From NCBI RefSeq assembly GCF_003403075.1, contig NZ_CP031557.1, positions 1,736,001-1,800,000 on the forward strand: a stretch of 64,000 nucleotides of DNA. The letters are read 5' to 3'. Position numbers and translations under genes: made by a program. Below are positions 1 to 64,000 of the stretch, one piece after another. This DNA comes from Flavobacterium psychrotrophum. GTDB lineage: Bacteria > Bacteroidota > Bacteroidia > Flavobacteriales > Flavobacteriaceae. A model generated the notes under the pieces. That model saw only the letters and a program-made list of their open reading frames with translations. It was not told the origin of the DNA and searched no databases. How positions within the stretch are numbered: position 1 is the stretch's first letter; every line of letters starts with the position of its first letter.

Positions 1-717
1 GCCGTTAAAGCAACATTTTTAGGAGCACATGCTTTCCCTACAGCATATAAGGAGAATCATACAGGTTATATTGACCTTATTATAAATGAAATGCTTCCGG
101 CTATAGCCAAGGAAAATCTGGCAGATTATATAGATGCCTTTTGCGAAACAGGTTATTTTTCTGTTGAAGAGACAGAACGCATTATGGAAGCCGGCTTGAA
201 CTATGGCCTGCCTGCCAAAATACATGTGAACCAGTTTAACGCCATTGATGGTATTGCTGCCTGCGTAAAATATAATGCCATAAGTGTAGACCATCTTGAG
301 GTGCTGACCGATGCTGATATTGAAGCACTAAAAAATAGCATTACCATGCCGGTGGCATTGCCAACCTGTTCCTTTTTTATAAGCATACCTTATACACCTG
401 CAAGGCAAATGCTAAACGCAGGCTTACCGCTGGCTATTGCAACAGACTATAATCCGGGTACTACACCAAGCGGTAATATGAATCTGGTTGTAGCCACAGC
501 CTGCATAAAAATGAAGATGACACCCGAAGAAGCTATTAATGCCGCTACTATAAACGGAGCCTATGCAATGGGTCTGAGCCATACACATGGCAGCATTACT
601 ACCGGTAAAGCTGCAAGTGTAATTATTACCAAACCGGTAAATTCTTATTACGAGCTACCCTATTCATTTGGTACAAACTTAATTGATACTGTAATCATAG
701 CAGGAAAAAAAGTATAA
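1..717 (+). CDS. hutI: Imidazolonepropionase, C-terminal part (5' end outside window)
   Basis: The reading frame is open from the first base and ends at a TAA, so the gene is cut by the window edge and about 238 residues of a usual ~410 remain. The enzyme hydrolyses 4-imidazolone-5-propionate to N-formimino-L-glutamate in cytosolic histidine degradation. Visible family signatures are the metal-site histidine stretch LGAHAFP, the segment AKIHVNQFN, the following VDHLE, and the region around ATDYNPGT that carries the catalytic aspartate. The C-terminal strand IIAGKKV is typical of the composite amidohydrolase fold. It ends against a bidirectional terminator shared with the convergent TPR gene. 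Other hut genes would be expected upstream, outside the window. Confidence 0.93.
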   Translation, partial: AVKATFLGAHAFPTAYKENHTGYIDLIINEMLPAIAKENLADYIDAFCETGYFSVEETERIMEAGLNYGLPAKIHVNQFNAIDGIAACVKYNAISVDHLEVLTDADIEALKNSITMPVALPTCSFFISIPYTPARQMLNAGLPLAIATDYNPGTTPSGNMNLVVATACIKMKMTPEEAINAATINGAYAMGLSHTHGSITTGKAASVIITKPVNSYYELPYSFGTNLIDTVIIAGKKV

Positions 718-748
718 AAAAATGCCACCCAAAAAAGGTGGCATTTTT
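716..748. terminator. Bidirectional intrinsic terminator (hutI / TPR gene)
   Basis: AAAAATGCCACC and GGTGGCATTTTT form a near-perfect stem around a CAAAAAA loop. A-runs and T-runs flank both sides, so it can serve both the hutI gene and the convergent minus-strand gene. Confidence 0.85.
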
Positions 749-767
749 ACTGTATAACTAAATTAAT

Positions 768-2066
768 TTAGTTTTTTATTTTCGCTTTCATCGCTTTGTA
801 TTCGGCAGTGCGATCAAGTGCCTGATACATACTTGCTAACGTAGAGATTACCCCCTGATCATCAGGATTAATTTTATGTGCTTTTTCAAGATATGGAATT
901 GCACTATTGTAAAGCGCTTCACGTTGCTTTTTAAGCACCTCATAACGGGCATTATCTTTAGCAGATGTACCCAGCTTATTCATCTCATCTACAATTTTCT
1001 TTTCACCTGCCAGTTTAAGGGTACCCAGGTTAGTAAGTGCATCAGCATAATCCGGCTTAAGCTCTATAGCTTTCAGGAAATACTTTTCAGCTTCTGCCGG
1101 GGCAGTATCCATAGAAAGTACACCCAGGTTATACACAAGTGTAGGATCGTTAGGGTTTTTAGCCAGTGACTCACCTACCAGTTTTTTGTATGTTGCCATA
1201 TCCCCTGCTTTGTAGGCAAGGTTAGCTTCTTCTATAATAAGGCTGGCATCATCTGGGTTTTCTTTACGGGCATTAGCAAAAAACTGCCTTGCCTTTTCGT
1301 TTTCACCCTTACTGTTATATATAAGTGCAATATTTTTTACTATATCCGGCCTTACAGATGGCTGCTTTATCTCCCTTGGTTTTTCGTAAACAATACCTTG
1401 TTTTACGGCAGCATCCCTGCTTTCTTTATCTCTAAAACCTTCTTCCTGTCCACTGGCTTTGTTTGTAGCTACATAAATAGTTGCTTCGCCTGTAAATTTA
1501 ATTTTGTCCAGTTCAAGGTAATATTCTAATGCCTTATCATAATCCTGTGCATTTAAAGACATCGCAGCAGCATTATATAAATTTATAGGCTCATTAGGAT
1601 CTACCTTGTAAGCAAGGGCAAATGCCATGGCTGTTTCCTTATACATTTTTTTATCAGCAAGCTGCTGAGCCATTAGCAATATGTCGGACTTTAATTTAGG
1701 TAAAGACTCCTTCTGAAGTTCATCAGTATATTTCTTCTTACCGGTAGTTTTTTCAATTTCCAGAACCTTGTTAACATCCGCCATACCCTTATCAATGTCA
1801 GATACGGCATTCGCCGGATTTAATGCTGCATCAACAAAAAGAAAGTAAGTACCACGATAGTAGTAAAAATCTCTTTTTTGCTCATCGTTAGCACTGCCTA
1901 TTTTTGATTCAAATGCAGAAAACAATGTATTGTATTCCTGTATTTGTGCTGCTGTTGGAGGCGTTTCAAGTGCATCCAGTTTTTTAAGTGCCTTTAGTTC
2001 GTCCTTTTGGGCAAAAGCACTTACAGATAGTAACAGCGATGCCGCTACAACATATTGAATTTTCAT
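768..2066 (-). CDS. Secreted/periplasmic tetratricopeptide repeat protein
   Basis: The 432-residue product starts with a clear signal peptide (MKIQYVVAASLLLSVSAFA, then Gln), so it is exported. The rest is helical with several TPR-like units. The clearest is near residues 300-345 (YNLGVLSMDTAPAEAEKYF, then AIELKPDYADALTNLGTLK); others lie around residues 145-185 and 235-275, and there is a final unit near the C-terminus. TPR arrays mediate protein-protein contacts; no catalytic motif is visible. The start codon lies 15 bases after the gyrA stop on the same strand, so the two are probably cotranscribed. The role is unknown. Confidence 0.85.
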   Translation of the reverse strand: MKIQYVVAASLLLSVSAFAQKDELKALKKLDALETPPTAAQIQEYNTLFSAFESKIGSANDEQKRDFYYYRGTYFLFVDAALNPANAVSDIDKGMADVNKVLEIEKTTGKKKYTDELQKESLPKLKSDILLMAQQLADKKMYKETAMAFALAYKVDPNEPINLYNAAAMSLNAQDYDKALEYYLELDKIKFTGEATIYVATNKASGQEEGFRDKESRDAAVKQGIVYEKPREIKQPSVRPDIVKNIALIYNSKGENEKARQFFANARKENPDDASLIIEEANLAYKAGDMATYKKLVGESLAKNPNDPTLVYNLGVLSMDTAPAEAEKYFLKAIELKPDYADALTNLGTLKLAGEKKIVDEMNKLGTSAKDNARYEVLKKQREALYNSAIPYLEKAHKINPDDQGVISTLASMYQALDRTAEYKAMKAKIKN

Positions 2067-2081
2067 AATCTTTTTTATTAT

Positions 2082-4673
2082 TTATTCTTCACTTGTTTCC
2101 TCGTCTTCTCCTGTAAAATCTTCCGGGGTAATGTCAAGGTCTTCGGCCTCGGTACCTTCCGGTACTATAATGCCGTTTACACCATTTTCATCAGCACCGT
2201 CTAATGCTTCAAGTACAGCTTCATCAACCGCATCTTCCTCACGCATTACTTTAGTTACAGCAGCAATAGAGTCATTACCTTTAATATTAATAAGGCGTAC
2301 CCCCTGTGTAGCACGGCCCATTACCCTAAGGTCGCTTACGGCCATGCGTATGGTAAGGCCAGATTTGTTGATGATCATAAGGTCATCGGCATCAGTAACA
2401 CTGTTTATAGATACCAACGCGCCGGTTTTATCTGTAATGCCCAGTGTTTTTACACCCTTACCACCACGGTTTGTAATGCGGTAATCTTCAAGGCTTGAAC
2501 GCTTGCCATATCCTTTTTCTGATACTACAAGTATTTCACTGTTCATATCATTTACAGATACCATGCCAATTACTTCGTCCTTATCATCGGCAAGGGTAAT
2601 ACCGCGAACACCAGAGGCGCTACGTCCCATCGGTCTTGTCTTACCTTCTTCAAAACGCACCAGCTTACCACTCTTAACCGCTATAAGTACCTGGCTTTCG
2701 CCTGTGGTAAGTTTAGCTTCAAGCAGTTCATCATCCTCACGGATGGTAATGGCTGCAATACCGTTAAGTCGCGGACGTGAATATTGCTCAAGCAGGGTCT
2801 TTTTAACTATACCCTGTTTTGTAGCCATAATAACGTAGTGGCTGTTTATGTAATCCTGGTTTTTAAGATCCTGTGTACAAATGAATGCTTTTACCTTATC
2901 ATCATTTTCTATATTAATAAGGTTTTGTATCGCACGGCCTTTACTTGTTTTACTACCTTCCGGAATTTCGTAAACACGCATCCAGAAACATTTACCCTTT
3001 TGGGTAAAGAACAGCATATAGTTGTGGTTAGTAGCCACAAACAGGTGCTCCAGGAAGTCCTGGTCGCGGGTAGCCACACCTTTCTGTCCTACACCTCCCC
3101 TGTTTTGTGTTTTATATTCGCTAAGTGGCGTACGCTTAATGTAACCCGCGTGAGATATGGTAATAACCACATTTTCATCGGCAATAAGGTCTTCGATGCT
3201 TACATCGCCACCTGCATATTCTATCTGACTACGGCGCTCGTCGCCATATTTATCTTTCACTTCTGCAAGCTCTTCTTTAATAAGCTGCATCCTAAGCTCC
3301 TTACTTTCAAGGAGTGCTTTTAACTCGCCTATTAATTTCATGATCTCGCTGTATTCTGCACGAAGCTTATCCTGCTCCAGGCCGGTAAGCTGGCGAAGGC
3401 GCATCTCTACAATAGCACGTGCCTGTATTTCGCTCAGGTTAAAGCGTTCAATCAATTTTGCACGGGCTTCTTCACCATCCTTAGATCCGCGGATAATGGC
3501 AATAACCTCGTCTATATTATCAGATGCTATAATAAGACCCTCTAATATGTGTGCCCTTTCTTCGGCTTTGCGAAGTTCGTACTTGGTACGGCGCACTACA
3601 ACATCATGCCTGTGTTCCACAAAATAGTGGATCATTTCTTTAAGGTTAAGCAGGTGTGGCCTGCCGTCTACAAGGGCAATGTTATTAACGCTGAATGACG
3701 ATTGCAGCTGCGTAAATTTAAACAGGGTATTAAGCACCACATTTGGCACTGCCTCCCTCTTTAATATATATACGATACGCATACCGTTACGGTCAGACTC
3801 ATCACGAATGTTTGCTATGCCCTCAATCCTTTTTTCGTTAACCATGTCAGCCGTTTTCTTGATCATCTCGGCTTTGTTAACCTGATAAGGAATCTCGGTA
3901 ACAATAATACACTCGCGCCCGTCTATCTCTTCAAAGTTGGTCTTGGCACGCATTACTACACGGCCACGGCCTGTTTTAAAGGCTTCGCGCACGCCCTCAT
4001 ACCCATATATTATACCGCCCGTAGGAAAATCGGGGGCTTTAATATGGTGCATAAGCTCGTCTATCTCTATCTCATTATTATCAATGTAAGCAAGTGTACC
4101 GTCTATAACCTCGCTAAGGTTGTGGGGTGGCATATTAGTAGCCATACCCACGGCTATACCGCTGGCACCGTTTATAAGCAGGTTAGGTACGCGCGTAGGC
4201 ATTACCGTAGGCTCCTGCAGGGTATCGTCAAAGTTTAACTGAAAGTCTACTGTTTCCTTGTCAAGATCGCTCATAATATCCTCAGATATTTTTCTAAGCC
4301 TTGCCTCGGTATATCGCATTGCTGCGGGGCTGTCGCCGTCTACAGATCCAAAGTTACCCTGCCCGTCTACTAATAAGTAACGCAGGCTCCACTCCTGTGC
4401 CATACGCACCATTGCATCATATACAGATGAATCGCCATGCGGGTGAAACTTACCCAGTACCTCACCCACAATCCTTGCAGATTTTTTGTGAGCCCTGTTA
4501 CTAAGTACACCCAGTTCATACATTCCGTATAGTACCCTTCTATGCACGGGTTTCAAGCCATCCCTCACATCAGGAAGCGCCCTCGACACGATTACTGACA
4601 TTGAATAGTCAATGTAAGCACTCTTCATCTGGTCTTCTATATTAATGGGAATTAACTTTTCTCCTTCTGCCAT
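2082..4673 (-). CDS. gyrA: DNA gyrase subunit A
   Basis: The 863-residue protein is the breakage-reunion subunit of DNA gyrase, which introduces negative supercoils. The N-terminal domain carries the catalytic tyrosine in [10 protein letters not shown] (Tyr121). The quinolone-resistance region reads [10 protein letters not shown], with Ser82 and Asp86 at the positions equivalent to E. coli Ser83 and Asp87, so there is no common resistance substitution. The C-terminal DNA-wrapping propeller has a GyrA-box-like NRGGVGQKG and a second NRGGKGVK. The C-terminal ~50 residues are acidic (many Glu/Asp), as is common in this phylum. It is divergent from clpC and followed closely by a TPR gene. Confidence 0.98.
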
Positions 4674-4782
4674 AAGTAGTTATATTAAAATTTATAGTTA
4701 TTATAAAACGTGCCAATATACAGAAAAAAAATATGGTTTTATCACATTATGTTAAGATTTTTAATCCATTTATCAACAGAAA

Positions 4783-4790
4783 TACGTTTG
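4783..4790 (+). promoter_or_regulatory. Candidate -7 element for clpC
   Basis: TACGTTTG matches the Bacteroidota -7 consensus TAnnTTTG in the gyrA-clpC divergent intergenic region. No convincing -33 TTG was found at 17-23 bp spacing. It would give a leader of about 140 bases before the ATG at 4940. Confidence 0.35.
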
Positions 4791-4939
4791 CATATAGTTA
4801 ATAAAGTATTACTAAAAGATTTTTATTTTCTGACTATTTTTCGTCTCTTAGCCTGACAGTACTTTTATTTTAGGTATAGTTTTTGCAATTTCCTGAGGAA
4901 ATAGTTACATTTACAAGTAGTAAAGAAAGGGCATATTTT

Positions 4940-7492
4940 ATGGACGATAATTTTTCACCAAGGGTCAAGGACGTTATAACATACAGCAAGGAAGAAGCCC
5001 TGCGTTTAGGCCATGACTTTATTGGTACAGAACACCTGATGTTGGGCATTTTAAGGGATGGGAACGGCAAGGCCATTTCTATACTTAACAGCATATCGGT
5101 AGATTTAGAGCACCTGCGCCGCAAAGTAGAGATACTAAGCCCCGCAAACCCTACCGCCGAACGTAATAATGAAAAGAAAAACCTTCATTTAACACGCCAG
5201 GCCGAAAGGGCACTGCGCACCACGTTTCTGGAAGCTAAGGTTTTCCAGAGTACAAGTATCAGTACAGCGCATTTACTGCTGTGCATACTGCGTAATGAGA
5301 ACGACCCTACCACAAAACTGCTCAACAAACTAAAAATTGATTACGAAACAGTTAAAGAACAATTTATCAGCATGACATCAAACGAGGAAGACTTTATGGA
5401 AAATCTGCCAAAAGCGGAATCCTACAACGACGATCCCGGACAGGATGACAGTTTGAGGGGCGAAAGCAGCTTTAACAATCCTGCATCGGGCAATAAAGCC
5501 AACAAAAAATCAAAAACCCCGGTTCTTGATAACTTTGGCCGCGACCTTACAGAACTTGCCGAAGAAGGCAAATTAGACCCTGTAGTGGGCCGTGAAAAAG
5601 AAATAGAACGTGTATCGCAAATACTTAGCCGACGCAAAAAAAACAACCCGCTCCTTATAGGTGAGCCGGGTGTGGGTAAATCAGCCATTGCCGAAGGCCT
5701 TGCACTGCGCATTATCCAGAAAAAAGTATCGCGCATCTTATTCAATAAGCGCGTAGTTACCCTGGATCTTGCCAGCCTTGTGGCCGGTACTAAATACCGC
5801 GGACAGTTTGAAGAGCGTATGAAAGCCGTAATGAACGAGCTTGAAAAGAACGACGACATCATCCTGTTTATAGATGAGATACATACCATTGTAGGTGCGG
5901 GTGGTGCAACAGGTTCGCTGGATGCCAGCAACATGTTCAAACCGGCATTAGCAAGGGGCGAAATTCAATGTATTGGTGCCACTACCCTTGATGAGTACCG
6001 CCAGTATATTGAGAAAGACGGCGCGCTTGAGAGGCGTTTCCAGAAGGTAATTGTTGAACCTACTTCGGTTCCTGAAACCATTACCATACTAAACAACATC
6101 AAAAACAAGTATGAAGACCACCACAATGTAATTTATACCCAGGAAGCTATTGAGGCCTGTGTGAAACTTACAGACCGTTATATGAGTGAACGCTTTTTAC
6201 CGGACAAGGCTATTGATGCCCTTGACGAAGCTGGAAGCCGCGTACACATAACAAATATTGATGTTCCTAAGCAGATACTTGACCTTGAGCGCCAGCTTGA
6301 AGAAGTGCGTGAGCTTAAGAACAGCGTGGTTAAAAAACAAAAATATGAAGAGGCTGCAAGGCTTCGTGATGACGAAAAACGTATTGAAAAAGAACTTGCC
6401 ATAGCCCAGGAGCAGTGGGAAGAAGATTCTAAAAACAACCGCGTTACCGTTACCGAAGACAATGTTGCTGATGTGGTAAGCATGATGACCGGTATACCGG
6501 TAAACCGTATTGCCCAGACAGAAAGCAACAAACTTGCCAGGCTGCCTGAACTTATTAAAGGTAAGGTTATTGGCCAGGATGAAGCAGTGCAAAAAATTGC
6601 CAAGTCAATACAGCGTAACCGTGCCGGCCTAAAAGACCCGAACAAACCGATTGGTTCGTTCATCTTCCTTGGGCAAACGGGTGTGGGTAAAACACAGCTT
6701 GCTAAAGTTATTGCAAAAGAACTTTTTGACAGCGAAGATGCCCTTATCCGTATCGACATGAGCGAGTATATGGAAAAATTTGCCATATCGCGCCTTGTGG
6801 GTGCGCCTCCGGGATACGTAGGTTATGAAGAAGGCGGACAGCTTACCGAGAAAGTAAGAAGGAAACCTTATGCAGTAGTACTTCTTGATGAGATTGAAAA
6901 AGCCCACCCTGATGTATTTAACATGATGCTTCAGGTACTGGATGACGGTTTCTTAACAGATAGCCTTGGCCGTAAGATCGACTTTAAGAACACTATCATT
7001 ATAATGACCTCTAACGTAGGTGCCCGTCAGTTAAAAGACTTTGGCCAGGGTGTAGGTTTTGGTACATCTGCTAAAAAATCTCAGGCAGACGATCATACAA
7101 AAGGTGTTATTGAAGCTGCGCTTAAAAAAACATTTGCGCCGGAGTTCATCAACAGGATAGACGATATCATAGTGTTTAACGCACTTGAAAAAACAGATAT
7201 TGATAAAATCATCCTTATCGAGCTTGAAAAGCTTTATACCCGTATTAAAGACCTTGGATACAACATTGCCCTGAGCGAAAAAGCACAGGACTTTATTGCC
7301 GAGAAAGGTTTTGATAAGCAGTATGGTGCAAGGCCGCTTAAACGTGCTATCCAGAAATATGTAGAAGATGTTCTTGCAGAAGAGATCATTACTTCTAAAA
7401 TTTCCAGTGGCGACGAGATCTTTATGGATCTTGAAGAAAACGGTACTGAACTTGCCGTTACCATCAAGAAAGCTGAAAATCCTGCAAGCTAA
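4940..7492 (+). CDS. clpC: ATP-dependent Clp protease ATP-binding subunit ClpC
   Basis: I chose the ATG at 4940 (MDDNFSPRVKD, 850 residues) over an in-frame TTG 57 bases upstream, because it gives the usual ClpC N-terminus and follows a purine-rich stretch (AAAGAAAGG). The protein is a class I Hsp100 unfoldase that feeds substrates to ClpP. Domains in order: Clp N repeat domain (about 1-145), AAA-1 with Walker A GEPGVGKSA at 241-249 and Walker B LFIDEIH, a middle coiled region with a UVR-like motif near 467 (KYEEAARLRDDEKRIEKEL), AAA-2 with Walker A GQTGVGKTQ at 578-586, and a ClpB D2-small domain ending in a short tail. The UVR motif marks it as ClpC rather than ClpA or ClpB. Confidence 0.97.
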   Translation: MDDNFSPRVKDVITYSKEEALRLGHDFIGTEHLMLGILRDGNGKAISILNSISVDLEHLRRKVEILSPANPTAERNNEKKNLHLTRQAERALRTTFLEAKVFQSTSISTAHLLLCILRNENDPTTKLLNKLKIDYETVKEQFISMTSNEEDFMENLPKAESYNDDPGQDDSLRGESSFNNPASGNKANKKSKTPVLDNFGRDLTELAEEGKLDPVVGREKEIERVSQILSRRKKNNPLLIGEPGVGKSAIAEGLALRIIQKKVSRILFNKRVVTLDLASLVAGTKYRGQFEERMKAVMNELEKNDDIILFIDEIHTIVGAGGATGSLDASNMFKPALARGEIQCIGATTLDEYRQYIEKDGALERRFQKVIVEPTSVPETITILNNIKNKYEDHHNVIYTQEAIEACVKLTDRYMSERFLPDKAIDALDEAGSRVHITNIDVPKQILDLERQLEEVRELKNSVVKKQKYEEAARLRDDEKRIEKELAIAQEQWEEDSKNNRVTVTEDNVADVVSMMTGIPVNRIAQTESNKLARLPELIKGKVIGQDEAVQKIAKSIQRNRAGLKDPNKPIGSFIFLGQTGVGKTQLAKVIAKELFDSEDALIRIDMSEYMEKFAISRLVGAPPGYVGYEEGGQLTEKVRRKPYAVVLLDEIEKAHPDVFNMMLQVLDDGFLTDSLGRKIDFKNTIIIMTSNVGARQLKDFGQGVGFGTSAKKSQADDHTKGVIEAALKKTFAPEFINRIDDIIVFNALEKTDIDKIILIELEKLYTRIKDLGYNIALSEKAQDFIAEKGFDKQYGARPLKRAIQKYVEDVLAEEIITSKISSGDEIFMDLEENGTELAVTIKKAENPAS

Positions 7493-7515
7493 ATTTTAAA
7501 AGGTTTATTTATAAA

Positions 7516-7552
7516 GATATCCCCATTGGTTTTTACCGGTGGGGATTTTTTT
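7516..7552 (+). terminator. Intrinsic terminator of clpC
   Basis: The stem ATCCCCATTGG / CCGGTGGGGAT (11 bp including G-T pairs) encloses a short T-rich loop and is followed by TTTTTTT. Confidence 0.75.
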
Positions 7553-7740
7553 ATGATCATGACCTACGGCTATAATGCTTAATAAATTACAAGTATTTTT
7601 TATTTTGCCCTGCTTCTTATGTAATCGAAAAAAAAACCGACCTCAGTTTTCTCAAATAATTGTGCTTAAAAGTTTAACAAACAAAAATTCTACATCGATT
7701 TTTTACGAATTTGAAGCCCCTTATTTAGAATGAGTTTTCC

Positions 7741-7748
7741 TATATTTG
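7741..7748 (+). promoter_or_regulatory. Candidate -7 element for icd
   Basis: TATATTTG fits TAnnTTTG exactly. The nearest upstream TTG (7711) is 27 bp away, longer than the usual spacer, so only the -7 half is supported. The leader would be about 130 bases. Confidence 0.4.
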
Positions 7749-7876
7749 CAAGCCTTCTTTTCTATATTCGGCTTAGTGTGAAATAAGCACATTAAGCCAG
7801 ATATAAAGGCCGAAACAAACTAAAAATAACAAATTAATAATCAGCCTATTCGGTTTCTTTTAGCCGAACGGGTTAA

Positions 7877-10114
<2,238 letters not shown>

Positions 10115-10160
10115 TATATTTAGCGGGAGCCTAACAGATATCCCGTTAAACTTAAATACG

Positions 10161-10190
10161 AAAGCCATCCTTTAACCGGGATGGCTTTTT
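10161..10190 (+). terminator. Intrinsic terminator of icd
   Basis: AAAGCCATCC and GGATGGCTTTTT form a 10-bp stem around TTTAACCG, followed by a T-run. Confidence 0.88.
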
Positions 10191-10360
10191 GTTTGTAAGA
10201 GCTTACTAGTAAAGGAAGGCAAATGCAAATATGCCAAATAAAACAAAACCTTAGTGAAACGTTATAAAAAAACAACAGAGTCAAACTCAAAAGGGTTAAT
10301 TCACTATTTCTTAACCCCGCCTTAATGAAAGCCTGCATCATAGATTTTTAAGTTTGCGGG

Positions 10361-12199
10361 ATGAAAAATCGACACTACAAAACCCTTTTTTTTAAAGGGA
10401 TATTAATGACTACCCTATTATCTTCAGCCTTTTTTCTGGCCTCTTTTTCTAACGATCCTGAATATACTTTACCTGAAGTTATAAAACAATATACTGCCAA
10501 CCTTGATAAAGACATTGTAACGCTTGATAAGGTTGCAAATGATTTTTCTTATGGAAAAACAACCGCTGCCGAAGTTAAAAAGCAGTTAGCCATTACACGA
10601 CTGGCGTTCAAAAAAGTAGAGTTTTACCTGGCTTTTCATTATCCTGAATACTATAAAGAACACCTTAACGGGGCTCCGCTGATGCAGATAGAAAAAGAAG
10701 GCACACAACCCAAGGTAATAGAGCCGGAAGGGTTACAGGTCTTAGATGAAATGGTGTTTTCTGACAATCCTGCAGAGCATAAACATGAAATTGCTGCACT
10801 TGCCAAAAGGCTTACTACTAACTATGCCATGCTGCTAACCGGCATAAACACAAACAAGCGCGCTTCCGGTTACGGAATTACCGCCATGCGTATGGAGCTT
10901 GTACGTATTACCAGCCTGGGTATAACAGGGTTTGATACACCGGGGTCTTTAAATGCATTACCCGAAACAGCTGCCGCACTGGAAGGCATGAAAAATTATT
11001 TCAGCCAAAACTTTACAGATAATGATATTGTTTCGCTCTTTAACGGCGCAATAAACCAGTTACAAACCAGCAGGTCATTTGATACGTTTGACAGGCTGGC
11101 CTTTATAAAACAGTATATTGATGTGCTCTATGCAAAACTCGGTAAGCTTGATACTACGTCGCCGGAATTTTTAAATAATACCAGTGCCTGGAATACAAAA
11201 AGCACCTCAATTTTTTCGGCTGACTTTCTAAATCCCTATTACTTTTCAGCTTTAAAAAAAGAAGAAGACAGTCCTCAGCTTCGCGCTTTGGGTAAAAAGT
11301 TATTCTACGACCCGGTTTTAAGCAACGACGGACAGTTTAGCTGTGCTTCGTGCCACAATCCTGAAAAAGCATTTACCGATGGGTTGCCAAAATCTGCCAG
11401 CAACATACAGGGCAAAACTGTTTTAAGAAACTCTCCCACCCTGCTTAATGCGGCCTATGCAGACCGTTATTTCTACGACCTGCGCGCCTTTACTCTGGAG
11501 CAGCAGGCAGAGCACGTTATCTTTAACCGCGATGAGTTTAATACCGCTTATAGCGCGCTTATTAAAAAACTGCAAAATAATAACAGCTATACTTCTCAGT
11601 TTAAAAAGGTGTTTGGCAGCAATGCCGTAAACCGCGAAAACATGTCGAAGGCGCTGGCATCTTACGTACTTTCATTGCAGTCGTTTAACAGCGATTTTGA
11701 TAAATACATTCGCGGTGAAATAGCCGATATTCCGCAAAATGTAAAAAACGGTTTTAACCTTTTTATGGGTAAGGCGGCCTGTGCTACCTGCCATTTTACA
11801 CCTACTTTTTCAGGATTGGTTCCGCCATTATACAGTGAAAACGAAAGCGAAATACTGGGGATTTTAGAAGACCCAAAAGCCAAAAGCCCAAAAGCAGATA
11901 ACGACATGGGCAGGTACACAAACCGTATAGTTGCAGAGCAGGCCTGGATTTACGAAAAATCGTTTAAGACCACAACCGTGCGCAATGTAGCACTCACTGC
12001 ACCCTATTTTCATAATGGTGCATACAGCACGCTCGAAGAGGTAGTTGATTTTTATAACAAAGGTGGCGGTGGCGGCCTTGGTCTTAATATAAAAAACCAA
12101 ACACTTGCTCCCGATGCGCTTAACCTTACCTTAAGTGAACAAAACGACCTGATTGCTTTTATTAAATCGCTTACCGATACCTCAGCGGCAAAACAATAA
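10361..12199 (+). CDS. Di-heme cytochrome c peroxidase with N-terminal helical domain (copy 1)
   Basis: This is a 612-residue exported protein. The C-terminal ~330 residues are a bacterial CCP/MauG-type di-heme module with heme motifs CASCH (328-332) and CATCH (474-478), which reduces H2O2 in the periplasm with electrons from small carriers. The preceding ~280 residues are helical, with a conserved VIEPEGLQVLDE segment; they recall imelysin-like domains but I cannot assign them firmly. The start is uncertain. The ATG at 10361 gives a basic n-region followed by a hydrophobic stretch, a good signal peptide. A TAAGTTTG element at 10349-10356 would instead favour the internal ATG at 10406. A paralogue follows after 5 bases, so the two form an operon. 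Confidence 0.88.
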   Translation: MKNRHYKTLFFKGILMTTLLSSAFFLASFSNDPEYTLPEVIKQYTANLDKDIVTLDKVANDFSYGKTTAAEVKKQLAITRLAFKKVEFYLAFHYPEYYKEHLNGAPLMQIEKEGTQPKVIEPEGLQVLDEMVFSDNPAEHKHEIAALAKRLTTNYAMLLTGINTNKRASGYGITAMRMELVRITSLGITGFDTPGSLNALPETAAALEGMKNYFSQNFTDNDIVSLFNGAINQLQTSRSFDTFDRLAFIKQYIDVLYAKLGKLDTTSPEFLNNTSAWNTKSTSIFSADFLNPYYFSALKKEEDSPQLRALGKKLFYDPVLSNDGQFSCASCHNPEKAFTDGLPKSASNIQGKTVLRNSPTLLNAAYADRYFYDLRAFTLEQQAEHVIFNRDEFNTAYSALIKKLQNNNSYTSQFKKVFGSNAVNRENMSKALASYVLSLQSFNSDFDKYIRGEIADIPQNVKNGFNLFMGKAACATCHFTPTFSGLVPPLYSENESEILGILEDPKAKSPKADNDMGRYTNRIVAEQAWIYEKSFKTTTVRNVALTAPYFHNGAYSTLEEVVDFYNKGGGGGLGLNIKNQTLAPDALNLTLSEQNDLIAFIKSLTDTSAAKQ

Positions 12200-12204
12200 C
12201 CGAG

Positions 12205-14160
12205 ATGAACCTTAAATTTGCATTTCCGCTACTGGCAATGGTATTATTGTTTTTAGCGCCAAGTTTTCATACTACATCCAGCGATTATTACCTGGACGAT
12301 TTTAAACCTATAATTACATCCGGGATAAAGAACTTTAGTACTGAAGCAGAAAACCTCAACACAGTTGCCACAGCTTATACAAACGGTAAAGCCACACTGC
12401 CACAGTTGCGCCAGCAACTTACAAAAACGCGCTATGCTTATAAGGCCATAGAAACCGTACTGGAATATTATTACCCAAAACATTGTAAGGCATACTTAAA
12501 TGGTGCGCCATTAAAGCATTTAGATCCTTATCCGGTTAAAGAAGAATATAAGAATAACACCTATTATGTGGTAACACCACAGGAATACAGTAAAAACATT
12601 CCGTTAGACCAGCTCGATACAGAGCATTACCGTGGCGACCAGCATGTAATAGATCCTGTTGGTTTACAAACGCTTGATGAATTAATTTCGGCAGATGAAA
12701 CGGCAGATGCCAAAAAGGAGATACAGCAATTAACCCAAAAACTGGTGGATGCTGTACCCGCTATAATAATTGCTGTAAACCAGCGTAATTATTTTTATGA
12801 TTTTGAAATTATTGAAGCCGCCCGTCTTGAAGTAATCCGCATCTTTAGTATGGGGGTAACGGGGTTTGATACGCCCGGTTCTCTAAATGCATTACCGGAA
12901 GCCATAGCCGCACTTCAGGGTATAGAAAGCATCATAAATCCGTTGGTACAAAAAGCACCACAGGATCAGGCAAAGCAGCTTAAAATTCTTTTTAGCAATG
13001 CAAAGGCTTACCTTAAAAAGAACAATAATTTTAATGGTTTTGACCGCCTTACTTTTCTTACCAACTATATTAACCCAATTTATAAATTGCTTGGTGAGAT
13101 ACAGCAAACCCTGAAGTTACCATCTACCGCCGAACGTTGGGTAAATATACCTTCGTGGAATGCTGAGAGTACTAATATTTTCTCTGGCAACTTCTTAAAT
13201 CCATATTACTACAGCCTTTTAACGAAAGAAAAAGACAGCGATAGCCTTAGGCAATTGGGCAAAAAACTATTTTATGATGTATCACTAAGCCAAAATGGCG
13301 CTATGAGCTGTGCCAGTTGCCACAAGCCTGAGCTTGCCTTTACCGATGGGCAAAAAACATCTATGGCCAGTGTAGATGGCAAAAGGGTTTTAAGGAACTC
13401 TCCCACCCTAATAAATGCCGTTTTTTCAGACCGGTATTTTTATGACCTGCGCGCAACCGATCTTGAAGAACAAGCAGAACACGTTATTGCAAACCATCTT
13501 GAATTTAATACCAGTTTTGAAAGTATAGAGCAAAAACTAAATACTAATCCTGCCTATAAAAAACTGTTTACCGATTTATTCAAGGTCAAAAACATATCAA
13601 GGCACCAGTTTTCAGCAGCGTTATCATCTTATATAATCTCGTTACGCTCCTTTAATAGTGAGTTCGATAAATTTGTACAGGGCAAAACAAAAACACTCTC
13701 TCCGCAGGTTCGGGAAGGGTTCAACCTATTTACAGGTAAGGCAGCCTGCGCCACCTGCCACTATGCGCCTATGTTTAGCGGGCTTGTACCACCACTCTAC
13801 CAGGAAAACGAAAGTGAAGTACTGGGCGTTTTTACAAATGCCACAGACCGTGTTATAGATACAGACCCGGGCCGAATGGCAAGTAAAATACCCGAAGACA
13901 AGGAAGAAATTTACCGTTCATCTTTTAAAACGGTAACGGTGCGAAATGCAAAACTTACAGCACCTTACTTTCATAACGGTGGTTATAACACTTTAGAAGA
14001 AGTACTCGATTTTTACAATACCGGTGGTGCAGCCGGGGTAGGTTATGCTTATGAAGTACCTAACCAAACCCTTGCCCCCGATGCATTGGGGCTTACAAAA
14101 AAAGAGATAGCTGCAATAATAGCATTCATAGCATCGCTTACAGATAGCCCTTACAAATAA
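12205..14160 (+). CDS. Di-heme cytochrome c peroxidase with N-terminal helical domain (copy 2)
   Basis: This 651-residue paralogue of the preceding gene has the same architecture: a signal peptide (MNLKFAFPLLAMVLLFLAPS), an N-terminal helical domain and a di-heme peroxidase domain. Heme motifs are CASCH (369-373) and CATCH (515-519). Shared blocks such as GVTGFDTPGSLNALPE, RNSPTL and FYDLRA show a tandem duplication. Copy 2 has an insertion of about 35 residues (roughly 105-145) in the N-terminal domain relative to copy 1. Its start lies 5 bases after the upstream stop, and a strong terminator follows. The differing N-terminal parts could give different electron donors or partners (inference). 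Confidence 0.88.
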   Translation: MNLKFAFPLLAMVLLFLAPSFHTTSSDYYLDDFKPIITSGIKNFSTEAENLNTVATAYTNGKATLPQLRQQLTKTRYAYKAIETVLEYYYPKHCKAYLNGAPLKHLDPYPVKEEYKNNTYYVVTPQEYSKNIPLDQLDTEHYRGDQHVIDPVGLQTLDELISADETADAKKEIQQLTQKLVDAVPAIIIAVNQRNYFYDFEIIEAARLEVIRIFSMGVTGFDTPGSLNALPEAIAALQGIESIINPLVQKAPQDQAKQLKILFSNAKAYLKKNNNFNGFDRLTFLTNYINPIYKLLGEIQQTLKLPSTAERWVNIPSWNAESTNIFSGNFLNPYYYSLLTKEKDSDSLRQLGKKLFYDVSLSQNGAMSCASCHKPELAFTDGQKTSMASVDGKRVLRNSPTLINAVFSDRYFYDLRATDLEEQAEHVIANHLEFNTSFESIEQKLNTNPAYKKLFTDLFKVKNISRHQFSAALSSYIISLRSFNSEFDKFVQGKTKTLSPQVREGFNLFTGKAACATCHYAPMFSGLVPPLYQENESEVLGVFTNATDRVIDTDPGRMASKIPEDKEEIYRSSFKTVTVRNAKLTAPYFHNGGYNTLEEVLDFYNTGGAAGVGYAYEVPNQTLAPDALGLTKKEIAAIIAFIASLTDSPYK

Positions 14161-14180
14161 TTTGATTCGTAAACTACCTC

Positions 14181-14222
14181 AAAAATCCCTTTTGAGCCAC
14201 TTGGCTCGAAAGGGATTTTTTT
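14181..14222 (+). terminator. Intrinsic terminator of the peroxidase operon
   Basis: AAAAATCCCTTTTGAGCC pairs with GGCTCGAAAGGGATTTTT (one G-T pair) around a four-base loop and ends in seven T residues. Confidence 0.92.
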
Positions 14223-14530
14223 AACCATCTTTCTCTGCATAATTGTTAAGTCGGTTTTAACCCACACTTAAGAAAGCAATTAATGTTTTGTAGATGTTAA
14301 ATCAATAAGTTTAGGAAAATGATTGCATTATATTCATCGATTACTGTTAAATCAGAAAGAAAGCTTACAACAAGTTAGTAAAACCATTTAGCACTTCTTA
14401 AAACAGGTATATATAGCCCTTAAAAAATTCATACAAATAGGCAATATCTTACATTTTTTTGTAACACCACTTTACTTTTACTTAAAACAAACATAAGTAT
14501 TTCTAAAGGTACTACCCTACCACACCCTAC

Positions 14531-14538
14531 TACTTTTG
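14531..14538 (+). promoter_or_regulatory. Candidate -7 element for the giant phosphatase gene
   Basis: TACTTTTG matches TAnnTTTG and lies 41 bases before the ATG at 14580, giving a short leader. No TTG is present at the expected -33 position. Confidence 0.45.
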
Positions 14539-14579
14539 GCGTTTCAAAACTAATTAATTTTTTTAAACACACACAACTG

Positions 14580-17500
14580 ATGAAAAAGAAGCTACTATTC
14601 TTTGGATTTGTGGTTTCGCTGTGTATGTCGTTTGGGGCACAAGCCCAAAGCATACCCGGCGATTCCATTGTGCACGGCCCTATGCTGAGTCCTGTTTACA
14701 ACAACAAGGTTCGGGTATGGGTACTCACAAAAAACGGTACCGGCTCGGGCAACGCGCTGAGTATCTCGCTCACGGGCAGCAATGCGCCCGCAACTCCCCT
14801 TACAGGAACAGTACACAACCAGGATGACCGCCTGGGGTACAGCCTTCGTTCCTTTGAGTACACCGGCCTTACGCCGGGGGCTACTTACACGGCTAACGTA
14901 CTGGTTAACGGCACGGCTTCTGCAAGGACAGCCAGTATTGCCAATGGCCAGAGCACGCTTGGCGATTTCTCTTTCCTTTCGGGCGGATGTGCCAGGATTT
15001 ATGACCTGACCCGCTGTATCGACATTCCTGAATCTGCCACACACATTAATGGCGATCCGGGTATCTTTAATGTAATGGCACAGGAAGACAGCGACATGAT
15101 GGTGTGGCTGGGCGACGCCGTTTACCTTCTTGGCCTTCAGCACGCCATGGGCCAGTGCCCGGATGGTGTAGACGACTGGGCTAACAAAGACATGGCCTTT
15201 GACCGCTACCTGTTTTACAGGAAGTACCATGACCAGCTAATTTCGGCTATGCCGCAACTGGCCATTACAGACAACCACGACACGGGGCCAAATGAGTTTA
15301 ACAAAACCATGCCAACCCTGGGCGAGATGCGCGACATCTTTAAAGACTGGTGGCCAAACCCGGAGTACAAGGACACTCCAGAGGGACAAGGACTCTTCTC
15401 TTCTTACGTTTATAAAGACGTAGAGTACTTTTTATTAGACAACCGCAGCTACCGCGATGGTACACAGCAGCACCTGGGCCCTGACCAGCTTGCATGGTTA
15501 AAACAGGGACTATTAAACTCTACCGCTACCTTTAAAGTGCTTATTAACGGTACGCCGTCTTTTGAGCGTAACTGTGGTGGCAGGAACTTTTGTAACACTG
15601 CACAGGGTAATGAAATCATCCAGTACATCCAGCAAAACAACATCAACGGTGTTATTTCGCTTAGTGCAGACATCCATGAACAAAAATTCATGATCCGCGA
15701 AGGCGATACCAAGTATCCGCTTTATGACGTGCTTTCAGGAAACCTTAATTCAGATGTAGGTACCGGTAACGGCAACTTTAACATTAACTACGGCAGCGAT
15801 TACATTCTTACAGGTGTTAAGCAAACGTATCTTAAAGTAAGTGTTTTTGGTGAGGAAAACGACCGCAGGATGAAAGTTCAGTATGTAGGCCTTAACGGGC
15901 AGCCGTATTTTGAAGAGATCATTCACGAGGATATGCTTACCAGCCAAAACAGTGATGCACTAAAACTATCGCTTGGGCTTGATAACGCACTTACCGATGC
16001 TTCAGGCTTTAACCACGCATTTACTACTACAGGCGTTGCTTATGCAGCAGACCGTGATGGTGTTGCAAACGGTGCAGCACAATTTACAGCAGCTACAGAT
16101 GTACATACTGCAGCTGTAAACGCACTAAACTTCCACGACAGGCCATTTAGCCTTGTAATGTGGGTAAACCCAAGCCAGCTGCCTGCAAACGGCGCTACGT
16201 TCTTATCTAACGGCGTTGCCGGAAGCGGAATGAGCCTTGGTATGGATGCTACAGGTAAGCTTACCTTTACAAACCATGCAACGGGTACGGTATATACCAG
16301 CAATTACAGCGTGCTGCCTAACGCATGGAGCCACATTGTATGGAAATATGATAACGTAAGGAGAAAACTGTCGCTTTACTTTAACGGCTTCCTTATCCAG
16401 TCCTGGGCTAATGTTATATCTTCTGCCGCATCTACAGCAGATGTTAAGATAGGTAATAACTTCCAGAACAAAAAGTTCATTGGTGCTCTTGATAACTTCA
16501 GGCTATACGGCAGGATCATTTCTGACGAAGAGATCATGAACGATGCTGAGATCGAATCTACACGTGGTGGCGTACTTAAAATGAGCGGCGCTTCTAACAT
16601 GGCAATACCTGGTGCAGCGGTAAATGAGTCGCTTGCTAATAACTTTACCATAGAATTTTGGGGTAAGCTTAATGCAGACCCGGGTACTAACTATAAATTA
16701 CTTGCCAGCAACGGCCGTGTAAACAATAACAGTACAGGTATATCATTTGAGTTTCCTGACAGTAACAAGCTTAATGTTGTTGTAGGTAACAACACATCGG
16801 GCTGGAACACCATTTCTGAGCAGGGTGCTGCCTGGAACATTGGCGAATGGAACCACGTAGCGTTATCTGCTACTAAAAACGGTACCATGAAGTATTATGT
16901 AAACGGCGTACTAATTGCTGAAGGTAACTTTGGCCAGTATGTAGGTAATACATGGGGACTTGGTCTTGGTAAAAGCCCTGCCTATTCTGGTGGTGTAAAC
17001 GGCGACCTTGACGAACTTCGTATCTGGAAAAAAGCCCTTACGCAGGAAGAAATTGCACAACGCATGCACTATACCCTAACAGGTACTGAGGCAGACCTTG
17101 CACATTACTATACTTTTAACAGCGAGGAAGAAGGAGTAACTACAATTGACGACCTTGGTTCATCTAACCAGGATATAGCAATAAGCGGTGCACTACTTGC
17201 CCCGGCTACATCTCCGGTAAGTGTTATAGAAACAGGATATCGTGATGTAGTTACCGGTAAATGGAGCCGTAACAACGCTATAAACAACGGAGGCCTTAGC
17301 CTGCCGGATGCTATAACAAACTACAGCAGTAACGTTATTATAGGTAAACACAATGCAGATGCTACAGCAGCAGTTCCGGGCCATGAGGGCATGACCTACG
17401 CAACCGGCGGATGGTTCATAGACCCTGTAAACAGTCCGTTTGCAACAGTGCGCATCAACCTTACCCAAGCTATTGCAAACTTTAGCACCATTAGTGCTAA

Positions 17501-20500
17501 TGCAGGACATTTTTACCTTATCAAACAAGATTCTGAAACAGAATTTACAACTGTTGCCGAAGGTAATTTTGACGGACAAAATGCTACATTCTACAATGCT
17601 AACCTTGCAGAAGGAAAATATTTTGTAGCATGGAGCGCAGGCGAATTTACAGCAGGCCGTGGCGGTGCCCTTTCTCTTGCGGGTGGCCACCAGGTTCAGA
17701 TTCCGTATGCAGATATGAATGCTACGCTTGATAATGCCTTTACTATAGAAACATGGGTTAACCTTACGGCAGACCCGGGCGGCAACACGCCACTTGTGTC
17801 TAACCACGGCAGGGTAAACAATAATACTACCGGCCTTACTATAGAGATGCCAGATAACAATTCGGTATCCGCTACATTTGGTACAGGTACAAGCAGCTGG
17901 AACAGCATTAACTCTGGCGCCAGCCTTAGGGTAGGTGAATGGAACCACGTTGCAGTAACCGCTATACCGGGGCAAAACATAAAACTTTATGTAAACGGCG
18001 AGCTTAAAGCTACCGCAGCATACAGCGATTTTGCACCTAACACAAACTGGAACTTTGCCATAGGCAGGAGTATTAACTACAACAGCCAGACCACATCTGT
18101 AATGGATGAGTTCCGTGTGTGGAACAAAGCAAAGACACAACAGGAAATTAAAGACCAGATGCATGCCATTATTAATGCAGAGGACAATAACCTTGTGTAC
18201 AACTTTACTTTTGACCAGGAAAACAACGGTACTCTTGTAAACCATGGTACTAACACAGCTGCCATAGCCTACACAAGCGCACAGATTATTGACGCCACCA
18301 GCCCGGTTGCCGAAATTAATGCTGCTTTCCCTGATAAAATGGCGGGTAACTGGAGTGTTACTAACGAAACCACTAACGGTTTATACCTTACTACAGCCAT
18401 TACAAGCTTTACCCAAAACGTGGTAATAAGCCGTAACAACAACAGTAACATACTACCACTGGGCACAGAAGAAGAAACATCTTATGTAGCCGGAGGATGG
18501 CATGTAAACGCACAGGGCATTACTGCTGCTAACCTTCAGGTAAGCCTTGAAGGAGTATTAGCAAACCCTGCGCAAACTAATGCTACTGTAGAAAACTACA
18601 TGCTTATTAAAGGCGACCCTACAAGCAACTACGAAGTGGTAGCTACTGCAGCTTCTGAAGGACTGCTTGTAAACTTTGGCAACATTAACCTTGCCATGGG
18701 TAACTATTACCTTGCCTTTACTACTGATGTGGGCGCTGTAATATCAGAACAGGGCGGTGCACTGCACCTTGCCGGAAACCATGAGGTATATGTACCTAAA
18801 GAAGGTGTAAACAATGCTCTTGCACAATCGTTTACCATAGAGCTTTGGGCACGCCTTAACGCTACTGCCGGGCCTAACACTAAGCTTGTAGGCTTTACGA
18901 GCCTTACTAACGGTAACTGGGGTTGGGAAATGGAGTTTTTGGGTAACCAGACACTACAAACCATTACCGGTAAAGGTGCAGGTGGCGGATGGAATTCGCT
19001 TAACTCTTCACGCGTATGGAGCCATGGCGAATGGAACCACGTAGCCGTAACTTTTACACCAAACGGTGAATTTAAACTGTATGTAAACGGTGAGCTTGCC
19101 GGATCTACACCGGTAACAGGTACTTTCCAGCCGTGTGCAAACAATCTTGCCTTTGGTAGAAACGTTGCCAACAACGGACAGACCAATAGTGATATTGATG
19201 AGTTCCGTATCTGGACAGTGGCTAAATCTGAAGCTGATATCCGCAGGGATATGTACCTGACTATGCCACAAGGTGTAACTAACCTTGCATACAACTATAC
19301 CTTTAACCAGGAAGATAGTGGGTATCTTATAAACACCGGATCGGTAGCGGTAGAAGTACCGTATAACAACGCATCTATCATTCCTGCTACAGATCCTGTA
19401 AGAGATGTAGAAACAGCGTATCGCGGTAACGTGGGTGCTAACTGGAGCGTGAAAAATGACAACCGCAACGGTATGTACCTTACAGACATTATTGCATCTA
19501 ACGACCAGAACGTGGTTATAGGTAAAGAAGCAGGTACAGAAATACTTACTTTACCAAATACTGACAACGCTGACAGGAAATACCTTAACAGCCGTTGGAA
19601 ATTTGAATCGCTGTATGTAGAGAACGGTGCGCCAAAGGCTGACCTTACTAAAATATTCAGCAACCTTAACGATGTTAACGTTCTTGCTAACGAATATTAC
19701 CTGATACAGGGCGACCCTCAGGGTACTTATACTGTAATTGCTACAGGTACTAAGCAAAACAACATTGTTAGCTTTGGTTCAATAACGTTTAACGACCAGC
19801 CGGTTTATCTTGCATGGCTTACAGATACTACCTACCCTGTAGGCAGCTTCCCGATAGCCGCACAAAGCCTTTGGAAATACAATGACCTTGGTACAGACCT
19901 TGGCACAAACTGGAAAACCAATGACTTTGACGATACTACATGGACGTTTGGTAACGGTATCCTTGGTTATGGCGACAACAACCAGAGCACACTACTTAGC
20001 TATGGTACAGATGCTAACAACAAATACCCTACTACGTACCTAAGGCATACCTTTAACGTAGAAAATGCTGCCCAGTACGGCTCGCTACTATTCGACGTAC
20101 TTAGGGATGACGGTGTGGTAGTTTATGTAAACGGTGTAGAAGCATTCCGTAACAATATGCCTGAAGGAGATATTACATACAACACGTATGCGTCTTCTCA
20201 GATAGGTGGTGCAGATGAAACTACATATGTAGAAACCATTACGGCTAATATGCTACAGGACGGTGAAAACGTAATTGCGGTAGAACTTCACCAGGGAGCT
20301 GCAAACAGTTCAGACCTTAGCTTTGACATGACGGTAAGGGCATTACCTCCTGCACTTGAGGCTGCTAACTACCCGCTATCTAAAGACAGCGAGTGGCATT
20401 ACCTTGATAACGGTACCAGCCTTGATGCTGTGGCATGGGGTGTAACAGACTATGCTCCGGGATGGCTTTCAGGAAAAGCGCCGCTAGGATATGGTGATCC

Positions 20501-22712
20501 TGTAAACACCGTAATAAGCTATGGTGCAGATTCATCAAGAAAATACATAACATCATATTTCTACAGAAATATTAATGTAGACCTTGCTAACGTATCAGAC
20601 TTTGTAGAGTTTGGCCTTAAGCGCGATGATGGTGCTATTGTATATGTAAATGGTGTAGAAGCCTTCAGGCAAAACCTGCCTGAAACAGGTGTAACATATC
20701 TTACTAACTCTTCTACTACTGTAGATGGTGCAGATGAAAACAGGTATTACACAGAGCTACTGCCTAAAACAATCTTCCAGGATGGCCTTAACCGCGTGTC
20801 TGTAGAAGTACACAACCGCGATGCATCGAGCTCAGACCTTAAGTTTGATATGTACATTAAAAATGCACAGGATCTTGCTTTAGAGTGTGATGCGCCACAC
20901 ATTGGTTGCTTTACATCTATTAACCCTACCGGACAAACCACTAAACTTATCATAGCTGAGGAACACCGTTTCCAGATGATATTTAAAGAAGGTGAAGCTT
21001 ATACTGTAGGTGGTGGTAATGTACCGGGTAACCATGATTACACTGCTTATGTGCCTATTGATGGCAGTAGCGAAGTAGGACATCTTTCGGTTAACCATGA
21101 AAACAACCCGGGTGGAGTTTCAATGCTTAACATACATCTTAATACAGATAACCTGTTATGGGGTGTAGACACATCTAAACCGGTAGATTTCTATAACAAC
21201 GACCTTGTTACTACAAACAGGAACTGTTCTGGTGGTACTACACCTTGGGGTACTGTAGTTACTTCTGAAGAAGCTACAGATGCCGGCGACGTTAACGGCG
21301 ACGGTTACCAGGATGTGGGCTGGCTTGTAGAAATAGACCCTGCAACAGGCTTAGTAAAAGAATATGGTAATGGCAAACAGGAAAAACTGTGGGCTATGGG
21401 CCGTATGAATCACGAGAACGTGGTGGTAACACCAGATGGTGCTGCTGCTTACTATGGTGAAGATGGTGGTACACATTGTATGTACAAATTTGTACCTACT
21501 GTACCTAATAACCTTTACTCTGGTAAAGTATATGTACTTAAGCTGGACCTTGCTCTTTCTTCTGATGAGGCAAGTTCATCTACAGCTACATGGGTTGAAG
21601 TACCTAACACTACGCAGGCAGACAGGAATAACCTGAATATAAATGCTGCTGCACTGGGCGGTACTAACTTTAACGGTGTTGAAGACTGTGAGATCAATCC
21701 TTTTAACGGTATGGTTTACTTTACATCTAAAGGTAAAAACCGTATTTATCGCTTTAAAGATAATGGTAATACCGTTTCTGAATTTGAAGTATTTGCAGGT
21801 GGCAGGTCGTACCCTATACAAACGGCAAACGGCATTGTAGAAGAGCCGTGGGCAGATGGTAATGACAACCTTGTATTTGATGATAAAGGTAACCTTTGGG
21901 TATGCCAGGATGGTGGTAAAATGTACATTTGGGTAATAAGGCCAGACCACAAACAGGATAATCCTAATGTGTTACTGTTTGGCTCTATGCCGGCAGGTTC
22001 TGAGCCAACAGGTTTAACCTTTACGCCAGATTATAAGTACGGTTTCTTCTCGGTACAGCACCCTAACGGAAACAATGTATCGCAAACTGATGCTGCACGT
22101 AATGAAGTTAATTTTAACGCTTCTGCTACGGTAGTATTCTCACTAGACCAGTTCCTTGGCCTTCAGGCTCCTGTAGCTGATTTCGTTGCAGACGATGTTA
22201 CCGTTACAGAAGGACAATCAGTAACCTTTACTGACCTTAGTACACACAACCCTACTGCATGGCAGTGGACGTTTGAAGGTGGTACTCCGGCTACGTCTAC
22301 AGAAGAGCACCCGGTAGTTACTTACAACAATGCTGGCGAGTATGATGTTACCCTTGTAACATCTAATGAAGCAGGAAGCAGCGAAGCAGTAACTAAAGCG
22401 GAGTACATACTGGTTGAAGAAACGGCAGGTACAGATAACCCTGTTAAAGGCATGGTGGCACTATACCCTAACCCTACAAGTGGTAAGGTAACTATAGAAC
22501 TTAACCAGGCGATAGCAGGCGAAAAAGTTTCTGTTGAGGTATTTGACCTTGTGGGAAGAAAAGTTACCGAAAGGAACAACCTTTCTACCATTGGCGGAAG
22601 CCAGAAAATTGAACTTGACCTTTCTGCTTATGCAGGCGAGCAGGTGTTTATTATCAAACTACACGTGGGTAATAACACAGGCAGCTATAAGCTGATGAAA
22701 GTAAAGCAATAA
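14580..22712 (+). CDS. Giant type IX-secreted protein: PhoD phosphatase + four LamG + PhoX-like + PKD + sorting domain
   Basis: The 2710-residue protein has a signal peptide (about 1-23). A PhoD-type metallophosphatase domain (about 128-455) keeps the family ligands: Cys137 in SGGCAR, Asp179 and Tyr182 in GDAVY, the NHD at 232-234, and His366 in ADIHEQ. Four LamG/concanavalin-like domains begin near 465, 661, 1028 and 1392. The last three are each followed by a similar beta-rich module, giving three ~364-residue repeats. Two tandem ~168-residue jelly-roll modules (about 1757-2098) contain DDG(V/A)(V/I)VYVNGVEAFR. A PhoX/DUF839-like domain (about 2100-2530) has NHE at 2172-2174 and PWGTVVTSEE. 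A PKD domain (about 2530-2615) and a type IX sorting domain (ALYPNPTSGKV to the C-terminus) end it. The product is probably a secreted or surface-bound phosphoesterase. No phosphate-regulation motif was recognised. Confidence 0.9.
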   Translation: MKKKLLFFGFVVSLCMSFGAQAQSIPGDSIVHGPMLSPVYNNKVRVWVLTKNGTGSGNALSISLTGSNAPATPLTGTVHNQDDRLGYSLRSFEYTGLTPGATYTANVLVNGTASARTASIANGQSTLGDFSFLSGGCARIYDLTRCIDIPESATHINGDPGIFNVMAQEDSDMMVWLGDAVYLLGLQHAMGQCPDGVDDWANKDMAFDRYLFYRKYHDQLISAMPQLAITDNHDTGPNEFNKTMPTLGEMRDIFKDWWPNPEYKDTPEGQGLFSSYVYKDVEYFLLDNRSYRDGTQQHLGPDQLAWLKQGLLNSTATFKVLINGTPSFERNCGGRNFCNTAQGNEIIQYIQQNNINGVISLSADIHEQKFMIREGDTKYPLYDVLSGNLNSDVGTGNGNFNINYGSDYILTGVKQTYLKVSVFGEENDRRMKVQYVGLNGQPYFEEIIHEDMLTSQNSDALKLSLGLDNALTDASGFNHAFTTTGVAYAADRDGVANGAAQFTAATDVHTAAVNALNFHDRPFSLVMWVNPSQLPANGATFLSNGVAGSGMSLGMDATGKLTFTNHATGTVYTSNYSVLPNAWSHIVWKYDNVRRKLSLYFNGFLIQSWANVISSAASTADVKIGNNFQNKKFIGALDNFRLYGRIISDEEIMNDAEIESTRGGVLKMSGASNMAIPGAAVNESLANNFTIEFWGKLNADPGTNYKLLASNGRVNNNSTGISFEFPDSNKLNVVVGNNTSGWNTISEQGAAWNIGEWNHVALSATKNGTMKYYVNGVLIAEGNFGQYVGNTWGLGLGKSPAYSGGVNGDLDELRIWKKALTQEEIAQRMHYTLTGTEADLAHYYTFNSEEEGVTTIDDLGSSNQDIAISGALLAPATSPVSVIETGYRDVVTGKWSRNNAINNGGLSLPDAITNYSSNVIIGKHNADATAAVPGHEGMTYATGGWFIDPVNSPFATVRINLTQAIANFSTISANAGHFYLIKQDSETEFTTVAEGNFDGQNATFYNANLAEGKYFVAWSAGEFTAGRGGALSLAGGHQVQIPYADMNATLDNAFTIETWVNLTADPGGNTPLVSNHGRVNNNTTGLTIEMPDNNSVSATFGTGTSSWNSINSGASLRVGEWNHVAVTAIPGQNIKLYVNGELKATAAYSDFAPNTNWNFAIGRSINYNSQTTSVMDEFRVWNKAKTQQEIKDQMHAIINAEDNNLVYNFTFDQENNGTLVNHGTNTAAIAYTSAQIIDATSPVAEINAAFPDKMAGNWSVTNETTNGLYLTTAITSFTQNVVISRNNNSNILPLGTEEETSYVAGGWHVNAQGITAANLQVSLEGVLANPAQTNATVENYMLIKGDPTSNYEVVATAASEGLLVNFGNINLAMGNYYLAFTTDVGAVISEQGGALHLAGNHEVYVPKEGVNNALAQSFTIELWARLNATAGPNTKLVGFTSLTNGNWGWEMEFLGNQTLQTITGKGAGGGWNSLNSSRVWSHGEWNHVAVTFTPNGEFKLYVNGELAGSTPVTGTFQPCANNLAFGRNVANNGQTNSDIDEFRIWTVAKSEADIRRDMYLTMPQGVTNLAYNYTFNQEDSGYLINTGSVAVEVPYNNASIIPATDPVRDVETAYRGNVGANWSVKNDNRNGMYLTDIIASNDQNVVIGKEAGTEILTLPNTDNADRKYLNSRWKFESLYVENGAPKADLTKIFSNLNDVNVLANEYYLIQGDPQGTYTVIATGTKQNNIVSFGSITFNDQPVYLAWLTDTTYPVGSFPIAAQSLWKYNDLGTDLGTNWKTNDFDDTTWTFGNGILGYGDNNQSTLLSYGTDANNKYPTTYLRHTFNVENAAQYGSLLFDVLRDDGVVVYVNGVEAFRNNMPEGDITYNTYASSQIGGADETTYVETITANMLQDGENVIAVELHQGAANSSDLSFDMTVRALPPALEAANYPLSKDSEWHYLDNGTSLDAVAWGVTDYAPGWLSGKAPLGYGDPVNTVISYGADSSRKYITSYFYRNINVDLANVSDFVEFGLKRDDGAIVYVNGVEAFRQNLPETGVTYLTNSSTTVDGADENRYYTELLPKTIFQDGLNRVSVEVHNRDASSSDLKFDMYIKNAQDLALECDAPHIGCFTSINPTGQTTKLIIAEEHRFQMIFKEGEAYTVGGGNVPGNHDYTAYVPIDGSSEVGHLSVNHENNPGGVSMLNIHLNTDNLLWGVDTSKPVDFYNNDLVTTNRNCSGGTTPWGTVVTSEEATDAGDVNGDGYQDVGWLVEIDPATGLVKEYGNGKQEKLWAMGRMNHENVVVTPDGAAAYYGEDGGTHCMYKFVPTVPNNLYSGKVYVLKLDLALSSDEASSSTATWVEVPNTTQADRNNLNINAAALGGTNFNGVEDCEINPFNGMVYFTSKGKNRIYRFKDNGNTVSEFEVFAGGRSYPIQTANGIVEEPWADGNDNLVFDDKGNLWVCQDGGKMYIWVIRPDHKQDNPNVLLFGSMPAGSEPTGLTFTPDYKYGFFSVQHPNGNNVSQTDAARNEVNFNASATVVFSLDQFLGLQAPVADFVADDVTVTEGQSVTFTDLSTHNPTAWQWTFEGGTPATSTEEHPVVTYNNAGEYDVTLVTSNEAGSSEAVTKAEYILVEETAGTDNPVKGMVALYPNPTSGKVTIELNQAIAGEKVSVEVFDLVGRKVTERNNLSTIGGSQKIELDLSAYAGEQVFIIKLHVGNNTGSYKLMKVKQ

Positions 22713-22726
22713 TTTAAATTTATTTA

Positions 22727-22764
22727 GGGGAGCCGGTAATACGGCTCCCTTATTTATTTTTTTT
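22727..22764 (+). terminator. Intrinsic terminator after the giant phosphatase gene
   Basis: GGGAGCCG pairs with CGGCTCCC around a short loop and is followed by a T-rich tract. Confidence 0.8.
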
Positions 22765-22776
22765 AATCCTGAAATT

Positions 22777-22962
22777 ATGAAAAAAAGCATACTGCCATTA
22801 ATGGTATTTCTTGTACTATGGAGCGTTGCCATGACACTCATGGCCGATATTCCGCTGCTTAAAAAAAAATCTGAAAAAGAGCATTACCATATAAAGATCA
22901 GGCGGAAGCCCGCTTATAAAGTAACAGACACTAAACCTGTCGATCCTGTTTTAGAACCATAA
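22777..22962 (+). CDS. Small exported or membrane-anchored protein, unknown function
   Basis: This 61-residue frame starts with ATG and a hydrophobic segment (ILPLMVFLVLWSVAMTLMA), followed by a short basic tail rich in Lys and Arg (KKKSEKEHYHIKIRRK). The hydrophobic part could be a signal peptide or a single membrane anchor. It lies between a terminator and the LRR gene, whose start is 10 bases downstream, which suggests cotranscription. I do not recognise the family. Confidence 0.5.
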   Translation: MKKSILPLMVFLVLWSVAMTLMADIPLLKKKSEKEHYHIKIRRKPAYKVTDTKPVDPVLEP

Positions 22963-22972
22963 TATAATACCT

Positions 22973-23875
22973 ATGTTTAAATATACAGCCATTGCATTGT
23001 TAGCATCAATATTTGTTTATGCGCAAAACCCCAGCCCTATTAAAGCGATGGTTTATCAGAGTGTGCCTGAAGCACTGACTAATAAAGATAATGCCACACA
23101 GCTAAACTTTAGGGATAAAGGTTTGTTTCATGCACCACAGGATTTAGAAAAGCTACAGGAACTAACGTTTCTTAACCTTATGGGTAATAACCTCGAAACG
23201 GTAGAACCGGCCATACTTTCCCTTAAAAAACTTGAAGTATTAAACCTTAAGCTAAACAACATTAAATACCTGCCGGAAGATATTGGCAACCTCAAAAAGC
23301 TGATACGCCTGGACGCGTCAGACAACGGGCTTACCCTACTACCCAAAACACTTAGTAAATTAAAGCAGCTGCAATTTTTGCACCTGTCTTATAACAGCAT
23401 CACGGCCCTGCCTGCCGAAATTGGCAATTGCAAAACACTTGAAGTACTACAACTTGACAGTAATCAGCTTAGCTTTTTACCCAAAGAAATTTCAAACCTC
23501 AGCAACCTTAAGCAACTGCACCTGGGGCATAACCAGTTTAATGAATTTGATGGTATGTGGACACAGCTTAAAAACCTTGAAGAACTAAACCTGGAGTTTA
23601 ACTACCTGCGTGGTTTTCCTGAAGAGATAAGCGCACTTACTAAATTAAAATCGCTTATTATAAATAATAACGAACTGGCGCAACTGCCTAATGGCATTAC
23701 AAAACTGGCACAGTTAGAGTTGCTGTCGCTTTCTAATAATAAGCTAACTACACTGCCTGAAAACATTGGGCAGTTAGCTAATTTAAAAACACTTATGATA
23801 AATGGCAACCCATTGACACCAGCCGAAAAGCAGCGCCTTAAAAAAGTACTGCCGGATTGCAAAATTTACTTTTAG
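22973..23875 (+). CDS. Secreted leucine-rich repeat protein
   Basis: A 300-residue protein with a signal peptide (MFKYTAIALLASIFVYA). From about residue 50 it consists of roughly ten 23-residue leucine-rich repeats of the bacterial LPxxI(G/S)xLxxL type, for example LEVLNLKLNNIKYLPEDIG. A short capping segment ends in LPDCKIYF. Such repeats form a curved binding surface. There is no sorting domain or anchor, so the protein is probably periplasmic. It is likely cotranscribed with the 61-residue protein upstream. The ligand is unknown. Confidence 0.85.
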   Translation: MFKYTAIALLASIFVYAQNPSPIKAMVYQSVPEALTNKDNATQLNFRDKGLFHAPQDLEKLQELTFLNLMGNNLETVEPAILSLKKLEVLNLKLNNIKYLPEDIGNLKKLIRLDASDNGLTLLPKTLSKLKQLQFLHLSYNSITALPAEIGNCKTLEVLQLDSNQLSFLPKEISNLSNLKQLHLGHNQFNEFDGMWTQLKNLEELNLEFNYLRGFPEEISALTKLKSLIINNNELAQLPNGITKLAQLELLSLSNNKLTTLPENIGQLANLKTLMINGNPLTPAEKQRLKKVLPDCKIYF

Positions 23876-23955
23876 GCCGATTTACAAAAAAACGGCCGAC
23901 AGGGTAACTGTGTCATTAAAAGCTATTGTACATTAGCCGTACCAAAACCTTTATT

Positions 23956-24945
23956 ATGAGTTACACACCATCATCTTCAAGATACAGTACAATGCAATAC
24001 CGCCGCTGTGGAAACAGTGGGCTAAAACTACCTGCGCTTTCGCTGGGGCTATGGCACAACTTTGGATTTGTAAACGATTTTGAGAACAGCCGCAACATAC
24101 TGCACACGGCTTTTGACAACGGCATTACACACTTTGACCTTGCCAATAACTATGGGCCACCACCGGGATCTGCAGAAGAAGTATTCGGGAAGATATTGCA
24201 TACTGATTTTGCAGGCTATCGCGATGAGCTTATCATAAGCAGCAAAGCAGGCTATACCATGTGGGACGGCCCTTATGGCGACTGGGGCAGCAAAAAATAC
24301 CTGGTATCAAGCCTTGACCAGAGCCTAAAGCGCATGAAGCTTGATTATGTGGATATTTTTTACCACCACCGTTCGGACCCTGATACTCCGCTGGAAGAAA
24401 CCATGGCAGTACTCGACCTCATCGTACGCCAGGGTAAAGCCTTATATGCCGGTATTTCTAATTACAATGCAGAGCAGGCTCAGAAAGCCATTGCAATTTT
24501 AAAAGAACTGGGCACACCCTGCCTGATACACCAGCCCAAATACAGTATGTTTGTACGCGATCCTGAAAACGGGTTATTAAATGTACTGGGTACTAATGGC
24601 GTAGGCTGTATCCCCTTCTCCCCACTTGCGCAGGGATTGCTGACGGACAAATACCTCAACGGCATACCGCAAGATTCACGAATTGCCACAAGCGGCGTTT
24701 TCCTTAATGAAAGCCACATTACCGAAGAACGAATTGAAAAAATTAAACAGCTTAACAGCATTGCGCAACAACGCGGCCAAAAGCTGGCACATATGGCACT
24801 GTCCTGGCTGTTAAAAGATGACAGGGTAACATCGGTACTTATTGGCGCAAGTAAACCTGCCCAGGTACTTGATTCTATTCAAAGTCTTAATAACATTACA
24901 TTTAGCGATAGCGAATTAAAGGCTATTAATGATATCCTTAAATAA
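23956..24945 (+). CDS. Aldo/keto reductase, L-glyceraldehyde 3-phosphate reductase (YghZ/MgrA) type
   Basis: The ATG at 23956 (MSYTPSSSRYSTMQYRRCG, 329 residues) is preferred over an in-frame TTG at 23926. This gives the standard family N-terminus YRRCGNSGLKLPALSLGLW. The (beta/alpha)8 barrel carries the AKR catalytic residues: Asp in HFDLANNYG with the active Tyr, Lys in SSKAGY, and His in YHHR. YghZ-type enzymes reduce L-glyceraldehyde 3-phosphate and methylglyoxal with NADPH in the cytosol. The loop YTMWDGPYGDWGSKKYL is characteristic of this subfamily. It is a single gene ending at a strong bidirectional terminator. Confidence 0.92.
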   Translation: MSYTPSSSRYSTMQYRRCGNSGLKLPALSLGLWHNFGFVNDFENSRNILHTAFDNGITHFDLANNYGPPPGSAEEVFGKILHTDFAGYRDELIISSKAGYTMWDGPYGDWGSKKYLVSSLDQSLKRMKLDYVDIFYHHRSDPDTPLEETMAVLDLIVRQGKALYAGISNYNAEQAQKAIAILKELGTPCLIHQPKYSMFVRDPENGLLNVLGTNGVGCIPFSPLAQGLLTDKYLNGIPQDSRIATSGVFLNESHITEERIEKIKQLNSIAQQRGQKLAHMALSWLLKDDRVTSVLIGASKPAQVLDSIQSLNNITFSDSELKAINDILK

Positions 24946-24960
24946 CCTATACTTGTTATA

Positions 24961-25000
24961 AATACAGAAGCCCCGGCACTATTGCCGGGGCTTCTGTATT
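24961..25000. terminator. Bidirectional intrinsic terminator (AKR / desaturase)
   Basis: A perfect 18-bp inverted repeat, AATACAGAAGCCCCGGCA and its complement, surrounds a CTAT loop between two convergent genes. Confidence 0.92.
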
Positions 25001-25013
25001 TATATATGCTGTA

Positions 25014-26105
25014 CTATGCTGACATTCGCGCTTCGTAACCAAACTTTTTCAGTACACGGATGTGCGATTTCATTGCACATAAAAACGTCCTGCTCTGTAT
25101 GTAAGGTATATCAAACTCATGCGCTGTTAGTTTTACAATTTCACCAATTTTAGCATAATGGATATGGCAAACTTTTGGAAACAAATGATGCTCTATCTGG
25201 CGGTTAAGCCCACCAAGAAAAAAAGCCGAAAACTTACAGTCTGATGCAAAATTAGCCGTGGTACGCATCTGGTGCTCTGCCCAGGCTTCTTCTATATTAC
25301 CGTTATCATTCGGCACAGGATAGTCAGTCCCCTCTACCACGTGTGCCAGCTGAAACACCAAGCCCATAGTTAACCCCTGTGCCATGTGCATAATAAGGAA
25401 ACCGGCAACAAATTGCCACCCGGTTATGTCGAGTACTAAAAGTGGCAACATAATAAATAGAAAGTAATATACTGCCTTATAAAAGAACAGGTTAAAATAT
25501 TCTATTTTAGGGTGTTTAACGCTTACCTGCCCTACTTTATCCTGAAAGAATTTTTTATAATCTTTACGGAATGCCCATGATAGCGAGGCAAGGCTGTACA
25601 GCGGAAATGCGTACCAGTGCTGGTATCTTTGTATGCTGTTTACAGGATCTTCTTCAGATATGCGGATTAGTCCCGGTGCTACGTCGATATCCTCGTCATG
25701 TCCCGGTATATTAGTATAGGTATGATGTACAGCATTATGGGTTATGGTCCATACATAAGGGCTTGCACCCAAGAGATGAAATACATAACTAAAAATTGTA
25801 TTGATGTAGTTTTTTGATGAAAAAGATCCATGTATGGCATCGTGGCATATATTAAACCCCACAAAGGCTTTAAACATTCCCAGCAATATAACAAGTGGCA
25901 ACATTGCCCACGGGCTAAACAATCCTGAAATAACAAGTCCGTACAAGGCGAAAAAACCACCTAGGAAGATAGCTGTTTTACCCCACATAAGCCCATTAGC
26001 GTTAGGAGATATTCCTTCGTCTTTAAAATACTGGTCTACCCTTGCACGGGTAGTTGCCATAAATTGCGACTTTGTGGTATTATTAAACTTTAACCTGGTA
26101 CTCAT
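25014..26105 (-). CDS. Membrane fatty acid desaturase (acyl-lipid / linoleoyl-CoA desaturase-like)
   Basis: The ATG at 26103-26105 (MSTRLKFNN, 363 residues) is preferred over an upstream start that would add 14 residues. The integral membrane di-iron enzyme introduces a cis double bond into fatty acyl chains. Three histidine boxes are present: HDAIH (88-92), HNAVHH (123-128) and QIEHH near residue 305. The glutamine in the third box is typical of front-end (delta-5/delta-6-like) desaturases. No cytochrome b5 domain is fused, as is usual in bacteria. Hydrophobic segments surround the boxes. The regiospecificity cannot be read from the sequence. Confidence 0.92.
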   Translation of the reverse strand: MSTRLKFNNTTKSQFMATTRARVDQYFKDEGISPNANGLMWGKTAIFLGGFFALYGLVISGLFSPWAMLPLVILLGMFKAFVGFNICHDAIHGSFSSKNYINTIFSYVFHLLGASPYVWTITHNAVHHTYTNIPGHDEDIDVAPGLIRISEEDPVNSIQRYQHWYAFPLYSLASLSWAFRKDYKKFFQDKVGQVSVKHPKIEYFNLFFYKAVYYFLFIMLPLLVLDITGWQFVAGFLIMHMAQGLTMGLVFQLAHVVEGTDYPVPNDNGNIEEAWAEHQMRTTANFASDCKFSAFFLGGLNRQIEHHLFPKVCHIHYAKIGEIVKLTAHEFDIPYIQSRTFLCAMKSHIRVLKKFGYEARMSA

Positions 26106-26295
26106 AAATAGAAGGGCTGCAATTTTTAGAGCGAAGGTAAAATGCAAATGAGAAGGTAAGTTCTTATCGGGATAACCTTAGTGTTTAAGGCCTGGCTTTG
26201 CTGCAGTCTGCAATATTAACGCAAAATATGCGCCGAAAGTTTTAAAGCCGTAAAATAATTAACAAAATACTATAAATAATTCAGTCATTGTAGTA

Positions 26296-26685
26296 TTATA
26301 CATCCTTTTCCACCTCTTTTTGCAAAACTTCAATTTCTGTTTTCTCTTTTTTAATCGCCTGGCGCAATAACGCAAACAGGCTCATGTACGCGTTTGCTAC
26401 AAATACAAGGGCAAACCCGCCAATGATATAGCCCCGCCAGTCCGGTAATAAAAGTTGGTAGTTTGTAAGTGCTATAAAAAATACCGTAACATAATGGCTA
26501 AAGCAATACTCGCAGGTAAAAAGGTAAAAGAATTTGCGCCTTAGTATTGTCTTAGAAAATTTACTGTTCTTGATGCAATACTCACGCGGTTCGCGAAATA
26601 CTTCTTCGTGTGTAACCGTCCATGCCACACACGCTATGGGCAGGGCAAGGATAAACAACCAGGTTATAGGATTTTGTATTTCCAT
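26296..26685 (-). CDS. Small membrane protein with CxxC motif, unknown function
   Basis: This 129-residue protein has two or three membrane segments (about 8-24, 60-78 and 84-105) and a charged C-terminal tail rich in Lys and Glu that may be a short coiled coil. Between the first two segments lies FTCEYCFSHYV, a CxxC pair followed by His that could bind metal or be redox-active. It is divergent from the YcaC-type hydrolase operon and shares its 272-bp intergenic region, including a conserved palindrome. I do not recognise a named family. Confidence 0.7.
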   Translation of the reverse strand: MEIQNPITWLFILALPIACVAWTVTHEEVFREPREYCIKNSKFSKTILRRKFFYLFTCEYCFSHYVTVFFIALTNYQLLLPDWRGYIIGGFALVFVANAYMSLFALLRQAIKKEKTEIEVLQKEVEKDV

Positions 26686-26808
26686 TTTCTTACAATTAGT
26701 TCTTCGGGTATCAGCCTGTAAGAGCTAATCTAATTTCGAAATAAAAATTTTTAGCTGCTCCCAATTTTATCCTAAAAAGGTCTGGATACACTACGAGTCA
26801 TTCTCCAT

Positions 26809-26818
26809 TATCGTAAAT
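26809..26818. promoter_or_regulatory. Half-site of the palindromic element
   Basis: TATCGTAAAT repeats the right arm of the palindrome that lies 20 bp downstream and could be a second, weaker binding site for the same regulator. Confidence 0.35.
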
Positions 26819-26837
26819 CCCGCGCTATACAAATATA

Positions 26838-26859
26838 AATTTACGATATATCGTAAATT
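26838..26859. promoter_or_regulatory. 22-bp perfect palindrome, putative activator site 1
   Basis: The core TTTACGATATATCGTAAA (26840-26857) is a perfect palindrome, extended by two pairs on each side. A 26-bp block starting at 26832 is identical to the block at 41224-41249. It lies 101 bp before the YcaC-type hydrolase start and 54 bp before a -24/-12-like element, the usual position for an upstream activator site of a sigma-54 promoter. Which protein binds is inferred, not shown. Confidence 0.65.
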
Positions 26860-26909
26860 ATTTCAAACATTAAAAACGCAATACGCTTAACATCAACATA
26901 ATAAACAAA

Positions 26910-26925
26910 AGGCATTGTATTGGCT
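26910..26925 (+). promoter_or_regulatory. Candidate sigma-54 promoter 1 (-24/-12)
   Basis: AGGCATTGTATTGGCT keeps the invariant GG-N10-GC of sigma-54 promoters (consensus TGGCAC-N5-TTGC) with mismatches at other positions. It sits 33 bp before the ATG at 26958. No TAnnTTTG element is present in this intergenic region. Confidence 0.5.
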
Positions 26926-26957
26926 TATGTAGATACAAAATAAAAATAATAGTATTT

Positions 26958-27590
26958 ATGAAACCATCTCCAAACTTATTGGCACCAGACAACCACGCAC
27001 TGGTATTGATCGACTTTGAAGGCCAAATGGCCTTTGCAACAAAAAGCATCTCAATTACAGAACTGCGCACAAACGTAGCGATCGTTGCCGGGGCATCAAA
27101 AATTTTTGATGTACCTACCATTGTTACCACAGTAGCCGAAGAAAGCTTCTCTGGACCCGTGTTTCCTGAAATCGAAGAATTTTACCCGCAGGCTACATCA
27201 GGTTATCTTGACCGTACCAGCATGAACACCTGGGAAGACGAAGCCGCTTACAAAGCCATTACCGGTACAGGTAAGCAAAAACTGGTACTTGCCGGCCTGT
27301 GGACAGGTGTATGCATTGTAGGCCCTGCCCTTTCTGCCCTTACCGAAGGTTATGAGGTATATGTAATTACAGATGCCTGTGGCGATGTAAGCAACGAAGC
27401 CCATGAGCGTGCCATACAGCGCATGGTGCACGAAGGTGTAAAACCTATCACATCGGTACAATACCTTTTAGAACTGCAAAGAGACTGGGCACGCCAGGAA
27501 ACCTATGTAGCCGTAACCGACCTGATGAAGAAATATGGTGGCAGCTATGGCCTGGGCATTCAGTATTCTCACATCATGCTGAAACATTAA
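26958..27590 (+). CDS. Isochorismatase-family cysteine hydrolase, YcaC type
   Basis: This 210-residue cytosolic hydrolase has the alpha/beta isochorismatase fold. Asp19 in LVLIDFEGQ and the nucleophile Cys119 in GLWTGVCIVGPALSAL are present. The segment LDRTSMNTWEDEAAYKAI corresponds to the RPGNINAWDN region of E. coli YcaC, with Arg in the position often held by Lys. Substrates of YcaC-type enzymes are not settled; amides are plausible. It is the first gene of a likely five-gene operon (hydrolase, outer membrane protein, secreted M17 N-domain, amidohydrolase, DoxX) and lies behind the putative sigma-54 promoter. Confidence 0.88.
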   Translation: MKPSPNLLAPDNHALVLIDFEGQMAFATKSISITELRTNVAIVAGASKIFDVPTIVTTVAEESFSGPVFPEIEEFYPQATSGYLDRTSMNTWEDEAAYKAITGTGKQKLVLAGLWTGVCIVGPALSALTEGYEVYVITDACGDVSNEAHERAIQRMVHEGVKPITSVQYLLELQRDWARQETYVAVTDLMKKYGGSYGLGIQYSHIMLKH

Positions 27591-27641
27591 TAACAAACAT
27601 TTGCCTGTACCCTTCCCCACAATTCAAAATCATAGACCAAC

Positions 27642-29006
27642 ATGAAAAACAGTTACCTCATAATCATTTTTATACTGCTGAGCTGCAACGCGGGTGCCCA
27701 GTCGTTTAAGCTTATGCGTTATGATGAAAACTATGAGTACCTGAAAGACTCTGCCCGTAACTTTTATGAGGGTATAAAGTTTATTCCGCTATCAGCAGAT
27801 AAAAACATATACGCATCCGTTGGCGGCGAGGCAAGGTATGAGTATGTTGATTTTAATAACGAAGACTGGGGAAGGTTAAATACAGGGCATAATAACTTTT
27901 TGCTGCAACGGTATGACCTGCATGCCGATGTACATTTTGGCAGCAGGGTACGGTTCTTTGGGCAGTTAAGAAGCGCATTACAAAGCGGACGCAAGAACGG
28001 CTCGCGCCCCATAGATGAAGACCAGCTAAACGTGCAGAACCTTTTTGTAGATGTAGTACCCTGGATAAAAGACAAACAAGCCATAACCATAAGGGCAGGC
28101 CGTCAGGAAATAGACTACGGTTCAGGCAGGCTCATATCAGTACGCGAAGGGCCTAACGCCAGACTGTATTTTACGGGAGCAAAAGTTATGTATAGTGCAC
28201 CAAATGTTACCGCAGATGTTTTTGCCATGATGGCCGATACCACCTATGTAGGAACATTTGACAATAAACCATCCCGTCAGCTTAACCTGTGGGGCGGTTA
28301 CTCTAAAATAATAATTCCGCGTAGTGGTAACTTAGACTTTTACTACATAGGCATTAAGCGAAACAATGCAGCTTTTGAAGAAGGTCTTGGCAAGGAGCTA
28401 CGGCATACTGTTGGCTTCCGTTTCTGGAAGTATGGCGGTGGCTTTATCTATAACCTTGAGGGAGCGTATCAGTTTGGGAGCTTTGGCAATGGCAATATCA
28501 GCGCATGGACGGGCTCGGCAGACCTGGGCTATTCTTTTGAAAACACTACATTCAAACCCACCATTAACCTCCGCAACGATTATATATCGGGCGATAAACA
28601 CGCCGGCGATGGCAGCCTGCAAACCTTTAACCCTATTTACCCAAAGGGCGGATACTTCGGCTTTAGCCCGCAAATAGGCCCGGTTAACTTAATAGACATT
28701 CACCCTTACGGAACGCTCGACCTGCTGAGCAACCTTAAATTTCAGGCAGATGTGGTGTTTAACTGGCGCTACTCAGTAAACGATGGCGTATACAGGCCAA
28801 GCGGTGGCTTTAACCTTGCAGGTTCATCATCTTCCAAACGATATATTGGTACCGCCTATCTCGCAAGTTTTGTGTACAGCTATAGCAAATTCATAACCCT
28901 TAACACAGGCATTCAATATTTTAAGACCGGTGCTTTTGTAGACGACATCATCCCCAACTCTAAAAACGGGCTTTTTATCAATGCGCGCCTTGGCTTTAAA
29001 TTCTAA
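27642..29006 (+). CDS. Alginate-export-type outer membrane beta-barrel protein
   Basis: The 454-residue protein has a signal peptide (MKNSYLIIIFILLSCNAGA). It has alternating-residue beta strands typical of an outer membrane barrel and ends in FINARLGFKF with C-terminal Phe. The stretches ASVGGEARYEYVDFNNEDWG, LQRYDLHADVHFGSRVRFFG and AGRQEIDYGSGRLISVREGPN match the alginate export (AlgE-like) domain, also found in general porin-like proteins. It starts 51 bases after the YcaC-type gene and 17 bases before the next one. It probably admits or exports the substrate of the neighbouring hydrolases. No alginate genes are nearby, so the name refers only to the fold. Confidence 0.82.
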   Translation: MKNSYLIIIFILLSCNAGAQSFKLMRYDENYEYLKDSARNFYEGIKFIPLSADKNIYASVGGEARYEYVDFNNEDWGRLNTGHNNFLLQRYDLHADVHFGSRVRFFGQLRSALQSGRKNGSRPIDEDQLNVQNLFVDVVPWIKDKQAITIRAGRQEIDYGSGRLISVREGPNARLYFTGAKVMYSAPNVTADVFAMMADTTYVGTFDNKPSRQLNLWGGYSKIIIPRSGNLDFYYIGIKRNNAAFEEGLGKELRHTVGFRFWKYGGGFIYNLEGAYQFGSFGNGNISAWTGSADLGYSFENTTFKPTINLRNDYISGDKHAGDGSLQTFNPIYPKGGYFGFSPQIGPVNLIDIHPYGTLDLLSNLKFQADVVFNWRYSVNDGVYRPSGGFNLAGSSSSKRYIGTAYLASFVYSYSKFITLNTGIQYFKTGAFVDDIIPNSKNGLFINARLGFKF

Positions 29007-29023
29007 TCATAACTAAATCCATC

Positions 29024-29743
29024 ATGAAAAATATTCTATCACAATTAAAAACAGTACACTTTTCATTAGTACTGGCACTATTACTAACAACAACACTTAC
29101 AGCACAAACCACCGCTATAGGCACTTCAAAAGTATGGGGCACTATAGAAGGCGTAGCTATAGAAGGCCTTGTGCAGGGCCCATCGACAGCAAAATCAGAT
29201 TTACAGGTAGCCTGCGTATTTGAATATACTGAGGGCGATATTTACAATACCCCTCCTGCCCTGCCGGCACAGCTAAACGGACTTGTACACCTTGATGATG
29301 CACTAAAGGGACAGCTTACTGCACTACGCAAAGCGGGCAAATTTCATGGTTATGCACTGGAAACTGTAGTACTTACACCTGCAAAAGGTACACTGGCGGC
29401 ACCTAAATTACTCATCATCGGCCTGGGCGACCGCAATGCGTTTACCCCGGAACTAATGAAAAAAGTGGGCAGTGTAGCCGTAAGGGAAGCCCTACGCCTG
29501 GGGGTAGAAAACTTTTCTTTTGCCAGCGACCTTAAAGATGCAGGCATTGACTCGCCTACGGCAAAAGTGGCCGGATATGTAACCGAAGGTATTTTTGATG
29601 CTTACCGCAGCGAGCTTTGGTTTAAAGAAAACAAGCTGTCAACATTTAAACCGCTTAAAAAAGTTATCCTGCTGGCAGGGCCTGCCTTTTTTGAAGTAGC
29701 AGGACAAGGTATTAACGAGGCTATTTCTAACCTTAAAAACTAA
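29024..29743 (+). CDS. Secreted protein with a peptidase M17 N-terminal-like domain only
   Basis: The 239-residue protein has a signal peptide (hydrophobic FSLVLALLLTTTLTA then QTT). The rest resembles the N-terminal macro-like domain of leucyl aminopeptidases: LDDALKGQLTALRKAGKFHG, a strand around APKLLIIGLGDRNAFTPE, and a helix with SVAVREALRLGVENFSFA. The catalytic M17 C-terminal domain with its zinc ligands is absent, and the frame closes naturally with a stop four bases before the amidohydrolase start. It is therefore unlikely to be a peptidase. A binding or regulatory role in the periplasm is an inference. Confidence 0.75.
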   Translation: MKNILSQLKTVHFSLVLALLLTTTLTAQTTAIGTSKVWGTIEGVAIEGLVQGPSTAKSDLQVACVFEYTEGDIYNTPPALPAQLNGLVHLDDALKGQLTALRKAGKFHGYALETVVLTPAKGTLAAPKLLIIGLGDRNAFTPELMKKVGSVAVREALRLGVENFSFASDLKDAGIDSPTAKVAGYVTEGIFDAYRSELWFKENKLSTFKPLKKVILLAGPAFFEVAGQGINEAISNLKN

Positions 29744-29747
29744 TACC

Positions 29748-31637
29748 ATGCAGGCAGATACTATACTTTACAACGGAAAAATATACAGCCACGTGCGCGA
29801 AAATAAGGGTGCAACTGCGGTAGCCATTAAAGATGGCAAGTTTATAGCCGTAGGTACAGACAGCGATATCATGACGCTTAGCACGGCTGCTACAAAAATT
29901 ATTGACCTTAAGCAAAAGCGTGTAGTGCCGGGCATTAACGATTCGCACATACACCTTATACGCGGCGGTCTTAATTATAACCTGGAACTGCGCTGGGATG
30001 GTGTACCCTCTCTTGCCGATGCGCTGCGCATGTTAAAGCAACAGGTAGACATTACGCCATCGCCACAATGGGTGCGCGTGGTAGGCGGCTGGAGCGAGTT
30101 TCAGTTTGCCGAAAGGCGTATGCCTACACTTGATGAGATAAACGCCATAGCGCCTGAAACGCCCGTGTTTATACTACACCTGTATGACAGGGCTTTTATG
30201 AACCGTGCCGCGCTTAAAGCCGTTGGCTATACTAAAGATACCCCTGCCCCTCCCGGCGGGCAGATACAGCGCGACAGCAAGGGCGAACCTACAGGGCTAA
30301 TCATCGCATCGCCAAATGCCATGATACTGTACAGTACACTCGCTAAAGGCCCCAAGCTGTCTTACGAGCACCAGGTAAACTCTACACGCCATTATATGAA
30401 AGAGCTTAACCGCTTTGGCATTACCAGCGTTATAGATGCAGGCGGCGGCTTTCAGAATTTCCCTGACGATTACCAGGTAGTTAATGAGCTGAATGAAAAA
30501 AAGCAACTTACTGTGCGCATTGCCTACAACCTGTTTACGCAGCGTCCTAAAAAAGAGTTTGAAGATTTTAACGACTGGATCGACTCGGTAAAACTGTACC
30601 AGGGCGATGATATGTACCGACACAATGGTGCGGGCGAAATGCTGGTATTCTCTGCGGCAGATTTTGAAGATTTCCTGCAGCCACGTCCGGACCTGCCAGA
30701 AAACATGGAGGCCGAACTTGAAAAGGTCGTACGCCTGCTGGTAGAAAACCGCTGGCCTTTCAGGTTACATGCAACCTATAACGAAAGCATTACCCGCTTT
30801 TTAAACGTGTTTGAAAAAATAGACCGCGAAGTGCCTTTTAACGGCCTGCCCTGGATTTTTGACCATGCCGAAACCATAGATGAACGCAATATAGAGCGTG
30901 TTAAAAAACTGGGCGGTGGTATTGCCATACAAAGCCGTATGGCCTACCAGGGCGAATATTTTACCGATCGTTATGGTGCAGCTGCGGCAGAAAGCACGCC
31001 ACCTATCAAAAAAATGCTAGAGATGGAAGTACCCGTAGGCGGCGGAAGCGATGCCACACGGGTAAGCAGTTATAACCCCTGGGTAAGTATGTATTGGCTA
31101 ACGGCAGGTAAAACCGTAGGCGGCCTGCAATTATATACCGATACCCGCCTGAGCCGCGAAACGGCCTTAGAACTTTATACACGCGGCAGTGCATGGTTTA
31201 GCCAGGAACAGCAAAAAAAGGGCGATATACAAACCGGTATGTTTGCAGATCTTGCCGTATTAGATAAAGACTACTTTACTGTAAGCGAGGAAGCTGTTAA
31301 AAGCATAGAGGCAGAACTTACCATTGTAGACGGTAAGATTGTATATGCAAAAGGCGACTTTTCATCCTACTCCCCTCCTGTTATACCTATACTGCCAGAC
31401 TGGTCGCCAACCAAAAGCTTTAACGGCTATTACAGCGATGCCACACACGGGCATAAATTACTGGAAGCCGAAAAGAAAAATGCGGGTAAACCCAACCTTA
31501 CAGCGCAGGTACACAGTTGTGCAGGCAGTTGCAATGTGCACAACCACAACCACGACACCGCAAGGATGAGCAACCTGCCTATTAATAACTACAATGCTTT
31601 TTGGGGCGCGTTAGGCTGCTCATGCTTTGCATTTTAA
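29748..31637 (+). CDS. Amidohydrolase family protein, YtcJ type, with Cys/His-rich tail
   Basis: The 629-residue cytosolic protein opens with the composite-domain sequence ADTILYNGKIYS and AIKDGKFIAVG. Metal-site motifs of amidohydrolase_3 follow: NDSHIHL (HxH), HATYNES, DHAETIDE and GGGSDATR with the catalytic Asp. Members of this class hydrolyse amides and related compounds; the substrate is unknown. After the family's normal end (about residue 580) there is a tail with HSCAGSCNVHNHNHD and a final GCSCFAF, which could bind metal. It is probably translationally coupled to the gene four bases upstream, and DoxX follows after 13 bases. Confidence 0.88.
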   Translation: MQADTILYNGKIYSHVRENKGATAVAIKDGKFIAVGTDSDIMTLSTAATKIIDLKQKRVVPGINDSHIHLIRGGLNYNLELRWDGVPSLADALRMLKQQVDITPSPQWVRVVGGWSEFQFAERRMPTLDEINAIAPETPVFILHLYDRAFMNRAALKAVGYTKDTPAPPGGQIQRDSKGEPTGLIIASPNAMILYSTLAKGPKLSYEHQVNSTRHYMKELNRFGITSVIDAGGGFQNFPDDYQVVNELNEKKQLTVRIAYNLFTQRPKKEFEDFNDWIDSVKLYQGDDMYRHNGAGEMLVFSAADFEDFLQPRPDLPENMEAELEKVVRLLVENRWPFRLHATYNESITRFLNVFEKIDREVPFNGLPWIFDHAETIDERNIERVKKLGGGIAIQSRMAYQGEYFTDRYGAAAAESTPPIKKMLEMEVPVGGGSDATRVSSYNPWVSMYWLTAGKTVGGLQLYTDTRLSRETALELYTRGSAWFSQEQQKKGDIQTGMFADLAVLDKDYFTVSEEAVKSIEAELTIVDGKIVYAKGDFSSYSPPVIPILPDWSPTKSFNGYYSDATHGHKLLEAEKKNAGKPNLTAQVHSCAGSCNVHNHNHDTARMSNLPINNYNAFWGALGCSCFAF

Positions 31638-31650
31638 TTCCCGCCTATAT

Positions 31651-32079
31651 ATGGAACTTATAAAACTCATTTTTACTTCAGATGCCGGTAGTGCTTTTAA
31701 CAATGCGGCACTACTTGCCTTTAGGGTACTGCTTGCTGTAGAGCTCTTCAGGGTGCACGGCATGAAAAAATTCAGGATTGAGAACGGACAGAAAGAGCAC
31801 GTTCCCAATCCGCTGCACCTGCCCGAAAAACTGAATGGGCTTGTGGCAACATTTTCAGATACCGTTGTGCCATTCCTCATCATACTGGGCATGGGAACCC
31901 GCCTGGCAGTATTGCCTACCATTGGCGTGACAGCCATTGGCTATTTTGTAGTACATAAAAACGACTCGTTAGAAGTACGCGACGTGCCTTATATGTACAC
32001 GCTTTCGCTATTGTTTTTACTGGCATTGGGCGCAGGCACATATTCTGTAGACCATTATATCTTGAGCCTTATCAATTAA
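31651..32079 (+). CDS. DoxX family membrane protein
   Basis: I use the ATG at 31651 (MELIKLIFTSDAG, 142 residues) rather than an in-frame TTG at 31627. Four membrane segments fit the DoxX/DoxD-like fold: AALLAFRVLLAVELF with the HGMKKF segment after it, DTVVPFLIILGMGTRLAVL, GVTAIGYFVVH and YTLSLLFLLALGAGTYSVDHYI. DoxX proteins are implicated in quinone or thiol redox processes at the membrane. It is the last gene of the operon beginning at 26958; tandem hairpin repeats follow. Confidence 0.87.
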   Translation: MELIKLIFTSDAGSAFNNAALLAFRVLLAVELFRVHGMKKFRIENGQKEHVPNPLHLPEKLNGLVATFSDTVVPFLIILGMGTRLAVLPTIGVTAIGYFVVHKNDSLEVRDVPYMYTLSLLFLLALGAGTYSVDHYILSLIN

Positions 32080-32085
32080 GATGGG

Positions 32086-32237
32086 TTTTACCACGGAGTC
32101 CACTAAGATTTTCACTAAGAACACTAAGCTGGTACGATAAATAGACCATACTGAATGACCACAAAGCTTTGTGTCCCTCCGCCGAAGGCGGTTCTCATTG
32201 TGCACTTAGTGAATACCTTGTGCCTCTTGTGGTAAAA
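32086..32237. repeat. Hairpin repeat family A, tandem copy 1
   Basis: The unit begins TTTTACCACGGAGTC and ends GTGGTAAAA, giving terminal inverted repeats. Inside are CACTAAGA sub-repeats and the palindromic CACAAAGCTTTGTG. A 40-bp spacer (containing TAAAACTAAAATCCAG) separates it from copy 2. Confidence 0.92.
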
Positions 32238-32277
32238 TATTAAAACTAAAATCCAGCTAAAAAAGATTCTTAGAAGA

Positions 32278-32429
32278 TTTTACCACGGAGTCTACTAAGA
32301 TTTTCACGAAGAACACTAAGCTGGCACGATAAATAGAACATACTGAATGACCACAAAGCTTTGTGTCCCTCCACGAAGGTGGTTCACATTGTGCACTTAG
32401 TGAAAACCTTTGTGTCCCTTGTGGTAAAA
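32278..32429. repeat. Hairpin repeat family A, tandem copy 2
   Basis: This copy has the same terminal arms and internal CACAAAGCTTTGTG as copy 1, with scattered single-base differences (for example GTCTACTAAG for GTCCACTAAG). It starts 192 bp after copy 1. Confidence 0.92.
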
Positions 32430-32470
32430 ATATTAAAACTAAAATCCAGTTAAAAAAGATTCTTAGAAGA

Positions 32471-32623
32471 TTTTACCACGGAGTCCACTAAGATTTTCAC
32501 TAAGAACACTAAGCTGGTACGATAAATAGACCATACTGAATGACCACAAAGCTTTGTGTACTTCCGCCGAAGGTGGTTTTCTTTGTGCACCTTGTGAAAA
32601 CCTTGTGCCCCTTGTGGTAAAAA
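32471..32623. repeat. Hairpin repeat family A, tandem copy 3
   Basis: The third copy starts 193 bp after copy 2, with the same arms and core. The right half is slightly more diverged. It ends 30 bases before the Dps start. Confidence 0.92.
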
Positions 32624-32653
32624 TATTAAAACAACAAAATAAGCCATACACTC

Positions 32654-33127
32654 ATGGAACCAAAAATCGGAATTAAAGAAGAGCACCTCGCTGCTGTAGC
32701 GCACTCCCTAAGCCAGATCCTGGCAGATGAATTTGTACTATACACAAAAACAAAAAAAGCCCACTGGAATGTTGAAGGCGCAGACTTTTACAACAAGCAC
32801 CTGTTCTTTGAGCAGCAATATACCCAACTGGATGATATTGTAGATACTGTGGCTGAACGCATCAGGATACTGGGTCATTATGCTCCTGGGTCGCTTAAGG
32901 AATATCTGGAGCTTACTCACCTTTCTGAATCTGCATCAGATAAAAACGACAGTCTTAGCTATATAAAAGAACTGCTGGCAGATCACGAAAGCATAATGAT
33001 ACACCTGCGTGAAAACATTAACCGCTATGCATTAGCGTTGAAGGACCTGGGTACCAGCGATTATATAACAGGCCTTATGGAAACCCACGAAAAAATGGCG
33101 TGGATGCTAAGGGCACACCTTAAATAA
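32654..33127 (+). CDS. dps: Dps family DNA-protecting ferritin-like protein
   Basis: A 157-residue, four-helix Dps/ferritin-like protein forms a dodecamer that oxidises Fe(II) with H2O2 and protects DNA. The ferroxidase ligands are His37 in KKAHWNVEG, His49, Asp64 and Glu68 in DDIVDTVAERI, at the canonical positions. The N-terminal extension is short. It lies directly after the tandem repeats and 5 bases before the DUF1275 gene, in a block with redox and detoxification genes. Confidence 0.95.
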   Translation: MEPKIGIKEEHLAAVAHSLSQILADEFVLYTKTKKAHWNVEGADFYNKHLFFEQQYTQLDDIVDTVAERIRILGHYAPGSLKEYLELTHLSESASDKNDSLSYIKELLADHESIMIHLRENINRYALALKDLGTSDYITGLMETHEKMAWMLRAHLK

Positions 33128-33132
33128 TTATT

Positions 33133-33807
33133 ATGGAAAAACAATCTAATATCTGGTATGTTACACTGTTGCTTACCATTATAGCGGGCTACTGCGATAC
33201 CGTTACATTTGTCGCAGCAGACTCCTTATTTTCGGCACACGTTACGGGCAACTTTATTGTATTTGCCTATCAAATAGTAAAAGGGTCTGAACTGCACGCC
33301 TGGATCAAACTGCTAACCTTTCCGGTGTTTATCATATCGGTAATTATTGGAGGCAGATTGGGCGCAAAGGCCGTAGACCGCTACAATCTTTTACTATGGG
33401 AAGGGCTTTTGCTTATCCTTGCCGGTGCAGCTTCTTATGTTTTTGGCTATCTGGGCATATTTACAGAATGGCCCATGTATACCGTTGCGCTTGTAGTGGT
33501 TTGCGCTATGGGACTGCAAAATGCGTTTGGTAAGCTTTACGCTAAAGAAACCCACGGCCCTACCACCATGATGACGGGTAATGTTACCCAGGCTTCCCTC
33601 GATCTTGGCAGCCTGCTTAAAGATGGCCTTAGCAATGCTGATACGGTATTGAGTTTTAAAAAGCAGCTGGTTACAATATCAGGCTTTTTGGTGGGCTGTT
33701 TCCTTGGGGCTATAGCCGGGAAATTTTGGGGACTGGGTACCGTGTTGGTACCGGGAATGGCGCTTATATTTTGCTACATTAAAACAAAAAGGGCAGCTAC
33801 TTTATAA
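33133..33807 (+). CDS. DUF1275 (YoaK-type) membrane protein
   Basis: This 224-residue protein has six predicted membrane segments and the family motifs AGYCDTVTFVAADSLFSAHV, TGNFIVFAYQIVKG and, in the second half, GLQNAFGKLYAKE followed by MTGNVTQASLDLG. The two TGN motifs show an internal duplication typical of the family. Function is unknown; transport is suspected for the family. It follows dps by 5 bases, so cotranscription is likely. Confidence 0.9.
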   Translation: MEKQSNIWYVTLLLTIIAGYCDTVTFVAADSLFSAHVTGNFIVFAYQIVKGSELHAWIKLLTFPVFIISVIIGGRLGAKAVDRYNLLLWEGLLLILAGAASYVFGYLGIFTEWPMYTVALVVVCAMGLQNAFGKLYAKETHGPTTMMTGNVTQASLDLGSLLKDGLSNADTVLSFKKQLVTISGFLVGCFLGAIAGKFWGLGTVLVPGMALIFCYIKTKRAATL

Positions 33808-33844
33808 CCATGATAGTACCAACCATAACCAATTACATTAAGTA

Positions 33845-34816
33845 ATGAAGCCCAAACTATCACTAAGTGCTAACGATAAGGCACACTTTACCTACGCCTT
33901 GTTGCTGTTATCTCCTTTTTTATATGGTGCAAAGGCAGATTTACAGGAATTAAAATTGCACTTTGAAGTCAGTGAACAGGAAGATACCTCTGTAGTAGCA
34001 AAAGAAAACCGGCCGCACCACGATCTCATAGCCAGATATGTAGCCATAGGAAGCCTTATTATCTTGTTTATCCTTATCGGGTTGCTTTATAAAAGCAGTC
34101 ATAAAAACAGGAAAATAGCCCTTGCCCTGATTGATAAACAGGATGAAATATCATGCCGGCAGGAACTCTTAGAAAAGCTTACGGCAGAAAAAGAATGGCT
34201 GCTTAATGAGGTACACCATAAGGTAAAAAACAACCTTCAGCTGGTCGTTAGCCTGCTGAATACGCAAAGCGCTTACCTTGAAAATGAAGAAACAGTAAAG
34301 GCACTGCAAAGCAGCAAACACCGTATGTATGCTATGTCGCTGGTGCATAATAAGCTCTACAATGCCAAAAATTTAAACTGTATTGATATGGCAGGATACA
34401 TTGCTGAATTAGTGCATCAGCTTAAAGAGAGCTTTGATCCTCACGGAAATATTACTTTCAAGCAGGATGTAAGCAATATTATACTGGATGCAGAACAGGC
34501 CATTCCTATAGGGCTTATAATTAACGAAGCTGTTACCAATGCGTTTCAGCATGCTTTTACAAGTACTAAAGGGAAGTTAGCGGTAGCGTTAACAGAAAAC
34601 AGCAACAGCTGTACCCTTAGCATTAGCGATAATGGCCCCGGACTTGTAACCGATTTTGATGCTGACCAAAATGGGGCAGTGGGCATGAATCTTATGAGGG
34701 GACTGGCAGATCAGCTGGATGGTACTTTTAGCCTTAAAAATTGTGATGGGCTTACTGTAGCGATTATCTTTACAAAGAAATACCATAAAACCGGCAACGC
34801 ATACAACAATATATAA
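33845..34816 (+). CDS. Sensor histidine kinase, HisKA_2 / HATPase type
   Basis: The 323-residue protein has a short N-terminal region of about 60 residues, one clear membrane helix (about 68-84), a coiled segment, and a HisKA_2 dimerisation domain with LLNEVHHKVKNNLQ (phospho-acceptor His at 124 or 125). A HATPase domain follows, with N-box NEAVTNAFQHAF and G-box SDNGPGL. It lacks the usual periplasmic sensor or TPR array, so it is a minimal kinase. The stop is two bases before the start of the sigma-54 response regulator gene, its probable partner. Confidence 0.9.
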   Translation: MKPKLSLSANDKAHFTYALLLLSPFLYGAKADLQELKLHFEVSEQEDTSVVAKENRPHHDLIARYVAIGSLIILFILIGLLYKSSHKNRKIALALIDKQDEISCRQELLEKLTAEKEWLLNEVHHKVKNNLQLVVSLLNTQSAYLENEETVKALQSSKHRMYAMSLVHNKLYNAKNLNCIDMAGYIAELVHQLKESFDPHGNITFKQDVSNIILDAEQAIPIGLIINEAVTNAFQHAFTSTKGKLAVALTENSNSCTLSISDNGPGLVTDFDADQNGAVGMNLMRGLADQLDGTFSLKNCDGLTVAIIFTKKYHKTGNAYNNI

Positions 34817-34818
34817 AC

Positions 34819-36186
34819 ATGATGAAAGAGAAAATCTTAATTGTTGAAGATGAATTTATTGTAGCTAACGACCTTAAGATAATGCTTATAAAAGCAGGAT
34901 ACCAGGTAACCGGCATAGCATCATCTGTAGTGCAGGCGCGCAAGCTCATCCAAGATAAAAGGCCAGACTGGGTATTGCTGGATATTATGCTTAAAGGCGA
35001 CCTTACAGGCATAGACCTGGCGTGGGAACTTATGGAGCAAAACCTGCCGTTCCTGTATATTTCTGCCAATACAAACCATACCACGCTGGAAGCTGTTAAA
35101 GCCACACAGCCCTATGGTTTTATGGTAAAACCCTTCAGGGAGCGCGACCTGCTGGTAATGTTAGATATTGCCCGTTACCGTTACGGCATCGAAAAAGGTA
35201 TTTCAGAATCGGGCAGTAATACAACATCTTCATCTAAGAGCATTGAAGGCATCATTGGCCAAAGCCAAAACCTGATAAACGTTTTAGATAAAATTAAAGT
35301 TGTTGCCCCTACCGATACATCGGTGCTTGTGCTGGGCGAAAGCGGTACGGGTAAAGAACGTATAGCCCACTCCATACACGAACTGTCAGGCTTAGGCAGT
35401 AATCCGTTTGTTATTGTAAACTGTGCCGCACTGCCGGAATCGCTTATTGAATCAGAACTCTTTGGGCATGAAAAGGGGGCTTTTACAGGAGCAAACACCA
35501 TGCGCCCCGGTAAATTTGAGCAGGCACACAACGGTACCATTTTTTTGGATGAGATAGGCGAATTGCCTTTAGACTCACAGGTTAAACTGCTTAGGGTATT
35601 GCAGGAAAAAGAAATAGAACGCCTTGGTGGCAGCAGTACTATTAAAGTAAACGTACGCATTATTGCCGCAACCAACCGCTGCCTCGAAAAAGAAGTTGCC
35701 GAAGGACGCTTCAGGCTCGACCTCTATTACAGGCTTAACGTTTTCCCTATCGAATTGCCGCCACTGCGCGATCGAAAAGACGATATTGAGAGCCTTGCGC
35801 AGCATTTCCTGAATAAATATGCTGCCAAAGCCCGAAAGGCCGTAACCGGAATTTCCGCGGAGGCACTAAGCCAACTGCAAAACTATAACTGGCCGGGAAA
35901 CATACGCGAACTTGAACATCTTATAGAGCGTAATGTACTGCTGGCAAGAGGCGAAATAATAACGCACTTTGATATGCCGGTAACAATAAATGCTACACCT
36001 GTTACAGAAAAATCAGGAGCGATGCTTTCTATGGAAGACATGGAGCGCGAACATATTATGGCTGCACTAAAAATGTGTAGCGGCAAAGTTTTTGGATCTG
36101 GTGGCGCCGCCGAAATCCTTAAAATACCTGCCACCACGCTATATTCTAAAATGAAGAAGCTGGGCATAAGGCAGGAATATTATTAA
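34819..36186 (+). CDS. Sigma-54-dependent response regulator (receiver-AAA-Fis)
   Basis: The 455-residue activator has a receiver domain (about 5-120) with acidic residues EDE at 10-12 and phospho-acceptor Asp55 in LLDIMLKG. A sigma-54 interaction AAA domain (about 145-375) contains Walker A GESGTGKE, the sigma-54 loop GAFTGA, Walker B FLDEIGELP and the arginine-finger region. The C-terminal Fis-type HTH reads GSGGAAEILKIPATTLYSKM. It activates RNA polymerase-sigma54 at -24/-12 promoters from upstream sites. The kinase gene is immediately upstream. Its recognition helix is very close to that of the activator at 39542, so the two may share targets. Confidence 0.94.
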   Translation: MMKEKILIVEDEFIVANDLKIMLIKAGYQVTGIASSVVQARKLIQDKRPDWVLLDIMLKGDLTGIDLAWELMEQNLPFLYISANTNHTTLEAVKATQPYGFMVKPFRERDLLVMLDIARYRYGIEKGISESGSNTTSSSKSIEGIIGQSQNLINVLDKIKVVAPTDTSVLVLGESGTGKERIAHSIHELSGLGSNPFVIVNCAALPESLIESELFGHEKGAFTGANTMRPGKFEQAHNGTIFLDEIGELPLDSQVKLLRVLQEKEIERLGGSSTIKVNVRIIAATNRCLEKEVAEGRFRLDLYYRLNVFPIELPPLRDRKDDIESLAQHFLNKYAAKARKAVTGISAEALSQLQNYNWPGNIRELEHLIERNVLLARGEIITHFDMPVTINATPVTEKSGAMLSMEDMEREHIMAALKMCSGKVFGSGGAAEILKIPATTLYSKMKKLGIRQEYY

Positions 36187-36204
36187 CCATTTACGCTTAC
36201 AACA

Positions 36205-37140
36205 ATGAAACACAAAATATCAGGGCTGCACCACATTACAGCCATAGCGGGCAATGCCCAAAAGAATTTCGATTTTTATACTAAAGTACTTGGCCTGCGC
36301 CTGGTTAAAAAGACGGTGAACTTTGATGATCCCGGTACTTACCACTTTTACTATGGTAATGAAGAAGGTGCCGCGGGAACCATACTTACCTTTTTCCCGT
36401 GGGAAAATATCGGGCAGGGACAGGCAGGCAACGGGCAGGCTACCGAAATTGGCTATGCCGTACCGGAGGGTAGCCTGGAGTTTTGGACAGAGCGTTTTAA
36501 ACAGCATAATGTAAACTTTGGCGAAGCAGCAGAACGTTTTGGAGAGCACTACCTTCCGTTTACAGATCCTGACGGGCTAAATATCAGCCTGATCGTACCA
36601 AAAGTTGCAGACATTCGTAAGCCGTGGGAAACTGCCGAGGTTAAGCAGGATGCCGCTACTAAAGGTTTCCACAGCGTTACCCTGAGCCTTGACAAGATAG
36701 ACGATACCGCAAGGATACTTACTGATATCTTTGGCTACAGCCTACAATCGCAGGAGGGCAACCGTTATCGCTTTGCTGTTGATACTGTAGATAATGCCAA
36801 TATTGTAGACCTGCTGGAACAACCCGGGACATCAAGGGGGCGCAATGCTGCAGGCACTAACCACCACGTAGCCTTTAGGGTACCTAATGAGGAAGTGCAA
36901 ATGGCTTTCCGCGAAGAGATACAAAGCAAGAACCTGAACATTACGCCAAAAATAGACCGCGATTACTTTTACTCGTTGTACTTTAGAGAACCGGGCGGTG
37001 TACTGTTTGAAATTGCTACAGACAATCCCGGATTTACCGTAGATGAGCCACTTAACGAACTGGGCACTCACCTTAAGCTGCCGAAACAACACGAGCAGCT
37101 ACGTAACCAACTGGAAGAATTTTTACCTAAAATAAAATAA
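36205..37140 (+). CDS. Ring-cleaving dioxygenase, MhqO type (VOC superfamily)
   Basis: A 311-residue protein with two vicinal-oxygen-chelate halves. Metal-site residues are visible as GLHHITAIAG near the N-terminus and, in the second half, NHHVAFRV and GGVLFEIATD. Motifs LGLRLVKKTVNFDDPGTYHF and AGTILTFFPW are characteristic of MhqO/MhqA-like hydroquinone dioxygenases, which open quinol rings during quinone and aromatic stress. It lies 18 bases after the response regulator gene. Together with the MhqD-type hydrolase at 37705 it recalls the B. subtilis mhq system (inference from family knowledge). Confidence 0.9.
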   Translation: MKHKISGLHHITAIAGNAQKNFDFYTKVLGLRLVKKTVNFDDPGTYHFYYGNEEGAAGTILTFFPWENIGQGQAGNGQATEIGYAVPEGSLEFWTERFKQHNVNFGEAAERFGEHYLPFTDPDGLNISLIVPKVADIRKPWETAEVKQDAATKGFHSVTLSLDKIDDTARILTDIFGYSLQSQEGNRYRFAVDTVDNANIVDLLEQPGTSRGRNAAGTNHHVAFRVPNEEVQMAFREEIQSKNLNITPKIDRDYFYSLYFREPGGVLFEIATDNPGFTVDEPLNELGTHLKLPKQHEQLRNQLEEFLPKIK

Positions 37141-37141
37141 T

Positions 37142-37438
37142 ATGGCTGAGATAAAATTAGAGCTGGACGAAAAACAGCACGGGGCTTTTAACCTGTATGA
37201 TGCAGAGACTAAGATTGGCGAAATGGCAGTAGCTATAAGGAAAGATGCTATTACAGTATATCATACCGAGGTGAACGAAAACCAGGCGGGCAAAGGCTAT
37301 GCAAAGCAACTGCTTGATGCCCTTGTTGCCCATGCCAGAGATAATAACCTTAAAGTTATAGCGCTTTGCCCTTATGTGCATGCACAGTTTACTAAGCATC
37401 CTGAAGAGTATAATGATATCTGGTTAAGGCAGGAGTAA
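37142..37438 (+). CDS. Small GNAT-like N-acetyltransferase (YidJ/Gtt1-like)
   Basis: This 98-residue protein is the short acetyltransferase-fold family that stands alone. The acetyl-CoA loop NQAGKGYAKQLLDALVAHAR and the following strand KVIALCPYVHAQFTKHPEE are diagnostic. It starts one base after the dioxygenase stop, implying translational coupling. The substrate is unknown. Confidence 0.85.
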   Translation: MAEIKLELDEKQHGAFNLYDAETKIGEMAVAIRKDAITVYHTEVNENQAGKGYAKQLLDALVAHARDNNLKVIALCPYVHAQFTKHPEEYNDIWLRQE

Positions 37439-37494
37439 TTTATCTCTATGTGAATCTCTCTTGGGGAAATTAGTCTATGAGATACACTCTGTAA

Positions 37495-37671
37495 CACAGA
37501 GATACGCAGAGGGGCACAGAGATACACAGAGTTTTAAAATTGAGATTGCGCTTACAGCGCGCGAGTACTGAGTTTAATGGAAACAGAGTACGTAATGCTC
37601 TGTGTTCTTTTACCGTAGATGTTCAGCCCTTTTTCTCTGTGTATCTCTATGCCCCTCTGCGCATCTCTGTG
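37495..37671. repeat. Hairpin repeat family B (CACAGAGATA type)
   Basis: The left arm 37495-37531 and right arm 37635-37671 are 37-bp inverted repeats with two mismatches, built from CACAGAGATACGCAGAGG-like sub-repeats. The ~100-bp loop has no open frame. A weaker CTCTGTG-like stretch (37441-37490) precedes it. The element fills most of the 266-bp gap between the GNAT and esterase genes. Confidence 0.88.
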
Positions 37672-37704
37672 ATATAACTAATACTTGAAATTAAAAACTA
37701 CAAA

Positions 37705-38319
37705 ATGGAAAACGTAATTACAGCGGGCACTCCTTTAGCAGAAGCTAAAAAAGCCCTTATAATGATACACGGCCGTGGTGCGGCAGCCCAGGATATATTA
37801 TCACTATCCCGACATTTAAATGTTGACGGATTTGCCCTTACCGCGCCACAGGCACAGGGTAACAGCTGGTATCCGTTATCTTTTTTGGCAAAGCCTCAAG
37901 ATAATGAGCCGCACCTTACCCGAGCGCTGGATACCCTTACTGCACTTGTTGCAGAAATAGAAGCACAGGGTATCGAAAAAAATAATATTTACTTTTTAGG
38001 ATTCTCGCAGGGGGCCTGCCTTGTGTCTGAGTTTACGGCTCGCAATGCTGCACAATATGGCGGTATTGTAATTTTTACCGGCGGGCTTATTGGCGACCAG
38101 ATCTACGCTGAAAACTATGGTGGCAACTTTAATGGGACACCGGTTTTTATGGGTACCAGCAATCCCGATTTTCATGTGCCTGTAGATCGTGTAAACGATA
38201 CTGCTGCACTGTTTAAAAGCATAGGTGCTAACGTAACCGTTAAGGTTTATGACAATATGCCCCACACTATAGTACAAGATGAAATAGACATGGCTAACCA
38301 ACTGATATTTAAAAATTAA
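37705..38319 (+). CDS. Phospholipase/carboxylesterase-type alpha/beta hydrolase, MhqD-like
   Basis: The 204-residue cytosolic hydrolase has the oxyanion stretch MIHGRGAAAQDI, nucleophile elbow GFSQG with Ser101, an acidic residue in SNPDFHVPVDRV, and the catalytic His in NMPHTI. The short length and HGRG motif place it in the carboxylesterase/phospholipase family that includes MhqD. The MhqO-type dioxygenase gene lies two genes upstream, separated by the GNAT gene and repeat B. It is followed after two bases by the cupin-like gene. Confidence 0.88.
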   Translation: MENVITAGTPLAEAKKALIMIHGRGAAAQDILSLSRHLNVDGFALTAPQAQGNSWYPLSFLAKPQDNEPHLTRALDTLTALVAEIEAQGIEKNNIYFLGFSQGACLVSEFTARNAAQYGGIVIFTGGLIGDQIYAENYGGNFNGTPVFMGTSNPDFHVPVDRVNDTAALFKSIGANVTVKVYDNMPHTIVQDEIDMANQLIFKN

Positions 38320-38321
38320 AG

Positions 38322-38672
38322 ATGTTTACTATAACGCGTATTTATAGCGATGCTAATGGCGAAAGCCATTTTGAAGACAGGACTGTTCCTTTGCATGATA
38401 AGGGTGATATAGGTTTCCTGTCGGATGCAGAAAATGTAAAGGAAATTATCTTTCGTGAGGTTAGTCCATCGTATGATTATGACTTTCATAATGCACCGCA
38501 AAAACAGTATATCATCCTGCTGGACGGTGGTGTGGAGATTGAAACGTCTTTAGGCGAAAAAAGGGAATTTGCCACAGGCGAAATACTGCTCGTAGAAGAC
38601 ACTACTGGTAAAGGCCATAAGACCAGAAACCTCGAAAAAAAGCTAAGGAAATCAATATTCATAACGCTTTAG
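38322..38672 (+). CDS. Small cupin-like protein
   Basis: A 116-residue single-domain protein. The stretch YIILLDGGVEIETSLGEKR followed by EFATGEILLVEDTTGKGHKT is the second half of a cupin barrel, with the final Gly-x-Gly-His region. Few of the usual metal histidines are present. It starts two bases after the MhqD-like gene and is 9 bases from the next gene, so it belongs to the same operon. The exact role is unknown. Confidence 0.75.
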   Translation: MFTITRIYSDANGESHFEDRTVPLHDKGDIGFLSDAENVKEIIFREVSPSYDYDFHNAPQKQYIILLDGGVEIETSLGEKREFATGEILLVEDTTGKGHKTRNLEKKLRKSIFITL

Positions 38673-38681
38673 AACACTACT

Positions 38682-39299
38682 ATGGAAAAGGAAACAGTAC
38701 GAATGGAAGGCTTTAGCGATGCCATATTTGCCATAGCAATTACGCTATTAGTGCTTGACCTGCACATGCCCGAAAAAAATGCACTGACAAGCAGCACTAC
38801 CCTGATAAACTATCTAACCGCGCAATGGCCGTCTTACCTTGCCTTTTGTATTTCTTTTTTTAGCATTTTTATCATGTGGGTCAATCACCACAAGCTCTTT
38901 AAACAAATTTATAGCCGTAATACGGCAATTACGTTTGCAAACGGACTCATACTATTTTTTGCATCGGTAGTGTCTTATCCCACAGGGTTGCTGGCACAGT
39001 ATTTTAATACGCCGTCGGTTAATGTGGTAGTTGCTATTTATACAGGCCTGTTTATCCTTATCAACCTGTCTTATTTATTGTTGTGGCATATCGCCAGTAA
39101 GAATAAAACCCTGCTGCGCCCTGATATAAATGAAGCTGCCATAAAAAAGATAACGCTTAACTATGTATACAGCCTTCCCGTTTATATTGTTGCTTTCGGG
39201 CTGTCATTTACCTATCCTGTAGTGGCACTTATACTATGTATCTGCCTTTGGATCTACTGGGCATTATCCTCAGGGAAACTGGAGAAAGAAGCAGCATAA
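38682..39299 (+). CDS. TMEM175 (DUF1211) family potassium-channel-like protein
   Basis: A 205-residue, six-helix membrane protein. The N-terminal MEGFSDAIFAIAITLLVLDL contains the RxxxFSD-type signature of TMEM175/DUF1211 channels (here RMEGFSD), which conduct K+ in the characterised members. The second block, FIMWVNHHKLFKQI, is also conserved. It is the last gene of the MhqD-cupin operon and is followed by a family A hairpin repeat. Confidence 0.88.
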   Translation: MEKETVRMEGFSDAIFAIAITLLVLDLHMPEKNALTSSTTLINYLTAQWPSYLAFCISFFSIFIMWVNHHKLFKQIYSRNTAITFANGLILFFASVVSYPTGLLAQYFNTPSVNVVVAIYTGLFILINLSYLLLWHIASKNKTLLRPDINEAAIKKITLNYVYSLPVYIVAFGLSFTYPVVALILCICLWIYWALSSGKLEKEAA

Positions 39300-39300
39300 T

Positions 39301-39480
39301 AAATTTTACCACAAGGTTTTCACTAAGACCACTAAGCGAACTCTATAATCAAATACACTTTAAGGACACAAAGCTATACGTAAAACTTTGTGTCCTTTAC
39401 TATTTTCACGTTTACTGATAATTTTACTGATACAGCTTTGTGTACCTCGTGAAAACCTTGTGTCCTCTGTGGTAAAATTT
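39301..39480. repeat. Hairpin repeat family A, dispersed single copy
   Basis: It begins AAATTTTACCACAAGG and ends CTGTGGTAAAATTT, so the outer arms are inverted repeats. Both arms contain CACAAGGTTTTCAC in opposite orientation. Internal CACTAAGACCACTAAG and ACTTTGTGTCC relate it to the tandem copies at 32086-32623. Confidence 0.85.
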
Positions 39481-39541
39481 GAAATCAATGTTATAATTAG
39501 AGGCAAATTCCCGAAATTGCGTCTTCATTAAATACTCTTTC

Positions 39542-41140
39542 ATGCAGCAAAAAAATCCGCAGGCTGATGCCATTTTAAAAGCCATCCAGGAACGGGAACA
39601 AAACCATTTGCTGCAACTGCAACTTTGTACCGCACTGGCACAGGTAACCGACAGAAATGGACTATCTGCGGTAGTGCATCAGCTTAAAGGTATCATCAAT
39701 TTCAATGCGTTTGTAATTGCGGTTACAGACCGGTACGAAAAAGAATACAACATATTTTTTCACGACAGCGATAAATCTCAGGCAGAACTATTGGGCGCTG
39801 TGCACCAGGTTGAAGATGGTTATTTTGATGTGGCGCAACAATCGGCTGAACCGGTTAGCTTTAATCTGCTCAATGTAAACCCTAATAAAGCCGGCCTGCC
39901 CATTTTTATACAACGGGAACGACAGGTAGCCATGCGCGAAGCTATCGCTTTCCCCCTGCACTATCATAAGAATAACCCTTCGGTAGTATTTTTATTTTTC
40001 AAAAATGCCAGGGGCTTTACACCACAGGTACACCGTTTATTAAAAAGCATTTCGATGCAGGTAGCGTTAACGGTATCTAACTGCCTCATCACACAAAAAA
40101 TTGCATTGAATGGGAATATCCCAAATACTGTTTCTGTAAAAGAAGAAACAGAAGCGACCCTTACCGAAGCCGAAGTCATCGATCATTTTTCGGGCATTAT
40201 AGGACAGAGCGCTGCCATGCAAAAGGTTATTACGCTCATACAGCAGGTAGCCCCGTCAGATTCTGGTGTGTTGCTGCTTGGCGAAAGCGGTGTGGGTAAA
40301 GAGGTTGTTGCATCGGCTGTACATAAAAATTCTGAAAGGAAAAACAATAAAATGGTGCGCATAAACTGTGCTGCCATTCCTGCAAACCTTATAGAGAGTG
40401 AATTGTTTGGGCATGAAAAAGGCAGCTTTACAGGTGCTACAGAGCGCAGGATAGGCAAGTTTGAACAGGCTGACAAGGGCACACTTTTTCTGGATGAAAT
40501 AGGTGAATTACCCCTCGCCCTGCAAACAAAACTACTACGCGTTTTGCAGGAGCGCGAATTTGAGCGTATAGGCAGTGCCAAAACCATTACCGTAAATGTG
40601 CGTGTTATTGCAGCGACCAACCGCAACCTTGTACAGGAAGTTGCTGCCGGGCGCTTCAGGGCCGATTTGTTTTACAGGCTTAATGTGTTCCCTATTATTA
40701 TACCGCCGCTACGGGAACGGAAAGAAGACATTGCGCAGCTTAGCACCCATTTTATAGCTGAATTTTGCAGGAAAAACAGAAAGAAAACAAAAACACTTGC
40801 AGCGAAGGTTTTAGAAGCCCTTACCATTTACACATGGCCGGGTAATGTGCGCGAACTGCGCCATATACTGGAACGTAATGTGCTACTTACCCCTGGTACT
40901 ACAATAACAGAAATACAACTTCCTGAAATTATTACTCATGGTGTAAACGACGACCACAATTTAAAAACACTGGGAGAGGTAGAAAAAGAGCACATTCTTA
41001 AAGCAATAAAACTTTGTAGCGGGCGCATTTCAGGGGCTAATGGGGCTGCTAAAAAACTAGGGATACCCCACACAACCCTGCTTTCAAAAATGCAAAAACT
41101 GGGCATTAAGAAAAACCATACCATTGACGAAAGCAAATAG
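39542..41140 (+). CDS. Sigma-54-dependent activator with N-terminal GAF-like domain
   Basis: A 532-residue activator. The N-terminal ~190 residues look like a GAF sensor (LQLCTALAQVTDRNGLSAVV, later AIAFPLHYHKNNPSVVFLFF). A sigma-54 AAA domain follows (about 215-445), with Walker A GESGVGKE, loop GSFTGA in place of GAFTGA, and Walker B LFLDEIGELP. The Fis-type HTH at the C-terminus reads GANGAAKKLGIPHTTLLSKM. There is no receiver domain, so it probably senses a small molecule directly. The gene lies 222 bases before the alpha/beta hydrolase gene that carries palindrome site 2, suggesting local control. Confidence 0.93.
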   Translation: MQQKNPQADAILKAIQEREQNHLLQLQLCTALAQVTDRNGLSAVVHQLKGIINFNAFVIAVTDRYEKEYNIFFHDSDKSQAELLGAVHQVEDGYFDVAQQSAEPVSFNLLNVNPNKAGLPIFIQRERQVAMREAIAFPLHYHKNNPSVVFLFFKNARGFTPQVHRLLKSISMQVALTVSNCLITQKIALNGNIPNTVSVKEETEATLTEAEVIDHFSGIIGQSAAMQKVITLIQQVAPSDSGVLLLGESGVGKEVVASAVHKNSERKNNKMVRINCAAIPANLIESELFGHEKGSFTGATERRIGKFEQADKGTLFLDEIGELPLALQTKLLRVLQEREFERIGSAKTITVNVRVIAATNRNLVQEVAAGRFRADLFYRLNVFPIIIPPLRERKEDIAQLSTHFIAEFCRKNRKKTKTLAAKVLEALTIYTWPGNVRELRHILERNVLLTPGTTITEIQLPEIITHGVNDDHNLKTLGEVEKEHILKAIKLCSGRISGANGAAKKLGIPHTTLLSKMQKLGIKKNHTIDESK

Positions 41141-41231
41141 GCAATCTGCTGTGTGCTATACCTAATACAAACTCCTAATCAATTATAAAACAATATTTTA
41201 TCCTGCAATGATTTTGTAACATCAATATAAA

Positions 41232-41249
41232 TTTACGATATATCGTAAA
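41232..41249. promoter_or_regulatory. 18-bp palindrome, putative activator site 2
   Basis: TTTACGATATATCGTAAA is identical to the core of site 1 at 26840, and identity extends upstream to 41224 (26 bp in all). It lies 113 bp before the alpha/beta hydrolase start and 55 bp before a -24/-12-like element, almost the same layout as at site 1. Confidence 0.65.
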
Positions 41250-41302
41250 AAATGTTTTGGCATAAAATTACAAATCACTCATAAACAATATTTTAAATTA
41301 AA

Positions 41303-41318
41303 GGGCATGTAAATTGGT
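41303..41318 (+). promoter_or_regulatory. Candidate sigma-54 promoter 2 (-24/-12)
   Basis: GGGCATGTAAATTGGT matches TGGCAC-N5-TTGC at most positions (GGCA, G, TTG) but has GG instead of GC at -12. It lies 44 bp before the ATG at 41363. No TAnnTTTG element is seen here. Confidence 0.45.
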
Positions 41319-41362
41319 TATTACATAACAAATCAATTTTAATTCAATTTAATTTAAAAGTT

Positions 41363-42355
41363 ATGAGCACATCACAAATTACAAATGCCATCCCTAACGT
41401 TGCAAACGATCCTGCAATTTCAACAGAAACAAAAAAATTCCTTGCAGCCTTAAACTCGGGTGGCGTACCACTAGAATCGTTATCACCTTTAGACGCACGC
41501 CAGGTATTGGTAGGTGCACAAAAATCGGTAGAAGTAGATTATTCAGGTATTGAAGAATCAGAAAAAACCATTACCCAGGACGGCTATACACTAACACTAA
41601 ACATTGTAAAACCTGAAGGTACTACAGGTACCCTGCCTGCATTTATATTTATCCACGGTGGTGGCTGGGTGCTGGGCGATTACCCTACCCACAAGCGCAT
41701 GGTGCGTGATCTTGCAGTACTATCTGGCGCGGCAGGTGTATTTGTAAACTATACCCCAACTCCCGATGCGCAATTTCCGCAGGCAACAAACGAAATCTAC
41801 GCGACCACTAAGTGGGTAGCCGAAAACGGCAGCGAAATAGGTATTGACGGTTCTAAACTGGCTGTTGTGGGTAACAGTGTTGGCGGAAACATGACAGCAG
41901 TAACGGCTATTAAAGCAATAGAAAACAACGGGCCAAAAATTACCAACCTTATTATGCTATGGCCTATAGTTGATAACAATTTTGAGACAGAAACATACAA
42001 ACGTTTTGGTACAGACCGTTTTCTTACCACATCGTTAATGAAATGGATGTACGACCTGTACACTACAGACCAGACCGAGAGAGACAGCATGTATGCTTCG
42101 CCAATAAATGCTCCGGTAGAGATACTTAAAAACTTCCCTCCTACGCTTATACAAGTTGCCGAAGCCGATGTACTTCTTGAAGAAGGCGAAGCCTTTGGCC
42201 GTAAACTAGATGACGCCGGTGTTACTGTAACCACAGTGCGCTACAATGGCATGATTCACGATTTTGGTTTGCTGAACCCTCTTGCACATCTTCCGCAAAC
42301 AAAATCTTTATTTGTACACGCTGCTGCAGAACTTAAAAAATATCTTTTCTCATAA
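41363..42355 (+). CDS. Alpha/beta hydrolase, hormone-sensitive-lipase-like esterase
   Basis: The 330-residue esterase shows the HSL-family oxyanion motif FIHGGGWVLGDYPTH, nucleophile elbow GNSVGGN with Ser172, an acidic residue in IQVAEADVLLEEGEA, and the catalytic His in GMIHDFGLLN. There is no signal peptide, so it is cytosolic. It opens a three-gene unit with a second alpha/beta hydrolase (9 bases downstream) and a small protein, behind palindrome site 2. The substrate is unknown; esters of aromatic or short-chain acids are plausible. Confidence 0.9.
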   Translation: MSTSQITNAIPNVANDPAISTETKKFLAALNSGGVPLESLSPLDARQVLVGAQKSVEVDYSGIEESEKTITQDGYTLTLNIVKPEGTTGTLPAFIFIHGGGWVLGDYPTHKRMVRDLAVLSGAAGVFVNYTPTPDAQFPQATNEIYATTKWVAENGSEIGIDGSKLAVVGNSVGGNMTAVTAIKAIENNGPKITNLIMLWPIVDNNFETETYKRFGTDRFLTTSLMKWMYDLYTTDQTERDSMYASPINAPVEILKNFPPTLIQVAEADVLLEEGEAFGRKLDDAGVTVTTVRYNGMIHDFGLLNPLAHLPQTKSLFVHAAAELKKYLFS

Positions 42356-42364
42356 TCATAAGCC

Positions 42365-43066
42365 ATGAAGGATACTACTATAAAAAACATTGTAATTGTG
42401 CATGGCGCTTTTGCCGATGCATCGGGTTGGGAACCTGCTTATAAAATATTAAAAAGCAAAGGTTATAAAGTAACCCTTGTGCAAAACCCAACTACCACAC
42501 TGGAAGATGATGTAACCGCCACTAAGGCAGCGCTGGACCGACAAGATGGCCCCGCTTTACTGGTTGGGCATTCCTGGGGCGGTACGGTTATAACCGAAGC
42601 CGGCATTCACGACCTGGTAGCGGCACTGGTATATGTAGCAGCTTTTGTACCCGATGTAAACGAGTCTACCCTGCAACTGGTACAGTCTGAAAAGATACTT
42701 GAGGTAAATGGTATTTTGCCTCCGGATGATAAAGGGTTGGTATATCTGGATGAGGCGCTTTTTAATCAAACCTTTGCCACAGGGCAAAGCGCTGAGAAGT
42801 CTGCTTTTATGTATGACTCACAAATTCCACTTACGGTAAAATCATTTATTACACCCGTTACAAATGCAGCCTGGAGGAGCAAACCATCATATGCTATTTT
42901 ACCAACAGATGACGCTACAGTAAATCCTAAACTACAGTACACCATGTACAACCGCGCGGGCAGTACCATTACAGAGATGACCGGTGGACATACTTTGTTT
43001 ATGACACACGCCGAGGAAGTAGCAAACGTAATTATAAAGGCTGCACAAAATACTAACCTTTTATAA
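42365..43066 (+). CDS. Alpha/beta hydrolase (EstC/salicylate-esterase-like)
   Basis: A 233-residue hydrolase with N-terminal IVIVHGAFADASGWEPAYKIL (oxyanion loop) and nucleophile elbow GHSWGG with Ser70. The late His in MTGGHTLFMTHAEEVANVI completes the triad. The HGAFADASGW start is typical of a widespread bacterial esterase family related to plant salicylate and hydroxynitrile esterases. It is the second gene of the unit that begins at 41363. Confidence 0.9.
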   Translation: MKDTTIKNIVIVHGAFADASGWEPAYKILKSKGYKVTLVQNPTTTLEDDVTATKAALDRQDGPALLVGHSWGGTVITEAGIHDLVAALVYVAAFVPDVNESTLQLVQSEKILEVNGILPPDDKGLVYLDEALFNQTFATGQSAEKSAFMYDSQIPLTVKSFITPVTNAAWRSKPSYAILPTDDATVNPKLQYTMYNRAGSTITEMTGGHTLFMTHAEEVANVIIKAAQNTNLL

Positions 43067-43081
43067 CCTGTAAGTTAAGAT

Positions 43082-43402
43082 ATGGAACATCAAAACACAC
43101 AACCCTATTTTGATACTGTTACAGAGGCGTTGCAATGGTTAGGCACAGAAGGATATACGCATGACTTTAATCTTGATAATGACTGCATCAGGTTTAATAA
43201 TGGTGCGCAGGCCATGTCGCCGCAGGATTTTAATATAGAATACGTTTTTCGCTTTGAGGGTGAAACAGACCCGGGAGATGAGAATATTGTTTATGGCATA
43301 AACTCTGACACTTTTAAGGTTAAAGGAGTAATGATTAGTGCCTTTGGTGTGTATGCCGATGAAATTTCAGACGAAATGCTAAAAAAACTCTCGGTACATT
43401 GA
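43082..43402 (+). CDS. Small conserved Bacteroidota protein, unknown function
   Basis: The 106-residue protein begins with a helix (FDTVTEALQWLGTEGYTHDF) followed by acidic beta-rich sequence with NIEYVFRFEGETDPGDENIVYG and GVMISAFGVYADE. The family is common in Bacteroidota and is sometimes labelled phosphoribosylpyrophosphate synthetase in databases; its length and lack of a PRPP loop speak against that. It lies 15 bases after the second hydrolase and ends before a strong terminator. Confidence 0.75.
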   Translation: MEHQNTQPYFDTVTEALQWLGTEGYTHDFNLDNDCIRFNNGAQAMSPQDFNIEYVFRFEGETDPGDENIVYGINSDTFKVKGVMISAFGVYADEISDEMLKKLSVH

Positions 43403-43466
43403 TCGAAAGTAATGGTATGACTAAAATAGCAATGTAAGCTATAAGTTTAATCTGGCATAGAAACAA

Positions 43467-43501
43467 AGAAGGCCGCCTGATTATATATCGGCGGCCTTCT
43501 T
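43467..43501. terminator. Bidirectional intrinsic terminator
   Basis: AAGAAGGCCGCC and GGCGGCCTTCTT form a perfect 12-bp stem around an A+T-rich loop between convergent genes. Confidence 0.9.
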
Positions 43502-43523
43502 CTCATTTATAGATAAGCTTAGT

Positions 43524-45002
43524 TTAGTTCGTTTTTGGAACAATATCCCTGGTTAGCCAGCCCCGCTTACTAGCTGTTGCTATAGCATAAGGTGCAATCC
43601 AGAACAGGCCAAAGGTGTATAACAGGCTGTATGAATAGGCATAGAACGATTCTGAAATGCCGTAACGTTTAGCATAAAAGAATACCGGAAAACTTGACAT
43701 TACCAATATACCCAACAGTGTAGAACTTAAAAACAGTAACGGATAACTGATTATAAAAAACACCATAAGCAGCAGGAACGGGTATGTAAGCGCTATAGAA
43801 AAGAACTGGTTAAGGAACAATAACCTTGTACCCAGTTTTGACTGGTCCCTGAATTTTTTGAAAACAAATTTAGCCATCATCAGGTTTTCGCGTACGTTGC
43901 TCCTACCCCACCTAATAAACATTTTATAAAGGCCCTTATATTTTTCCGGCACATTTGTAAGCACATAAGAATTACGCTGGAAAAGAATATGGTATCCTTG
44001 TTTCATGATCATATTAGTCATGGCACGGTCTTCGCCAATATCAGACGGCTGTCCCATAAACGTTTGATTTATCCATTCATCAAGACAACCAAAAACAGCT
44101 GTTCTGCGGTAGGCTGCCAGTGCACCCGGCGTACATAATACAGACCCAACACTACTCTCTGCTGAACGTATAAATTCGAAACTTAATACAAAACTTACAT
44201 TAAGCATCTTTGCTATAATACTGTTATCGTTATTAAGCACACGAACGTTACCACCTACAGCACCACAGTTTTCATTTGTAACTATAGGGCTTACAAGATT
44301 TCTTAATGTATCAGGTTTAACAACTGAGTCGCTGTCTACCGTTATAAAAACATCTCCTTTACCTATGTTAAAACCACGGTATAGTGCATGACGTTTGCCT
44401 TTGTTTTCCGGCTGCTGATAGATTGATACCCTGTCTCCAAGCTCGGCTTTAGCCTTTTGCATCCAGTTCCAGGTATCATCTTTACTACCATCATCAATAG
44501 CCATGATCTCTAATTTAGCAGCAGGATATTTACTGGCTACAAGGCTCATAAGAGTATCGTATACCAGTTTACCTTCATTATATGCCGGCACAATTACAGT
44601 ACACGTTGGCAGCATTTCATCTGAAACCGATTTTACCGGCTTGTACTTAAAATATAAAAACAAGTTATATAAAAAGTATGCCCCTTTTATAGCCAATAGT
44701 GCTGTAGTAACAGCAATAAGTATAAAACCCCAGGTACTGCTCATACGCTCCTGATGAAGACGGTCAAACTCAGGCTGTAATTGATATACCCATAGTGCAC
44801 CGCACAATAATAGTGCAATTGTACCTATAATAACAGCACGGCCGGACAGTTTTGAGCGCAATGTTGTAGCCTCAGATTTTGCTGTATTAGCAACAATATT
44901 TTTATCCGGAATACTTGCAGAAGTGGTTAGTGGTTTTGCAGTTTTGATATTTATATCTTCCCGAAGGACAAAACGGTTAGTTGTGATGGTATCTGTTTCC
45001 AT
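43524..45002 (-). CDS. Processive family 2 glycosyltransferase (hyaluronan/chitin synthase-like)
   Basis: A 492-residue inner-membrane enzyme. About 55 cytosolic residues precede two membrane helices (about 55-75 and 88-113). A GT2 domain follows, with CTVIVPAYNEG, AIDDGSKDD, the DxD-type TVDSDSVVKPD, and GEDRAMTN with the catalytic-base Asp. A final RWGRSN stands in place of the QxxRW motif. Three or four C-terminal helices probably form the export channel. It transfers sugar from a nucleotide donor to a growing polysaccharide. There are no polysaccharide neighbours, and it is divergent from the DUF4256 gene. Confidence 0.9.
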   Translation of the reverse strand: METDTITTNRFVLREDINIKTAKPLTTSASIPDKNIVANTAKSEATTLRSKLSGRAVIIGTIALLLCGALWVYQLQPEFDRLHQERMSSTWGFILIAVTTALLAIKGAYFLYNLFLYFKYKPVKSVSDEMLPTCTVIVPAYNEGKLVYDTLMSLVASKYPAAKLEIMAIDDGSKDDTWNWMQKAKAELGDRVSIYQQPENKGKRHALYRGFNIGKGDVFITVDSDSVVKPDTLRNLVSPIVTNENCGAVGGNVRVLNNDNSIIAKMLNVSFVLSFEFIRSAESSVGSVLCTPGALAAYRRTAVFGCLDEWINQTFMGQPSDIGEDRAMTNMIMKQGYHILFQRNSYVLTNVPEKYKGLYKMFIRWGRSNVRENLMMAKFVFKKFRDQSKLGTRLLFLNQFFSIALTYPFLLLMVFFIISYPLLFLSSTLLGILVMSSFPVFFYAKRYGISESFYAYSYSLLYTFGLFWIAPYAIATASKRGWLTRDIVPKTN

Positions 45003-45245
45003 AGTAAGTGCATGTATTATTTTTATTAGGCAGAGTCATTCTTACACAAACAGTAATACCAACCATTGTACCACAACAAAAAACAACTATAAATCAGCAC
45101 AATACAAATAATAAACTATTGTAGATTGTAGTGCGATTCTACACTTTTCTACACTTTTCCCCATTTATAATATGTCTTATAGAAATCGGGGGCATCAAAA
45201 AAATCAATACTTTTACATAGCAAATAATCTTTAACAACATTAAAA

Positions 45246-45809
45246 ATGAGTTCTAAAAGGGCATTATCAGAGTTAGATAAAGAGGAATTTATAACGTTGC
45301 TAAAAATACGTTTTGAAAAAAATATGACCCGGCATAACGATATTGCCTGGCAGGATGTAGCATCAAAACTTGAAACCCAACCACACAAGATAATCTCATT
45401 ACATGAAATGGAAGAGACAGGAGGCGAACCGGATGTTACAGGATACGACAGCACTACAGGCGAGTACATTTTTATAGACTGCTCTCCGGAGAGCCCAAAA
45501 GGGCGCAGGAGTATTTGCTTTGATCGCGTAGCGCTGGATAAGCGAAAAGAAAATAAGCCCCATAATACAGCCAAAGATATGGCTGAGGTCATAGGGATAG
45601 AAATATTGACGGAAGAACAATACCGAAAACTGCAAACGTTGGGGAATTTCGACCTTAAAACATCAAGCTGGATACAAACACCCGAAAAAATAAGGAAACT
45701 GGGAGGTGCTTTATTTGCTGACAGGCGCTATGATACCGTTTTTGTATACCATAATGGTGCAGACTCTTACTATGCAGCCAGGGCATTTAGGGGGATGCTT
45801 AAAGTATAA
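45246..45809 (+). CDS. DUF4256 family protein
   Basis: The 187-residue protein matches the DUF4256 family along its length: ITLLKIRFEKNMTRHNDIAW at the start, then EMEETGGEPDVTGYD, FIDCSPESPKGRRSICFDR and LKTSSWIQTPEKIRKLGGA with FADRRYDTVFVYHNGADSYY. The pattern of conserved Asp, Arg and Cys suggests an enzyme, but no reaction is known. It ends at a perfect bidirectional terminator. Confidence 0.87.
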   Translation: MSSKRALSELDKEEFITLLKIRFEKNMTRHNDIAWQDVASKLETQPHKIISLHEMEETGGEPDVTGYDSTTGEYIFIDCSPESPKGRRSICFDRVALDKRKENKPHNTAKDMAEVIGIEILTEEQYRKLQTLGNFDLKTSSWIQTPEKIRKLGGALFADRRYDTVFVYHNGADSYYAARAFRGMLKV

Positions 45810-45836
45810 AAATCTATCTGATGGAGATATTCTTAT

Positions 45837-45879
45837 ATACAAAATCGGCTGTCCTTATATAAGACAGCCGATTTTGTAT
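45837..45879. terminator. Bidirectional intrinsic terminator
   Basis: A perfect 17-bp inverted repeat (ATACAAAATCGGCTGTC and complement) around CTTATATAA lies between the convergent DUF4256 and cysteine synthase genes. Confidence 0.9.
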
Positions 45880-45893
45880 GGTGTAAAGTACTA

Positions 45894-46934
45894 TTACTTT
45901 ATAAATTCTATTTTCTGCGCTTCTTCTATGTTAACGCTGTCAAAAAAGCCCTGCTCATTCATCCACTCATCGCTAAATACTTTACTCATATAACGCGATC
46001 CGTGATCAGGGAATATAAGTACAACGTTGCTGTTTTCGTCAAACTCACCTGCTTCGTCATACTGTCTTGCAGCCTGTAGAGTTGCACCGCTGGTATAGCC
46101 TACAAAAAGGCCTTCAGTCTTAGCAATATAACGGGCGGCATGTGCGCTGTCTTCGTCAGATACTTTTATAAACTTATCTATAACGTCAAAGTCTGTAGCC
46201 GTAGGGATAAGGTTTTTACCAAGCCCCTCTATACGGTAAGGATAAATTTCATCGCTATCAAACTCTTTAGTTTCATGATATTTTTTAAGCACAGATCCAA
46301 AAGCATCTACACCTAATATTTTAATATCCGGGTTTTGCTCTTTAAGAAAACGTGCTGTGCCGCTTATAGTACCACCGGTACCGCTGCAGGCTATAAGGTG
46401 CGTAATTTTACCGTTAGTCTGTTCCCATATTTCAGGGCCGGTAGTTTTATAGTGCGCATCTACATTAAGGTCATTAAAATACTGGTTAATGTAAACAGAG
46501 CCTTTCATTTCTTCATGAAGCCTTTTTGCAACACTATAGTAAGAACGCGGATCATCTGCAGAAACATTTGCAGGGCATACATATACCTTTGCACCCATGG
46601 CACGCAGCATATCTATTTTATCCCTGGATGACTTAGAACTTACAGCAAGTACGCAATCATATCCTTTAATAATGCTTACCATAGCAACACTAAACCCCGT
46701 ATTACCCGAAGTAGTTTCTATAATGGTATCGCCTGGTTTAAGGATACCTTTTCGTTCAGCTTCTTCGATAATATAAAGAGCAATCCTGTCTTTAGTGGAA
46801 TGGCCCGGATTAAAAGCTTCTACCTTTGCGTAAAAATTTCCTTTTAATCCTTCAGTAATTTTATTGATCTTAACAAGCGGTGTATTGCCTATTAGTTCCA
46901 ATACATTATTATAGGCTTTTATTTCTTCTTTCAT
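45894..46934 (-). CDS. PLP-dependent cysteine synthase / cystathionine beta-synthase-type enzyme
   Basis: A 346-residue fold-type II PLP enzyme. The PLP lysine is Lys48 in [12 protein letters not shown], where most CysK proteins have [22 protein letters not shown] binds the substrate carboxylate and [11 protein letters not shown] the phosphate. The C-terminal ~35 residues extend beyond usual CysK. The protein makes cysteine from O-acetylserine or a related substrate, or cystathionine; the sequence does not decide. A TAGATTTG element lies about 60 bases upstream. Confidence 0.88.
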
Positions 46935-46993
46935 AAAAAAAATAAGTTAGCAAGGTAAACTGTGTGTAAAATATTAGTAACCTTAAAACGTTG

Positions 46994-47001
46994 CAAATCT
47001 A
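46994..47001 (-). promoter_or_regulatory. Candidate -7 element for the cysteine synthase gene
   Basis: The minus strand reads TAGATTTG, matching TAnnTTTG, about 60 bases before the ATG. No -33 TTG is seen at the right spacing. Confidence 0.4.
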
Positions 47002-47016
47002 ACAAAAAAAAATTAA

Positions 47017-49074
47017 TTACTTTTCTATTCCTTCCAAATCTAATAAAAAACTGTATTCTTTGGCAACTTCCTTAATTGCCTCAAAACGTCCGGAAGCCCC
47101 TCCATGCCCGGCTTCCATATTGGTATCCAGGAATAAAAGGTTGTTATCAGTTTTCAGGGTACGTAATTTTGCAACCCATTTGGCAGGCTCCCAGTACTGC
47201 ACCTGGCTATCGTGAAGCCCGGTTGTAACCAGCATATTTGGATAATCCTGTGCTGTAACATTATCATAAGGAGAGTATTCTTTCATATAATCATAATACT
47301 CTTTCTCGTTCGGGTTGCCCCATTCGTCATATTCTCCGGTAGTAAGTGGTATGGTATCATCAAGCATAGTAGTTACCACATCTACAAACGGTACCTGTGC
47401 AATAACGCCATTATACAGCTGCGGAGCCATGTTTATTATAGCACCCATTAGTAGCCCACCGGCAGATCCTCCTTCAGCATATAAATGCTGTGGCGATGTA
47501 TAGCCCTGTGCAATTACATATTCTGAACAGTCTACAAAATCGGTAAATGTATTTTTTTTAACCAGCAGCTTTCCGTTATCATACCACTCACGCCCCAGAT
47601 CTTCACCTCCGCGAATATGAGCAATGGCATAAATAAAACCCCTGTCTAAAAGACTTAGCCTTATAGATGAGAAATAAGGATCCATAGAGGCTCCATACGA
47701 CCCGTAAGCGTACAGTAGGAACGGATTACTGCCATCTTTAACTATACCGTTGCGGTACACAACAGACATGGGTACTTTAGTACCGTCTTTGGCTGTAGCC
47801 CAAATACGTTCTTCTGTATAGTTATCTTTATCAAAAGTACCGCCAAGAACCTCCTGCTCTTTAAGCACTACCTTCTCTTTGGTCTTCATATTAAAATCAA
47901 TGACCGATGAAGGCGTTGCCATAGACTGGTAGCTATAACGTAATACATCAGTATCAAAATCTGGATTGGTAGCTGTAGCTGCCATATAGGTTTCTATATC
48001 AAAAGGCAGGTAGTACTCCTCCCCTTCCCACGGGCGAATGCGAATGGTATTAAGGCCATTACTGCGCTCGCTTATAACAAGGTAGTCTTTAAAAATATCA
48101 ATATCTTCAAGAAGCACGTCGCTGCGGTGTGGTATCAGGTCTACCCAGTTGGCTTTTTCAGTCTCACCCTCCGGTGTGGTCATCAGTTTAAAGTTGATGG
48201 CCTTATCTTTATTGGTAACAATATACCATTTATCTCCATAGTGGCTAATGCCATATTCCATACCGCGTGTACGTTTCTGGAAAAGGCTGAACTCGCCATC
48301 CGGATTTTTAGCATCCAGTATGCGGTACTCTGACGTAAGTGTACTCGACGAACCTATTACAAGATATTTTTTAGACTTTTCTTTATAAATAAAGGTATTA
48401 TAAGTATCGTCTTTTTCGTAGTATATTACTGTATCATCAGCAGGGTCTGTACCCAGTTTGTGCTTATAAATTTTGTCAGACCGTAATGTTACTTCATCCT
48501 TACGGGTGTAGAACATGGTTTGGTTATCGCCGGCCCAGGTAGTGCCACCGGTAGTATTCTCTATTTTTAACGGCAGTATTTCGTTTGTTTCAAGGTTTTT
48601 AACCTGAATGGTATATTGCCTGCGCGATACGGTATCAATACCAAAGGCGATCCACTTATTATCTTCGCTTATGCTAAGCCCGGAAAGGTGAAAATAATTA
48701 TGCCCTTCTGCCATCTGGTTGCAGTCAAACAAAATTTCTTCGGGTGCCTCTAAAGTTTCTTTTTTGCGGGAATATATTGGGTAATCTTTACCTTTTTCAT
48801 ATCGGGTAATGTACCAGTAACCATTATATTTATAAGGTACAGAAGAATCATCTTCTTTAATCCTGCCCTTCATTTCAAGAAAAAGGTCTTCCTGAAACTT
48901 TTTAGTGTGGGCAGTTTGCTCTTTGTAGTATTCGTTTTCTTTATTAAGATATTCTATAACTTCGGGGTTTTCCCTTTCGTTTAGCCAGTAATAGTTATCA
49001 ATACGCACATCGCCGTGCATTTCAAGCGTTTTAGGCTTAATAGCGGCAACCGGCGGAATTATCGTTTCGGTCAT
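47017..49074 (-). CDS. ptrB: Oligopeptidase B (prolyl oligopeptidase family S9A)
   Basis: A 685-residue cytosolic serine peptidase that cleaves short peptides after basic residues. The N-terminal ~400 residues form the beta-propeller, beginning DNYYWLNERENPEVIEYLN. The C-terminal alpha/beta domain carries Ser537 in EGGSAGGLLMG, Asp622 in GLHDSQVQYWEP and His657 in EAGHGG. The DSQVQYWEP segment and HIRGGEDLGREWY are typical of oligopeptidase B. Length is normal for the family and there is no signal peptide. It is divergent from the YbaB gene. Confidence 0.95.
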   Translation of the reverse strand: MTETIIPPVAAIKPKTLEMHGDVRIDNYYWLNERENPEVIEYLNKENEYYKEQTAHTKKFQEDLFLEMKGRIKEDDSSVPYKYNGYWYITRYEKGKDYPIYSRKKETLEAPEEILFDCNQMAEGHNYFHLSGLSISEDNKWIAFGIDTVSRRQYTIQVKNLETNEILPLKIENTTGGTTWAGDNQTMFYTRKDEVTLRSDKIYKHKLGTDPADDTVIYYEKDDTYNTFIYKEKSKKYLVIGSSSTLTSEYRILDAKNPDGEFSLFQKRTRGMEYGISHYGDKWYIVTNKDKAINFKLMTTPEGETEKANWVDLIPHRSDVLLEDIDIFKDYLVISERSNGLNTIRIRPWEGEEYYLPFDIETYMAATATNPDFDTDVLRYSYQSMATPSSVIDFNMKTKEKVVLKEQEVLGGTFDKDNYTEERIWATAKDGTKVPMSVVYRNGIVKDGSNPFLLYAYGSYGASMDPYFSSIRLSLLDRGFIYAIAHIRGGEDLGREWYDNGKLLVKKNTFTDFVDCSEYVIAQGYTSPQHLYAEGGSAGGLLMGAIINMAPQLYNGVIAQVPFVDVVTTMLDDTIPLTTGEYDEWGNPNEKEYYDYMKEYSPYDNVTAQDYPNMLVTTGLHDSQVQYWEPAKWVAKLRTLKTDNNLLFLDTNMEAGHGGASGRFEAIKEVAKEYSFLLDLEGIEK

Positions 49075-49103
49075 TTTTATATTGCTGATTTAGGCATTTC
49101 CTG

Positions 49104-49111
49104 CAAAAGTA
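49104..49111 (-). promoter_or_regulatory. Candidate -7 element for the oligopeptidase B gene
   Basis: The minus strand reads TACTTTTG, matching TAnnTTTG, 29 bases before the ATG. Confidence 0.45.
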
Positions 49112-49181
49112 AAACAAACCTATTGTTTAAGGGGCTGTTTTTTCATTCTTTTATAAACAGGATAATTTTATGGCAATTTAA

Positions 49182-49189
49182 TACATTTG
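49182..49189 (+). promoter_or_regulatory. Candidate -7 element for the YbaB gene
   Basis: TACATTTG matches TAnnTTTG, 31 bases before the ATG at 49221. Confidence 0.5.
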
Positions 49190-49220
49190 CATCTACAAAT
49201 AACATATAAAAACTGCAAAA

Positions 49221-49544
49221 ATGTTTGGAGATATCATGGGAATGATGGGTAAAATTAAAGAAACCCAGCAAAAGATAGAAGAAACTAAAAAAAGGCTTGA
49301 TACCGTACTGGTAGATGAGCAAAGTAATGACGGCCTGCTTAAGGTAACACTTACTGCTAACCGTACCATTAAAAGTATAACAGTAGACGATAGCCTGCTG
49401 GAAGACAAGGAGCAACTGGAAGATTATCTTGTACTGGTATTAAACAAAGCCATAGAAAAGGCAACATCTGTTAACGATGCAGAACTGGGCGCAGTAGCAC
49501 AGGACGGAATGCCAAACATACCGGGCATGGATATGTTTAAATAG
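49221..49544 (+). CDS. YbaB/EbfC family nucleoid-associated protein
   Basis: A 107-residue protein of the YbaB/EbfC family, which forms tweezer-like dimers that bind DNA. The N-terminal helix [19 protein letters not shown], the strands [16 protein letters not shown], and the C-terminal helix are characteristic; the C-terminus ends in [10 protein letters not shown]. The usual neighbours dnaX and recR are absent here. It is a single gene, followed by a hairpin repeat. Confidence 0.93.
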
Positions 49545-49598
49545 ATAAGGTATAAAACCGCTAGGGCAAATGCATTATTTCATTTGGTTAATTTTTTT

Positions 49599-49707
49599 GC
49601 CACGAATTCCCCCGAATTCTCACAAATTTTCATTCTGTTTTAAATCAGTTTGAGTATAACGAATTTAATGATTCCTAAGATTTGTGAGAATTCGGGGAAT
49701 TCGTGGC
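49599..49707. repeat. Hairpin repeat family C (CACGAATTC type)
   Basis: The left arm 49599-49626 and right arm 49681-49707 are inverted repeats differing by one inserted C (28 versus 27 bases), each starting from GCCACGAATTCCCC. The 54-bp loop is A+T-rich and non-coding. It fills much of the 294-bp YbaB-GH32 gap. Confidence 0.88.
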
Positions 49708-49752
49708 TTATTTTTATGGCGCGTTGGCACAGATAAAACTGCGAAGAGGCAG

Positions 49753-49781
49753 TTTGCTTAAAAATGCATTGTTTACATTTG
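49753..49781 (+). promoter_or_regulatory. Promoter of the GH32 gene
   Basis: TTTG at 49753-49756 and TACATTTG at 49774-49781 are separated by 17 bp, matching the Bacteroidota -33/-7 arrangement. The predicted start site is near 49788, about 50 bases before the ATG. Confidence 0.65.
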
Positions 49782-49838
49782 CTCGTTGCAGGTTGTATTT
49801 AATAATAGTAACTTGCCCTCGATCAACAACTAAACAAC

Positions 49839-51398
49839 ATGACTTTTAAAAAACTGGTTCTTTGCGGGCTTAGCCTTGCTTATTTTTCTGGTGCCGTGGC
49901 ACAAGAAATTAACGAAGAAACTGCCTATCGCCCTAACTTTCACTTTACACCAAAGAAAAACTGGATGAACGACCCTAACGGCCTTTTTTATGCCGATGGA
50001 GTGTATCATTTATTTTTTCAGCACTGGCCTTATGGCAATGTTTGGGGTCCTATGCACTGGGGCCACGCTACCAGTAAAGACCTTGTAAAATGGGAGGAAC
50101 AGCCCATAGCCCTCTACCCTGACCGTTTTGGTTACATATTTTCGGGCAGTGCCGTGTATGATACTAAAAATACCAGTGGTTTTGGTAAAGATGGTAAAAT
50201 ACCTGCCATAGCGCTTTTTACCTATCACGACTCCGCAAAAGAAAAAACCGGCGCTACAGATGTAGAATCTCAGGGACTGGCTTATTCTCTTGACAATGGA
50301 CAAACCTGGACAAAGTATGATGAGGGCAACCCGGTTATAAAGAATAATGGTATTCGCGATTTCAGGGATCCTAAAGTTACATGGGACTGGGTTAACAATA
50401 AATGGATAATGGTGCTGGCCGCTAAAGACAGGGCACAGTTTTATACATCAGATAACCTTAAAGACTGGAAATACCTGTCTGACTTTGAAGACAAAGTAAG
50501 CAAGCACGGTACGTGGGAGTGCCCCGATTTTTTTCCTATAAAAGTAAAAGGTACTAACGAAGTAAAGTGGGTGCTAATCCAGAGTTTTTATCCCGGTGGT
50601 GCTAATGGCGGCAGCGGAACACAATATTATGTAGGAGACTTTGACGGTAAAAATTTTACCCTTGATAAATCTTTTGCGCAAAAACTTGAGAAAGAAAAAG
50701 GCATTTGGCTCGATTATGGCCGCGATAACTATGCAAGCGTTACCTGGGGCGGATCGCCAGACGAGCAATATAAAAAATATATCATCGGCTGGATGATTAA
50801 CCTTGATTATGCCTTTGAACCGCCCACAAACATTTGGCGTGGTACAAATACAGTAGCGCGGGAACTTGAACTTATAAAAGACAAAAACAGCTACAGGTTT
50901 AGCATTGCCCCTGTTGCCGCACTTAAAAAATATGTTGCTGCAACCGAAACCCAAAAAAAAATTACCGTAAATCAAACAGCTGAGCTTATTAAAGAAGGTA
51001 AAACTAACCTGACTCAGGCAGAGATTAACCTTGACCTTAAAGGATTAAAGAAGGAAAAATATAGTTTGGTGCTTTCTAACAAGACAGGCGATACCCTTAA
51101 ATTTGGTATAGACAATACTGCAAAAAACTTGTTTATAGACAGGACTGCATCCAGCAACAGTACCACATTTAAAAACCGTACAGCTAAGGTTTCAAAGGCA
51201 TCTTTAACCGAAGATCAAAAAGAAGTTAGCTTTAAAATACTGCTTGATAAAACATCTATAGAGTTATTTTATAATGATGGCGATAAAGTATTAACCGAAA
51301 TATTTTTCCTGAAAAGCCCTTTTACAACATTAACCATTGAAGGCAAAAGTAAATTTGTAGTAGAGAATCTGGTTATCAACCAGTTTAATTTTAAATAA
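49839..51398 (+). CDS. Secreted glycoside hydrolase family 32 (levanase/invertase-type fructosidase)
   Basis: The 519-residue protein has a signal peptide (MTFKKLVLCGLSLAYFSGAVA). The five-bladed propeller carries the GH32 triad: nucleophile Asp45 in NWMNDPNG, Asp177 in FRDPK and acid/base Glu227 in WECPD. The C-terminal beta-sandwich (about 370-519) is normal for the family. It hydrolyses beta-fructosyl bonds in sucrose, inulin or levan, outside the cytoplasm. It has its own promoter and is not linked to SusC/D genes. No copy of the LacI operator seen at 62859 and 63949 is found upstream. Confidence 0.94.
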   Translation: MTFKKLVLCGLSLAYFSGAVAQEINEETAYRPNFHFTPKKNWMNDPNGLFYADGVYHLFFQHWPYGNVWGPMHWGHATSKDLVKWEEQPIALYPDRFGYIFSGSAVYDTKNTSGFGKDGKIPAIALFTYHDSAKEKTGATDVESQGLAYSLDNGQTWTKYDEGNPVIKNNGIRDFRDPKVTWDWVNNKWIMVLAAKDRAQFYTSDNLKDWKYLSDFEDKVSKHGTWECPDFFPIKVKGTNEVKWVLIQSFYPGGANGGSGTQYYVGDFDGKNFTLDKSFAQKLEKEKGIWLDYGRDNYASVTWGGSPDEQYKKYIIGWMINLDYAFEPPTNIWRGTNTVARELELIKDKNSYRFSIAPVAALKKYVAATETQKKITVNQTAELIKEGKTNLTQAEINLDLKGLKKEKYSLVLSNKTGDTLKFGIDNTAKNLFIDRTASSNSTTFKNRTAKVSKASLTEDQKEVSFKILLDKTSIELFYNDGDKVLTEIFFLKSPFTTLTIEGKSKFVVENLVINQFNFK

Positions 51399-51475
51399 AA
51401 GATATTTAATAATCAGCCGCTGGTTAAAGCATTTCAAAAAGAAAAGAACACCCGGCGGCGTACCACATTATTTGC

Positions 51476-51483
51476 TACTTTTG
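51476..51483 (+). promoter_or_regulatory. Candidate -7 element for tpx
   Basis: TACTTTTG matches TAnnTTTG, 29 bases before the tpx ATG. Confidence 0.5.
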
Positions 51484-51512
51484 CGTTGATATTATTTTAA
51501 AACACACAAATC

Positions 51513-52010
51513 ATGGCTACAGTAACCCTTGGCGGAAACGAAATACACACATCTGGAAACTTACCTGAAACAGGTACAAAAGCACCGGATTTTACATTAG
51601 TAAAAGGCGACCTTTCTACTACTTCATTATCAGACTATAAAGGTTCTAAAGTTGTACTTAATATATTCCCAAGTGTAGATACCGGCACTTGTGCGGCATC
51701 CGTTCGTAAATTTAACGAGAAAGCTGCTGCGCTTGAAAATACTAGGGTAATCTGTATTTCCCGTGACCTTCCGTTTGCTCAAAACCGTTTTTGTGGTGCA
51801 GAGGGGCTTAGCAATGTAGTTACAGCTTCAGATTTTAGGGATGGCAGTTTTGGTGCTGCTTACGGCCTAAATTTTACTGATGGCCCGCTTACCGGCCTGC
51901 ACTCTCGTGCGGTTGTGGTACTTGATGAAGAAGGTACGGTAGTTTATACTGAGCAGGTACCCGAAATAAAAGACGAGCCAAATTACGACAACGCCCTCGC
52001 GGCACTGTAA
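51513..52010 (+). CDS. tpx: Thiol peroxidase, atypical 2-Cys peroxiredoxin
   Basis: A 165-residue cytosolic peroxiredoxin that reduces hydroperoxides with thioredoxin. The peroxidatic Cys60 lies in [15 protein letters not shown] and the resolving Cys94 in [10 protein letters not shown], the Tpx spacing. The N-terminus [20 protein letters not shown] is also typical. dgkA follows 8 bases later, so the pair may be cotranscribed. Confidence 0.97.
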
Positions 52011-52018
52011 TAGCCGCA

Positions 52019-52393
52019 ATGAAAGATAACAGGTTTGTTAAAGGCAGGCTTAAAAGCATATTTTACTCTGTAAAAGGTGCTTACCGTTTAGTTACCAGCG
52101 AGCACAGCATTATGGTGCAGTTTGGCTTAGGCATACTGGTATCAATAGCAGGGTTTTATTTTCACATCTCCTCTACTGAATGGATGCTGCAAACATTTGC
52201 CATAGGGCTAATTATGGCTATAGAGGGTGCTAATACAGCGGTAGAAAAAATATGCGATTTTATCCACCCCGGTTTTAACGAAAAAATTGGGGAGATAAAA
52301 GACATTGCATCGGGCGCGGTATTTTTTGCCGCAATAACAGCCGTTATAATAGGAGTAATAATTTATTACCCAAAGGTAGCGGCACTATTCTAA
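52019..52393 (+). CDS. dgkA: Diacylglycerol kinase / undecaprenol kinase family
   Basis: A 124-residue membrane protein with three helices. Motifs MAIEGANTAVEKICDF (catalytic Glu and Asn) and IKDIASGAVFFAAI match the DgkA/UndPK family. It phosphorylates diacylglycerol or undecaprenol at the inner membrane. It lies between tpx and ftsK, in an order often seen in Flavobacteriaceae. Confidence 0.93.
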   Translation: MKDNRFVKGRLKSIFYSVKGAYRLVTSEHSIMVQFGLGILVSIAGFYFHISSTEWMLQTFAIGLIMAIEGANTAVEKICDFIHPGFNEKIGEIKDIASGAVFFAAITAVIIGVIIYYPKVAALF

Positions 52394-52432
52394 ATTTAAT
52401 ATTTTTACAAAAAAGGAAGTTTTAAAAAACGT

Positions 52433-54988
52433 ATGGCAAAGGCTAAAAAAGAACCGGAAAAGGTACAAAAACCCGAAAAAGAAAAAAGGCCGTGGCGCTT
52501 ATCCCGCAGAAATAAAGTACTGCTGGGGCTGCTGTTCTTTTTATTTTCGATAGCCATGCTATTATCATTTGTTTCTTATTTTTTATACTGGAATTCAGAC
52601 CAAAGCGCACTAACCCGTTTTACTGACAGGGATGTGCAGGTACAAAACTGGCTGGGAAAATTTGGTGCTTACCTTGCCGATGTTTTTTTATATCGTGGTT
52701 TTGGTGCTGCATCTTTTATACTAATACGTTTCTTCTTTTTAATGGGTGCCTACATGGTGCTCGACCTGCCTGTAGGTAAACTAAAAAAAACCTTGTTTTG
52801 GGATGTTTACCTCGTAATTATCATATCTGTGCTTTTAGGTTTCTTTAATGCTTACCTCCCAGAACTGGGCGGGGTTATAGGCTATGAAATGAATCTTTTT
52901 ATTCAGGATTATATAGGTAAGACAGGTGCTTTACTAATATTGTTATTTGGGCTATCCGTATTCTTATTTGTAAGGGTAAAAATTTCTCCGGATGCCATTA
53001 AAACATTCTTTGAGCGAAAAGAAGAAGAGGAAGATGGAGAGGAGCCTGTGCTACAGGAAACGCCGCTGCAACACGCAGCAGCTGTGGCTTCTCCTCTTAC
53101 AGACCCTGAAGAAGAACATATAAAAGTAGCCAACTACGAAGATATGGATGAGGACGAATATGAAGATGTTCTTGACAATATAGAACTTAAAGTTGTACAG
53201 CCGGAGCCTGCTGCTATTATACCTCCAGCCATACCGGTACCTCCCGTAGCACCGGTTTCTAAATTCGAAATTAACAAGGATGCACTCAAGCCAACTATCG
53301 AAAAATCATCTGAAATAGCGCTTGATCCTGTAGCACCCAAACAGGTATTTACTGAGCCTGCACCACAGGTTCATGAAATTATAGAAACCAGCGACGACAA
53401 CTTTGTTATCGAAAAAATTGAAGACGAACCCGCTGTAGAAGAAAACCTTGCGGCACGCCTTGTACGTGATTTTGGCGAATTTGATCCAACGCTTGAACTG
53501 AGTAGCTATCAATTTCCTCCCCTTGAATTGCTAAAAGATTATTCATCGGGCGGTATTACTATAGATCAGCACGAACTCGAAGAAAACAAGAACCGTATTG
53601 TAGATACCCTGCGTAACTACAAAATTGATATTGCCCAAATAAAAGCTACCGTAGGCCCTACAGTTACGCTTTACGAAATTGTGCCAGAAGCCGGTATACG
53701 CATCTCAAAGATAAAAAGCCTTGAAGACGATATTGCGCTTTCGCTTGCAGCATTGGGCATCCGTATCATTGCCCCAATACCGGGAAAAGGCACCATAGGT
53801 ATAGAAGTGCCTAACACCAAGCCTACTATGGTATCTATGCGCAGTGTTATTGCTTCGCCTAAATTCCAGACGGCTGAAATGGAGTTACCAATTGCCCTTG
53901 GAAAAACAATTAGCAATGAAACTTTTGTAACCGACCTTGCCAAAATGCCCCACCTACTTATGGCGGGTGCTACAGGCCAGGGTAAATCGGTTGGGCTTAA
54001 TGCCGTGCTTACCTCATTATTATATAAAAAACACCCTGCCGAAGTTAAGTTTGTACTGGTAGACCCTAAAAAGGTAGAACTTACGCTATTTAATAAAATA
54101 GAGCGTCATTATCTTGCAAAACTGCCTGATGGAGGTGATGCCATTATAACCGATAACACTAAGGTTATCAACACGCTAAACTCTCTTTGTATTGAAATGG
54201 ATAACCGTTACAACCTGCTTAAGGATGCAATGGTACGTAACATTAAAGAATACAATGAAAAATTCCGCCACAGGAAATTGAACCCTGAAAACGGACACCG
54301 TTTTTTACCTTACATCGTACTTGTAGTAGACGAGTTTGCCGACCTTATCATGACAGCCGGTAAAGAGGTAGAGACCCCTATAGCGCGCCTTGCACAGCTT
54401 GCCCGAGCTATTGGTATTCACCTTATTATTGCTACACAAAGGCCATCGGTTAACGTTATTACAGGTATTATTAAAGCCAACTTCCCGGCCAGGATAGCCT
54501 TTAGGGTTACCTCTAAAATTGACTCACGCACCATTCTTGACAGCCAGGGTGCAGACCAGCTTATAGGGCGTGGCGATTTACTATACACACAGGGTAACGA
54601 TCTTGTAAGGGTACAATGTGCGTTTGTAGACACCCCGGAGGTAGAAAAGATAACCGAATTTATTGGCGGGCAAAAGGCATATCCTGATGCTTATCTGCTG
54701 CCCGAATATTTTGGAGAAGAAAGTGGCACTAATCTTGATATAGACATTGGCGAAAGAGATTCAATGTTCAGGGATGCTGCAGAAGTAATTGTTACCGCCC
54801 AACAGGGTTCGGCATCATTGCTTCAGCGCAAATTAAAACTAGGCTACAACCGTGCCGGCAGGCTTATAGACCAGCTTGAGGCAGCAGGAATTGTAGGCCC
54901 TTTTGAAGGCAGTAAAGCCAGAAGCGTAAACGTTCCTGACCTTGTTTCGCTGGAGCAATTCTTAAAAAATGAAGAAAACAATTTTTAA
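52433..54988 (+). CDS. ftsK: DNA translocase FtsK
   Basis: The 851-residue septal DNA pump coordinates chromosome dimer resolution with division. A basic N-terminal tail precedes four membrane helices (about 30-190). A linker rich in Glu, Pro and Val follows (about 200-330). The motor has Walker A GATGQGKSVG near 511, Walker B LVVDEFADL, and the KANFPARIAFRVTSKIDSRT region. The C-terminal gamma winged helix (about 785-848) is GSASLLQRKLKLGYNRAGRL. The linker is short compared with E. coli FtsK. The stop overlaps the first possible start of lolA. Confidence 0.97.
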   Translation: MAKAKKEPEKVQKPEKEKRPWRLSRRNKVLLGLLFFLFSIAMLLSFVSYFLYWNSDQSALTRFTDRDVQVQNWLGKFGAYLADVFLYRGFGAASFILIRFFFLMGAYMVLDLPVGKLKKTLFWDVYLVIIISVLLGFFNAYLPELGGVIGYEMNLFIQDYIGKTGALLILLFGLSVFLFVRVKISPDAIKTFFERKEEEEDGEEPVLQETPLQHAAAVASPLTDPEEEHIKVANYEDMDEDEYEDVLDNIELKVVQPEPAAIIPPAIPVPPVAPVSKFEINKDALKPTIEKSSEIALDPVAPKQVFTEPAPQVHEIIETSDDNFVIEKIEDEPAVEENLAARLVRDFGEFDPTLELSSYQFPPLELLKDYSSGGITIDQHELEENKNRIVDTLRNYKIDIAQIKATVGPTVTLYEIVPEAGIRISKIKSLEDDIALSLAALGIRIIAPIPGKGTIGIEVPNTKPTMVSMRSVIASPKFQTAEMELPIALGKTISNETFVTDLAKMPHLLMAGATGQGKSVGLNAVLTSLLYKKHPAEVKFVLVDPKKVELTLFNKIERHYLAKLPDGGDAIITDNTKVINTLNSLCIEMDNRYNLLKDAMVRNIKEYNEKFRHRKLNPENGHRFLPYIVLVVDEFADLIMTAGKEVETPIARLAQLARAIGIHLIIATQRPSVNVITGIIKANFPARIAFRVTSKIDSRTILDSQGADQLIGRGDLLYTQGNDLVRVQCAFVDTPEVEKITEFIGGQKAYPDAYLLPEYFGEESGTNLDIDIGERDSMFRDAAEVIVTAQQGSASLLQRKLKLGYNRAGRLIDQLEAAGIVGPFEGSKARSVNVPDLVSLEQFLKNEENNF

Positions 54989-54989
54989 T

Positions 54990-55640
54990 ATGCAACGCAT
55001 TATCAGGGTTTTGTCTTTTGTAATTTTATTTGTTAGTTTAACAACCCAGGCACAGGATTCGCAAAAAGCGAAAAGCTGGCTTGATGCTGTTTCTTCTAAA
55101 ATAAAAAGCTACAACAATATTACCATTGATTTTAAATACCAGGTAAGCAACCCAAAAAAGAACCTAAACCAGGAAAGTAAAGGAAACGTGGCATTGCAGG
55201 GCAATAAGTATGTGCTTAACTTTATGGGAGTTACCCGTGTTTTTGACGGAAAAAAAGTGTACAATATTGTTCCGGAAGATGAAGAGATCAGTATATCATC
55301 TGCTGACGACCAGAAAAACGACGGACTTACACCAAGCAAAATGCTTACTTTCTTCAATTCGGGCTACCGCTATACAATGGATATTTTACAGCCGGTAAAG
55401 GGCCGTAAAATACAGTATATTAAGCTTGTGCCTACCGATGCTAAAAGCGATGTTAAAGATGTGTTGCTGGGTATAGACTCTCAAACAAAGCATATTTACA
55501 CCCTTATACAAGCAGACAAAGACGGTACTAAAACTGTTTTTACTATAAATTCTTTTAAAACGAACCAACCTTTGTCAAAAAATCACTTTACCTTTACCGA
55601 AAGTAAATATCCTAATTATTACATTAACCGATTAGACTAA
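54990..55640 (+). CDS. lolA: LolA-like outer membrane lipoprotein carrier
   Basis: The ATG at 54990 (MQRIIRVLSFVILFVSLTTQA, 216 residues) begins one base after the ftsK stop and gives a clean signal peptide. An in-frame ATG at 54969, inside ftsK, would add seven residues. The mature protein is a LolA-type half barrel: SWLDAVSSKIKSYNNITIDF, then NPKKNLNQESKGNVALQGNK. It carries lipoproteins across the periplasm to the outer membrane. Coupling to ftsK upstream and the LptF/G gene 7 bases downstream is usual in this group. Confidence 0.9.
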   Translation: MQRIIRVLSFVILFVSLTTQAQDSQKAKSWLDAVSSKIKSYNNITIDFKYQVSNPKKNLNQESKGNVALQGNKYVLNFMGVTRVFDGKKVYNIVPEDEEISISSADDQKNDGLTPSKMLTFFNSGYRYTMDILQPVKGRKIQYIKLVPTDAKSDVKDVLLGIDSQTKHIYTLIQADKDGTKTVFTINSFKTNQPLSKNHFTFTESKYPNYYINRLD

Positions 55641-55647
55641 TTTACCG

Positions 55648-57105
55648 GTGAAAATATTAGACCGCTACATTCTTACCTCGTTTATACAAACGTTTGCAAC
55701 TGTATTTATAATCCTGTTCTTTATATTTATATTGCAGGGTATCTGGCTTTTTATAGCCGAGCTTGCCGGCAAAGACCTCGATTTTTTCCTGGTAATAAAA
55801 TTCCTTGCTTTCTACTCCCCTACCATTGTTCCGTTGGTATTGCCACTTTCTATTTTGCTGGCATCGATCATGACCTTCGGTAGTTTCTCTGAGAATTACG
55901 AATTTGCCGCCATGAAATCTTCTGGCATATCGTTACCCAGAGCAATGCGCGGTCTTACCATTTTTATTTTTGGCCTTAGCATAGTAGCTTTCTTCTTTGC
56001 TAATAATGTAATTCCGCAGGCACAATATAAGTTTACCAGCCTGCGTAAAAACATTATTCAGCGTAAACCTGCCATGGCTATTGTAGAAGGTCAGTTTAAC
56101 GCCGTGGGTACATTTAATATTAAGGTAGAAAAAAAGGAAGGCGGAAACGGAGAAAAATTAAAAGGTGTTACCATACACAAACGCAGGCCGGGTGCATCTT
56201 ATGCTACAGTAATACGTTCTAAAACAGGGCTGCTAAAAAGTAGCGAAAAAAGCAACCTCCTGCAGCTTGAACTTTATGATGGATATTATTATGAAGACAT
56301 TGTTTCTACAACTTCTAATAACCATGAAAAAATGCCATTTGCCAAGAGTAGCTTTTCAAGGCAGTTAATGAACATCGATCTTACTGCGCTTAATACTTCT
56401 ACCGAAGATGACGGGCAGATATCCCACACTAATAATATGCTTAATGTATCTGAGCTAAACTATACGCTGGATTCCCTCCAGGGAAGTTATAACAGAGAAG
56501 CTAAAAGTATTACAGATAACCTAGTAATAAGGCCTGTTAGTGCCTTTACTGCTACTAATCCGGGAACAGGAAAAGACACCTTTAAAAAGGCCAAAAGCAA
56601 GGTTCCTAAAAACCTCTTGTCGCTTTTAAATAAAGAAGAAAAATCTCGTGTTCTTGAAATGGCCAAAAGCAATGTAAGCAGCACAGAATATGTAGTTAAC
56701 TCCAGTAAAATAGGTCTTGAAGATAAGATTAAAAGCATTAACAGCCATTGGCTGGCACTATATGACAAATTTGTAATTGCTTATGCGTGTATAATGATGT
56801 TCTTTATCGGGGCTCCATTGGGGGCTATTATCCGTAAAGGCGGCCTTGGCTTACCCATAGTATTTGCAGTGCTCATATTTATTATATTCCATTTTATAAA
56901 CACCTTTGGCAAAAAGCTTGCACAGGAAAACGGCATACCACCTATGCTTGGTGCCTGGATGTCGTCTATAGTGCTTACACCACTGGCCATATTACTTACA
57001 TACAGGGCTACTAATGATAGCGGCCTGGTAAACTTTGATAATTTGTTGCTGCCACTTCAAAAAGTCTTTGATAGGTTTACAAAACCAAAAAAACAGCAAT
57101 CTTAA
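55648..57105 (+). CDS. LptF/LptG family permease (YjgP/YjgQ)
   Basis: The 485-residue inner-membrane protein starts at GTG 55648 (MKILDRYILTSFIQTF); no ATG is suitable nearby. It has three helices at each end around a large periplasmic domain (about 110-380), as in LptF and LptG, the permease subunits of the lipopolysaccharide exporter. The N-terminal ILDRYILTSFIQTF and MTFGSFSENYEFAAMKSSGIS are family motifs. The periplasmic domain is longer than in E. coli. Whether it is F or G cannot be settled; only one such gene is in the window. Confidence 0.92.
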   Translation: MKILDRYILTSFIQTFATVFIILFFIFILQGIWLFIAELAGKDLDFFLVIKFLAFYSPTIVPLVLPLSILLASIMTFGSFSENYEFAAMKSSGISLPRAMRGLTIFIFGLSIVAFFFANNVIPQAQYKFTSLRKNIIQRKPAMAIVEGQFNAVGTFNIKVEKKEGGNGEKLKGVTIHKRRPGASYATVIRSKTGLLKSSEKSNLLQLELYDGYYYEDIVSTTSNNHEKMPFAKSSFSRQLMNIDLTALNTSTEDDGQISHTNNMLNVSELNYTLDSLQGSYNREAKSITDNLVIRPVSAFTATNPGTGKDTFKKAKSKVPKNLLSLLNKEEKSRVLEMAKSNVSSTEYVVNSSKIGLEDKIKSINSHWLALYDKFVIAYACIMMFFIGAPLGAIIRKGGLGLPIVFAVLIFIIFHFINTFGKKLAQENGIPPMLGAWMSSIVLTPLAILLTYRATNDSGLVNFDNLLLPLQKVFDRFTKPKKQQS

Positions 57106-57123
57106 TCCAGACACAACACAAAC

Positions 57124-58266
57124 ATGATAACTGCTAATAACGAAAAAATAGTTTTAAATACCATTGAGGAAGCCATCGAAGACATTCGCATGGGCAAAGT
57201 AGTAATAGTGGTTGATGACGAAGACCGTGAAAATGAAGGAGATTTTATAGCCGCCGCCGAAAAAGTAACGCCGGAAATGATAAATTTTATGGCAAGTGAA
57301 GGCCGAGGGCTTATATGTGCGCCACTTACTGAGCAGCGTTGCGATGAACTCAACCTGCACCTTATGGTTACAAACAATACAGTGCTGCACGAAACAGCTT
57401 TTACCGTATCGGTAGATCTTTTAGGACATGGGTGTACCACCGGCATATCTGTACACGACAGGGCAAAAACAATTAAGGCCCTTGTAGATGAAGACACTAA
57501 AGCACATGACCTGGGCCGCCCCGGTCATATATTTCCGCTTCGCGCTAAGCAGGGCGGTGTACTTAGGCGCACGGGCCATACCGAAGCTGCAATAGACCTT
57601 GCCAGGCTAGCAGGCCTTAAGCCTGCCGGTATACTTGTAGAAATACTTAACGAAGATGGCTCTATGGCGCGCCTGCCTGAGCTTTCTAAGCTTGCCAAAA
57701 AACTTGATCTTAAACTAATATCGATAGAAGACCTTGTAGCATACCGTATGCAGCATGACAGCCTTATCCAGAAGAAAGAAGATTTTGAGGTAGAAACCCG
57801 TTTTGGAAACTTCAGGCTACGCGCGTATGAGCAAACAACTAATAAACAAATACACATTGCCCTTACCAAAGGCAGCTGGAACACGGGCGAACCTATCCTT
57901 ACCCGTATAAACAGTACACAGGTAAACAATGATATTCTTGGCACACTTACTAATGATGCCGATACTAAGCTTGATGGTATGTTTCGTAAAATAAATGAAG
58001 AAGGTAAAGGCGCCATACTATTTATAAACCAGGACATACAGCCATCAGAACTATTAAACCGCCTTACAGAATTAAAGGGGCTACAGTCGACCGGCGTAAA
58101 AAAAGCACCGCAGCCTAAAATGGATGTAAAAGATTTTGGTATTGGCGCACAGATACTGCATGATATTGATATTTGCAAAATACGCCTGCTAACAAATTCT
58201 GAACATGGTAAACGTGTAGGGATGATAGGTTATGGCCTTGAAATAACAGAATATTCAGGTTTTTAA
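57124..58266 (+). CDS. ribB: 3,4-dihydroxy-2-butanone 4-phosphate synthase with degenerate GTP cyclohydrolase II domain
   Basis: The 380-residue protein has an intact RibB domain (about 1-210): DDEDRENEGDFIAAAE, TTGISVHDRAKTI, and GVLRRTGHTEAAIDLARLAG. It converts ribulose 5-phosphate to the four-carbon riboflavin precursor. The C-terminal ~165 residues align with GTP cyclohydrolase II (VETRFGNFRLRAYE, and near the end IGAQILHDIDICKIRLLTN). However, the zinc motif of three cysteines is missing: TRINSTQVNNDILGTLTNDA stands where HSECLTGD and RCDCG are expected. The GRNIGLL loop is also gone. The second activity is therefore probably lost, and a separate ribA must exist elsewhere. Confidence 0.92.
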   Translation: MITANNEKIVLNTIEEAIEDIRMGKVVIVVDDEDRENEGDFIAAAEKVTPEMINFMASEGRGLICAPLTEQRCDELNLHLMVTNNTVLHETAFTVSVDLLGHGCTTGISVHDRAKTIKALVDEDTKAHDLGRPGHIFPLRAKQGGVLRRTGHTEAAIDLARLAGLKPAGILVEILNEDGSMARLPELSKLAKKLDLKLISIEDLVAYRMQHDSLIQKKEDFEVETRFGNFRLRAYEQTTNKQIHIALTKGSWNTGEPILTRINSTQVNNDILGTLTNDADTKLDGMFRKINEEGKGAILFINQDIQPSELLNRLTELKGLQSTGVKKAPQPKMDVKDFGIGAQILHDIDICKIRLLTNSEHGKRVGMIGYGLEITEYSGF

Positions 58267-58293
58267 TATTATTATATACCTGCTTAATATACA

Positions 58294-58330
58294 AACTCCC
58301 CGAAGCCTGGCTATCGGGGAGTTTTATTTT
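58294..58330 (+). terminator. Intrinsic terminator of ribB
   Basis: AACTCCCCGA pairs with TCGGGGAGTT around a 10-base loop and runs into TTATTTTT. Confidence 0.85.
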
Positions 58331-58371
58331 TAGGACATATTGTACCTGAATATCCGGCAAAAATCTAACGA

Positions 58372-59211
58372 TTATAATAATCTTTCTTTCAAAAACTGTA
58401 AACTCCCAACAGCTAACTCCTGTGCGTCATGCGGCGACTTTTGCCATAACGAAACCGCCTGCTGCATCCCGGGAACGGAAGACGAAAAATTCTCCAGGAC
58501 TAAGTTACCCTCAAAGTCAATTGCCCTGAGCGCTGCAAACAGCTCATCCCAGTTAACGGTACCTTCGCCCGGCATACCCCGGTTGCTCTCGGTAATATGT
58601 ATATGCTTTAGCAATGAACCGGATGCTATAACGGGATCGTAAAAATTAGCTTCTTCAATATTCATATGAAAGGTATCCAGATGCAGGGCAAGGTTACTCA
58701 CGCCTGTTTTTTCTGTAAGTTCCCTAACATTAGCCGCTGTATTACAAACGTAACTTTCATAACGGTTTATGGGTTCTATGCCAATGGTTATACCCCGCTT
58801 ATCGGCATAGACAGCGGCCTGGCCCCATACATCGGTAATAATTTCTTTCTCATCTTCTGTAAGTGAGTTACCGCTAAACACACCAATACCACCGTGCAAT
58901 ACCCCTCCTAAAAAGGTGGCATCTAGTGCTGCTGTTTTATCCAGGGCTTTTTGCATTAATGCCAGAGCTTCTTTAGGATAAAAAGGGATATGTGCTTCTT
59001 TAGGCAGGTTAAGTGAGCAGGCTACTCCAAGATTGTTTTCTTTAAGCTGTCTTTTTACGGTTGGCGCATCAAAGTCCATGCTGTTTGGCAAGAGTATCTC
59101 AATCAGGTCAAAACCTGTTTTTGCCGTTTTTTTTATGGCATAGTGTCCCGCCTCTGCCGTCCATAATGGCGTAATCCATGATAGTAGCGAAGCTCCAAAT
59201 TTTATTTTCAT
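58372..59211 (-). CDS. Ketose 3-epimerase-type sugar isomerase (D-psicose/D-tagatose 3-epimerase family)
   Basis: A 279-residue TIM-barrel enzyme of the xylose isomerase-like superfamily. Metal-ligand motifs of the ketose 3-epimerases are present: GIEPINRYE (Glu), LHLDTFHMNIEE (Asp), HIHITESNRGMPGEG (His) and LVLENF (Glu). It probably interconverts ketohexoses (for example psicose or tagatose with fructose or sorbose) in the cytosol. It is the last gene of the minus-strand sugar operon, 18 bases after the porin gene. The exact sugar cannot be read. Confidence 0.85.
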   Translation of the reverse strand: MKIKFGASLLSWITPLWTAEAGHYAIKKTAKTGFDLIEILLPNSMDFDAPTVKRQLKENNLGVACSLNLPKEAHIPFYPKEALALMQKALDKTAALDATFLGGVLHGGIGVFSGNSLTEDEKEIITDVWGQAAVYADKRGITIGIEPINRYESYVCNTAANVRELTEKTGVSNLALHLDTFHMNIEEANFYDPVIASGSLLKHIHITESNRGMPGEGTVNWDELFAALRAIDFEGNLVLENFSSSVPGMQQAVSLWQKSPHDAQELAVGSLQFLKERLL

Positions 59212-59229
59212 TTTGTAAGTAATTGAATG

Positions 59230-60639
59230 TTAGAATACCCACCATTCTGATCGGATTCCAAAGTAGGTTCCCAGCCTTTTATGTCCGGCCTGCTCTAAAA
59301 ATGGCGAATACATGGTGTTTTTAGCCTGGTTATTATAGCGTGCCACCTCTGCAATAAACCTTATGTGCGGCCTTGCCCAGGGGCTACGCTCGGCAGTGGG
59401 TACAATGGTAGGTGCAAGTGCTACCTTAACCATAGACTCTGCTGGATTATTACCATCTGTACGCGATGTGTAGTGCAGTTCTGAAACCAGGTGCAGCCAG
59501 TCTTTAAGATAATATATAACCCTGGTGCCCAGGGCTACATCTACTTTGTAATTATAAATTTCACGGCCATAAAAATCGGTCGCTTTATCTTTAGTACTTC
59601 CCGCACCCCTACTTTGTGTAAAAACCGCATAAGGGTTAAGGCTTATTCTGTTTGAAAAGTTTAGCATCAGGTGCTCTACCATAGTAAAAGAATAAGCTCC
59701 TTTATAGGTCTGGTCGCCCTGTCGTGGAGCGCCAAAGGTACGCCAGGTCTGCGTACTGCCGCTATCTCCCCCATTTGCTATGCCCCAGCCGTAGCGCGCC
59801 GAAAACTGGTTAAACGATCCTGGTTTTGGTGTAGTAAGCACAGAGCTTATTTTAGCTCCCAGTACAAAACCGTAGTCTGACGGGTATGTAGGGTCGGCAT
59901 TTTTTCTAACAGCCGAAACATAATGATACTCTGCTAATAGCTTAACCAAATGTGTTTTTGTAATGTTAAAACTATGCTCGCCCACCATTACCTCGCGCTG
60001 CCGGTATGCCAGTACTTTACTGCTTGATATAATGTTAGCATAAGAATATGGCGTAACGTTAGACGAAGTAGTATCTATAGCTGCCGGAAAGAACATAGAG
60101 AACGAGCTCTTTTTATATTTTATGCCAAACCCCTGAGACGAGTGGTCGTCAAAGTAAAAATAATCGGCAATGTGTATGTCATCATAACGCATGTAGCGTG
60201 CCCCTGCCCAAACCGTCCAGGGGCTGCCTACAATATTGCGCGCTTCTACAAAGGCTTCAGGCAGGCTTACAATCATGCCATTTATTGATCCTGAATGTAC
60301 ATTACCCAAAAATGTACCGTTAGATGAATAAAAGGCAAGCCGTACCTGAAAGTCTATAGCAGTGCTGTCCTTATTTGCATTTACCGGCATGAAATGAAAG
60401 GCCGGAAGCAGGTCTACATAATCGCCCTGATCCATCCGCCCACCTAACGAACCATGACCCAAAAGGTTTAGTTGTCGGCCGGTATGCCCTTCAATATCCG
60501 GCGAATAGCCAAACCCTATCCGCCCGGTAGTGCCAAAGGAGAAATTTTTATTAGTTATTGTTATCTGGCTGTTTCCGGCAAAGCTGCCAAGCAACAAAAC
60601 GTAGATAAAAGTGAGCCTGTAATAAAAGCCGGGTATCAT
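59230..60639 (-). CDS. LamB-type carbohydrate porin
   Basis: A 469-residue outer membrane protein with a signal peptide (FIYVLLLGSFAGNS, then Q) and many amphipathic strands. GRIGFGYSPDIEG, LGGRMDQGDYVDLLPAF, the late ARPHIRFIAEVARYN and the C-terminal YFGIRSEWWVF resemble maltoporin-family barrels. The start overlaps the permease stop by four bases (ATGA), so the two are translationally coupled. It probably admits the sugar that the permease then carries across the inner membrane. A porin rather than SusC/D is less usual in this phylum. Confidence 0.78.
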   Translation of the reverse strand: MIPGFYYRLTFIYVLLLGSFAGNSQITITNKNFSFGTTGRIGFGYSPDIEGHTGRQLNLLGHGSLGGRMDQGDYVDLLPAFHFMPVNANKDSTAIDFQVRLAFYSSNGTFLGNVHSGSINGMIVSLPEAFVEARNIVGSPWTVWAGARYMRYDDIHIADYFYFDDHSSQGFGIKYKKSSFSMFFPAAIDTTSSNVTPYSYANIISSSKVLAYRQREVMVGEHSFNITKTHLVKLLAEYHYVSAVRKNADPTYPSDYGFVLGAKISSVLTTPKPGSFNQFSARYGWGIANGGDSGSTQTWRTFGAPRQGDQTYKGAYSFTMVEHLMLNFSNRISLNPYAVFTQSRGAGSTKDKATDFYGREIYNYKVDVALGTRVIYYLKDWLHLVSELHYTSRTDGNNPAESMVKVALAPTIVPTAERSPWARPHIRFIAEVARYNNQAKNTMYSPFLEQAGHKRLGTYFGIRSEWWVF

Positions 60640-61898
60640 ACCGTACTCTTATTTAAAGCAATAGATTTTACACCCAGTGTTTTAGGCTTATAGTATTTTA
60701 CCGCAAACAGCAGTATTACAACATAACATACTATAGGCAGCAGGTAAGCATAGGCAATATTTGTGTTAGCCACGATACCCATTACCGGCGGAAAAACTGC
60801 CCCGCCAAACATGGCCATTACTAAAAATGACGAAGCCTGTTCTGTTTTATTGCCTAATTTTTTTAAGCCAAGACTAAATATAGTAGGATACATTACACTC
60901 AAAAAGAAATTGAGCATAACCAGCGCCCCAAAAGATACCCAGCCAAAGCTTTGCGATATAATGATACATAATACCATATTACAAACACAGTACACGGCAA
61001 GCAGCCTGTTAGGCGCAATGTAGCGCATTAAGAAGGTGCCTATAAAACGCCCCACCATCATCATTGCCATACTAAGCGAAAAATAATAGGCCACCTGGTT
61101 ATCTGCAAGGCCGTTTTTTTCTACACCATAGTTTATGAAATATGCCCAGGTACCGCCTTGTGCGCCTATGTTGAAAAACTGGGCCAGTACCGCCCACATA
61201 AAATGACGCTGGCGGTATAATGGTGCGTTGGTAATAACCTCTCCTCCTTCGATAGCAACCTCATTATCTGTATGGCCGCCGTGCGGGTCTTTTAGCGCAG
61301 GCACTTTTACAAACCAAAAGGCCAGTGCTATGGCAAGTATGACACCGCCAATGATAAGGTACAGGCTCTTAACCGACTCTAAACCTTCGGCACCTTCGGT
61401 ATTCAGTATAAAGAAACCACCTAATAATGGCCCTATAATAGCACCAAGGCCATTAAACGATTGTGCAAAATTAATGCGTTGGTCGCTGGTTCGCTCATCT
61501 CCCAGTGAAGCCACAAATGGATGTGCTACCGTCTCAAGTGTTGCAAGTCCTGATGCCAGTATAAATAACGCTACCCTAAAAAAGGCGAACGATTCGTTTT
61601 GAGCCGCCGGAACAAAAAGGAATGCTCCCAGTGCGTACAGTATAAGCCCTAACAGCACACCTTTTTTGTAGCCGTATTTTTTCATGAACAGCCCTGCGGG
61701 GATGCCCATAACGGCATAGGCTCCAAATATAGACAACTGCACCATACCCGATTCTGACTTGGTAATGTGCAATACATTCTGGAAGTGCTTGTTAAGCACA
61801 TCGCCCATGGTAATGGCTATGGCCCAAAACAGGAAGAGCGATGTTACGAATATAAATGTAACGGTATATTTTTTCTCGGTAAATTTAGCTTGCGACAT
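60636..61898 (-). CDS. MFS sugar:proton symporter, FucP type
   Basis: A 420-residue permease with 12 membrane helices. The N-terminus YTVTFIFVTSLFLFWAIAIT and the motif GLFMKKYGYKKGVLLGLILY match the fucose/glucose/galactose permease (FHS) family, as does LNFFLSVMYPTIFSLGLKKLG. It imports a hexose across the inner membrane. It lies between the kinase and porin genes in the LacI-controlled operon; the start is 10 bases after the kinase stop. Confidence 0.9.
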   Translation of the reverse strand: MSQAKFTEKKYTVTFIFVTSLFLFWAIAITMGDVLNKHFQNVLHITKSESGMVQLSIFGAYAVMGIPAGLFMKKYGYKKGVLLGLILYALGAFLFVPAAQNESFAFFRVALFILASGLATLETVAHPFVASLGDERTSDQRINFAQSFNGLGAIIGPLLGGFFILNTEGAEGLESVKSLYLIIGGVILAIALAFWFVKVPALKDPHGGHTDNEVAIEGGEVITNAPLYRQRHFMWAVLAQFFNIGAQGGTWAYFINYGVEKNGLADNQVAYYFSLSMAMMMVGRFIGTFLMRYIAPNRLLAVYCVCNMVLCIIISQSFGWVSFGALVMLNFFLSVMYPTIFSLGLKKLGNKTEQASSFLVMAMFGGAVFPPVMGIVANTNIAYAYLLPIVCYVVILLFAVKYYKPKTLGVKSIALNKSTV

Positions 61899-61908
61899 GA
61901 TACAGCTA

Positions 61909-62847
61909 TTATATATTGTTAGTTAAAACATTACCCGCAGCAACCTGGTGCTGCACACAAAAAGATTTAAAATCTGCAAGGGTATATGATGGGCATGCGC
62001 CTTCTCTGGCAGTAATAAAAGCACCTAAGGCGGTTGCCTGTGCCATGATATCCTGCGGGTTAGCCCCCATAATTCTTTTAGATAAAAAGCCTGCAAGAAA
62101 AGCATCGCCACTACCCACCGTATCCTGAATGGTAACAGGTACCGCCGGAGCTTCAAAATGTACACCGCCATTATAATATACCGCGCCTTTACTGCCTTTG
62201 CTTACAAGCACTTCCTTAACATTAAAAGTATCCTGTATAAAACGTATGCCATCGTCTTCGGTTACATACTCTTTACCCACATAGTCCAGTATCAGGCGCA
62301 ATTCTGCCTTGTTCATTTTAACAAGGTCGGCTTTAGCGAGCAGGTCTTTTATTACAGGAACGGAGAAGAATGGCGGACGGATGTTTACATCAAAAACCTT
62401 AAATTTTGCAATTTCCAGGAGCTGGAACAACGTATTGCGCGATACTTCGTTACGGGTAATAAGGCTGCCAAAAACAAAAGCTTCGGCTTTGCCTACCTTT
62501 TCTATATAATCATTCCTGAATTCTATAAAATCCCATGCAACAGGCTGAATGATATCATAATGGGCTTCGTTGTGCTCATCTATGTGCGCTATTACAGTTC
62601 CGGTTGGGTAATTAGGATCGATCTGGCTATCCTGTGTTGAGATATTCCAATCCGCAACCTGGTTCATCAGGTCGGCACCCAGCTTATCTTCGCCAATGCG
62701 GCTTATCATATGGGCATCTACACCCATACGCATCAGGTTATAGGCTACATTAAAGGGTGCGCCACCGGCGCGTGCGCCTTCAGGAAAAATGTCCCAAAGC
62801 ACTTCTCCGTAACAAAATACAGAGGGTTTATTTATTGATTGTATCAT
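61909..62847 (-). CDS. PfkB family carbohydrate kinase, probably fructokinase
   Basis: A 312-residue sugar kinase. The N-terminal GEVLWDIFPEGARAGGAPFNVAYNL has the fructokinase-like GGAPxNVA motif, and the C-terminal signature is TVGSGDAFLAGF with the catalytic Asp. It phosphorylates a ketohexose, most likely fructose, in the cytosol. The N-terminal signature resembles bacterial fructokinases rather than ribokinase. An operator TTAAACGTTTAA lies 12 bases before the ATG. Confidence 0.9.
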   Translation of the reverse strand: MIQSINKPSVFCYGEVLWDIFPEGARAGGAPFNVAYNLMRMGVDAHMISRIGEDKLGADLMNQVADWNISTQDSQIDPNYPTGTVIAHIDEHNEAHYDIIQPVAWDFIEFRNDYIEKVGKAEAFVFGSLITRNEVSRNTLFQLLEIAKFKVFDVNIRPPFFSVPVIKDLLAKADLVKMNKAELRLILDYVGKEYVTEDDGIRFIQDTFNVKEVLVSKGSKGAVYYNGGVHFEAPAVPVTIQDTVGSGDAFLAGFLSKRIMGANPQDIMAQATALGAFITAREGACPSYTLADFKSFCVQHQVAAGNVLTNNI

Positions 62848-62853
62848 AAGTTA

Positions 62854-62875
62854 TTTGGTTAAACGTTTAATCAAA
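62854..62875. promoter_or_regulatory. LacI-type operator before the kinase gene
   Basis: The perfect core TTAAACGTTTAA (62859-62870) is flanked by one base and then TTTG and CAAA, a 20 of 22 match to its own complement. The central CG step is typical of LacI-family sites. The flanking layout (core, one base, CAAA) is the same as in the lacI promoter. Confidence 0.8.
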
Positions 62876-62893
62876 TTGATAAATAAAAAAGTA

Positions 62894-63916
62894 TTAGTAA
62901 ATTTCAAATTCAGATGACTGCCCTATATGTAGCTCGGCATTCAGGGTAATATTTTTTACGGGTAATGTTATATCAACTATTTTTTCGTGTAATATTTCCA
63001 TCGCTGTGGTGCCTATTCCTGAAAGAGGCTGCCTTACATAAGATAAAGGGACACTAAAAAGCTCGTAAGCCTCTGTTTCATCAAATGCCACAACCGCAAC
63101 ATTCTCAGGAATTTTGACACCAAGTTTCATAAGTTTTTTTAACCCTGAGACAGCCAGTTTATTACTTGTAAAGAAAATAGCATCCGGAGTGATTTCACCA
63201 CCGAATAAGTAATCAAATCCTTTGCTTATATCTTCATCTATAGCATCTTTGTCGATATTAAGCACCGAATGATCGCACAACTGCAGGTTATGTTTTGTTA
63301 CGGCATCTGTAAAGCCCTGGGCCCTTTGCTGCAGGTGATGGAGCTTTGTATCATAAGCTACAAGCACAATATTTTTTCGCCCTGCGGCAATCAAATGTTC
63401 TGTAACGCTGTAACTGATATCGTAATTATTGATCTGCACACTGTCTGCCAACACCTCCGGAAGATAACGGTCGATAAAGACAAACGGCATATTTTGCTTT
63501 TGGAGTTTTTGCAGGCTTGCTTCGGTATTTTCTACCGGAGCTATAATCAAACCATCTGCCTGGCGGTCGCAAAACATATTGATTAGGCTTTCAAACTTCT
63601 CCTTATTCTCATCGCTGCTGCCTATAATAAGTGTGTAGCCTTTTTTATTGGCTTCATTTTCTATAATGCGTGCTATTTGCGAGAAATATGGGTTGGCAAT
63701 ATCTGCCACAATAAGACCTATAATATAGGTGCGTGAGGTTTTTAAGCTTTTCGCAACATTATTTGGACGGTAGTTAAGTTCTTCGGCTGCGTTTCTTACT
63801 TTTTCTATAGTGTCTTTTCCAATGCGGCTGTCTATCTTATTGTTAAGTACATAAGATACCGAGGCGATAGATACACCTGCTTTTAATGCCACATCTTTTA
63901 TAGAAACTTTTTTCAC
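62894..63916 (-). CDS. LacI family transcriptional regulator
   Basis: I use the GTG at 63914-63916 (MKKVSIKDVALKAG, 340 residues) instead of a TTG at 63935-63937, because that TTG is part of the promoter -7 element. The N-terminal HTH IKDVALKAGVSIASVSYVLN is the LacI type, with the hinge helix NYRPNNVAKSLKTSRT. The periplasmic-binding-protein-like effector domain spans about 55-335. It likely represses its own gene and the sugar operon until an effector (perhaps a ketose or its phosphate) binds. The operon begins 46 bp downstream. Confidence 0.93.
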   Translation of the reverse strand: MKKVSIKDVALKAGVSIASVSYVLNNKIDSRIGKDTIEKVRNAAEELNYRPNNVAKSLKTSRTYIIGLIVADIANPYFSQIARIIENEANKKGYTLIIGSSDENKEKFESLINMFCDRQADGLIIAPVENTEASLQKLQKQNMPFVFIDRYLPEVLADSVQINNYDISYSVTEHLIAAGRKNIVLVAYDTKLHHLQQRAQGFTDAVTKHNLQLCDHSVLNIDKDAIDEDISKGFDYLFGGEITPDAIFFTSNKLAVSGLKKLMKLGVKIPENVAVVAFDETEAYELFSVPLSYVRQPLSGIGTTAMEILHEKIVDITLPVKNITLNAELHIGQSSEFEIY

Positions 63917-63934
63917 TATATCGATTTCTGATAG

Positions 63935-63965
63935 CAAATATAGTTAACTTAAACGTTTAACCAAA
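63935..63965 (-). promoter_or_regulatory. Promoter of the LacI-family gene with operator in the spacer
   Basis: On the minus strand TTTG (63965-63962) is followed after exactly 19 bp by TATATTTG (63942-63935), a full Bacteroidota -33/-7 promoter. The operator lies inside the spacer. The predicted start site is only about 12 bases before the GTG. Confidence 0.75.
63949..63960. promoter_or_regulatory. LacI-type operator in the lacI promoter
   Basis: TTAAACGTTTAA is identical to the operator before the kinase gene and sits between the -33 and -7 elements, which predicts autorepression. Confidence 0.8.
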
Positions 63966-64000
63966 TTATTCAGCAATTTTTTTGAAAATTTTTTTTTTGG

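Follow-up and report, generated by a model that had tools for sequence, protein, structure and literature searches.

In excerpts of PMC4987338, the site of FhlA, the activator of the formate hydrogenlyase regulon, is a palindrome (CATTTCGTACGAAATG). Closer to the organism considered here, sigma-54 promoters of the -24/-12 type have been mapped in Flavobacterium psychrophilum and one of them was mutagenised; the text of that work contains the term 'palindrom' 0 times (PMC9723704). Searches of an open-access library yielded nothing on the palindrome or the regulon described below and little on activator sites in the phylum, and the one paper in which the 12-base core of the palindrome turned up deals with Cas12a and is unrelated. 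REP and other small extragenic repeats are short palindromes that are mostly extragenic and lie near gene 3' ends. The present analysis compares a palindrome found twice in one block of a Flavobacterium genome with these systems.

Results

Two palindromes are each followed by a -24/-12-type element

The window is the whole 64-kb stretch of DNA that was analysed, and its features are collected in Table 1. The 18-bp palindrome TTTACGATATATCGTAAA has two exact copies, site 1 and site 2, and no third copy was found in the window at up to three mismatches. Shuffled window sequence contained a mean of 0.08 copies and never two. A preliminary description had recognized the duplication and set the beginning of site 1 at 26838, two bases ahead of its exact start. 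At site 1, a GG at 26911-26912 stands 53 bases from the palindrome, and the element GGCATTGTATTGGC has the form GG-N10-GC with a GGCA start. At site 2, the GG at 41304-41305 is 54 bases away, and GGCATGTAAATTGG has the form GG-N10-GG, again with a GGCA start but with the -12 C lost. A sigma-54 promoter carries GG at -25/-24 and GC at -13/-12, ten bases apart; site 1 has this arrangement and site 2 does not. The GG-N10-GG form of site 2 is itself conserved in relatives. The earlier report of GGCAT-type elements about 54 and 55 bp past the palindromes, with the invariant GG-N10-GC kept at site 1, thus holds for GG-type elements with 53 and 54 bases between.

The window was scanned for the palindrome core (up to five mismatches) with GG-N10-G[CG] at 52-57 bases. 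The three matches were sites 1 and 2, both with 0 mismatches, and one place with five. The same scan of 30 Markov sequences gave none at up to three mismatches and, per 64 kb, 0.1 matches at four and 1.0 at five. A promoter matrix built on the GG-N10-GC class scored site 2 low; the later pattern covers both classes. TAnnTTTG, which the preliminary description had stated to be lacking in both regions, is absent from 26838-26957 and from 41232-41362.

Table 1. Features of the window, with their positions, strands, and supporting matches
Feature	Position	Strand	Match or remark
18-bp palindrome, site 1 (predicted enhancer / upstream activator site)	26840..26857	.	recurs at this position in front of many downstream-gene orthologs
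Sigma-54-type -24/-12 element AAGGCATTGTATTGGCTT (GG-N10-GC), site 1	26909..26926	+	pattern and conservation
Isochorismatase-family (YcaC-type) hydrolase, first gene of the site-1 operon	26958..27590	+	PF00857
Rest of the site-1 gene run: alginate-export-type porin, peptidase M17 N-domain protein, amidohydrolase, DoxX-like protein	27642..32079	+	
HisKA_2 histidine kinase, adjoins the response-regulator activator	33845..34816	+	
Sigma-54 activator 1 (response regulator, AAA+, HTH_8; GAFTGA)	34819..36186	+	PF00158
Glyoxalase-like protein; relatives are the divergent target beside activator 2 in 6 Flavobacterium loci read	36205..37140	+	
Sigma-54 activator 2 (weak GAF, AAA+, HTH_8; GSFTGA), most likely the palindrome binder	39542..41140	+	PF00158
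18-bp palindrome, site 2	41232..41249	.	exact match
-24/-12-like element AGGGCATGTAAATTGGTT (GG-N10-GG), site 2	41302..41319	+	class of AGGCATRTTATTTGGCTA in relatives
Site-2 gene run: two alpha/beta hydrolases and a 106-aa protein	41363..43402	+	

Gene content around the two sites

The best NCBIfam profile for the YcaC-type protein is NF041461 (YcaC), with a score below its cut-off. Gene spacing suggests that the site-1 gene run is one operon. The 106-aa protein that closes the site-2 run is a homolog of the product of the gene immediately 5' of YcaC in relatives. Near the runs lie genes for a Dps-like protein, a glyoxalase-like protein, and an esterase that matches MhqD weakly, and the whole gene set may be one for electrophile or quinone detoxification.

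PF00158 matches confirmed the claim that two sigma-54 activators are encoded in the same block. Both proteins have Walker A and a sigma-54-contact loop, GAFTGA in activator 1 and GSFTGA in activator 2. The genome has rpoN (PF04552 match, one locus) and 17 PF00158 matches in all, seven above 200 bits. The best NCBIfam profile for activator 2 is FhlA, at 396 bits against a cut-off of 830, which leaves it outside the FhlA class. By analogy, activator 2 may nevertheless work like FhlA.

Several further features of the window were recorded. A tandem repeat (193-base unit, 2.8 copies, 91% matches) occupies 32086-32632, between the DoxX-like and Dps-like genes, and pieces of it recur at 39436-39484. 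A MITE-like element of about 190 bases with inverted ends is present at 37492-37677 and at L005:3834-4028 and L014:6656-6840, with about 70-74% identity. A single open frame of 2710 aa spans 14580-22712.

The arrangement at site 1 is conserved before YcaC genes

YcaC orthologs were searched in 398 genomes of the genus, 84 of which (own genome included) match at an E value of 1e-60 or better. The comparison used 31 promoter regions, namely the best 30 of the 84 loci (own included) and L045, from a named Flavobacteriaceae genome. A palindrome was called when it had up to four mismatches and lay 90-110 bases 5' of the gene. Palindrome and GGCA-N8-GC occur together in 17 promoters, the palindrome only in two, the promoter element only in none, and neither in 12 (Fisher P = 6e-7). 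The spacing in the 17 is 54 bases 15 times and 53 twice. The element is damaged in the two palindrome-only loci, L117 and L118. At several of the 12 palindrome-free loci another gene was seen by eye directly 5', so the YcaC gene is probably operon-internal there. The preliminary description had set as a test the search of relatives for the palindrome followed by GG-N10-GC at about 55 bp, and this was found in 17 of the 19 palindrome-bearing YcaC promoters and in 0 of the 12 others.

A second YcaC-type gene, 74-75% identical, has a one-mismatch core about 200 bases before it in four genomes (G065, G346, G363, and G106). The one locus of this kind that was read, L185, is without a promoter of the expected kind.

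Conservation extends to other sites and taxa

Searches for the activators and for the palindrome core covered 31 genomes of the genus. The degenerate core TTACGAWATATCGTAA, allowed up to one mismatch, has a match in 30 of the 31 relatives, with 0 to 5 forward matches a genome. A hand count gave 83 distinct places. Of these, 63 are no more than about 20 kb from a YcaC or activator-2 ortholog and 17 lie elsewhere; another 3, all in G141, were left unassigned. Reading the core backward gave 13 forward and 13 reverse matches, so the places elsewhere are at about chance level. Taking the best 30 palindrome loci, one per genome, GG[CAT]A-N8-G[CG] was found at 53-56 bases in 25 and at other offsets up to 160 four times over those 30 loci. 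The offsets were 54 (11 loci), 55 (10), 56 (3), 68 (2), and 52, 53, and 140 (one each). The palindrome therefore stands at a conserved distance upstream of a promoter in relatives, as is expected of a sigma-54 enhancer, and the co-conservation of the two elements in 25 of the 30 best loci supports the putative sigma-54 regulon of the preliminary description.

These promoters divide into three classes: TTGGCATTTCATTGGC before YcaC, AGGCATRTTATTTGGCTA before the hydrolase operon 5' of YcaC, and GGAA-N8-GG on the divergent side of activator 2. Site 2 is placed in the hydrolase-operon class because its operon ends with a homolog of the 105-aa gene found there in relatives. On the divergent side of activator 2, GGAA-N8-GG was seen by eye at the same distance in 20 of 26 palindrome-bearing loci. 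The divergent gene, read in six of these 26 loci, encodes a 312-aa glyoxalase-like protein that is related, via a Chitinophaga copy, to the glyoxalase-like protein of the window.

A scan of 84,980 species, which may leave out the own genome or one very near to it, found the exact 18-mer in 23 stretches. Five of them align with this block, including those from Sporocytophaga (TGGTATCATTCTTGG) and Chitinophaga (CGGTACATGGTTTGG, on the reverse side), where GG-N10-GG elements have their GG 54 bases away. The exact copy in F. subsaxonicum is without a -24/-12-type element.

The 18-mer also occurs in other settings. It lies just 5' of AAA_14/DUF4143 ATPase genes in L032, L037, L043, L047, L050, and L051, from Parachlamydiae, Prevotellaceae, Calditrichota, and an unassigned bacterium; the L050 gene is fragmentary and has AAA_14 alone. 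The 18-mer is the core of a longer palindrome in L032, L043, L047, and L050, where the flanks differ yet stay self-complementary. Eight of 12 viral-contig stretches (L054-L058, L061, L064, and L065) have it in similar flanks beside small XRE-like genes, as judged by eye.

Activator 2 is the predicted reader of the palindrome

Of 30 loci, 26 have a palindrome with up to two mismatches on the 5' side of the activator-2-like gene, and in 24 of the 26 its distance to the match start is 93 to 109 bases. The four loci without it are G141, G033, G131, and G329, and the G141 protein is the closest to activator 2 (61%), yet has no palindrome before its gene. Activator 2 of the window has none in front either; its palindrome stands 3' of the gene and 5' of the next operon. 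Orthologs of activator 2 keep its HTH well, and this HTH differs from the HTH of four other activators of the genome; for a fifth, no HTH could be aligned. Activators 1 and 2 have almost the same recognition helix (IPATTLYSKMKKLGI against IPHTTLLSKMQKLGI). Activator 1 could therefore be the binder, but activator 2 is favored, and we regard activator 2 as the most likely, predicted one.

It is somewhat unlikely that the palindrome is instead read by activator 1, the response regulator with the adjacent kinase, or by both activators as a common site. The near identity of the helices would allow it, and by eye matches of both activator types lie close together in many relatives. The palindromes before activator-2-like genes argue for activator 2, as does the Sporocytophaga locus, where the sole activator seen by eye within 8 kb is of the activator-2 type. 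The DUF4143 ATPase of the own genome was considered as a binder because the 18-mer precedes such genes in other taxa. This candidate was rejected: other repeats stand in front of the one DUF4143 gene found in the own genome, and its 3.5-kb locus contains no palindrome at up to five mismatches.

Further perfect copies are dispersed through the genome

The whole genome holds 16 exact copies of the palindrome, two with one mismatch, and three with two mismatches, whereas a backward-read control gave one match at up to two mismatches. The dispersed set comprises the 16 copies outside the window, 14 exact and two with one mismatch; the three two-mismatch copies were excluded as chance-like. Among the 397 other genomes of the genus we found no exact copy outside the block. 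Besides the own genome, only G125 and G335 of the 398 have an exact copy, one each and both in the block, 5' of YcaC in G125 and 5' of the hydrolase gene adjoining YcaC in G335. GG[CAT]A-N8-G[CG] was found within about 106 bases either side of 0 of the 16 dispersed copies, whereas both window sites have it at the expected distance. Since 14 of the 16 exact genome copies are without such a promoter, the palindrome alone does not define the regulon.

The dispersed copies favor gene 3' ends: 11 of 16 (10 of the 14 exact) lie within 30 bases of one, compared to 20% of random intergenic positions (P = 3e-5 for 11 of 16). One of the 14 exact copies is gene-internal and one overlaps a gene end. The 14 form four close pairs, 113 to 1333 bases apart, against 0.05 expected. 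The genes tested beside dispersed copies are mutually unrelated and include those for queuosine synthesis, RecJ, lycopene cyclase, a GreA-like factor, and asparagine synthase, among others. In about 0.6 Mb of the genome, a sample enriched for the palindrome by choice, it was the sole perfect 16-base palindrome seen more than once; 393 kb sampled at regular steps contained no copy.

Three properties considered for these copies were rejected. A preference for intrinsic terminators was not evident, as a strict hairpin rule, which missed some hairpins visible by eye, accepted 4 of 16 copies and 38 of 293 gene ends, not clearly above. A second motif beside the copies was sought; with the known pairs set aside, one site among 18 had a neighbor at five mismatches, within the control range. 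A chromosome-organizing site like parS or matS was set aside because exact copies outside the block were not found in the 397 genomes and coarse sampling of the skew gave no clear pattern. Two local arrangements were also observed. At L013:3886-4134, two exact palindromes bracket the gap between a weak-GAF gene and a convergent gene whose product has HD and Pycsar-effector (PycTM) domains. At L009:4058-4099, a stray copy is the center of a perfect 42-base palindrome 3' of a gene.

Two copies that overlap coding sequence bear on how the set arose. In the lycopene cyclase gene, the palindrome is translated as FTIYRK and falls in a variable linker; each of the 28 aligned homologs (31 genomes searched, 28 matched) has a longer linker, and there is no extra stretch. 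The copy at the GreA-like gene spans the last codons and the stop, giving YTIYDIS here compared to YTIEEIS and similar in homologs; the 25 homologs read, from a search of 25 genomes, end at the same place, and there is no net insertion. Change in place thus fits these two copies better than insertion does, although an insertion combined with a deletion may have occurred at them. Two of the four close pairs have common flanks (L011, 55 bp at 91%; L014, 216 bp at 88%), which indicates that local duplication made some copies. No close relative was found for an empty-site comparison at the one locus tried, where the best DNA match was 71-73%.

Discussion

We put the probability at roughly 85% that the two palindromes are enhancers for a sigma-54 activator of the same block, most likely the GAF-type activator 2. 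The sequences, their spacing and conservation, and the presence of rpoN and the activators are direct observations. The activator would dock on the palindrome, some 87 bases 5' of the start, and sigma-54 RNA polymerase would wait at the -24/-12 element 53-54 bases downstream of the palindrome. A signal would be sensed by the GAF domain (or, for the sister activator 1, by its kinase), and the AAA+ ring would then hydrolyse ATP and open the promoters of the YcaC-type operon at site 1 and the hydrolase operon at site 2. Binding, sigma-54 dependence, start sites, and signal are predictions from these sequence features; the nature of the target genes points to electrophile or quinone detoxification as the context of the signal. 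Counting against this reading are the GG in place of GC at -13/-12 in site 2 and its class, the 14 exact copies that lack such a promoter, the four loci where no palindrome precedes the activator-2-like gene, the same lack before activator 2 of the window, and the element-free copy of F. subsaxonicum; palindromes are typical of repressors too, and activator 1 has a closely similar HTH. If correct, this reading supplies a testable enhancer, a promoter class, and a probable activator for a Flavobacterium sigma-54 regulon whose targets look like a detoxification set.

In an alternative reading, the palindrome is the operator of an ordinary regulator at a sigma-70-type promoter, with GG-N10-GC incidental. 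Perfect palindromes are common as repressor operators, the same 18-mer precedes the AAA_14/DUF4143 genes in 6 of the 23 stretches of other taxa, and by eye it sits beside XRE-like genes in prophages. The promoter element, however, is conserved with the palindrome at fixed spacing, TAnnTTTG is absent from both regions, and sigma-54 activators are encoded alongside, so we judge an operator of this kind very improbable. The dispersed copies raise a different alternative, that the 18-mer is a small REP- or MITE-like repeat of the species and the window copies are two of its landings. Its 14 other copies are dispersed, multi-copy, and, but for the gene-internal one and the one at a gene end, extragenic, as such repeats are. 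The 16 exact copies here, compared to one block copy each in 2 of 397 other genomes, the 11 of 16 dispersed copies at gene 3' ends, the four close pairs, and the common flanks of two of these are what such a repeat would produce. Sites 1 and 2, however, are at places conserved in relatives, and the lycopene cyclase and GreA-like copies have no net insertion relative to 28 and 25 homologs. Two landings of a repeat are accordingly a quite improbable origin for the window copies.

The 14 other perfect copies are a separate feature, outside the enhancer explanation, and their identity to the activator site is too exact for chance. They may be selected activator sites, the products of a mobile or duplicating palindrome, or sites of another protein with the same taste. 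We tentatively suggest, as one possible history, that an enhancer site multiplied in one species into 14 perfect promoter-less copies, mostly behind stop codons, often paired, and made partly by in-place point changes, and that selection keeps them. They would then be real sites with a function away from promoters, such as titrating the activator, stopping antisense or read-through transcription where genes end, or serving as loop anchors. The stray copies raise the question why one lineage builds and keeps perfect activator sites at gene ends.

Compared with REP-type repeats, the copies here are identical to a conserved activator site, and the two testable copies have no insertion footprint. 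E. coli PhoB-type sites offer another comparison, being regulator sites off promoters with no evident transcriptional role (PMC10294691). The E. coli sites are mostly inside genes according to the same study, whereas those described here match exactly over 18 bp, well beyond what chance would give, and tend to lie at gene 3' ends. The F. psychrophilum sigma-54 regulon (motif SM4) has -24/-12 promoters in the same genus, but its named targets in the excerpts of PMC9723704 are chaperone, envelope, and gliding genes. The FhlA / formate hydrogenlyase regulon has in common with this locus an AAA+ and HTH_8 activator, a palindromic activator site (PMC4987338, excerpts), and -24/-12 promoters. It differs in that the locus described here has one palindrome, 53-54 bases from the promoter, and that the targets are hydrolases and detoxification-type enzymes rather than hydrogenase.
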